The notes under the pieces were generated by a model. That model was not told the DNA's origin. It searched no databases and saw only the letters and a program-made list of their open reading frames with translations. From NCBI GenBank assembly GCA_022712855.1, contig JAFLJT010000327.1, positions 1 to 33,341 on the forward strand: 33,341 bases of DNA. Reading direction: 5' to 3'. Both the position numbers and the translations under genes were made by a program. Source of the stretch: Pseudodesulfovibrio sp. (GTDB lineage Bacteria; Desulfobacterota; Desulfovibrionia; Desulfovibrionales; Desulfovibrionaceae). Below are positions 1-33,341 of the stretch, piece by piece. Every line of letters starts with the position of its first letter. Within the stretch, counting starts at the first letter, position 1.

Positions 1-134
1 GGCGCATTGCCGCCATTGTTGGCGATGCGGAAGAACTCCATGGCTTGTTGCAAGTGTATGGCATGAGAAGACAATCGCCACGAACTCTTATGATTTTGAA
101 TCCTGAAAGAATTAATTTACACTTTGCACAGTGA
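1..134 (+). CDS. 3' end of an unidentified gene (partial)
   Basis: An open frame runs in from the left edge (frame 3) and stops at TGA 132-134, giving a 43-residue C-terminal fragment beginning RIAAIVGDAEELHG and ending INLHFAQ. The early codons look like the coding bias of the neighbours, but the tail is AT-rich, so the support is modest. I do not recognise the family. It lies about 100 bases before the first cyclic-nucleotide-binding gene and may or may not share its transcript. Confidence 0.35.
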   Translation, partial: RIAAIVGDAEELHGLLQVYGMRRQSPRTLMILNPERINLHFAQ

Positions 135-151
135 AATATATTCCAAACGTA

Positions 152-180
152 TTGATAATCCAGAACCACAATCATATTGG
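152..180 (+). promoter_or_regulatory. candidate sigma70-type promoter for the cNMP-pgm operon
   Basis: TTGATA (152-157) and TATTGG (175-180) are separated by 17 bases in the AT-rich stretch before the first plus-strand operon. The -35 match is good and the -10 match is poor. No experimental support; offered only as the best-looking candidate in this gap. Confidence 0.25.
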
Positions 181-240
181 TGTTTTCACACTGTTTTTGG
201 TATGAACAATCAGCTTAGTAATTTAAATGGGATACCCTTC

Positions 241-747
241 ATGAAAGAATTTTCTTTTGACCCCACGGACAAAGACACCCTAGCCCGCCTGCGGCAAATG
301 CCCGTCTTCGATGCAATGGACGCCGAGCACCTTCCACAGGTGCTCAAGTACGCGAAGTTTCGGCGTTTTGACAGAAATGAAATAATCATCCGGGAAGGCG
401 ATACCGACCAACTCGTCTATTTCCTGATCGAAGGGAGTTGCCAGGTAAACGTGGACGGTATCGATGTCGGGTCCATCTCGCAGATCGGCGGCGTGTTCGG
501 GGAAATGGGCATGATCGATCAAAAGCCCCGTTCTGCAACCATTTTGGCAGAGAAGGCATCGCTGTGTCTCGCTCTTGACGGCTCCTTTCTCGACCACATG
601 AAAGGCGTGGACAAGCTTGCGGCCCAGGCGCTGTTCTATCGTATTTTCTCCGAGATTCTGTCAGCTCGCATACGTGATGCCAACAGCAAACTCCTGCTTC
701 TCGACGACGAAATCGGCGATCTTGCTGTCAAACTCCCTACTTTTTAA
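241..747 (+). CDS. stand-alone cyclic-nucleotide-binding domain protein (copy 1)
   Basis: A 168-residue cytoplasmic protein that is essentially one CRP/PKA-type cyclic-nucleotide-binding domain. The beta-barrel runs about residues 22-115. The phosphate-binding cassette near residues 83-99 keeps the key Glu88 and Arg97 (FGEMGMIDQKPRSA), so cAMP or cGMP binding is possible. Residues 118-168 are helical and there is no helix-turn-helix, so it is not a CRP-type transcription factor. The start at ATG 241 is chosen because the N-terminus (MKEFSFDP) then aligns with the next gene (MNIIEFDP) and the lengths match (168 and 167 residues). A longer frame opens upstream but its extra residues have no counterpart. 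The two genes are 5 bases apart and clearly arose by tandem duplication. The function in this operon is unknown; it may be a regulatory subunit or a ligand-binding dimer with its neighbour. Confidence 0.9.
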   Translation: MKEFSFDPTDKDTLARLRQMPVFDAMDAEHLPQVLKYAKFRRFDRNEIIIREGDTDQLVYFLIEGSCQVNVDGIDVGSISQIGGVFGEMGMIDQKPRSATILAEKASLCLALDGSFLDHMKGVDKLAAQALFYRIFSEILSARIRDANSKLLLLDDEIGDLAVKLPTF

Positions 748-752
748 TATTC

Positions 753-1256
753 ATGAATATCATCGAATTTGACCCTAGCGACGAGCAGATGGTGAAAGCC
801 ATCATGCGCATCCCGGCTTTCACCCCCCTTGGTGAAGGCCGATTGAAAGAAGTCATGAAAATGGTCACCATCCGGGACTATAAGAAGCGCGAAACCGTCA
901 TCAAACAAGGCGAATTCGACCAATGCATGTTTTTCCTGATGAAAGGAAAACTATCGGTGCAAGTTGATGATGTTGAAGTCAATATCATCAAGGACGCCAA
1001 CACCGTTTTTGGCGAAATGGGTGTCATTGACACCTTACCGCGTTCGGCCACGGTTCTAGTCAGACAACCTTCCCGCTGTCTGGCGCTGGACATCAGCTTT
1101 ATTGACAGACTTGAAGGCACTTCCAAGCTCGCGGTTCAGGCCTTTTTTTACAAAATGTTCTATGAAGTACTTGTCCAAAGACTCAGAGAAACCAATGGTC
1201 GCATAGCAGATCTGGATATGCAGAAAGCCGTCATGGAAAATATTGATCTTGAATAA
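753..1256 (+). CDS. stand-alone cyclic-nucleotide-binding domain protein (copy 2)
   Basis: A 167-residue paralogue of the preceding protein with the same layout: a short N-terminal helix, a cyclic-nucleotide-binding beta-barrel (about residues 22-115) and a C-terminal helical segment without a DNA-binding domain. The phosphate-binding cassette (FGEMGVIDTLPRSA, Glu88 and Arg97) is intact. Family knowledge: the Glu contacts the ribose 2'-OH and the Arg the cyclic phosphate. The gene starts 5 bases after copy 1 with only a weak ribosome site, suggesting translational coupling, and ends 15 bases before pgm. The location hints at nucleotide-responsive control of sugar phosphate or polysaccharide metabolism, but that is inference. 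Confidence 0.92.
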   Translation: MNIIEFDPSDEQMVKAIMRIPAFTPLGEGRLKEVMKMVTIRDYKKRETVIKQGEFDQCMFFLMKGKLSVQVDDVEVNIIKDANTVFGEMGVIDTLPRSATVLVRQPSRCLALDISFIDRLEGTSKLAVQAFFYKMFYEVLVQRLRETNGRIADLDMQKAVMENIDLE

Positions 1257-1271
1257 TCATGGAGAACAAAC

Positions 1272-2924
1272 GTGGCACTGAGCGAACTGGCCGGAAAACC
1301 CGCGCCACAGAACATCCTCACCAATATCCCCCGACTCGTTTCCGCCTATTATCTCACCAAGCCGGACCCGTCCGATCCAGCCTGCCAGATCAGTTTTGGC
1401 ACGTCAGGCCATCGCGGTTCGTCCTTGGACGGAAGCTTCAATGAGGACCATATTCTGGCTGTGACACAGGCTGTCTGTGAATACCGCGCCAGCCAGTCCA
1501 TCGACGGCCCGCTCCACCTCGGCATGGATACCCACGCCCTGAGCGAACCCGCCCTTGCCTCGGCCCTCGAAGTCTTTGCAGCCAACGGCGTGACCGTTCG
1601 TATTCAGGTAGAACTCGGTTACACACCGACCCCCGTCATATCCCACGCCATCCTCACATGGAACGCGGGCCGCACCACCGGGCTGGCTGACGGCGTGGTC
1701 ATCACCCCGTCCCACAACCCACCCCGTGATGGCGGTTACAAATATAACCCGCCTCAGGGTGGCCCGGCAGGAACAAAGACCACCACCGCCATTCAGAATC
1801 GCGCCAATGAAAGTCTCGCGAACAACCTTGCAGACGTCAAACGCATACCGTTCGAACGCGCCCTCAAAGCAGCCACGACTCTCCATTACGACTACATCAC
1901 CCCATACATCAGCGACCTGAAAAATGTGGTTGATATGGACGTCATCAAAGGCGCAGACCTCGCCATCGGCGTGGACCCCATGGGCGGCTCCGGTATCGCA
2001 TACTGGGAACCCATGGCCGAGATGTACGGCTTGAATATGACCCTGACCAACACGGCGGTAGACCCCACATTTTCCTTCATGACCGTGGACAAGGACGGCA
2101 AAATCCGCATGGATTGTTCCTCACCATGGGCCATGGCTTCGCTCATCAAGCACAAAGACAATTTCGACATAGCCTTTGCCAACGACCCGGATTATGACCG
2201 CCACGGCATCGTCACCAAGAGTTCCGGGCTGCTGAATCCCAACCACTATCTCGCCGTGGCCGTGAACTATCTGTTCACCAACCGCCCGGGCTGGCCCGAC
2301 TCTGCCGCCATCGGCAAGACACTTGTTTCAAGCTCCATGATCGACCGAGTGGCCGCCGACCTTGGCCGCCGGTTGTACGAAGTCCCGGTGGGCTTCAAGT
2401 GGTTCGTGGACGGCTTGGCCGACGGCTCTTGCGGCTTTGGTGGCGAAGAGTCAGCGGGCGCGAGCTTCCTCCGTTTCGATGGTTCCGTCTGGACCACAGA
2501 CAAGGACGGCATCATCCTCAATCTGCTGGCTGCCGAAATAACTGCCCGCACCGGACGCGATCCCGGCGAAATGTACAAAGACCTCGAAGCCAAACATGGC
2601 TCTCCAGTATACGAGCGCATGGATGCCCCCGCTACCGCAGAACAGAAGGCAGCGTTCTCTTCCCTGACTCCAGACATGGTCACAGCCGACACCCTGGCAG
2701 GCGATCCCATCACCGCCAAACTCACGCGCGCACCCGGCAATGACGCCCTCTTCGGTGGTCTGAAAGTGACCACTGAAAACGGTTGGTTCGCAGCTCGTCC
2801 GTCCGGCACAGAAGAAATCTACAAAATTTACGGTGAATCCTTCAAGGGAGCCGACCACCTGAAGTCGATTCAGGATGAGGCGCAAGCCATTGTCAGCGCC
2901 GTCTTTGCAAAGGCTGGTGTCTAA
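1272..2924 (+). CDS. pgm: alpha-D-glucose phosphate-specific phosphoglucomutase
   Basis: A 550-residue phosphoglucomutase interconverting glucose-1-phosphate and glucose-6-phosphate, the usual size for the E. coli Pgm type. Visible motifs: an N-terminal [10 protein letters not shown] (41-50); the catalytic phosphoserine loop TPSHNPP (145-151, Ser147); the Mg-binding loop NDPDYDRHG with Asp305, Asp307 and Asp309; the sugar-specificity loop GEESAGAS (391-398); and the C-terminal phosphate-binding [10 protein letters not shown]. The start is GTG at 1272, set by a GGAG ribosome site at 1261-1264; an out-of-frame ATG at 1259 is not used. The TAA stop overlaps the ATG of the following glycosyltransferase (TAATG), so the two are probably translationally coupled. 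Glucose-1-phosphate is the precursor of nucleotide sugars, consistent with a glycosyltransferase next door. Confidence 0.97.
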
Positions 2925-4609
2925 TGGCCCGACTGACTTTTCCCGACGGACTCCCAGACTGCACAAAGATCGATGCTCCGTTCACGAACAACTTTTCCGG
3001 CTGGCAACTCGGCATGGGAGTCCCTGACATCCTCACTGGGCTGCTCCACGGATTGTCGGTTCTGAGCAAGGACAAACCCGATTGTATCCCCGTCGCTTTT
3101 GGCATGGGACTCTGGGGAATTCAGGCCCACCCACTTGCTCCGGCCATGGCAGCATGGACGCTCCCCCTCATGGACGCAGGACTCAAAGTCGATCCGTCTC
3201 TCGGCGCACTGGCTGCCCGACTCGCTGCCGCTCCGCAACTGGATGACAACGACAGCGAACACATGGACACGTGGTACGCTTTGGCGAGACAGGACAACCA
3301 CGCTCTTATCATCCGTTTCATGACCGTCCTTCTGGCTGATCCGGCCAAAGGATTACGTTGGCTCGGCCACTGCTGGCAGGACCTGATCTACCTTGGCGTT
3401 CCAGAAATCCCCAAAGCCGCGCTGGACATGATCCCGTGGACCAAATCCACCCTGCCGCTCAAGGCACGCATGGAAGCGGACTGGGCATTCCACTGCCTGC
3501 CGCCCGAAGAATCGTTCCCAATCATCGAAGCTCTCGACCCGAAAACATGGGGCCTCTGGCGAGCCTATGCCGGAGCCGAACTCCTCCTGCGTATGGGGGA
3601 AACCGACGAAGCCAAAACTGTGCTCGGCACTCTCTGGAAGACACTCCCCTGGCACGTCAATCTGACGCTCAAGCTGTACGATATTTTCAACCCCGTCCCA
3701 CTGGCCGACATTTCGGACGCAAAAGACGCCGCCATCCTCCTCTATTCATGGAACAAGGCAGACCTGCTGGCCGACACCCTCGACAGCCTCGCAGACAGCG
3801 ACATTGGTCAGGCAAAGATTTTCGCCCTGAACAACGGTTCCACCGACCACACCGCAGAAGTACTGGAAAAGGCGCAAGCCCAATTCGGCGCAGACCGATT
3901 CCACGTTGAAACCCTCCCCATCAACGTGGGTGCCCCAGCAGCACGCAACTGGCTCTTAGCGCTCCCCGAAGTCCGTGCCTGTAAATGGGCCGCGTATCTT
4001 GATGATGACATCATCCTACCCAAAGAGTGGTTGCTCCATCTGCTCGGCGCGGCCAATGGCCAACCAAACGTCGGCGCAGTCGGCTGTCGCATCACCGCGG
4101 CCACATCGCCCTTTGGTCTGCAATCGGCAGATTTCAATCTTTTCCCCATGCCGCCAGGGCAGACTGAACCTGGCACCCTGCCCAACCGCGTACTCATTTA
4201 CGACAACTGCGCAGGGGGCACAGACTACGGGCTGTTCACCTACACTCGCCCCTGCCTGTCCGTCACCGGTTGTTGCCACATGATTTCCCTCGAAGCCGTG
4301 GAAAAAGCGGGCGGGTTTGATCTGCGCTACACCCCTTCACAGTTCGACGACCTCGACCGCGATCTGCGCTCCGCCTTGCACGGTATGCCTGCCATCTACA
4401 CAGGCACCCTTGCCATCAAGCATGTCCAGCATTCCAGCCTTGCCAAGTCCCAGACCCACCGCCAGATCGGCCATGTCATGGGCAACAAGTTCAAGCTCGA
4501 CACCAAGTATACGGACGAAGAACTCGCGGCACTCGCCAAGGACAACAACCAACGCCTCCGGGCCGATCTCCAAACCAAATACGATTTCCTTATTGACCAC
4601 CTTGCGTGA
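2924..4609 (+). CDS. family 2 glycosyltransferase with a long N-terminal extension
   Basis: A 561-residue cytoplasmic protein. Residues about 268-500 form a GT2 (GT-A fold) domain: it opens ILLYSWNKADLLADTLDSL, has NNGSTDHT at 303-310 in the nucleotide-binding position, the metal-binding DDDI at 360-363, and a later conserved segment VTGCCHMISLEAVEKAGGFD typical of GT2 acceptor/donor loops. The first 267 residues have no obvious signature; the stretch around 215-255 resembles a helical, TPR-like repeat. No membrane segments are evident. The ATG at 2924 overlaps the pgm stop codon. Family knowledge says such enzymes move a sugar from a nucleotide sugar to a glycan, lipid or protein acceptor. 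Neither donor nor acceptor can be told from the sequence. Confidence 0.88.
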   Translation: MARLTFPDGLPDCTKIDAPFTNNFSGWQLGMGVPDILTGLLHGLSVLSKDKPDCIPVAFGMGLWGIQAHPLAPAMAAWTLPLMDAGLKVDPSLGALAARLAAAPQLDDNDSEHMDTWYALARQDNHALIIRFMTVLLADPAKGLRWLGHCWQDLIYLGVPEIPKAALDMIPWTKSTLPLKARMEADWAFHCLPPEESFPIIEALDPKTWGLWRAYAGAELLLRMGETDEAKTVLGTLWKTLPWHVNLTLKLYDIFNPVPLADISDAKDAAILLYSWNKADLLADTLDSLADSDIGQAKIFALNNGSTDHTAEVLEKAQAQFGADRFHVETLPINVGAPAARNWLLALPEVRACKWAAYLDDDIILPKEWLLHLLGAANGQPNVGAVGCRITAATSPFGLQSADFNLFPMPPGQTEPGTLPNRVLIYDNCAGGTDYGLFTYTRPCLSVTGCCHMISLEAVEKAGGFDLRYTPSQFDDLDRDLRSALHGMPAIYTGTLAIKHVQHSSLAKSQTHRQIGHVMGNKFKLDTKYTDEELAALAKDNNQRLRADLQTKYDFLIDHLA

Positions 4610-4656
4610 CTTGCTTAACTCTTCCTGACCAAACAAGTATGAAAGAGTGAGGACAT

Positions 4657-4983
4657 ATGAAAGACGACGTAAGAGTATACGGTGACATCCACCGAGTCAG
4701 CCCAGAAGTATACGAAATACTCAAACAATCCATGCCCTTTGAGGATGTTGAATATGATGGTGACGTCCTGCGTGTAGGCCACGAGGGCCATTATATTTTG
4801 ATCGACGACTTCGTCGAAGCGATCCGCGACAACCTGCCCGAGAACGGCTACGGCCACGTCGATTTCATCGACAACCTCGACTGGGTCGTCACCCGCTACG
4901 TCATCACCCCCGGCAAAATTGAAGAAAAAGTCATCAAGGTCGACAACGTTATCGACGCACACCAACGCGAACACGGTCTCTAG
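4657..4983 (+). CDS. small acidic protein of unknown function
   Basis: A 108-residue, strongly acidic, soluble protein (MKDDVRVYGDIHRVSPEVYE...), with no signal peptide, membrane helix or cysteine motif. A good ribosome site (GTGAGG, 4647-4652) precedes the ATG. It begins 47 bases after the glycosyltransferase and could be the last gene of that transcript. The reverse strand holds a 140-residue open frame, but the codon bias and the ribosome site favour the plus strand. I do not recognise the family. The 3' end runs directly into a structured repeat. Confidence 0.75.
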   Translation: MKDDVRVYGDIHRVSPEVYEILKQSMPFEDVEYDGDVLRVGHEGHYILIDDFVEAIRDNLPENGYGHVDFIDNLDWVVTRYVITPGKIEEKVIKVDNVIDAHQREHGL

Positions 4984-4992
4984 GTTTTTTAG

Positions 4993-5123
4993 CCTCGGCT
5001 TCCGATAGCGGCGCATCTGCTGCGTTGCCAGGTGCAAGCTAATCCTCGACGTAGAGGACTACGCCTCCGGTTATCTTGTACCTGTCGCCTTACAGCTACA
5101 CCACTCTCGAAAGCCTCACGGTG
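4993..5123 (+). repeat. structured intergenic repeat, left arm
   Basis: About 131 bases of an imperfect palindromic repeat. It contains TGCTGCGTTG (5018-5027), a central hairpin CGTAG-AGGA-CTACG (5050-5063) and CGCCTTACAGC (5086-5096), and it ends GCCTCACGGTG. A second copy lies inverted at 5214-5344, and a related element lies near 19009-19127. From memory, elements with this TGCTGCGTTG / central palindrome / CGCCTTGCA layout recur in many proteobacterial genomes. The role is unknown; candidate roles are transcript-end structure or a mobile palindromic unit. Confidence 0.75.
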
Positions 5124-5213
5124 TCAGGGGAAAGAAAGAAAATATCCCCGCTAGCACTCCTTTTCCCCACTCGTCAGAATTCCATTCAAATTTATTCCCC
5201 TATCTTCCCTTAA

Positions 5214-5344
5214 CACTGTGAGGCTTGTGAGAGTGGTCCAAGTGTTAGGCGGAAGGTGCGAATTAACCGCAGGCGTAGTCTTACTACGTTGAGGATTAAT
5301 TCGTGCCTTCCAACGACGCAATTGGGCCGCTATCGCAAGCCGGG
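5214..5344 (-). repeat. structured intergenic repeat, right arm (inverted copy)
   Basis: The reverse complement aligns along its whole length with 4993-5123. The best-matching blocks are the outer ends (CGATAGCGGC; ACCACTCTC; AAGCCTCAC), the block TAATCCTC next to the centre, and the central hairpin CGTAG-TCTTA-CTACG (5274-5288). Together the two arms could fold into one large cruciform or RNA stem about 350 bases across, with a 90-base AT-rich middle (5124-5213) in which I see nothing else. Confidence 0.72.
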
Positions 5345-5353
5345 GAACAAAGC

Positions 5354-5384
5354 AAAAAAAGCCCCGACGCACAACGCGCCGGGG
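5354..5384 (-). terminator. rho-independent terminator of the lap/dvh operon
   Basis: Read on the minus strand, a GC-rich stem (CCCCGGCGC pairing with GCGTCGGGG, loop GTTGT) is followed by CTTTTTTTG. It lies about 30 bases beyond the stop codon of the HD-GYP gene at 5415. Confidence 0.85.
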
Positions 5385-5414
5385 TCCTACAAACCAGATG
5401 GGTACTTCGTCTAC

Positions 5415-7499
5415 TTACGAAGTCTGCTCAAGCAACTTCTCGCCCGAGGGAGTCTTCATTACCTGTGCTAACGCCTCTACTACAGCGGCGTCGAACTTCG
5501 TCGAATCACTGGACAATATCTCAAGAGCCTGCTGCGGCTCCTTGGCCCCGCGATATGCACGAGGACGAATCATCGCACAGAATACGTTAAGCGCTGACAG
5601 TATCCGCGCGGGCAGAATGATTTCGTCATACTTGAGCTTTTTGGGATATCCCGAACCATCGATGCGTTCGTTCATCTGATAGATGGCTAAAAGCACACCC
5701 TCGGCGATATCGATGTCCTTCAAGATGCGATACGCATGCTCAACATGTTCTTCCATGGACGCCATCTCTTCGTCAGAGAGCTTGCCCGGCTTGGTGAGAA
5801 TCTCGTTGGGCACGAACATCTTGCCGATCTGCGACAAGTTAGCCGCAGTCTCGATTTCCGACATATCCAGCTCAGAGAGATGCATGACCCTGGCGACTTC
5901 CAGTGACAACCCGGCCAGCAGCTTGGTGTGTCCTCCGAGATACGGATCGGCCGCCTCAATGGTGGAACCAAGCGCTTCCATGGCGCGCTGAATGAGGCGC
6001 TTGTTCTTTTCCTGAACAGCGACGAATTCGGTGATATCGCGGTACACTTCGACAATACCGTTGCAATCGCCAGAGGCATCGCAGTACGGCGACTTGGAAA
6101 TCTGGAACTGGTAACGCTGGGAGCGCAAGAATACCGGTTCGTTAATGGTGACTTTGCGACCTTCCTTACGCACAACTTCGTCGGGCGAGGCAAGGCGCTT
6201 GGCCGTATCAAATCCGAATACAGCCGCCGAATCCATGCCGATAAGTTCCGTATCCTTTCTGCCGACGGCATCGGCAAAGGCTTCGTTGACGAAGGTGTAC
6301 TTACCGTCACCATCCTTCAACGTGATGAACTCATCAATGTTGTCCATGATGGAATCAATGAACTGACGCTGATCGTCGATCTTGGTTGCCAAAGACTTAA
6401 ATTCTTCGGCCACACGCTGACTCTGCACACCAGCCAACACCCACCAGGCCAGACCTGCGATGAGCAATGCGGTGAGAATGCCGAGACCTGCTACGACATA
6501 CACGGTCTGGGTGAAGTCTTCCACGGGTGCCATGGCAGCGGTAAAGTCAGACTCCTGCACCACCCACCATTGAGGACCCTGCACACGAATACCAAGTGAA
6601 TAAACGTGCTGGTCTTCGTCAGACAGGCTTTTGCGTGCGTCGAAGTGGAGGTTGCCTTTTTTGTTGATATCGACCTTGGTCGTTGCCTCGGAAAATCCTT
6701 CCAAGGTCCACGGGGTCACTTCCTTAAACTGCCCATTCGAGGACTGCATAAGGCGAGTGCGTTCACTTTTGGCCGACAGTGCGGAGTTGGACAGCAACTC
6801 GGTGATCTTACCAGTTACCTGACGGGTCATCATGAGCGAGCCGATAGCTTCGCCAGAATCATCGTCACCGTCGGGCGGGAACATGGGCACATAGACGTCC
6901 ATCTCCAGCCCCTGCGGTGTTTTTCTCAAGGGAGAATACTGTGGAATTCTGTCTATAACCGCAGCCTGCGCCGACGTAATCTGACCGCCTGTCATGGGCG
7001 GTAAATGGCCGTCAGTCGCGATATACGCGTGGCCATCGCGACTCAGTATGCGGGCATTGAGGAACCCGGAATAGGTGGAAAATTCCCTGAGCATATTCTG
7101 CATCATGGGTAACTGAGCCGCCAGCTCAGCGCCTTCGACCTCGGTATCTTCATCATCCATGGCGACCGCGCCGAAAATGGATGCAAGATCACCTTCAACA
7201 CTATCCACCTCAGCGGCATAGAGTCGGAAAAGATCGGATTTGATGAGTCGGTCTCCCTGACGAGAGAGTTCCGAGAGCCATGCCCCGAACACTTCGGCCC
7301 GGCCATGGGCGAGCAGTCCGAGACGTTTTTCCTGATCCTCAAGGGCTTCGGCGTACTCGTCATTCACTGCCTTGTTGGCAAGGAACAGGATGCCTACCGA
7401 AATCACTAGGACAAAGGCAAGGACGACGCCAATCTTGACGCCCTGCTTGGCTCCGCCGAGATTTGCGGGCATTTCCGCGTTGTTTGGTTGTTGTACCAT
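5415..7499 (-). CDS. dvhD: membrane PAS / degenerate HD-GYP protein, DvhD-like Lap-system regulator
   Basis: A 694-residue inner-membrane protein. Order of parts: TM1 (about 21-43), a periplasmic sensor region of about 285 residues (45-330), TM2 (about 333-357), a short coiled linker, a PAS domain (about 377-492, SIMDNIDEFITLKDGDGKYTF onwards) and a C-terminal HD-GYP domain (about 500-680). The HD-GYP fold is plain (GSGYP 616-619; KPGKLSDEE 570-578), but most metal ligands are gone: the HD pair is Ser556-Gln557, the later HH pair is Met609-Asn610, and the usual distal Asp is lost. It should therefore not hydrolyse c-di-GMP. It is the last gene of lapB-lapC-lapG-dvhD, 42 bases after lapG, with a GGAG ribosome site. 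As I recall, the Desulfovibrio vulgaris Lap-like system uses a c-di-GMP-binding protein, DvhD, unrelated to LapD. This gene fits that role: cytoplasmic c-di-GMP sensing linked to periplasmic control of LapG. Confidence 0.85.
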   Translation of the reverse strand: MVQQPNNAEMPANLGGAKQGVKIGVVLAFVLVISVGILFLANKAVNDEYAEALEDQEKRLGLLAHGRAEVFGAWLSELSRQGDRLIKSDLFRLYAAEVDSVEGDLASIFGAVAMDDEDTEVEGAELAAQLPMMQNMLREFSTYSGFLNARILSRDGHAYIATDGHLPPMTGGQITSAQAAVIDRIPQYSPLRKTPQGLEMDVYVPMFPPDGDDDSGEAIGSLMMTRQVTGKITELLSNSALSAKSERTRLMQSSNGQFKEVTPWTLEGFSEATTKVDINKKGNLHFDARKSLSDEDQHVYSLGIRVQGPQWWVVQESDFTAAMAPVEDFTQTVYVVAGLGILTALLIAGLAWWVLAGVQSQRVAEEFKSLATKIDDQRQFIDSIMDNIDEFITLKDGDGKYTFVNEAFADAVGRKDTELIGMDSAAVFGFDTAKRLASPDEVVRKEGRKVTINEPVFLRSQRYQFQISKSPYCDASGDCNGIVEVYRDITEFVAVQEKNKRLIQRAMEALGSTIEAADPYLGGHTKLLAGLSLEVARVMHLSELDMSEIETAANLSQIGKMFVPNEILTKPGKLSDEEMASMEEHVEHAYRILKDIDIAEGVLLAIYQMNERIDGSGYPKKLKYDEIILPARILSALNVFCAMIRPRAYRGAKEPQQALEILSSDSTKFDAAVVEALAQVMKTPSGEKLLEQTS

Positions 7500-7541
7500 A
7501 ATCTACTCCATCTGGTTTGTATTTCAGAGTTTATTCAACCC

Positions 7542-8261
7542 TTATTTCTTTTTCTTCTTCCTTTTACGCTTGTACGTCGACTTCTTGGTCGGAGGTACAT
7601 GCATCCAGCGATATTTTTCATTGACCGAATACTGTGGAACATAATGCTTGTATCTGGTGTGTGGCAGCACCATGACCGTCTGGTTATCGAGGACATAGAT
7701 AGTGCCATCGAGATACACCACCAGCACAGCATGCCCGATGTTTCTGATCTTATCCTTGAGTGCGACGATACGCATTGCATCGCCCGAAAAACCCAGCTCT
7801 TGAAGCGCATAAAATTTTGCGATAGAATAATCTTCGCAATCGCCGGACTTCTTCAAAAATTCATTGGGACTCGCCCAATAATCGCTCTTGCCGTAGTTAC
7901 CCGCGTCCAACCGATACGGCCATTGGTTAAAAAACTTGTTCACGGCCTTCAGCTGATCCATGGGACTCATGGCCGCGGCTTCGCCCTTGAGTTTGACCCA
8001 ACCAGACTTGGACGGCAGCTTGCTCGTAGCCGGGTCCTTGAAATACCCTTTCCACGACGCCATCTTGGCCAGCACTGCAGACCATTTGGGCAATTTCTTG
8101 ATTTTACCCTTGAACTCCATGGTCCCGAACAACCTGGGGCTCTTGGGTTTCTTTGCCTTGGCCGCCAGCGCATCGCTGCCCACAAATGTCAGGCACACGG
8201 CAAGCATGACCGTCACAAAGACAGTCATTGCCACCCGACATATTGTGCTGGCGAGAGACAT
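7542..8261 (-). CDS. lapG: LapG-family periplasmic transglutaminase-like cysteine protease
   Basis: A 239-residue exported protease. Residues 1-34 are a signal peptide ending ALA. The catalytic triad is visible as Cys142 (in SGDCEDY), His177 (GHAVLVV) and Asp192 (LDNQ). Asp141, Glu143 and Asp144 around the cysteine match the calcium-binding residues known in LapG. Family role: LapG cuts the N-terminal retention region of a giant adhesin and releases it from the surface when c-di-GMP is low. It starts 8 bases after lapC with a weak ribosome site. The C-terminus is unusual: after the last fold residues (YRWMHVPP) it ends in a tail with about 11 Lys/Arg in 14 residues (KKSTYKRKRKKKKK), which could bind nucleic acid, lipid or the acidic periplasmic partner. 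The D. vulgaris counterpart is called DvhG. Confidence 0.93.
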   Translation of the reverse strand: MSLASTICRVAMTVFVTVMLAVCLTFVGSDALAAKAKKPKSPRLFGTMEFKGKIKKLPKWSAVLAKMASWKGYFKDPATSKLPSKSGWVKLKGEAAAMSPMDQLKAVNKFFNQWPYRLDAGNYGKSDYWASPNEFLKKSGDCEDYSIAKFYALQELGFSGDAMRIVALKDKIRNIGHAVLVVYLDGTIYVLDNQTVMVLPHTRYKHYVPQYSVNEKYRWMHVPPTKKSTYKRKRKKKKK

Positions 8262-8269
8262 GATAGAGG

Positions 8270-9598
8270 CTATCGCTCTCTCAGCGCGTTCTGCTTGGCC
8301 TTAAGTATGGGCTTGAGCAGATAATCCAGCACTGACTTTTTGCCTGTCAGAACATCCACCTGCGCGGTCATGCCGGGAATAATCGGCAACAGCTGACCAC
8401 GATAGGCCATGGCGCTCGCCTTGGTACGCACCTTGACGAGATAGAAGTTCTCTCCCTTTGCGTCCTCAATGGTGTCAGCACTAATGTGCTCAACTGTCCC
8501 TTCAAGGCCGCCGTAAATCGAGAAATCGTAGGCTGTTATCTTCACCTGCGCCTTCTGACCGGGATGCAGAAAGGCGATATCAGCGGGTTTAACCTCTGCT
8601 TCAACAAGCAGGGTATCATCCAGAGGCACAACCTCCATGATGGATTCACCCGGCCTGACAACGCCCCCCAGTGTGTTGATGAAAATCTGCTTGACCAAAC
8701 CCCTCACCGGAGAACGGACATCGGTACGCGTTACGCGGTCACTACCCGTGCTCAAACGTTCCCGGATGGAGATGAGTTCGCGTCTGCGCTCGTTGATTTC
8801 CTCAAGAACCTCACTGCGCATTTCAGCCTTACGCTGTTCAATGCGCCCCTTGGCTTCCTTGGCCCCACGCATCACACGAGGAATACCCAGAGCCAATGCT
8901 TCCACATCACCTCTGAGTTCGAGAACCTTCTGTTCGAGGGCGAGGAAATCAAGCTCGGAATGGATTTTTTTTTCCACGAGAGGCTTAGTGATGTCACGCT
9001 GCTTCTGGGCTACCTTGAGACTGCTGGCAAGCTGCTTGCGCCGCCCTTTCATCTCGTTAACTTCCTGATTTTTCTGCTCATACTGATCGACGAGTAAGCT
9101 CAGCTCAATCTCAAGCTGGTTTTTCTGCGCTGTGTAGATTCGCTTTTGGTCGGCAATAAGCTGCGGCGCTTTTGCGACCAGATCATCGTCAAAAACAGGT
9201 TCCATGCCTTCCACCACGGCGATCAGCCGAGCGATAGCCGCTCTGTGCTCATCGGCCTGGGCGGCAGAATCACGCATGGAACTGGCTGCCTGCTCATTGT
9301 GCAGACGACAAAGCACATCCCCTTTTTCCACAACTTGGCCTTCGTCGACGAAAATATCGCTGAGTATACCACCCTCAAGGTTCTGGATTTCCTGCACCCG
9401 CTGGGAGGGAATGATTCTACCAAAACCGCGTGTAACTTCATCAAGCACCGCAAATTTTGCCCAGACCAGAAAGCCGACCACCATAAAGAGAATGGCCGTG
9501 GACATGAGGTAAGCGACTTTGCGGCCCTTGCCATACAAAGCCTGATCCACCTCGGACATATACAGCAGTGTTTCTCTATCAAATTTATCTTTGCTCAT
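8270..9598 (-). CDS. lapC: type I secretion membrane fusion protein (HlyD/LapC family)
   Basis: A 442-residue periplasmic adaptor: one N-terminal membrane helix (about 28-50), a biotinyl-lipoyl half-domain (LEGGILSDIFVDEGQVVEKGD, from about residue 74), a long coiled-coil hairpin (about 105-310), a second lipoyl half (VRSPVRGLVKQIF...) and a beta-barrel C-terminal region. It would connect the LapB ATPase to an outer-membrane TolC-like channel (LapE), which is not in this window. Start: the open frame extends further upstream, but ATG 9598 is chosen because it has a GAGGT ribosome site and sits 7 bases after the lapB stop, whereas an earlier start would lie inside lapB. Confidence 0.94.
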   Translation of the reverse strand: MSKDKFDRETLLYMSEVDQALYGKGRKVAYLMSTAILFMVVGFLVWAKFAVLDEVTRGFGRIIPSQRVQEIQNLEGGILSDIFVDEGQVVEKGDVLCRLHNEQAASSMRDSAAQADEHRAAIARLIAVVEGMEPVFDDDLVAKAPQLIADQKRIYTAQKNQLEIELSLLVDQYEQKNQEVNEMKGRRKQLASSLKVAQKQRDITKPLVEKKIHSELDFLALEQKVLELRGDVEALALGIPRVMRGAKEAKGRIEQRKAEMRSEVLEEINERRRELISIRERLSTGSDRVTRTDVRSPVRGLVKQIFINTLGGVVRPGESIMEVVPLDDTLLVEAEVKPADIAFLHPGQKAQVKITAYDFSIYGGLEGTVEHISADTIEDAKGENFYLVKVRTKASAMAYRGQLLPIIPGMTAQVDVLTGKKSVLDYLLKPILKAKQNALRER

Positions 9599-9605
9599 AA
9601 CGACC

Positions 9606-11903
9606 TCATATGGAAACTTTGATCTTGCCGGACCGGAGTCCGTCGAGAACGGTTTGTTTGGGGCCGTCCACCACAACGCGGCCCTTGTCCATGATGACCA
9701 ATCGATCCACAAGATCGAGCATGGAATGGCGGTGGGTGATGACGATGACCGTCTTGTCTTTGATGAATGGTTCCAATTTAGCCTTGAGCCTGAACTCGGA
9801 CTGGTTGTCCATGTTGCTCGACGGTTCGTCCAGGATCAGTATTTCCGGGTCGGGCAATATGGCGCGGGCAATACAAACTGCCTGCCGCTGACCGCCGGAC
9901 AATGAGGAGCCTCGTTCGCCAACCATCATGCCGAACCCTGCAGGATGATCCTCCACAAAGTCGCTGACCCCGGCGATATCGGCCGCCTCCTTGATGGACA
10001 GATCATCCGCCTCCGGTAGGCCAAAGGCGATATTGTCCTTGAGCGTTCCATAAAAAAGCAATGAATCCTGAGACACGTAACTGATCTTGCGTCGAAGATC
10101 AGCAACGTCCATCTGGCGCAGGTCAATGTTTCCGACCTTCACCGCACCAGCCACGGGCTGGTACAGGCCAACACAAAGCTTGCCGAGCGTCGACTTACCG
10201 GCACCAGTACGCCCGACAATGCCGACTTTGTCGCCCGGATTGAGCTTGAGGTTGACCTCGTTCATAACGGCCCTGTCTGTACCCGGATAACTGAATGAAA
10301 CACCTTCCAAAGTTATGGAGGCTTCGACAGCCCCATAGTGGAATGTTTCCTTGTCGTCAGGACGTTCGGACGGCATTTCCATGAGCATATCCAACGCATT
10401 GAGCGCCATGCGCGACTGCTGGAAGCGGGACAATAACCCGGCCACCGCACTCAGGGGGGCCATGGCCCGGCCCGACAGAATGTTGCAGGCGATAAGACCA
10501 CCCACTGTCAGCTCACCACTGGAGATTTGAAAAACGCCGATAATGATAATGGCAACACTCACCATCTGGGTGACGAACACCGAGAAGGTGATGGAGATGT
10601 TAGCAAAGATCTTGGCCCGGCTATTGGACATGGCGGACATGCCGACCACTTTTTCCCAACGAGCCTGCATGCGGCCCTCGGCCATGGAGGTCTTGATAGT
10701 CTCCAACCCCTGAACGATCTCGAACAGGAGCGCGTTTTTCTGCGTGGATTCTTTGTAGTGATTCTCGATGATGTGCTGGAACGGCATCTGGAGGAACAAG
10801 CCAACGAGGATGACCAGCGGCACAGCCGCCATGATGGGCCAGGCAATAGGACCACCGATGTAATAAATCACGCCAATGAACAGGAAAAGGAACGGTAGAT
10901 CAATAAGCGCCACCAGCGAACTTGAACTGAAAAATTCACGCAACGATTCGAACTCGCGCACGTTATTGGCCACGGCCCCAGCAGACTCCGGCATATGATC
11001 AAGCCGAGCGGACATAAGGTGCTGCATGATTCGACTGCCGATGAGCACATCACAATTGCGACCCGCTACATCCACGAAATAGGACCGCAGATTCTTGAGC
11101 AGGAAGTCGAAAGTGTAGGCAATGCCGATACCTATAGCCAGTGCCCAGAGAGTCTCAATGGCATTGTTTGGTATGACCCGGTCATAGACGTTCATCACAA
11201 AAAGAGGCGACGCCACAATGATGACATTGGTCATGATCGAAGCGGCAATGACATGGCGATAAATGGGCCAGAAGCGCATGATCGTGCCCCAGAACCAACG
11301 CTTGGCCTTAATCAGCTTAAACTCACTGGCCCGCTTGTCCAACTTGGACTTGAGGTGGCAGAAAATGGCGTAGCCGGTGTATTCCTCTTCCAGCTTGGCA
11401 AGGGGAATCTCCTGCTCGTCCATACCATGACCGGGAACCATCACGCGGGCACTGGTATCAGAGGTTTCGATCAATACGCAGGCGTTGCCACCGCGCAAAA
11501 GAAGGATACACGGCATGACCAACTTGGTTATGCTCCGCAGGTCCTTTCTGTAGACGATCTTGGATTTAACACCGATACGCTCCGCTGCGCGGACGATGGA
11601 TGCGGCAGTGATAACGCCTTCCTGCTGGGGAATACCGGCCTTGAGTGTGGCCGAGGAAACCGGCTTGCCCATGAGACGGCTGATGATAGACAGACAGATG
11701 ACCAGCGGCGGCTGAAAATCGATATCCTTGGGAGTCAGTCGCTCATCGCGTTCAATATCGATGCACGTCCCCGAAGCCGCCTCCGGCTGAGTTGCCCCGG
11801 CCGCTGCTTGAGGAGCAGCTTTCGGTTCGACTTTGGGTTCGGCTTTGGGCGCGGCAGCTTGCTTTGTGTCCGGCTTGGGCCCTGTATTTTGCTCAGATGA
11901 CAT
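9606..11903 (-). CDS. lapB: type I secretion ABC transporter with C39-like domain (LapB family)
   Basis: A 765-residue inner-membrane exporter. Residues 1-47 are an Ala/Lys/Pro-rich tail. Residues about 60-200 are a C39-peptidase-like domain in which the catalytic Cys position reads Pro-Pro-Leu and the His position is not conserved (GGNACVLIE), so it binds but should not cut. A six-helix membrane domain spans about 217-480. The ATPase has Walker A GRTGAGKS (564-571), signature LSGGQ (668-672), Walker B ILILDE (688-693) and H-loop His724. These features match LapB, which exports giant RTX-type adhesins with an intact N-terminal retention module. ATG 11903 is preferred over an upstream ATG because an AGG site precedes it. 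The 205 bases upstream hold a TTGACA (12021-12026, minus strand) without a well-spaced -10, and no recognisable c-di-GMP riboswitch. It is the first gene of the operon. Confidence 0.95.
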   Translation of the reverse strand: MSSEQNTGPKPDTKQAAAPKAEPKVEPKAAPQAAAGATQPEAASGTCIDIERDERLTPKDIDFQPPLVICLSIISRLMGKPVSSATLKAGIPQQEGVITAASIVRAAERIGVKSKIVYRKDLRSITKLVMPCILLLRGGNACVLIETSDTSARVMVPGHGMDEQEIPLAKLEEEYTGYAIFCHLKSKLDKRASEFKLIKAKRWFWGTIMRFWPIYRHVIAASIMTNVIIVASPLFVMNVYDRVIPNNAIETLWALAIGIGIAYTFDFLLKNLRSYFVDVAGRNCDVLIGSRIMQHLMSARLDHMPESAGAVANNVREFESLREFFSSSSLVALIDLPFLFLFIGVIYYIGGPIAWPIMAAVPLVILVGLFLQMPFQHIIENHYKESTQKNALLFEIVQGLETIKTSMAEGRMQARWEKVVGMSAMSNSRAKIFANISITFSVFVTQMVSVAIIIIGVFQISSGELTVGGLIACNILSGRAMAPLSAVAGLLSRFQQSRMALNALDMLMEMPSERPDDKETFHYGAVEASITLEGVSFSYPGTDRAVMNEVNLKLNPGDKVGIVGRTGAGKSTLGKLCVGLYQPVAGAVKVGNIDLRQMDVADLRRKISYVSQDSLLFYGTLKDNIAFGLPEADDLSIKEAADIAGVSDFVEDHPAGFGMMVGERGSSLSGGQRQAVCIARAILPDPEILILDEPSSNMDNQSEFRLKAKLEPFIKDKTVIVITHRHSMLDLVDRLVIMDKGRVVVDGPKQTVLDGLRSGKIKVSI

Positions 11904-12110
11904 ATTTTGCCTAGGTCTTGGTTGAAGGACAGATAAAACGGTAAAAAACGGGCGTACGAAACCACCCACCACATACTATCCTATTTATATTAGTATGACC
12001 TTTTCCTGAGATGCCTATTTTGTCAAGTACCAACTGGGATTTATACCAACGATCTCGACAGGTTTCGACGTTTTCCACAGGCTTGAGCTTAGAAATAGCT
12101 TGGAATGTGC

Positions 12111-12151
12111 AAAAACGAGGGAATGCAGGTGATTTTCTCACCTGCATTCCC
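12111..12151 (-). terminator. rho-independent terminator after the quinone-oxidoreductase gene
   Basis: A perfect 14-bp stem (12119-12132 with 12138-12151, loop of 5) is followed on the minus strand by TCGTTTTTG. It lies 18 bases past the stop codon at 12170 and separates that gene from the lapB operon. Confidence 0.9.
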
Positions 12152-12169
12152 CCGAAATAATAAATGGTT

Positions 12170-13165
12170 TTAGTCTGCCACAGTGATGGAAATCTTGCCC
12201 AATGCCTCTCCGCTCGCCCAATAACGATGGGCATCCGCAATTTCCGTGAAGGTAAACCGCTTTTCATCCATGAGAACAGCCAGCTTATCTTCGTCCACCA
12301 AACTCGCTATTTCACTGAGGATTTGCCCATGCAAAGCACGCCCGTCTCCGGTCAGCATAGGCAGGAGCATAAACACCACATGCAGGCTCAAACTCTTGGC
12401 ATGTAACAGGCTGAGATCATGCGTAGAACGGGTCACGGTGGAAATAACTTGCCCGCCCGTGGCTGCGGCCTCGAATGATGCGTCCAGCGTCGGCCCACCC
12501 ACGGTATCAAAAACCACGTCGAAACCATCACCATCAGTGGCGACTTCAACATATTTATCAACCGGGACGTCTCGATAGTTAATTGGCACACCACCCAGAT
12601 TTTCGACAATAGAAGCTTTGGTATCCGAAGAAACAGTAGCAAACACCTCTGCGCCGGCATGAACACCAAGCTGGACAGCAACATGACCGACACCACCGGC
12701 ACCGCCATGGACCAACAATGTTTGTCGTTCCTTAATGGCCGCCTTCTCAAATAATGCAAGCCAGGCCGTGATTGAAACCAGCGGCAGCACAGCTGCGTCC
12801 GCCAACTCCATATGCACTGGTGCACGCGCTATGAGTCGTTCATCCACCACCATATATTCGGCCAAAGCGCCGGGCAGTGAACCAAGCCCTCCCGCACAAC
12901 CGAACACTCTGTCCCCAAGCTGAAAACGGGACATACCAGCGCCCACATCCTCCACCACGCCAGACACATCCATGCCGAGCAATGCAGGCAAAGGCGGGGC
13001 AAACGCCAGTTGATCGCCCATGGTCACGATCTTGTTATCTATGGGGTTCAGGCTGGACCCAGCCACCTTGATAAGCACCTGCCCCGGACTAGGGATTGGG
13101 CGCTCCATTTCGTGTTCAACAAATGCATATTGGTCGCCATACTTTTCAAGCAACATCGCTTTCAT
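12170..13165 (-). CDS. zinc-independent MDR-family NADPH:quinone oxidoreductase-like dehydrogenase
   Basis: A 331-residue medium-chain dehydrogenase/reductase. The N-terminal GroES-like domain carries NPIDNK (40-45) and GMDVSGVVEDVG (64-75). The Rossmann domain has the NADPH loop HGGAGGVG (153-160). There is no four-cysteine structural zinc lobe and no obvious catalytic zinc set, so the quinone oxidoreductase / zeta-crystallin group is the best fit. It would be a cytoplasmic NADPH-dependent reductase of quinones or alpha,beta-unsaturated carbonyls; the substrate is unknown. ATG 13165 is chosen over an upstream in-frame ATG because GGAGGTG lies 6 bases before it. It starts 51 bases after the GAK CofD-like gene and probably shares its transcript, ending at the strong terminator at 12111-12151. 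Confidence 0.9.
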   Translation of the reverse strand: MKAMLLEKYGDQYAFVEHEMERPIPSPGQVLIKVAGSSLNPIDNKIVTMGDQLAFAPPLPALLGMDVSGVVEDVGAGMSRFQLGDRVFGCAGGLGSLPGALAEYMVVDERLIARAPVHMELADAAVLPLVSITAWLALFEKAAIKERQTLLVHGGAGGVGHVAVQLGVHAGAEVFATVSSDTKASIVENLGGVPINYRDVPVDKYVEVATDGDGFDVVFDTVGGPTLDASFEAAATGGQVISTVTRSTHDLSLLHAKSLSLHVVFMLLPMLTGDGRALHGQILSEIASLVDEDKLAVLMDEKRFTFTEIADAHRYWASGEALGKISITVAD

Positions 13166-13216
13166 GACAGACACCTCCATGCCGCGCACACTATCGCGCC
13201 TGCATTTATTTGTAAA

Positions 13217-14371
13217 TTATACTGACAAGGAAATGAGCGCCTCAACAAGACGCTTGGAAGAAAATAACTGCTCGCTCTCATCAACAACAAGCGGTGTATA
13301 CATGACGCTTATACCAAGAGCATCAAGCTGTTCCGCCTCGGTGTTTCCGGGGTATTCTGCCTGACTATCCATCACAATATGCGTAAGGATACACCCTTTA
13401 TCCGGCGCACCGCTCTGCACGAGATACTTATGGAGTACCCGCGCCTGATCTTCCACACTATGGCCGAAAAGTTCCGGATCACCCACCGGGTTGGGCACAA
13501 ACACCTTGGGGCATGGATTCGCGGCCACGGCTTCGCCAACGCCGTGAGGCAGAAGGTTGACCACCACACTGGAATAAAAGCTGCCAACAGGAAAACAAAT
13601 GAGATCGGCTTCACTGATAAGCTGACGAACTTCATCGCTCACCGAGACAGAGACCGGAGCGGATGACGCAAGGGAGTCAGTCAGCCACACACGGGAAACC
13701 TTCGAACTCAGCGGCGCGACCTCTTTTCCGGTGAGCAGATGCTGGCCCACAACAACCGACCCATCAGCCAATTCAGCGGCCATATGCAGGTCGCCATCCA
13801 CCACAGGGCGAACTATGCCCTGCACCTGTGCCAGTTCGGAAAAAATATCGATAACAGAACTGAGCTGTCCCTCCTCTGCGAGATAGCCTGCGGTCAGCAC
13901 GATATTTCCAATACTCGCCCCACGCAGGTCAAAATCATCCGGCATGGCGTTCAGGAATCCGCTAAAATACTCGCGTATTATCCCGCGAGTCGGCTCCGGC
14001 ACCAGATTAATCAAAACATGATTACCATCTGCCAGCCGATGCAACTCGTCCAGGAGAACAAGCTGCGTGTCATTCTTGGACAATCGATAGGTGAATAAAG
14101 CAAAGATTTCCGGCGAGCCTTTCGCTGCCAGATCGGTCAGCGCCATCAGACGGTTTCGGATATCCCCCACGGCGGGCATACCGAACGCGTTCCGCAGCAC
14201 GGCTGAACTGCCGCCGGAATCAAAGGGCGTAATAATATGCGCGGAATTGTGCGTATAGCGAATCAGCTCCCGTGACACGCCACGAAGGGCTGTGCCGCCA
14301 CTAAAAAAAAGTATGCGCGGCCCGTGCTTTGGCGATTCGATACAGCACCTGATTTTCTCGGTATTTGTCAC
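13217..14371 (-). CDS. GAK-system CofD-like protein (CofD/YvcK superfamily)
   Basis: A 384-residue cytoplasmic protein of the CofD/YvcK (UPF0052) superfamily: FFSGGTALRGVS (22-33) in the nucleotide-binding position, DSGGSSAVLR (51-60), then FGMPAVGDIRNRLMAL. The rest, including FPVGSFYSSV and KVFVPNPVGDPE, matches the superfamily's second half. CofD transfers a phospholactyl-type group to a deazaflavin precursor; YvcK-type proteins bind UDP-sugars. The GAK-branch activity is not known. The neighbour upstream is the XXXCH protein, which identifies the pair as GAK-system genes. The start is uncertain: GTG 14371 lies 18 bases after the XXXCH stop; TTG 14410, overlapping that gene, is the alternative and adds 13 residues. 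Neither has a strong ribosome site. Confidence 0.85.
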   Translation of the reverse strand: MTNTEKIRCCIESPKHGPRILFFSGGTALRGVSRELIRYTHNSAHIITPFDSGGSSAVLRNAFGMPAVGDIRNRLMALTDLAAKGSPEIFALFTYRLSKNDTQLVLLDELHRLADGNHVLINLVPEPTRGIIREYFSGFLNAMPDDFDLRGASIGNIVLTAGYLAEEGQLSSVIDIFSELAQVQGIVRPVVDGDLHMAAELADGSVVVGQHLLTGKEVAPLSSKVSRVWLTDSLASSAPVSVSVSDEVRQLISEADLICFPVGSFYSSVVVNLLPHGVGEAVAANPCPKVFVPNPVGDPELFGHSVEDQARVLHKYLVQSGAPDKGCILTHIVMDSQAEYPGNTEAEQLDALGISVMYTPLVVDESEQLFSSKRLVEALISLSV

Positions 14372-14388
14372 GTCAATGAACCGTGCCG

Positions 14389-14919
14389 CTACTTGTACTT
14401 GGCATGGCAATGGCCTTTTTGGTGGACAAGAATATCCACGGCCTCATTAAGCGTACCAATGTCCCCCGATTCGAAGGCCGCTGCAAAGTCGGCGCACGCC
14501 TTGGTATATATTTCATAATAAGGATCTCCGTACCCGGGATACTCCACCATCAGCTTTGAATCAGCCAAAAAGGATTCCACAGCACCCTTGGGCGGAACTT
14601 GTCCCTGATGAATCATCTTGAAAAGAACCTTGAAGCTGTTGCCCATGCGCTTCTTGAGTTCCTTGTATCGCGGCTTACTCGGTTGAACATGTTTGCCGTC
14701 ATCAAGCGTATCAAAATCAGGCAGACATTCCTTGCTTGATTTGATCTTGGCCTGCAAGGACACCTGACCGAATTCGTCGCGCACACTGATCTTGAGCTTC
14801 TGAAAATCATCGGCACAGGACAATTCGCCCTCGCCGCCCTTTTCAATGGCGTCCGCCAGTTGCCGGAAAAATTCGGGCAATTCTTTCTTTGTAAGGAACT
14901 TATCTATTTTTACTGACAT
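14389..14919 (-). CDS. GAK-system XXXCH protein: amphi-Trp-like N-terminus, cytochrome c'-like C-terminus
   Basis: A 176-residue protein without a signal peptide. Residues 1-60 (KFLTKKELPEFFRQLADAIEKGG...) resemble the amphi-Trp-type domain associated with GAK systems. Residues about 85-176 are helical and end in VHQKGHCHAKYK, where Cys171-His172 stand as in a c-type haem CXXCH motif whose first Cys is missing. That is how I read the family name XXXCH. The fold and the C-terminal position of the motif resemble four-helix cytochrome c'. Without a signal peptide, normal periplasmic haem attachment is unlikely, so single-Cys haem or metal binding is conjecture. ATG 14919 is chosen (GGAG six bases before it); an adjacent ATG at 14922 is possible. 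The CofD-like gene follows at once; the ATP-grasp GAK member is not in this window. Confidence 0.85.
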   Translation of the reverse strand: MSVKIDKFLTKKELPEFFRQLADAIEKGGEGELSCADDFQKLKISVRDEFGQVSLQAKIKSSKECLPDFDTLDDGKHVQPSKPRYKELKKRMGNSFKVLFKMIHQGQVPPKGAVESFLADSKLMVEYPGYGDPYYEIYTKACADFAAAFESGDIGTLNEAVDILVHQKGHCHAKYK

Positions 14920-15034
14920 CATTTTCTCCACGTGTTGAACGCGCAGTATACCCCTGATAGGGGGAGCAATACAACACCAGAATTGGTTTGGATTACAATT
15001 CATTCCTGTCTCCCGAATACGGGTTCCTTCCCAC

Positions 15035-15063
15035 AGGGCCCCCTCGGGGTGCCCTTGCTTTTT
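15035..15063 (+). terminator. hairpin with T-run in the divergent promoter region (possible attenuator or sRNA end)
   Basis: A GC-rich inverted repeat (AGGGC 15035-15039 with GCCCT 15051-15055, and an inner CCC/GGG pairing) is followed by TGCTTTTTG. It sits in the 276-base gap (14920-15195) between the divergent XXXCH and iron-sulfur genes, with no gene upstream that needs a terminator. A second small inverted repeat, CCCCT-GAT-AGGGG, is at 14951-14963. It may be a leader attenuator for the gene at 15196 or the end of a small RNA. Confidence 0.35.
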
Positions 15064-15195
15064 GCTCAAACCGTAACCATCTTCTATATTGTATTTACTT
15101 TGACTTCGAGTTCAGCCTTATGTAGGACGCTCTCTTCGAGTTTGCTCTCACTTCAAATCAGGCCATAATTCAGGCCACTGGCAGCTCTATAAAAA

Positions 15196-16503
15196 ATGAA
15201 TAATACCAAAGATAAACACGACCTCACTTTTCTGGACCAATATGACTTCGGCAACTGCCTTGTCTGCGGCTCCTGCTCCAACGGCTGCCCGACTACTGGC
15301 GCACCCGGCCTTGATGGTTGGGATGCCAGAAAAGTCATGCGGATGCTCGCCAATGGATTGGTCGATGAAGTTGTCGCCTCCAATTTCCCCTGGCTCTGCA
15401 CTGGCTGTGGTCGCTGCACCAGCACCTGCCCCGGCGGTATAGACATCACCGCACTCATGGGCCACCTGAAAAAATTGCGCCCGCGTGAAGACATTCCCGG
15501 CACCCTGCACAAGGGCATGCTCAACAACCTTGAGACTGGCAACAACATGGGCATTCCCAAAAAGGACTACCTCGAAGGAATGGCCGAACTGGGTCAGGAA
15601 CTGGCCGAGGAATGCCCCGGGTTTTACGTCCCCATCAACAAGCACGATGCGGACATCCTCTTTTTTCCCAATTCCAAGGAAGTTTACGGCGACTACGAAG
15701 ACCAGTTCTGGTGGTGGAAGATTTTCTACGCCGCCAAGGAAAACTGGACCGTCCCCGGTGACAACTGGGAAGCCGTCGATTGGGCACTTTTCACAGGCAA
15801 CGATGAAGCCAACGAAGAGTTGGCCCGGCGCAAAGTCGCCTATATGAAGGAATTCGCCATCAAGCGCATGATCATGCCGGACTGCGGCGGCGGTTCCTAT
15901 GGCTGCCGCAAAGGCATGTCCAAGCTGACCAAGCAGGACCCAGAAAACGAGGTCGGCTTCCTGTACCTCTATGATTACCTCATGGAGATCATCAAGGATG
16001 GCCGCATCAAACTCGATCCATCTGTCCACGCCGGAAAGACGTTCACCTACCACGACTCCTGCAAACACGGCCGCGAACTCGCCCGCAATTACGGCAAGGG
16101 CTACTTTGATGAGCCGCGCTGGATCGTGCAGCAGTGTGTCGACAACTTTGTCGAACTCACGCCCAACCGCGAAAAAAATTACTGTTGCGGCGCTGGCGGC
16201 GGATTATGGCCCATGCCTTTTGAAGATCAGTCCGCATGGCATGCAAGGATCAAGCATCAACAGATTGAGGATAGCGGCGCAAACGTCGTCGTGGTCGGCT
16301 GCTCAAACTGCCGCGACCAGATCATGAAACGCATTCCCAAGTATTATGAGGGGTGTGGTTTCGAAGTGAAATATCTCTGGCAACTCGTGGCCGAAGCCCT
16401 CGTCATCGAACCATGGGACGCTGATGTGGCAAAAGAAAGCGAAGCCGCAGCCGCCGCACAATGGGCAGATTTGGGCATTGATCCAGATTCGATTGAATAC
16501 TAA
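15196..16503 (+). CDS. DsrK/HdrD-like (Fe-S) oxidoreductase with two [4Fe-4S] and two CCG motifs
   Basis: A 435-residue cytoplasmic iron-sulfur protein. Two ferredoxin-type clusters are bound by Cys21/24/27/31 and Cys68/71/74/78, the last of each set followed by Pro or close to it (NGCPTTG, STCPGG). Further on come two cysteine-rich CCG-type motifs: MPDCGGGSYGCRKG with HDSCKHG, and NYCCGAGGG with GCSNC. This is the HdrD/DsrK architecture, where the CCG region can bind a special [4Fe-4S] cluster that handles disulfides. The aromatic-rich stretch DQFWWWKIFY is reminiscent of DsrK. It is not inside a dsr operon; the neighbour is an alcohol dehydrogenase. The electron partner and substrate are unknown. 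The ribosome site is weak. It ends 12 bases before a strong terminator, so it is probably transcribed alone. Confidence 0.92.
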   Translation: MNNTKDKHDLTFLDQYDFGNCLVCGSCSNGCPTTGAPGLDGWDARKVMRMLANGLVDEVVASNFPWLCTGCGRCTSTCPGGIDITALMGHLKKLRPREDIPGTLHKGMLNNLETGNNMGIPKKDYLEGMAELGQELAEECPGFYVPINKHDADILFFPNSKEVYGDYEDQFWWWKIFYAAKENWTVPGDNWEAVDWALFTGNDEANEELARRKVAYMKEFAIKRMIMPDCGGGSYGCRKGMSKLTKQDPENEVGFLYLYDYLMEIIKDGRIKLDPSVHAGKTFTYHDSCKHGRELARNYGKGYFDEPRWIVQQCVDNFVELTPNREKNYCCGAGGGLWPMPFEDQSAWHARIKHQQIEDSGANVVVVGCSNCRDQIMKRIPKYYEGCGFEVKYLWQLVAEALVIEPWDADVAKESEAAAAAQWADLGIDPDSIEY

Positions 16504-16515
16504 ACACTTCCATAC

Positions 16516-16545
16516 AAGGCCCGGTCTTTCCGGGCCTTTTTCTTT
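16516..16545 (+). terminator. rho-independent terminator after the DsrK/HdrD-like gene
   Basis: AAGGCCCGG pairs with CCGGGCCTT (loop TCTTT), followed by a run of T (TTTTTCTTT), directly after the stop codon at 16503. Confidence 0.93.
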
Positions 16546-16552
16546 GAGACGG

Positions 16553-16581
16553 TTGAAGCTCCTTCTATGAAATGATAGGTT
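16553..16581 (+). promoter_or_regulatory. candidate promoter of the alcohol dehydrogenase
   Basis: TTGAAG (16553-16558) and TAGGTT (16576-16581) are 17 bases apart, between the upstream terminator and the ATG at 16610. The -10 match is imperfect. Confidence 0.28.
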
Positions 16582-16609
16582 CACCCAGACTTCACGCAAA
16601 GGAACAATC

Positions 16610-17764
16610 ATGCACTTCGAATTCGCCACCGCTGCAAAAATAGTCTTCGGCCCCGGCACTGCCGCGTCCATACCGGACATGGCCGCAGAGTTTGGCTCCA
16701 CTGTCTGCCTTGTCACTGGCGGCTCTCCCGAACGAGCCCAATGGGTTGTGGACGCACTGGCCGAAAAACAACTTTCCACCCACGTTGTCTCCATCAGTGG
16801 AGAACCAACCACAACCATCATTGCCGACGCTGCCAACGCCGCTCGTAATGCGGAATGTGACGTGGTCATCGCCATCGGTGGCGGCAGTGTACTGGACGCA
16901 GGCAAGGCACTGGCCGCCCTGCTGACAAATACGGCAGACCTGTTCGATTACCTCGAAGTCATCGGCAAAGGGCTGCCGCTCACGGAAAAGCCCGCCCCGC
17001 TCATCGCCGTTCCCACCACTTCGGGGACCGGATCGGAAGTCACGGCCAACGCCGTGCTACTCTCCCCCGAACACGGTGTGAAGGTGAGCATGCGCTCGGC
17101 TGACATGATCCCGAATATTGCGCTTATCGATCCAGAACTGACCCTTTCCATGCCGCCCGAAGTGACCGCATCCACAGGCATGGACGCCCTCTGCCAGCTC
17201 ATAGAGGCATATGTGTCGAACAAGTCCAACCCAATGACGGATTGCATCTGCCGCGAGGGGCTTTACCGCTGCTCATGGGCGCTGAAAACAGCCTATGATG
17301 ACGGTTCCGAAATTACCGCACGCGGCGCCATGGCAATGGCCGGAATGTTCTCCGGCATCGCTCTCGCCAATGCCAAACTCGGCGCGGTCCACGGCTTTGC
17401 CGCCCCGCTTGGCGGCGAGTTCAACGCGCCTCACGGTGTGGTCTGCGCCAGCCTCCTGCCGCATGTCATGGCAATGAATATCCGCGCACTGAAAGAACGG
17501 GAACCGGATTCCCCCGCCCTCGACGCCTATACGGAAGTTGCCGCAATCCTCACCGGAGAATACGGCATTGGCGCAGAAGACGGCATCACATGGGTTCAGG
17601 AATTATGCGAAGATTTGAACATCCCCGGATTGAAAGAGATGGGCGTTAAAACAGAAGATTTCGCCGCATTGGCAGACAAAGCAGCCAAGGCCAGCAGCAT
17701 GAAAGGCAACCCTCTTAAGCTGACCAAAGCGGAATTGGTAGAGATTCTTGAACGCGCCTATTAA
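16610..17764 (+). CDS. iron-type (group III) alcohol dehydrogenase family protein
   Basis: A 384-residue cytoplasmic NAD(P)-dependent dehydrogenase of the iron-containing alcohol dehydrogenase family. Visible: IGGGSVLDAGKA (89-100) for dinucleotide binding, PTTSGTGSE (135-143), and the metal site. Metal ligands in classical members are Asp-X3-His and two later histidines. Here they read Asp192, Gln196 (GMDALCQLIEAY), His261 (AVHGFA) and His275 (APHG), so the first His is Gln. I believe a Gln occurs in a related subfamily, so this need not mean loss of activity, but metal choice could differ. AAAGGA precedes the start. It lies between terminators and is probably monocistronic. In sulfate reducers such enzymes oxidise ethanol or other short alcohols; the substrate here is not determined. 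Confidence 0.93.
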   Translation: MHFEFATAAKIVFGPGTAASIPDMAAEFGSTVCLVTGGSPERAQWVVDALAEKQLSTHVVSISGEPTTTIIADAANAARNAECDVVIAIGGGSVLDAGKALAALLTNTADLFDYLEVIGKGLPLTEKPAPLIAVPTTSGTGSEVTANAVLLSPEHGVKVSMRSADMIPNIALIDPELTLSMPPEVTASTGMDALCQLIEAYVSNKSNPMTDCICREGLYRCSWALKTAYDDGSEITARGAMAMAGMFSGIALANAKLGAVHGFAAPLGGEFNAPHGVVCASLLPHVMAMNIRALKEREPDSPALDAYTEVAAILTGEYGIGAEDGITWVQELCEDLNIPGLKEMGVKTEDFAALADKAAKASSMKGNPLKLTKAELVEILERAY

Positions 17765-17783
17765 ACTTTTAAGCACACAATAG

Positions 17784-17823
17784 AAAAAGGCTCCACAGTG
17801 TTACTGCGGAGCCTTTATTTTTT
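17784..17823. terminator. bidirectional terminator between convergent genes
   Basis: AAAGGCTCC pairs with GGAGCCTTT around a short inner stem. It has T-rich sequence on the plus side (TTTATTTTTTG) and A-rich sequence on the other side (TAGAAAAAGG), and it lies between the convergent alcohol dehydrogenase (stop 17764) and acyltransferase (stop 17826). Confidence 0.9.
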
Positions 17824-17825
17824 GT

Positions 17826-18944
17826 CTATCGGCGCACGAATTGCGGCAGGATCGGCCCTTTCTTCGTTGGCTTCCCAACGAGTTGTGGCAACCACTTATT
17901 CAGCAGCAGTATGAACGGGATACAACAGGCAAAGCTGACGATGGTGAAAATAATCCCAGCTCCTGTCACAACCATCCAATGGCCTGAGAATTGTTCAAGC
18001 ACCCACTGGGCATATGGGTAGTTCAAAAAATGATGAAACACGCCGTTCAAGCAAAAAAGAATCAGCGCATTCTCTCCCATAAACATAAAGAAACGGTTCG
18101 CCCCCATGCTTTGGGCAAGCAGCAAAACCAGAATGCTTCCCGCCAGCGCAGTTGCCGGGAACAGGAATATATTACCATGTCCGGACAAAACAATAATCAC
18201 GGCATCGAACAAACGAAATGGCCCGCTATTCATGTCGTATGAAAAGACAACGGCGAGTAATAATAACGCACTTGCGGCCAATAAACGCCACCGAGGTTGC
18301 GCCCCCAACTCAAAGGATTCGCGGCGGAAAAACACACCTACTAAATAGAATGCATAGACCACCAATGCTTCATGGAGAAACCAGAAATTCGGCCCGGGGA
18401 GAAATTGAATTTTGAGCGTTAAATAGTACCCGGCAACATAAAACAGGATGGCTCCACCCATGATTTTCCATGTCGAATTAAGGAATCGGCCAACCAAGAA
18501 ATGGAGTATTTCCACAGAGAGCAAACACGCCATGAACCAAAGCGGAATATTAAAAAGCGGAAAGCCCAAAAAGGTGGAAGCGATCCCCGCAATATACCCT
18601 TTGACAGTGGAAAGATCAGTGACAAAGCGCCCATCAAAAACCAGGCTCAAAACAAGCAGTAAAAAAGTAAATACAAAGTAGGGAACAAGCCGGGATGCCA
18701 GTATTTTTTTGAAGAACCTCCCGACAGGAGCCACCACTTTATCCGGCGCAAGTGTGAACCCGGCCAGCAGGAAAAAGAACGGCATATGAAACGAATAGAT
18801 GAACTTGTAATGCGCTGCGGCAACAACATTATCGAGGTTCATGAAACGCTCAATAATATGTCCATAATACACCAATACCATGCCGAAGAATCGGGCCACA
18901 TCGAACATGGGAATTCGTTTATTTGAAGCCAGGACTGTCCGCAT
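17826..18944 (-). CDS. membrane acyltransferase family 3 (OafA/NolL type)
   Basis: A 372-residue, very hydrophobic protein with about ten predicted membrane helices. The N-terminus follows the acyltransferase-3 pattern: a short cytoplasmic start, RIPMFDVARFFGMVLVYYGH with the conserved Arg and His, then HMPFFFLLAGF. Such proteins O-acylate (often acetylate) carbohydrates of lipopolysaccharide, capsule or peptidoglycan from a cytoplasmic acyl donor. ATG 18944 is chosen because GAGGAG lies six bases before it; a GTG immediately upstream is less well placed. It is probably a single-gene unit ending at the shared terminator at 17784-17823. The acceptor is unknown. Confidence 0.9.
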   Translation of the reverse strand: MRTVLASNKRIPMFDVARFFGMVLVYYGHIIERFMNLDNVVAAAHYKFIYSFHMPFFFLLAGFTLAPDKVVAPVGRFFKKILASRLVPYFVFTFLLLVLSLVFDGRFVTDLSTVKGYIAGIASTFLGFPLFNIPLWFMACLLSVEILHFLVGRFLNSTWKIMGGAILFYVAGYYLTLKIQFLPGPNFWFLHEALVVYAFYLVGVFFRRESFELGAQPRWRLLAASALLLLAVVFSYDMNSGPFRLFDAVIIVLSGHGNIFLFPATALAGSILVLLLAQSMGANRFFMFMGENALILFCLNGVFHHFLNYPYAQWVLEQFSGHWMVVTGAGIIFTIVSFACCIPFILLLNKWLPQLVGKPTKKGPILPQFVRR

Positions 18945-18956
18945 CACACTCTCCTC

Positions 18957-18987
18957 AGAAAAAGAAAGGCGGCCCGGATGGGCCGCC
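18957..18987 (-). terminator. terminator of the glpA-glpK operon
   Basis: GGCGGCCC pairs with GGGCCGCC (loop of 4, 18968-18987). On the minus strand it is followed by TTTCTTTTTCTG. It lies about 140 bases past the glpK stop, so the glpK transcript would include the repeat element at 19009-19127. Confidence 0.85.
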
Positions 18988-19008
18988 CCTATAATCTATT
19001 ATTTTTCT

Positions 19009-19127
19009 GACTGCTCAAAAATAGTCGAGTGCAAGGCGTGAGAAAAAGACAAGACCGATGCGTACTTCCTGTACGTGAGGGTTTGGCTTTTTTGATACAA
19101 CGCAGCAATCGGCATTTTTCAGCAGTC
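19009..19127. repeat. structured palindromic repeat downstream of glpK
   Basis: A 119-base element with near-perfect terminal inverted repeats (GACTGCT plus AAAAAT at 19009 onward; ATTTTTCAGCAGTC ending at 19127; 13 of 14 positions match). The inner landmarks are TGCAAGGCG (19030-19038), a central hairpin CGTAC-TTCCT-GTACG (19061-19075) and CAACGCAGCA (19098-19107). Read on the minus strand it has the same order of blocks (TGCTGCGTTG, central hairpin, CGCCTTGCA) as the paired repeats at 4993-5344. It begins 3 bases after the glpK stop codon. Confidence 0.8.
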
Positions 19128-19129
19128 TG

Positions 19130-20641
19130 CTAATCGACCCAGTCGAAGGTTCGCTCAACAGCTTTTTTCCAGCCTTTATACCCTTCAGCGCGTTCTTCTT
19201 CGGCCATGTCAGGTTGCCATGTCTTGTCCTCTTCCCAGTTGTTATACAACTCTTCGCGGCCGGACCAGAATCCCACGGCGATACCCGCCGCATAGGCCGC
19301 GCCGAGACAGGTGGTTTCCGCCACCTTGGGCCGGACCACTGGCACGTTGAGAATGTCAGACTGGAATTGCATAAGCAGCTCGTTGAAGACCATACCGCCG
19401 TCCGCTTTGAGGGACTTGAGTTCCACACCGGAGTCCTTGTTCATGGCCTCAACGATGTCCTTGGTCTGATATGCAGTCGCTTCCAGCACGGCGCGAGCGA
19501 TATGATTTCGATTAATGTACCGGGTCAAACCAACCATGGCTCCACGGGCATCGGGCCGCCAATATGGGGCGTACAGACCGGAGAATGCCGGGACGATATA
19601 CATGCCGCCTGTGTCCTCGACCTTGGCAGCCAATGCTTCGATCTCCGGCGCGGACTCGAACATCTGGAGATTATCGCGCAACCACTGCACGAGCGCACCC
19701 GCGATAGCTATAGAGCCTTCGAGACAATAGGACGGCTTACGACCACTGAACTGGTAGGCCAGCGTGGTGATCAAACCGTGCTTGGATTGGATCGGTTCAT
19801 GCCCGGTATGCATGAGCAAAAAACAACCAGTGCCATAGGTATTCTTGGCCTGACCGGGAGCAAAACATGTCTGTCCAACGAGTGCGGCCTGTTGATCGCC
19901 CACCGCGCCACAGACCGGCACACGAGCGCCGAGCGGTCCGTCTTCGGAGGTCGGTCCCCATGTCGCTTCGTCCGAGGACGGCACGATTCGCGCCAAACCC
20001 TGGGCCGGAACGCCCATGATCTTCATAATTTCTTCGTCCCATTGAAGGCTCTTCAGATCCATGAGCATGGTGCGGCTGGCATTGGTCACATCAGTGACAT
20101 GCGCCCCGCCTCTGGGACCACCTGTGAGCCACCAGATAATCCATGTTTCGATGGTGCCGAACATGGCGTCGCCCTCGTCAGAGGCCGCTTTTGCTTCGGG
20201 AACATTGTCGAGAATCCACTTGATTTTCGGGCCGGAAAAGTACGTGGCAATGGGCAGCCCTGTCTTTTCACGGAAGCGATCCTGCCCGCCGTCAGCAATG
20301 AGTTCTTTGCAAATTTCATGAGTACGAGTGCACTGCCAAACGATGGCGTTATAGAAAGGTTTACCAGTATTACGATCCCAGACCACCGTGGTTTCACGCT
20401 GGTTAGTGATGCCGATGGCGGCCAGTTCAGACCCTTTGATACCGGATTTTGTCAGCGCACCCTTGATAACTTCCTGGGTGTTCTGCCAGATTTCCATGGG
20501 ATCATGCTCGACCCAGCCCGGTTTGGGGTAAATCTGTTTATGTTCCTTCTGATCCAGCCCGACAATGCGGCCCTTCTCGTCAAAGATAATAAACCGACTG
20601 CTGGTGGTTCCCGAATCAACGGCTCCGACATATTTTGCCAT
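19130..20641 (-). CDS. glpK: glycerol kinase
   Basis: A 503-residue cytoplasmic FGGY-family kinase that phosphorylates glycerol with ATP to sn-glycerol-3-phosphate. It aligns well with E. coli Glp[31 protein letters not shown], the [12 protein letters not shown] segment with the catalytic-base Asp, [11 protein letters not shown], and the C-terminal [13 protein letters not shown]. Two differences from E. coli are seen: the N-terminal phosphate loop reads VDSGTTSSR (Ser10 for Gln), and FSGLYAPYW replaces FTGLGAPYW. ATG 20641 is chosen (AAGGAG, six bases); ATG 20644 directly precedes it. It is the last gene of the glpA operon, 54 bases after the HdrB-like gene. No glycerol facilitator (glpF) is present; uptake is by the ABC transporter across the island. 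Confidence 0.98.
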
Positions 20642-20695
20642 CATATACTCCTTATACTCTCAATCAAAATCGTCATCATTGGTTCCCGCTGTGTA

Positions 20696-21589
20696 TCACA
20701 AAGTGCGGTCCTGCAAAACGGGAACACGCCATGGGATACAATTTTTCTCCATGCCGAGCACGCTTGCATCAAGCCCCAGTGCAGTACCTATGAGTTGCGT
20801 CACAAGCACGGCAGGCGGAGCTTTACGCAACGGATCATTCAGCATGAGCCCATCCCGTTCCTTGTCAAATTGCAACTGGCAATAAGTACACGCCGTGGCG
20901 ATAATATCCGCGCCGACCGAGGCCGCGTTTTCTAATTTCTTGCGCATGAGCGATTCGGCAATGACGCCATCGCGTCCCCGCAATGGATGGCCGCAACACT
21001 CAAGGCGCAAGTCCCAGTCCACGGTTTCGGCTCCCAGCGCCGTTACCACTCTTTCGAACAAAGTCGGGGCCAAAGGGTCGTCAAAACCCGTGACATTCCC
21101 GGGCCGAAGCGCGTGACAGCCATAATGGCAGGCCACTTTTACCCCGGCCAGGGGAGTTGCGGTCTGTCTCTGGAGGAGTTCGACCCCGACCTGTTCGTCT
21201 AGAACACTCAAAAGGTGGGAAACATTGATAGATTTAGGCATGGCAAGGCCGTCCTGCGCCAAAAGTCTACCGACGAGAACTACAAGTTTTCCATCCTCGG
21301 CCAAACGTGATTCAGCGTATTTCAGATTTCCAAAACAGCATTTGCACGGTGTCAGGATAGGAAGGCCAGCTTCCTCGGCCACTGCAAAATTTCGGACCGC
21401 AGAAAAGATGGATGCCAGCTCATTGTCGTGGCGCATGGGCCAACCGCAACAATTGAATTCAAGCGGCACCAATTCTATGCCCAAAGCCGCACACACAGTT
21501 TCCACAGACTGGCCGTACTCCGGCAGATGGTGCGGGATTTTACATCCCGGAAAATAGGCGTATTTCACTGGCTTATCCATCCCTTTCAT
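20696..21589 (-). CDS. HdrB-like CCG-domain protein of the glycerol-3-phosphate oxidation module
   Basis: A 297-residue cytoplasmic protein with two copies of the HdrB cysteine motif: Cys16 / Cys47-Cys48-Gly / Cys82-X2-Cys85, and Cys158 / Cys198-Cys199-Gly / Cys234-X2-Cys237. The spacings fit the CX31-39CCX35-36CXXC rule within a residue or two. In heterodisulfide reductase this motif holds noncubane [4Fe-4S] clusters at a disulfide site; the same motif ends GlpC. ATG 21589 is used (GGGGAG site, 7 bases), overlapping the preceding gene by 17 bases, which implies coupled translation. A longer frame upstream lies wholly inside that gene and is ignored. With the preceding gene it is a split, Hdr-like equivalent of GlpC receiving electrons from GlpAB. 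Whether it also works on a disulfide is unknown. Confidence 0.92.
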   Translation of the reverse strand: MKGMDKPVKYAYFPGCKIPHHLPEYGQSVETVCAALGIELVPLEFNCCGWPMRHDNELASIFSAVRNFAVAEEAGLPILTPCKCCFGNLKYAESRLAEDGKLVVLVGRLLAQDGLAMPKSINVSHLLSVLDEQVGVELLQRQTATPLAGVKVACHYGCHALRPGNVTGFDDPLAPTLFERVVTALGAETVDWDLRLECCGHPLRGRDGVIAESLMRKKLENAASVGADIIATACTYCQLQFDKERDGLMLNDPLRKAPPAVLVTQLIGTALGLDASVLGMEKNCIPWRVPVLQDRTL

Positions 21590-23192
21590 CAGCACACTCC
21601 CCTTCGCGAAGGCGGGTGGCAACAGTGTTGCGCAGTTCATACAAGACATCGGCCACGCGGATATTCTGCGGGCAATGTTCCTGACATTTGTAGCAAGTGG
21701 TGCAGCTCCAAACCATACGCGCCCCAAGGGTTTGTTCCTTGAGTCCCATGCGTAATAAATTCATTATCTGTTGCGGCAGCAAGTCCAGATCTCTGGACGG
21801 ATCTTCGGACACGGCGACCACCGGGCAGACGCTGGTACAGGTCGTACACTGCACACAGGCCAGATACGATTCCTTGTTATCTGCCAAACCGGAAATCGGC
21901 GGGAGCGAACACTCGCCAAAGGGTGCGGCCCGCTCGGATATTTCCATCAATCGAATGGCCTGATTCGAATCGGGAGCGACCTTGCTCACCGCCTTTTTGG
22001 AAGCCATCCACAGGTCCTGAAGATTGATTCCCGATGGGCATATATCCGTGCAGCGCAGACACTCTGTACAAATGCGACTGCCCTCGGCAAAAGCTTCAAG
22101 CGCCTGGCCTGAAAGCGATGCCTCCGACTCAAATCCCTTAAGAGAGATCAGTTTTTCCGACGGCAGGATGTTCGAATTACCAAGCACCGAAAATGCCGGG
22201 CCAACACTGCAATGCAAGCTGCATTCACCGCATCGAGTGCAGGCGTCTATGCCGAGCCCTCGAATCGCTGGTGATGGAACATCGTCTTTCGCGGCATCAC
22301 GCCGTCCCAAACGGGCCATGAGATTGGCCGGAGTTGTCAGCGGATGGAAGAACTTGCCAAAAGGTAATGCGGCCAGTGCGATGAGGCAGAGTGAAATATG
22401 GAGATACCAAAACACCTCATCGGCCCTACTTCTGTTCAATGCAGGGGCCAGCGGATGCAGGGCCGAAGCCAGTGGACGGGAGATGAAAGCAGAGGTTGTG
22501 TCTGAGTGACAATCCACGCAACTGTCCTCATTCAAGGATAGGCCATTTTCAAACACATCGTCGCTGTCGGAAATTTCTTCTGGGAAAACAACGCCATATT
22601 TTTTTGCCCACACTGCTTTCAAAGCAGTGATATCGCTCCCGTCTTCAGGAATAAAGTAATCGTAAACCATGACATCGAAGACGGCAGGAGACATAATCTT
22701 GGATGCCTCCAACAGGAAGCCGGAAAGAATGATGCCGCCGACCACAAGCAGTACTGCCCAGTCCTGAAACCGTGTCAGGGAGCGCAATGAACGGAGGCGC
22801 ACCCGGCGATACACCATGAGCGCCAGCCCGATCAGGGTCATACCGCCGAACAAGTTACGCAGGAATTGCCATGGGTCCAGTGTCGATTCATAGGCCGGGA
22901 AAAATCGAGCGGTGATGGTGTCGTCCATGGCGTGGAACAATAGGAGGCCCATGAAACCGAAGAAAACGAGACAATGGGCCAGCCAGCGTATGCGTCCGGT
23001 TCGACACGTCCTGCCGAGCAAGAGAATTTCAAGGAAGAATATTTTGAGAGCGAGGAAGAGACGGCGGTGCCAGGAAAGGGATGATACAGAGACCTCTGAG
23101 GTCGGTTTTCCACACCAACGAGCCAAGCGCCGGACTATGCCGACAGCGCAGACCACAGAGGCGATAATGAAACCGATATCAAAGAAATTCAT
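21573..23192 (-). CDS. fusion: cytochrome b (NarI/HdrE-like), one c-type haem motif and four [4Fe-4S] motifs
   Basis: A 539-residue membrane redox protein. The N-terminal half has about five hydrophobic helices (about 4-22, 69-87, 111-128, 144-162, 261-280). Candidate haem b ligands His73, His87, His265 and His283 are in or beside them, as in NarI/HdrE-type cytochromes. Between the last two helices a loop of about 95 residues carries CVDCH (225-229), a c-type haem motif, presumably periplasmic. The C-terminal half is cytoplasmic, with four ferredoxin-like cysteine sets: 318/321/324/328, 375/378/381/385, 446/449/452/456 and 497/500/503/507. This is HdrC-like and apparently duplicated. It is inserted in the glp operon between glpB and the HdrB-like gene. 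The probable role is to carry electrons from GlpAB through HdrB-like and Fe-S centres to membrane quinones or periplasmic cytochromes. GGAG precedes the ATG. Confidence 0.9.
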   Translation of the reverse strand: MNFFDIGFIIASVVCAVGIVRRLARWCGKPTSEVSVSSLSWHRRLFLALKIFFLEILLLGRTCRTGRIRWLAHCLVFFGFMGLLLFHAMDDTITARFFPAYESTLDPWQFLRNLFGGMTLIGLALMVYRRVRLRSLRSLTRFQDWAVLLVVGGIILSGFLLEASKIMSPAVFDVMVYDYFIPEDGSDITALKAVWAKKYGVVFPEEISDSDDVFENGLSLNEDSCVDCHSDTTSAFISRPLASALHPLAPALNRSRADEVFWYLHISLCLIALAALPFGKFFHPLTTPANLMARLGRRDAAKDDVPSPAIRGLGIDACTRCGECSLHCSVGPAFSVLGNSNILPSEKLISLKGFESEASLSGQALEAFAEGSRICTECLRCTDICPSGINLQDLWMASKKAVSKVAPDSNQAIRLMEISERAAPFGECSLPPISGLADNKESYLACVQCTTCTSVCPVVAVSEDPSRDLDLLPQQIMNLLRMGLKEQTLGARMVWSCTTCYKCQEHCPQNIRVADVLYELRNTVATRLREGECADERDG

Positions 23193-23221
23193 ATATTTAT
23201 CTCCATACCATTTTAATCAAA

Positions 23222-24487
23222 TCAACCTTTCATCGCCTTAACCGCTTTAAATGCCGTGGCAATAGCGAGGCCCGCCCCGCACTTCATGCGCATCCAGTCC
23301 TGATGGGCAAGGATAGCCCCTGCTGCGTAGAGATTATCATGAACAGGCTGACCCGCATTGAGCGGCCGGAGTTGTTCATCAACCTCAATGCCCGCCATGT
23401 TTACCGGATGCCCTTTGTGATCGAAAAATTCATGTAAGTGCCACTCGTCCCGGTTCCCCGGCTGGACTACCGGAAGATTGAAAACTGCTTCCGATACACT
23501 GTTGCGATCTGCGCGAAGTCCCTTTCCGAAAAAACGGCCAGAAGCGAGAATAGCGGATTTGGCGTTGACCGTTGATGCTGCCGCGCCGGAACCGACGGCG
23601 AATTGAAACGAACCGTCACCCAGCTTTTCCACACCCGTTACCATTTTCTGCGAAAGCGTACGCACACCCAAGACGGGCAATCCACGGTCAAAAACCGCAC
23701 GCAAACGAGGCCCGGCAATAGATGGCGGCATGGTCGGAATCTCGAAAATGTGTTTGCCGGACAGTTCTTCCAACTGCGCAACAACTTGCTGCGGATCGTT
23801 CAACCCGAGGATGGCCGGAAATCCGACGTACTCCACGTCGTCGCAATGCGGCAGAATCTCAGCCACCAGTTTTTCACGAACAGCCGGGTCGGCCAATGCC
23901 CACGCCATGTGTTCTGGATAGAGTTCACCGCTACCACTAGGGAATTGAATCCGCACAGTTTTCAGGCCCGGCCAGTTCCGTTTGCGCGTCTCCACAAGCT
24001 GTTTGCCGCTGAATCCTTTGAGGCCGTGAAAATCAACGAACAAGGTCGGGGCTTTGCTTTCCAGTGCCAAGGTCCCCTTCCAGGCGGTTTTTGGCACACG
24101 GTAGGTCCGTTTCACTGTGCCAGCAGGCGTCAATGCGCGGCTGTTGCGCTCGGAGTGGCCCACATAATCCAGACCATTTTGAGCAAGAAAATCGGTGAAT
24201 GTATCGATGGCTTCAGCAATCTCATCCCGCTTGAGCAAAGCATATGGATGCTTTGGATAATCTTTCACGGCGGCATCAATCGCGGCCCAAGGACTGTTCC
24301 AACGCTTGCCTTCTTCCATAGGATGTACACCCATGAGATCAATAAATCCGGTGCTGAAATCGATTCCACCCGTTGCTCCGGTCTGAACAACTTTCAGCCC
24401 CTGCGCCGAGGCAAAGAGCGCGGCAGCCATGCCAGCAAACCCTGCGCCGATGACCATGACATCATATATTGTGTCGTCTTTGATCAC
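23222..24487 (-). CDS. glpB: anaerobic glycerol-3-phosphate dehydrogenase subunit B
   Basis: A 421-residue flavoprotein close in length to E. coli GlpB (419). The N-terminal dinucleotide motif VMVIGAGFAGMAAALFA (10-26) is followed by GGIDFSTGFIDLMG; the C-terminus has the second flavin-binding segment NLYAAGAILAHQDW. Family role: the GlpB subunit of the anaerobic GlpABC dehydrogenase, working with catalytic GlpA. The start is GTG 24487, placed directly after the glpA stop codon (TAAGTG) with GAGGAT inside the end of glpA, so the two subunits are translationally coupled. Its normal third partner GlpC is replaced here by the cytochrome/Fe-S fusion and the HdrB-like protein. Confidence 0.95.
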   Translation of the reverse strand: MIKDDTIYDVMVIGAGFAGMAAALFASAQGLKVVQTGATGGIDFSTGFIDLMGVHPMEEGKRWNSPWAAIDAAVKDYPKHPYALLKRDEIAEAIDTFTDFLAQNGLDYVGHSERNSRALTPAGTVKRTYRVPKTAWKGTLALESKAPTLFVDFHGLKGFSGKQLVETRKRNWPGLKTVRIQFPSGSGELYPEHMAWALADPAVREKLVAEILPHCDDVEYVGFPAILGLNDPQQVVAQLEELSGKHIFEIPTMPPSIAGPRLRAVFDRGLPVLGVRTLSQKMVTGVEKLGDGSFQFAVGSGAAASTVNAKSAILASGRFFGKGLRADRNSVSEAVFNLPVVQPGNRDEWHLHEFFDHKGHPVNMAGIEVDEQLRPLNAGQPVHDNLYAAGAILAHQDWMRMKCGAGLAIATAFKAVKAMKG

Positions 24488-26077
24488 TTACGCATCCTCG
24501 CAGGTAAAATCGTCGTCATCATCGTCATGCAATTCCAGATCGAGAGCACCGCAGTAAAGCGCCTCTTGCAGATCAGCCTGCACCATGGGTAATCCCCAAA
24601 GAATAGGTGAAAATCCGCGCCAACGTCTGCCGACGAACGATTGTAATTCTTCAATGCCCTTGGCTTCGGAAACATACCCTTCATCATAGAGATGTCCGGT
24701 AATCCGCAGCCCGCAGAAGCCGCCCTGACACGGGCCTTTACCGACGCGACTACGCATCCCGATGGCCTTGAGTATAGAATTACCGTGCATGCCGCCCATG
24801 TTTTCAACAATGGCATTAATGGCATTGCGCGACACCATCTCGCATTCGCAGAGGATAAGATCATCAGCGTCACGGTTCTGAATCCACGACTTAGGCCCAA
24901 GGCCCGGCTCGGTCCAGCGCCCCATGGTGGACGGCGGCAACGGCTCGGTGCGCGTGGTGCACTTGGCATCCACACCGAGTTTGGCGCAGACCATGTCCGC
25001 TGTTCGCTCGGCCATGAGTCGATAGGTCGTCAGCTTGCCACCAGTGATGGTGATGAAGTTGTCCACATCGTCACGAGCATGGTCAATGAGCGAGAAATTT
25101 CGGCTGACGTTCCGCGCATCACCGCTGTCGCCAAGCAGCACGAGCGGTCGCACACCTGCATAGGCGCGGATATAGCGAGTGGTGTCCAACACTGGAATCA
25201 TGGCGCGGGCGTCTTCGATAATAGAATTAGTCTCAGCCACCGAAGGCCTACAAAGATCAGGAGAATCAATGGTCACCGAGGTCGTTCCGAGCACGGAAAC
25301 CGTACCGCCGGGAACAAGAATGTCTGAGTCTGCCGCTTTGCGAAGTCGGTTAACCACACGTTTGGTGATACGATCCTGAGTGATGAGAAGGCTGCCGGAA
25401 GAATACAAAATATTGATATGCGCCCCGGCCAGTGCGGCGACGATACCCGCCCAAGCGCCTGTAGCGTTGACCACGATCTCGGCCTCCACAGCAAACTGTT
25501 CACCTGTGGTTTGGTCGAGGAAGGTTGAACGTTGTATACGTCCATTATCCTTTGAAAAATCTATAAGTTTGGCATTCCTGAGATACTGTCCACCCAAGGC
25601 GACGGATTGGGCCAGATTATCCAGCGAGAGCATGAACGGATCGACCGCCCCATCTTCAACACTATAGGCAGCAATGAGCTTGTCGGACAGGACCGGCTCC
25701 AGCTCCCTGGCTTCACGGATATCAATCTCATGAGCAGGGACGTCGCTGGCATCGCACATACTCTGAAAGTCAGCGATGTACTTTTCATCATCACCTTCCA
25801 CAGCCACGAACAAACCGCCCGTATCTTCAATACATTGCGGCGCGAGCTTTTTGAGAATGGCACCCTCTTCGCGGCACTCAATTGCGGATTCGGCATCGGA
25901 CGCAACATACCGCGCCCCACTGTGCAGCAGGCCGTGATTGCCGCCGGATGCTCCGGCATTGATATCTCGGCGTTCGGCCAAAAGGCATGGGATTCCCCGC
26001 AAGGCAAGGTCGCGCGCCAAGCCTGTGCCGGTGGCACCGCCACCGAGAATGAGAATCCTGGTTTCTATCACTTTCAT
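24488..26077 (-). CDS. glpA: anaerobic glycerol-3-phosphate dehydrogenase subunit A (FAD, with BFD [2Fe-2S] domain)
   Basis: A 529-residue catalytic subunit that oxidises sn-glycerol-3-phosphate to dihydroxyacetone phosphate. The FAD Rossmann motif LILGGGATGTGLARD is at residues 9-23. GASGGNHGLLHSGARY follows (42-57), and YAGVRPL and ITGGKLTTYR (344-353) are typical of the GlpA/GlpD family. The C-terminus has a BFD-type [2Fe-2S] domain with Cys410, Cys412, Cys450 and Cys455, present in GlpA but not GlpD. The tail contains six consecutive Asp residues (518-523) and ends FTCEDA, which is unusual. AAGGAT precedes the ATG. It is the first gene of the minus-strand glp operon and divergent from glpR. 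Confidence 0.97.
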   Translation of the reverse strand: MKVIETRILILGGGATGTGLARDLALRGIPCLLAERRDINAGASGGNHGLLHSGARYVASDAESAIECREEGAILKKLAPQCIEDTGGLFVAVEGDDEKYIADFQSMCDASDVPAHEIDIREARELEPVLSDKLIAAYSVEDGAVDPFMLSLDNLAQSVALGGQYLRNAKLIDFSKDNGRIQRSTFLDQTTGEQFAVEAEIVVNATGAWAGIVAALAGAHINILYSSGSLLITQDRITKRVVNRLRKAADSDILVPGGTVSVLGTTSVTIDSPDLCRPSVAETNSIIEDARAMIPVLDTTRYIRAYAGVRPLVLLGDSGDARNVSRNFSLIDHARDDVDNFITITGGKLTTYRLMAERTADMVCAKLGVDAKCTTRTEPLPPSTMGRWTEPGLGPKSWIQNRDADDLILCECEMVSRNAINAIVENMGGMHGNSILKAIGMRSRVGKGPCQGGFCGLRITGHLYDEGYVSEAKGIEELQSFVGRRWRGFSPILWGLPMVQADLQEALYCGALDLELHDDDDDDFTCEDA

Positions 26078-26331
26078 CGTGCTGAATCCTTAGAAACATA
26101 CGTTAAACGTCTATCAGTCACATATACATCTAACTGCGCGTGTTTTCTTTTCTCTTGTAGCAAAAAAATGAACATGCTAAGAATAAAACTACCTTAATAC
26201 CCTTTTAAGCACAAAAGACAGGAATAAAGTAGCAAAAAGCCACAATTGCGTCATTCTTTTTTTTCACTTTCGGTCAAAAACCACACTATTTTCTTTTCAT
26301 TATTGAACATAATTCCGGTTACGAGGATACA
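26078..26331. promoter_or_regulatory. divergent glpA / glpR control region with repeated motifs
   Basis: A 254-base AT-rich gap between divergent glpA and glpR. It holds two direct copies of GTAGCAAAAA (26157-26166 and 26229-26238) and two copies of TGAACAT (26169-26175 and 26304-26310). GAACAT is half of the E. coli GlpR operator, and the second copy lies 22 bases before the glpR start, where a repressor could block it. I cannot place -35/-10 boxes with confidence. Confidence 0.5.
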
Positions 26332-27141
26332 ATGACAGGACGAGTCACTAAAAAAACAGCAGAAGAAGGCGGCAAACACGCTTCTGTCCGCATTCGTCAC
26401 GGCAAGATAGTCAATCTTGCCCGCGAACAAGGATTTGTTGCTATCGGCACTCTGGCCGAAACTTTTGAGGTCACACCACAGACCATCCGCAGAGACATAA
26501 ACATCCTTTGCAAGCAGGGATTGCTCCAACGCCACCACGGCGGAGCCGGCCCCATGCTCAGTACGGAAAACGTCGACTACACCGACCGCAAAATCCTCTG
26601 CCTGCGCGAAAAACAGATCATCGCAAAACTGGTAGCCCAGCACATCCCGCCCCGATCATCTCTCTTCATTAACATGGGTACAACCACCGAGGCCGTCGCC
26701 AAGGAACTTGTACACCATGACCGCCTCAGAGTTATCACGAACAACCTCAATGTCGCAAAAACTCTCAGTGGTAACAGTGAGATGGAAATAATTATCACTG
26801 GCGGAATGGTCCGTCACAAAGACTGCGGAATCGTCGGAGAAGCGGCCATTGATTTCATTCGACAATTCAAAGTGGATTACGGGATCATCGGTATCAGCGG
26901 TGTGGATATGGACGGAACACTTCTCGATTTTGATTACCGCGAAGTGACCGCAGCCCGCTCGATCATGGAAAATTCTCGCAAAGTTTTCCTGGTCACTGAC
27001 CACACCAAGTTCGGCAGGAACGCCATGGTCAGACTCGGCAGCATTGAAGAGATCGACGCCATGTTCACCAACAAGATGCCACCACCCGAACTGGTTGAGG
27101 CATTGAAGCATAATAACGTTGAACTGCACGTAGCAGAATGA
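26332..27141 (+). CDS. glpR: DeoR-family transcriptional regulator, probable glycerol regulon repressor
   Basis: A 269-residue DeoR-family repressor. The N-terminal winged helix (about 22-75) has LAETFEVTPQTIRRDINIL followed by RHHGGA, the family's recognition segment. The sensor domain (about 90-255) has the sugar-phosphate isomerase-like fold with INMGTTTEAVA, VITNNLNVA, IITGGMVRHKD and GISGVDMDGTLLDFD. E. coli GlpR responds to glycerol-3-phosphate; the location between the two glp arms supports the same here. GAGGAT precedes the ATG. It is divergent from glpA and 148 bases before glpS. The first 20 residues are a charged extension beyond the usual DeoR start. Confidence 0.93.
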   Translation: MTGRVTKKTAEEGGKHASVRIRHGKIVNLAREQGFVAIGTLAETFEVTPQTIRRDINILCKQGLLQRHHGGAGPMLSTENVDYTDRKILCLREKQIIAKLVAQHIPPRSSLFINMGTTTEAVAKELVHHDRLRVITNNLNVAKTLSGNSEMEIIITGGMVRHKDCGIVGEAAIDFIRQFKVDYGIIGISGVDMDGTLLDFDYREVTAARSIMENSRKVFLVTDHTKFGRNAMVRLGSIEEIDAMFTNKMPPPELVEALKHNNVELHVAE

Positions 27142-27289
27142 CACCGTTCTGGGCATGTTACATAATGGGGAAATAAAAGACGTCCATGCTTTTGCGTTTT
27201 CACTTGCGAACATTTTACGGCGATGATAAAGCATTATGTAGCAATTTGACGAAAATTTTGACCGGAATAGACCACCGGGAGAGCGACTC
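27142..27289 (+). promoter_or_regulatory. glpS leader: candidate promoter with GlpR-like half-site
   Basis: TTGCGA (27204-27209) and TAAAGC (27227-27232) are 17 bases apart. CGAACAT (27207-27213), an exact E. coli GlpR half-site, overlaps the -35 box. GTAGCAATTT (27238-27247) resembles the two GTAGCAAAAA copies upstream of glpR. ACATAATG (near 27158) and CATTATGT (27232-27239) form a widely spaced inverted repeat. The transporter genes may therefore have their own glycerol-regulated promoter. Confidence 0.4.
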
Positions 27290-28369
27290 ATGAGTTTAAA
27301 ACTCAAAGACATCAATAAATTGGTAGGACAAGATGTCCACCTCAAAGACATCAATCTGGAGTTTGAATCCAGTTCTCGCTACGTGATCCTTGGCCGGACA
27401 CTGGCGGGAAAGACGTCTCTTTTACGCATCATGGCAGGCCTTGATCGTCCCACGACCGGAACAATCACCGCCGATGGCGTGGATGTGACCGGCGTGTCCG
27501 TACGCAAGCGCAGCATCGCCATGGTGTATCAACAATTTATCAACTACCCCTCGCAGACCATCTACGAGAACATCGCCTCACCCTTGAAAATCCAGGGCCT
27601 TAAAAAGGCGGAGATCAGAGCCAAGGTGATGGAAGCGGCGTCAATGCTGCACATCGAGCATCTCCTGGACAGACTGCCAGCCGAATTATCGGGTGGTCAG
27701 CAACAGCGCACGGCCATTGCCAGAGCGCTGGTCAAGGATGTGGACCTGCTTCTGCTCGACGAACCGCTGGTTAACCTCGACTACAAGCTGCGCGAAGAGC
27801 TTCGTGACGAGTTGCAAAAGATTTTCATCGAGCGCGATTCGGTCGTTGTCTACACCACCACCGAACCGACGGAAGCCCTCATGCTTGGTGGCAACGTCAT
27901 CGTCATGCACGAAGGCCGTATTCTCCAAATCGGGGAAACAGCCGATGTCTACCAGAACCCGGCCACCACGCAGGTTGCCGAGGTCTTCAGCGATCCGCCC
28001 ATCAACTTCATGCATGGAGCTATCGCTGTTGGAAAGGTGACCATGGACAGTGGTTTCGGGTTTGAAGCAACTGCAAGGATGAACGACCTCGGCCCGGGTG
28101 AATACACCTTCGGCATTCGCTCAAACCAGCTCAGCATAAGCAGCGATAATGACGAGAATGCACGCCTCACAGGCACTGTTGCACTGTCGGAAATCAATGG
28201 TTCTGAAACATTTATCCACTTCAAACATGATGACGAAACGATCGTTGTTCAGGACGACGGTGTCCACATGCATGAGGTCGGAACCGAGGTGCACGTCTAT
28301 GTTCACCCCAGTAATTTTTACGTGTTCAACAAGGCGGGCGAGCTTCTTATCTCGCCGCACAATGACTAG
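27290..28369 (+). CDS. glpS: glycerol ABC transporter ATP-binding subunit GlpS (no H-loop His)
   Basis: A 359-residue cytoplasmic ATPase of the MalK-like, TOBE-containing class. The Walker A position reads GRTLAGKT (35-42, Leu38 in place of the usual Gly). Q-loop Gln81/82, an intact signature LSGGQ (133-137) and Walker B LLLLDE (153-158) are present. The H-loop His is replaced by Thr191 (YTTTEPTEA). Residues after about 235 form the regulatory TOBE domain. It pairs with GlpT, whose defects are complementary. GGGAGAG precedes the ATG. It is the first gene of glpSTPQ-DUF2160-glpV, the order known from the Rhizobium glycerol transporter. Confidence 0.93.
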   Translation: MSLKLKDINKLVGQDVHLKDINLEFESSSRYVILGRTLAGKTSLLRIMAGLDRPTTGTITADGVDVTGVSVRKRSIAMVYQQFINYPSQTIYENIASPLKIQGLKKAEIRAKVMEAASMLHIEHLLDRLPAELSGGQQQRTAIARALVKDVDLLLLDEPLVNLDYKLREELRDELQKIFIERDSVVVYTTTEPTEALMLGGNVIVMHEGRILQIGETADVYQNPATTQVAEVFSDPPINFMHGAIAVGKVTMDSGFGFEATARMNDLGPGEYTFGIRSNQLSISSDNDENARLTGTVALSEINGSETFIHFKHDDETIVVQDDGVHMHEVGTEVHVYVHPSNFYVFNKAGELLISPHND

Positions 28370-28380
28370 CCGGAGATCAC

Positions 28381-29466
28381 ATGGCGCGTATTGAACTCAA
28401 CGAAATCAAGCACAGCTACCATCCCAATCCGACGGATGATGAAGACTTCGCTCTGAAGCGTATTCACACGGTATGGGAAGATGGCGGTGCCTATGCACTT
28501 CTTGGCCCCTCAGGCTGCGGGAAAACGACAATGCTGAATATCATTTCAGGCTTGCTCAAACCCTCGCACGGGAGCATCAGTTATGATGATACCGATGTTT
28601 CAGCCATGCAGCCGGAAGATCGGAATATCGCCCAGGTTTTCCAGTTCCCGGTTTTGTATGACACGATGACTGTCTATCAAAACCTCGCTTTCCCGCTCAA
28701 AAACCGGGGCGTTGCCAAAGCGGACATCGACAAGCGTGTTGATGAAATCGCCGAGGCGCTGGACCTGAAACAGGACCTCCACAAGCGTGCTTCCGGACTT
28801 TCCGCAGACGCAAAACAGAAAATATCCCTTGGCCGAGGCCTGGTCAGAAGTGACGTCGCCGCCATCCTTTTTGATGAGCCGCTGACCGTCATCGACCCCC
28901 ACCTCAAGTGGGACCTGCGCCGCAAACTCAAGGAAATCCACAAAGAATTCAAGCTGACCATGATTTACGTCACCCATGATCAGGTGGAGGCAATGACCTT
29001 CGCCGACCAGATTGTGGTCATGTATGAAGGTGAGATCGTTCAGACAGGCACCCCTGAGGAACTGTTTGAGACTCCCGAACATACATTCGTCGGCTACTTC
29101 ATAGGCAGCCCCGGCATGAACTTCCTCGAATGCACGGTGGATGGCGCACTGGCTCTGGTGGGTGGCGAGACTATCCCCATCATCCCGTCGTATGCCGATA
29201 AGGCCATGCGCGCGGGTGGCAAGCTCAAGATCGGCATTCGGCCCATGTATGTCGGCCTTCATGCCGAAGCAGTTGAAGACGGTATTGCCGCTGAAGTTAT
29301 CAATATCGAAGATCAAGGGTTCTGCAAAATTGTCACTGCAAAGTTCGGCGACAATGCGATCAAAGCTCGAATCAAAGACGACCGAAGCATTCCTGATGGC
29401 AAATGTTGGCTGACCTTCCCGCCGGAGAAGACAAAGCTCTACTGCGACGAAAGACTGGTCAAGTAA
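28381..29466 (+). CDS. glpT: glycerol ABC transporter ATP-binding subunit GlpT (degenerate signature)
   Basis: A 361-residue MalK-like ATPase. Walker A GPSGCGKT (42-49), Q-loop Gln88, Walker B AILFDE (161-166) and H-loop His199 (VTHDQVEAM) are intact. The ABC signature reads LSADA (140-144) with KQK following, instead of LSGGQQQR. A TOBE domain follows from about residue 235. In the GlpS-GlpT pair the GlpT Walker A/B and His would meet the intact GlpS signature and form one good ATP site; the opposite site would be degenerate. GGAG precedes the ATG, 11 bases after glpS. It should not be confused with the unrelated E. coli glycerol-3-phosphate antiporter that shares the name. Confidence 0.93.
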   Translation: MARIELNEIKHSYHPNPTDDEDFALKRIHTVWEDGGAYALLGPSGCGKTTMLNIISGLLKPSHGSISYDDTDVSAMQPEDRNIAQVFQFPVLYDTMTVYQNLAFPLKNRGVAKADIDKRVDEIAEALDLKQDLHKRASGLSADAKQKISLGRGLVRSDVAAILFDEPLTVIDPHLKWDLRRKLKEIHKEFKLTMIYVTHDQVEAMTFADQIVVMYEGEIVQTGTPEELFETPEHTFVGYFIGSPGMNFLECTVDGALALVGGETIPIIPSYADKAMRAGGKLKIGIRPMYVGLHAEAVEDGIAAEVINIEDQGFCKIVTAKFGDNAIKARIKDDRSIPDGKCWLTFPPEKTKLYCDERLVK

Positions 29467-29478
29467 CGGGAGGCTATA

Positions 29479-30351
29479 ATGAGTAAATGGGAAAATAATA
29501 GAGCATGGTTTTTCATCCTCCCGGTCTTTGTCATCGTGGCATTCAGCGCAATCATTCCGCTGATGACCGTTGTGAACTACTCGGTGCAGGATATTTTCGG
29601 CCCCGGCCAGCGATTCTTCGTCGGCCTCGAATGGTTTAGGGAAGTTTTACTGGATACCCGACTGCATGACGCCCTGTGGCGACAGTTGACATTTTCGGGA
29701 TTGGTTCTGCTTATCGAGATGCCACTGGGCGTCGCCATAGCACTCACAATGCCGAAAAAGGGCTGGGCATCGTCTTTATGTCTGGTCATTCTGGCACTGC
29801 CGCTCCTTATACCCTGGAACGTCATCGGGACAATCTGGATAATTTTCACCAGGCCGGATATCGGCCTGATGGGTTCGCTGATCAACAGTGCCGGAATCTC
29901 GTTTGATCACACTGCCAACGCCTTTGACGCATGGACAACGCTCATGCTCATGGAAGTTTGGCACTGGACGCCACTGGTTGTCCTTCTCGCCTTTGCTGGT
30001 CTTCGGGCCATCCCGGAAGCCTACTATCAGGCGGCCAAAATCGATGGCGCATCACCATGGGCCATCTTCCGATACATCCAGTTGCCAAAGATGCGTGGCG
30101 TCTTGACCATCGCCTTGCTGCTTAGGTTCATGGACAGCTTCCTGATTTATGCCGAGCCTTTTGTACTCACAGGTGGCGGCCCTGGTAACGCAACGACATT
30201 CCTTTCAATTTATCTCGTGAAGATAGCTGTCGGCCAGTTCGATCTCGGCCCGGCTGCGGCATTCTCGCTCATATACTTCCTCATCATCCTGTTGTTCTGC
30301 TGGTTATTCTATCAAGCACTCCAGGCAGTCGAAGGAGGAGAAAAATCATGA
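29479..30351 (+). CDS. glpP: glycerol ABC transporter permease GlpP
   Basis: A 290-residue inner-membrane permease of the MalF/UgpA type with about six membrane helices. The EAA loop that contacts the ATPase is at about 180-203 (EAYYQAAKIDGASPWAIF). VLTGGGPGNATTFLSIY is the typical post-loop segment of sugar/polyol permeases. GGGAGG precedes the ATG, 12 bases after glpT. Its stop overlaps the start of glpQ (ATGA), so the two permeases are coupled and presumably form the heterodimeric channel. Confidence 0.95.
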   Translation: MSKWENNRAWFFILPVFVIVAFSAIIPLMTVVNYSVQDIFGPGQRFFVGLEWFREVLLDTRLHDALWRQLTFSGLVLLIEMPLGVAIALTMPKKGWASSLCLVILALPLLIPWNVIGTIWIIFTRPDIGLMGSLINSAGISFDHTANAFDAWTTLMLMEVWHWTPLVVLLAFAGLRAIPEAYYQAAKIDGASPWAIFRYIQLPKMRGVLTIALLLRFMDSFLIYAEPFVLTGGGPGNATTFLSIYLVKIAVGQFDLGPAAAFSLIYFLIILLFCWLFYQALQAVEGGEKS

Positions 30352-31151
30352 TTATACGCAAAAGAACCATTGCACTGATTATCTATCTGGGCCTGTTATT
30401 CCTGCCCATTTACTGGATGCTCAACATGTCGCTCCGCACCAATGCGGATATCATGAATGTATTCGCCTGGTATCCGAGCGATCCCACCTTTGCCAACTAC
30501 ATGAAGATCTTCACCGATCCGTCGTGGTACAATGGATATATCAACTCGATCATCTACGTAACGATGAACACGGGTATATCCTTGCTGGTCGCGCTCCCTG
30601 CGGCGTATGCTTTCTCACGATACCGTTTTATCGGTGACAAACATGTCTTCTTCTGGCTGCTGACCAACCGCATGGCCCCGCCTGCTGTTTTCCTGCTGCC
30701 CTTCTTCCAGTTGTATTCGACATTCGGCCTGATCGATACCCACATCGCGGTCGCGCTGGCGCATTGCCTGTTCAACGTCCCGCTGTCGGTCTGGATTCTC
30801 GAAGGATTCATGGGCGGCATTCCCAAGGAGATAGATGAAACGGCCTTCATTGACGGGTACAGCTTCCCGCGCTTCTTTATCCGAGTCTTCATCCCGCTTA
30901 TTCGTGCAGGTATCGGCGTCACCGCGTTCTTCTGTTTCATGTTCAGCTGGGTGGAACTCCTCCTCGCACGGACACTGACGACCACGGCTGCCAAGCCCAT
31001 CGCGGCGACCATGACACGCACAGTAAGTGCCACCGGACTGGACTGGGGCCTGCTGGCCGCTGCCGGTATCCTGACCATCGTCCCCGGCGCACTGGTCATC
31101 TACTTTGTCCGTAACAACCTCGCCAAGGGCTTTGCCCTGGGTCGAGTCTAA
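30348..31151 (+). CDS. glpQ: glycerol ABC transporter permease GlpQ
   Basis: A 267-residue inner-membrane permease of the MalG/UgpE type with about six helices. The EAA loop is at about 161-184 (EIDETAFIDGYSFPRFFIRV). The ATG overlaps the glpP stop by four bases, and a GGAGGAG ribosome site lies inside the end of glpP. It forms the second half of the membrane channel. It is not the glycerophosphodiester phosphodiesterase that E. coli calls GlpQ. Confidence 0.95.
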   Translation: MIIRKRTIALIIYLGLLFLPIYWMLNMSLRTNADIMNVFAWYPSDPTFANYMKIFTDPSWYNGYINSIIYVTMNTGISLLVALPAAYAFSRYRFIGDKHVFFWLLTNRMAPPAVFLLPFFQLYSTFGLIDTHIAVALAHCLFNVPLSVWILEGFMGGIPKEIDETAFIDGYSFPRFFIRVFIPLIRAGIGVTAFFCFMFSWVELLLARTLTTTAAKPIAATMTRTVSATGLDWGLLAAAGILTIVPGALVIYFVRNNLAKGFALGRV

Positions 31152-31169
31152 TCGAGCGAGGAGAAAGAT

Positions 31170-31448
31170 ATGAATCTTGAATGGATGGCATGGACACCGG
31201 TCACAGCCGGGTTCTTCATCACCATCGCCCTTATCCTCATCGGAATGACAATATGGGAGATCAAATCCCCGTGTGTGGCGCGACGAGGCTTATTGCCCCT
31301 GATCACAACTCGCGGAGATCGTCTTTTCATCGGACTGCTCGGAAGTGCGTACATCCACCTGTCATGGGTGGGGCTGACAGACTTCCCCTTATGGATTGCA
31401 ACGGTAATATCCGTCTGTTTTCTCACTGCTCTCATGCGTTGGGGATAG
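31170..31448 (+). CDS. small membrane protein, DUF2160 family
   Basis: A 92-residue hydrophobic protein with three predicted membrane helices (about 11-31, 52-70 and 72-91) joined by a charged loop (KSPCVARRG ... TTRGDR). I recognise it as DUF2160, which accompanies glpSTPQV-type glycerol importers. GAGGAG precedes the ATG, 18 bases after glpQ. Its role is unproven; an accessory transporter subunit is a reasonable guess because it sits between the permeases and the binding protein. Confidence 0.9.
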   Translation: MNLEWMAWTPVTAGFFITIALILIGMTIWEIKSPCVARRGLLPLITTRGDRLFIGLLGSAYIHLSWVGLTDFPLWIATVISVCFLTALMRWG

Positions 31449-31550
31449 CCCTGATCTGAGAGTTCCCGAACTGGGAATTGAGAAAACAACGGTCTGTTTT
31501 ACAGTACTAGAGGTTGAGGTGTTTTTTTTAATCAGCATGCGGAGGTACGT

Positions 31551-33278
31551 ATGAAGTTGCGGCGTTTATTAATGACAGGTGTGCTCACATTAGCATGTCT
31601 CAGTATGGCTAGCGTCGGTTTTGCCGACTCAAAAGCTGCGAAAAAATGGGTTGATAACGAATTCCAGCCTTCCACATTGAGCAAGGCAGAGCAAATGAAG
31701 GAAATGGAGTGGTTCATCAAAGCCGCTGCACCCTACAAAGGCATGGAAATCAAAGTCGTCTCCGAGACTATCCCCACTCACGAGTACGAATCCAGAGTAC
31801 TCGCCAAAGCTTTCTTTGAAATCACCGGCATCAAGGTCACCCATGACCTGATCGGCGAAGGTGACGTCATCGAAAAACTTCAAATCCAATTCCAGTCCGG
31901 CGAAAACGTCTTTGATGCATACATCAACGACTCCGACCTGATTGGTACTCACTTCCGCTCCGGCAAAGTCGTCAACCTGACTGACTGGATGGCCGGCGAA
32001 GGTAAATCCGTCACTCTGCCCACTCTGGATCTCGAAGATTTCATGGGTATATCCTTCACCACAGCTCCTGACGGCAAGCTCTATCAGCTGCCTGACCAAC
32101 AGTTCGCGAACCTGTACTGGTTCCGTTACGATTGGTTCCAGAAGCCTGAACTGAAGAAGGCCTTCAAGAAGAAGTACGGCTACGAGCTCGGCGTTCCAGT
32201 CAACTGGTCCGCTTACGAAGACATCGCTGAATTCTTTAGCGAAGACGTTGCTGAAATCGACGGCAAGGCCATATACGGCCACATGGATTACGGCAAAAAA
32301 GCTCCGGATCTCGGCTGGCGTTTCACTGACGCATGGCTGTCCATGGCCGGTGCTGGCGACAAGGGTATTCCCAACGGCAAGCCCGTCGACGAATGGGGCA
32401 TCCGTGTAGAGGGTTGTGTCCCTGTCGGTTCCTCCGTATCTCGTGGTGGCGCCACCAACGGCCCCGCTGCCAAATACGCACTGCGCAAGTACATGGAATG
32501 GGTACGTAAGTACGCGCCTCCAGGTGCTTTGGGCATGGACTTCTATCAGTCCCTGCCGTCTCTTGCCAAGGGTAACGTTGCCCAGCAGATCTTCTGGTAC
32601 ACCGCTTTCACCGCATCCATGGTTGAAAAGGGTACACCCGTTGTCAACGCTGACGGCACACCCAAATGGCGTATGGCTCCGTCCCCGCACGGTCCCTACT
32701 GGGAAGAAGGCCAGAAGCTCGGTTATCAGGACTGCGGTTCCTGGACTTTGCTGAAATCCACTCCTCTGAAGCGCCGTCAGGCTGCATGGCTGTTCGCACA
32801 GTTCTGTGTTGCCAAGACTACTTCCCTGAAGAAGACCCACGTTGGTCTGACTCCCATTCGTAACTCTGACATCAACGACAAGTCCTTCACCGAACGCGCT
32901 CCCAAGTTGGGCGGTCTGGTTGAATTCTACCGTTCCCCGGCTCGCGTAGCCTGGACCCCGACTGGCACCAACGTTCCTGACTACCCGAAGCTGTCTCAGC
33001 TGTGGTGGCAGAACATCGGTGAAGCTGTTGCCGGTGAAGTCACCGTCTCCACCGCCATGAACAACCTCGCCAAGGAGCAGGACAAGATCATGGCCCGCCT
33101 CGAACGCGCAGGCATCCTGGGCGAATGCGGTCCCAAGCTGAACAAGCCCCGCGACGAGTCCTACTGGCTGAACAAGCCAGGCTCTCCGAAGGCCAAGCTG
33201 AAGAACGAAAAGCCCCAGGGCGAAACCATGGATTACGACAAGCTGCTTAAGGCATGGAAGGCTGGCAAGGTTAAGTAA
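31551..33278 (+). CDS. glpV: glycerol ABC transporter periplasmic binding protein GlpV
   Basis: A 575-residue periplasmic solute-binding protein. Residues 1-25 are a signal peptide (two Arg, hydrophobic core, GFA cleavage site). The cysteine in the core does not fit a lipobox, so it is probably soluble. The mature part is a large extracellular binding protein (family 1-like), rich in Trp, Tyr and Phe (LYWFRYDWFQKP). The codon choice is more strongly biased than in its neighbours (many GGT, GTT, CTG, AAG), which suggests very high expression, as expected for a binding protein. GGAGG precedes the ATG. The 102-base gap after DUF2160 has a small inverted repeat (TTCCC 31463-31467, GGGAA 31473-31477) that could mark differential expression. 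The ligand is inferred to be glycerol from the operon. Confidence 0.95.
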   Translation: MKLRRLLMTGVLTLACLSMASVGFADSKAAKKWVDNEFQPSTLSKAEQMKEMEWFIKAAAPYKGMEIKVVSETIPTHEYESRVLAKAFFEITGIKVTHDLIGEGDVIEKLQIQFQSGENVFDAYINDSDLIGTHFRSGKVVNLTDWMAGEGKSVTLPTLDLEDFMGISFTTAPDGKLYQLPDQQFANLYWFRYDWFQKPELKKAFKKKYGYELGVPVNWSAYEDIAEFFSEDVAEIDGKAIYGHMDYGKKAPDLGWRFTDAWLSMAGAGDKGIPNGKPVDEWGIRVEGCVPVGSSVSRGGATNGPAAKYALRKYMEWVRKYAPPGALGMDFYQSLPSLAKGNVAQQIFWYTAFTASMVEKGTPVVNADGTPKWRMAPSPHGPYWEEGQKLGYQDCGSWTLLKSTPLKRRQAAWLFAQFCVAKTTSLKKTHVGLTPIRNSDINDKSFTERAPKLGGLVEFYRSPARVAWTPTGTNVPDYPKLSQLWWQNIGEAVAGEVTVSTAMNNLAKEQDKIMARLERAGILGECGPKLNKPRDESYWLNKPGSPKAKLKNEKPQGETMDYDKLLKAWKAGKVK

Positions 33279-33304
33279 CCTACCCAGTACCTAAAACACC
33301 AACA

Positions 33305-33336
33305 AAGGGGCGCTCTCAGGAGCGCCCCTTTTCTTT
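33305..33336 (+). terminator. terminator of the glpS-glpV operon
   Basis: AAGGGGCGCTC pairs perfectly with GAGCGCCCCTT (loop TCAG, 33305-33330), followed by TTCTTT. It lies 26 bases past the glpV stop. Confidence 0.96.
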
Positions 33337-33341
33337 GGTCT

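Follow-up and report, generated by a model that had tools for sequence, protein, structure and literature searches.

In E. coli, anaerobic oxidation of glycerol-3-phosphate (G3P) is carried out by GlpABC, and GlpC is ordinarily regarded as part of the enzyme. A long-standing question about the Desulfovibrionaceae is the way in which lactate, G3P and other substrates of medium potential are coupled to sulfate reduction or to the formation of hydrogen. EtfD from Mycobacterium smegmatis (9ojn) contains a five-helix cytochrome b, two cubane [4Fe-4S] clusters and two CCG-domain clusters, and has been proposed from its cryo-EM structure to act as a wire between a flavoprotein and menaquinone (PMC13083937, available in part). 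In Pseudodesulfovibrio methanolicus 5S69T, which grows on glycerol with sulfate, and in Desulfomicrobium baculatum, a gene set has been described that is the same as the one reported below, as far as can be compared by description only (PMC11505543, available in part). In a supplementary legend of that 2024 paper, the stretch from glpK to glpBA holds genes given as hbrBCA, "heterodisulfide reductase-like protein"; the part of the paper available contains no analysis of haems, clusters, GlpC loss or mechanism that we could find. The gene cluster is already annotated in print, its likely workings are not set out in the literature searched, and a limited search found no functional account of the module.

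The DNA analysed here (the window, the whole stretch of 33,341 nt) comes from a Pseudodesulfovibrio sp. and carries such a locus. We consider it rather likely that its five genes are a glycerol catabolic unit, the dehydrogenase of which is bound to the membrane and works as a G3P:menaquinone oxidoreductase, similar in build to the mycobacterial EtfD. The module probably carries G3P electrons into or across the membrane in this organism and in many relatives. The operon offers a defined and selectable case, with a single substrate, a single operon and an invariant wire, the parts of which are candidate sites of reaction with quinone, cytochrome or disulfide and are mutable singly.

The five-gene operon

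According to the ORF calls, glpA, glpB, a cytochrome b/Fe-S fusion gene, an hdrB-like gene and glpK lie in this order on the minus strand at 26077-19130, in agreement with the first-pass annotation of this DNA. Genes, ligands, conservation, linkage and the lack of GlpC are read here from sequence. GlpA (529 aa, 24488-26077), the FAD-containing G3P dehydrogenase subunit, and GlpB (421 aa, 23222-24487), a flavoprotein subunit with a GTG start, are true members of the families known from E. coli GlpABC, passing the NCBIfam cut-offs with 562.2 bits for TIGR03377 (cut-off 552.8) and 591.8 bits for NF003725 (cut-off 345), respectively; no GlpC over the cut-off is found with them. They are followed by the fusion (539 aa, 21573-23192), which combines a NarI-type cytochrome b, a haem-c loop and four [4Fe-4S] motifs, by the HdrB-like protein (297 aa, 20696-21589) and by glycerol kinase (19130-20644), which passes NF000756 with 775.7 bits (NCBIfam cut-off 498). 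The length of the HdrB-like protein is counted from its ATG, the mechanical ORF extending to 21727 with a TTG start. Two signs of coupling that had been noted before are both seen in the sequence: the GTG start of glpB directly abuts the glpA stop (TAAGTG at the junction), and the ATG of the HdrB-like protein at 21589 overlaps the end of the fusion at 21573 by 17 bases.

Window GlpA, which belongs to the window-type lineage described below, shares 40% identity with E. coli GlpA, and the CxC...CxxxxC cysteines at its C-terminus are common to both. The earlier assignment as a BFD [2Fe-2S] site is less well founded than it was put: the cysteines are present, but no BFD domain is found in GlpA with Pfam at E 0.001. 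The site is probably a BFD-like [2Fe-2S] site.

The fusion, the HdrB-like protein and the two halves of GlpC

One CxxCH and four CxxCxxCx3C motifs had been counted in the fusion, and the count is right. The membrane domain (residues 1-290; 22323-23192, minus strand, as for all parts of the fusion) matches PF02665 (Nitrate_red_gam) with 26.5 bits against a gathering threshold of 22.9, is assigned by hydropathy and charge pattern as well, and contains the haem-b ligand candidates H73, H87, H265 and H283. The haem-c motif CVDCH (residues 225-229; 22506-22520) is located in the loop preceding the last membrane helix. With 18 acidic and 7 basic residues between positions 157 and 259, this loop is probably outside the membrane, on the periplasmic side, judging from the charge pattern; the CxxCH stretch matches cytochrome c domain profiles weakly (best E 0.083). 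Behind the membrane domain, where Fer4 domains are also matched, lie a first [4Fe-4S] motif pair (residues 316-390; 22023-22247; Fer4_7 at 318-389) and a second, HdrC/GlpC-N-like pair (residues 439-526; 21615-21878). The second pair matches HdrC in the PDB at 9.7e-13, and residues 2-80 of E. coli GlpC align to fusion residues 439-521 at 1e-9. The NCBIfam profiles for QmoC, HdrC and GlpC match the fusion partially and all below their cut-offs, with 63.5 bits for HdrC in the second pair (TIGR03290, cut-off 160) and 78.4 bits for QmoC in the cytochrome b part (NF038018, cut-off 300). Compared to QmoC of the QmoABC complex, the domain order of the fusion is reversed, and the locus lacks QmoAB.

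AlphaFold models the fusion with low confidence (pLDDT 59.7, pTM 0.51), and all Foldseek matches of this model lie above E 0.001 (best HdrC 0.015, NarI 0.055). A second structural aligner ranked EtfD first for this low-confidence model (Z 13.1 over 255 residues, rmsd 5.0), followed by NarI (Z 11.2) and HdrC (Z 10.0); for helical models, its notes recommend care with scores under about Z 13. The profile match between the fusion and EtfD is weak (0.0018). In both proteins, a NarI-like membrane domain leads to Fe-S domains. They differ in that the CCG sites are on the separate HdrB-like protein here and on the same chain in EtfD, and in that the window sites are complete as in Hdr. Moreover, there are four candidate haem-b histidines here compared to two in EtfD, which has one haem b, and a predicted haem c and an extra Fe-S pair are added. 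Lastly, the presumed donor is GlpAB instead of ETF; no ETF gene is found among the operon genes scanned with Pfam and NCBIfam.

The HdrB-like protein has two complete CCG sites, formed by C16, C47, C48, C82 and C85 and by C158, C198, C199, C234 and C237. It is homologous to methanogen HdrB (6.1e-45 to 9sfi_C, 1.2e-37 to 5odc_B), with all ten cysteines aligned, and scores 175.8 bits with TIGR03288, under the cut-off of 345.15. In contrast to methanogen HdrABC, there is no HdrA at the window locus, and the HdrC-like part comes after a cytochrome b and a further Fe-S pair in one fused chain. C85 and C237 align with Cys81 and Cys234 of 5odc_B, the bridging cysteines that are displaced upon ligand binding in methanogen HdrB (PMC13083937). 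All 25 glp-linked rows keep the cysteines, except that C16 is seen in 23 and falls into a gap in the other 2; C237, present in 25 of 25, is Ser or Thr in 12 of the 41 other rows. Such complete sites, bridging cysteines included, and the retention of C237 would suit the reduction or oxidation of a disulfide or trisulfide, for example on DsrC; the complex would then connect G3P and menaquinone with a thiol carrier. A disulfide as second acceptor, raised in the first-pass annotation, is possible but improbable. Complete sites are insufficient: the second site of E. coli GlpC, for which we know of no disulfide role, retains its CxxC as well. Furthermore, no thiol-carrier gene is present among the five genes, and the HdrB-like protein also matches SdhE (160 bits), a subunit of a quinol enzyme.

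No GlpC over the cut-off is present in the operon or in the window's genome (87.7% complete), nor in 14 further genomes with a glp-linked operon (0 of 15 in total), compared to two of two control genomes. In these 17 genomes, searched whole, sub-cut-off GlpC-like matches are universal; the best in the window's genome, on contig 157, score at most 169 bits, where the cut-off is 278. A canonical GlpC elsewhere, which the first-pass annotation had named as an argument against its reading, was in this way sought and not found. Its wording that the module stands instead of GlpC holds in part, because both halves of GlpC have a homologous counterpart here: the last Fe-S pair of the fusion (439-521) corresponds to the Fe-S half, and the HdrB-like protein to the CCG half. 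On this homology, GlpC is split and extended here, not absent in kind. The first CCG site of E. coli GlpC is without CxxC, whereas the window HdrB-like protein has it.

Conservation and distribution

Conservation was assessed over 69 loci (13 on public contigs, 16 from a family sample and 40 chosen among places in the phylum), with contexts from a simple ORF caller and best BLAST matches. The locus L062, with a fusion identical to that of L050, is outside the fusion tree and inside the conservation counts; the reverse holds for L048, which has broken frames at a contig end. All 69 aligned rows show H73, H87, H265, H283 and the CxxCH without variation, and the only cysteine of the first pair that varies is C381, which is replaced by Gly in 2 of the 43 rows from outside the glp loci. 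Chance or mis-assembly is ruled out by the recurrence of the ligands in these rows.

Since the CxxCH and the four histidines never vary, the whole putative wire is kept whatever the cytoplasmic partner. This fits a reading in which the complex delivers mainly to the cytochrome c3 pool of the periplasm: electrons would cross both b haems to haem c, and the membrane potential would push them from G3P to c3 of lower potential, to hydrogenases or to formate dehydrogenases. In line with it are the cytochrome c3-type matches that six contigs of the window's genome contain, and the HotSeep-1 complex of haem c, CCG and HdrA proteins, through which cytochromes c were proposed to reduce DsrC or ferredoxin (PMC10553843, available in part). 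Nevertheless, the transfer would be about 100 mV or more uphill without membrane potential, and the kinship with EtfD and NarI favours quinone, which makes the c3 pool an unlikely main acceptor. The potential of G3P is about -190 mV and that of menaquinone -74 mV.

The same five-gene order, which it had been suggested to look for in other sulfate reducers, is seen again in 22 of the 25 distinct glp-linked loci, and the glp-linked fusions form one clade in the fusion tree. Gene order, overlaps, this single clade and the lack of a GlpC over cut-off in 15 of 15 genomes support the earlier view of GlpAB and the Hdr-related module as one unit. A GlpB locus census, in which "beside" means the next one or two genes, revealed two GlpAB lineages. 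In the E. coli-like lineage GlpC adjoins in 60 of 64 loci, compared to none of 30 window-type loci outside the fusion loci, so that the Desulfobacterota possess a GlpAB lineage without an adjoining GlpC gene, though GlpC is usually counted in the enzyme. The census is based on 112 fetched GlpB places, 13 of which were not parsed as GlpB by the gene caller (11 have E. coli-type GlpA with GlpC, L269 has nothing and L299 GlpA only), and the fragment G261:C453 is outside it. The GlpAB tree includes every third locus of the GlpC group, and its rows have more than 400 aa of GlpA and more than 300 aa of GlpB. In one genome (G279), GlpAB and the module are on separate contigs (L216, L095), and three others (G008, G011, G052) combine window-type GlpAB with an E. 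coli-type GlpAB with GlpC elsewhere (L206, L285, L284).

Because 17 of the 30 window-type loci outside the fusion loci are without adjoining GlpC, TmcB-like, HdrA or fusion gene, GlpAB may work without the module. The same loci could be taken to mean that the module is a mere neighbour and that GlpAB electrons go elsewhere, which is very unlikely in view of the 17-base overlap, the shared order in most loci and the single clade.

The fusion-HdrB pair is also present without GlpAB, and the module is not specific to glycerol. HdrA-like genes are found near 18 of 43 non-glp fusion-HdrB loci, from which nine hand-picked neighbour proteins were scanned against NCBIfam. The window and the 25 glp-linked loci, 26 stretches in all, contain no HdrA-like match over 100 bits. 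This count bears on flavin-based electron bifurcation, raised in the first-pass annotation as energy-coupled splitting of electrons. The HdrBC parts are common to bifurcating HdrABC, the GlpAB cluster of one relative (L215) holds an HdrA-like gene and an MvhD-like stretch, and an HdrA-like pair exists elsewhere in the window's genome (contig 360). However, besides the absence of HdrA-like genes from the glp-linked stretches, the potentials of G3P and menaquinone would allow nothing below about -310 mV and leave no room for splitting with menaquinone as the high-potential acceptor. Electron splitting is unsupported and hardly credible at this complex.

The pair on contig 360 (frames of 447 and 733 aa near the contig start, below cut-off) may be QmoAB. 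In the incomplete genome of the window, neither QmoC nor full-length DsrK is found over cut-off, and a DsrK-like fragment (245 bits) begins at base 37 of contig 283. This fragment and the contig 360 pair suggest that genes were lost at contig ends.

Proposed electron route and flanking genes

For the favoured G3P:menaquinone oxidoreductase, we infer complex formation, cofactor content, electron path and acceptor as follows. GlpA and GlpB would oxidise G3P at FAD, and the C-terminal cysteine site of GlpA would probably relay electrons to HdrB and to the fusion's HdrC-like clusters. From there, they would reach menaquinone through the extra Fe-S pair of the fusion and haem b, resembling the route proposed for ETF electrons in EtfD. 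The candidate haem-b pairs would be H73/H283 on the cytoplasmic side of the membrane and H87/H265 on the periplasmic side. Together with the predicted periplasmic haem c, the b haems would form a membrane-spanning wire, which may also exchange electrons with periplasmic cytochromes c.

A broader idea, put forward tentatively, is that GlpAB without adjoining GlpC plugs into a portable transmembrane wire, making a junction between G3P, menaquinone, periplasmic cytochromes c and a disulfide carrier in the cytoplasm. The wire would consist of HdrB, four cubanes, two b haems and haem c, and is situated near HdrA-like proteins at other loci. If true, the membrane potential could drive G3P electrons outwards, or periplasmic electrons could be fed in.

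Divergent from the operon, on the plus strand, lies a gene for a DeoR/GlpR-family regulator (26332-27141; PF00455, PF08220), which scores 318.6 bits with PRK10906, slightly below the cut-off of 331. Next to it, also on the plus strand (27290-33278), Pfam and NCBIfam identify a Ugp-like ABC transporter with two ATPases, two permeases and a binding protein. Its substrate is probably glycerol or G3P, and a similarly placed transporter set has been named glpSTPQUV (PMC11505543).

The glycerol operon and its fusion-HdrB module

The glycerol operon on the minus strand of the window (26077-19130) consists of glpA, glpB, a gene for a fusion protein of 539 residues (21573-23192), a gene for an HdrB-like protein of 297 residues (20696-21589) and glpK. 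The glycerol cluster is completed by a GlpR-type regulator, transcribed divergently, and by a Ugp-like ABC transporter. The first-pass annotation proved accurate, on re-reading of the sequence, in its gene order, in the abutting of glpA and glpB as TAAGTG and in the 17-base overlap by which the HdrB-like protein starts within the end of the fusion gene. It had also placed a BFD [2Fe-2S] cluster in GlpA; the cysteines are present and common to E. coli GlpA, but no BFD domain is found in Pfam at E 0.001. The nearest named relatives of the fusion are from Pseudodesulfovibrio. The glycerol cluster itself is already known, as one of the same make-up is described in PMC11505543, where strain 5S69T grows on glycerol plus sulfate and homologous clusters occur in 6 of 15 Pseudodesulfovibrio type strains. 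Genes within it are labeled hbrBCA, 'heterodisulfide reductase-like protein', with no mechanism in the part of that source consulted. The types listed in PMC11962113 are GlpABC, GlpA-SdhBCD, GlpA-CoxG, GlpD, GlpO and GlpTk; HdrB and heterodisulfide are absent from its main text, as far as consulted. No functional analysis of the cluster was found in the literature searched.

Residues 1-290 of the fusion form a NarI-type cytochrome b (PF02665 above gathering score), and the QmoC profile matches the fusion with 78.4 bits (best stretch 4-177). Hydropathy peaks lie at 2-20, 71-89, 110-128, 138-156 and 260-278; the peak at 42-60 is weaker, and another at 444-462, within the Fe-S part, is taken as false. 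Loop 157-259, which bears the CxxCH, is acidic, and loops 21-41, 61-70 and 129-137 are basic. Two Fe-S pairs (316-390 and 439-526) follow C-terminal to the cytochrome b part, the second matching HdrC (PDB 9.7e-13; profile search 3.6e-17). In an alignment of 69 rows, i.e., 26 glp-linked ones with GlpAB alongside (window and one duplicate included) and 43 others, H73, H87, H265, H283, C225/C228/H229 and M175 are invariant, as are 15 of the 16 cluster cysteines, C381 being Gly in two rows. With the haem-b histidines paired as in NarI, the topology would place H73/H283 towards the cytoplasm and H87/H265 towards the periplasm, predicting two stacked haems. M175 may supply the sixth ligand of haem c; the CxxCH stretch matches cytochrome c domain profiles weakly (best E 0.083). 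The structure model of the fusion is weak overall (pLDDT 59.7, pTM 0.51) and better across most of residues 70-270. With this weak model, the top fifteen Foldseek matches are HdrC and NarI, none below E 0.001, and a second structural aligner places M. smegmatis EtfD at the top (Z 13.1, rmsd 5.0 over 255 residues), followed by NarI (Z 11.2) and HdrC (Z 10.0). GlpB has no match among solved structures at 1e-4.

The HdrB-like protein resembles methanogen HdrB (9sfi_C, 6e-45) and, much more weakly, GlpC (37.5 bits with the GlpC profile; BLASTP 1e-6). All ten cysteines align with 5odc_B, where C85 and C237 correspond to Cys81 and Cys234, which are described as bridging cysteines displaced on substrate binding (PMC13083937). 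EtfD, the mycobacterial ETF:menaquinone oxidoreductase, is reported there to deviate at both CCG sites, with His583 completing the D2 cluster and Thr539 instead of Cys at D1. All 25 glp-linked rows keep both C85 and C237; C16 is kept in 23 and falls in a gap in the other two. Among the 41 non-glp rows, C85 is kept in 39 and C237 in 27, with Ser/Thr at C237 in 12. While E. coli GlpC has CxxC at the second CCG site and none at the first, both sites are complete in the window. As residues 439-521 of the fusion align with residues 2-80 of GlpC (1e-9) and the CCG half of GlpC aligns with the HdrB-like protein, the two halves of GlpC have counterparts here on separate proteins. Compared to GlpC, the window system adds an extra membrane and Fe-S module.

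Distribution of the module and of GlpC

The fusion occurs in 16 of 149 family-sample genomes (E up to 1e-20) and 50 of 395 phylum-sample genomes (E up to 1e-30), the window's genome counted in each, and at 13 loci in the public genome collection, including Pseudodesulfovibrio, Halodesulfovibrio, Desulfomicrobium, Desulfatitalea, Desulfatibia and Syntrophobacteraceae. The 69 loci compared comprise the 13 public ones, 16 from the family sample and 40 selected from phylum-sample places; the HdrB-like gene adjoins the fusion in 67 (L103 and L111 lack it). The five-gene order noted in the window recurs elsewhere: glpA-glpB-fusion-hdrB-glpK is complete in 22 of 25 further distinct glp-linked loci. 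L045 and L048 are truncated by contig ends (frames of L048 are also broken), and L047 has no adjoining glpK. The 26 glp-linked rows form a single clade in the fusion tree (support 100/99).

A census of GlpB outside fusion loci covered 112 places (47 family sample, 65 phylum sample), of which 99 were parsed. GlpC lies beside E. coli-type GlpA in 60 of 64 loci (contig end 3, other 1) and beside window-type GlpA, the lineage nearest the window's, in 0 of 30. In these 30, a TmcB/HmcF-like gene is next (5) or divergent (6), HdrA is beside one and a contig end beside one; 17 have none of GlpC, TmcB/HmcF-like or HdrA. Five loci had no called GlpA (GlpC 2, other 3). G008, G011 and G052 each carry one GlpAB of each kind. 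In a GlpA+GlpB tree built by a quick method from 78 rows, with the GlpC group thinned, window-lineage rows without GlpC fall within one 54-row group (SH-aLRT 100). Mapped onto this tree, the fusion label takes four changes, which implies more than one gain or loss of the linkage. In a whole-genome search, none of 15 genomes with a glp-linked fusion had GlpC above cut-off, the window's genome (a 3.85 Mb draft with the window as contig 35) being 87.7% complete; both control genomes with classical GlpC were positive (2/2).

Other arrangements were seen in the census. In L206, L207, L284-L287, L290, L297 and L299, GlpA and GlpB seemingly form one open frame of ~1000 aa, with GlpC called adjoining in all except L299. 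Among the 11 loci with a TmcB/HmcF-like gene, this gene is split in seven (L196, L197, L198, L200, L279, L280, L281). All seven share the position of a TGA (TE[TGA]GH), probably selenocysteine at a CCG-site cysteine; L203 has Cys there.

Proposed electron path

The nearest worked example is EtfD, whose structure led to the proposal of an electron wire that starts at a flavoprotein, passes CCG clusters and cubanes and ends at a single haem b and menaquinone (PMC13083937). By analogy, the window module, having the same parts, would work as a glycerol-3-phosphate (G3P):menaquinone oxidoreductase. G3P electrons stand at about -190 mV. With menaquinone at -74 mV (PMC10734219), electron transfer is downhill. 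Whereas EtfD has one haem b, the fusion carries a second haem-b His pair and a haem c motif, neither of them in EtfD, which suggests a path to periplasmic cytochromes c. Such cytochromes are encoded in the window's genome, where six contigs together give 14 matches to the cytochrome c3 family; export of G3P electrons to c3 would require the membrane potential.

The first-pass annotation had also raised a disulfide acceptor and energy-coupled electron splitting. A disulfide partner of the HdrB-like protein is possible, given the complete CCG sites. Bifurcation is unlikely because HdrA is missing from the locus: with five HdrA-like proteins from non-glp fusion loci as queries (>100 bits, within fetched stretches), matches were found in 18 of 43 non-glp fusion loci and in none of the 26 glp-linked stretches (the window plus 25 loci). 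On contig 360 of the window's genome lies an HdrA-like pair of frames (under cut-off), possibly part of QmoAB. As a candidate for a bifurcating G3P dehydrogenase, L215 (4120-13012, genome G229) is better than the window. Here GlpAB is followed by a 1039-aa HdrA2-like protein (under cut-off) and an MvhD-like stretch, in which an in-frame TGA (GUHLGDCHY) likely encodes selenocysteine and which runs into an HdrCB/GlpC-like protein, with glpK in pieces after it. This arrangement occurs once among the 30 window-type loci, and such a GlpB in 1 of 5 genomes of G229's order.

The module away from GlpAB and other window genes

Nine neighbors of non-glp fusions, picked by hand, were scanned. Five (L067, L118, L124, L126, L128) match HdrA2 best, under cut-off; the others match AprA above one cut-off (L128), formate dehydrogenase (L122), HmcF/TmcB (L111) and GltA (L095). 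In L067, L068, L128 and L129, flavoproteins resembling HdrA and AprA are encoded near fusion and HdrB, and a ~110-130-aa protein lies between; this is possibly an APS-reductase-like variant of the module (AprA scan limited to L128). Genome G279 has GlpAB-glpK without the module (L216) and fusion plus HdrB on another contig (L095), next to a GltA-like protein. This fusion branches adjacent to the glp-linked clade, and its module possibly serves GlpAB in trans.

Elsewhere in the window, an HmcF/TmcB/DsrK-like CCG gene (15196-16503, plus strand, under cut-offs), ~2.6 kb from glpK and adjoined by an iron-containing alcohol dehydrogenase-like gene (16610-17764), is possibly a further electron-transfer module. 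The minus strand encodes GAK-system CofD-like and XXXCH-domain proteins (13217-15069; TIGR04357 and TIGR04358, above cut-offs), and a type I secretion ABC transporter with an HlyD-type adaptor (8270-11972), each above cut-off.
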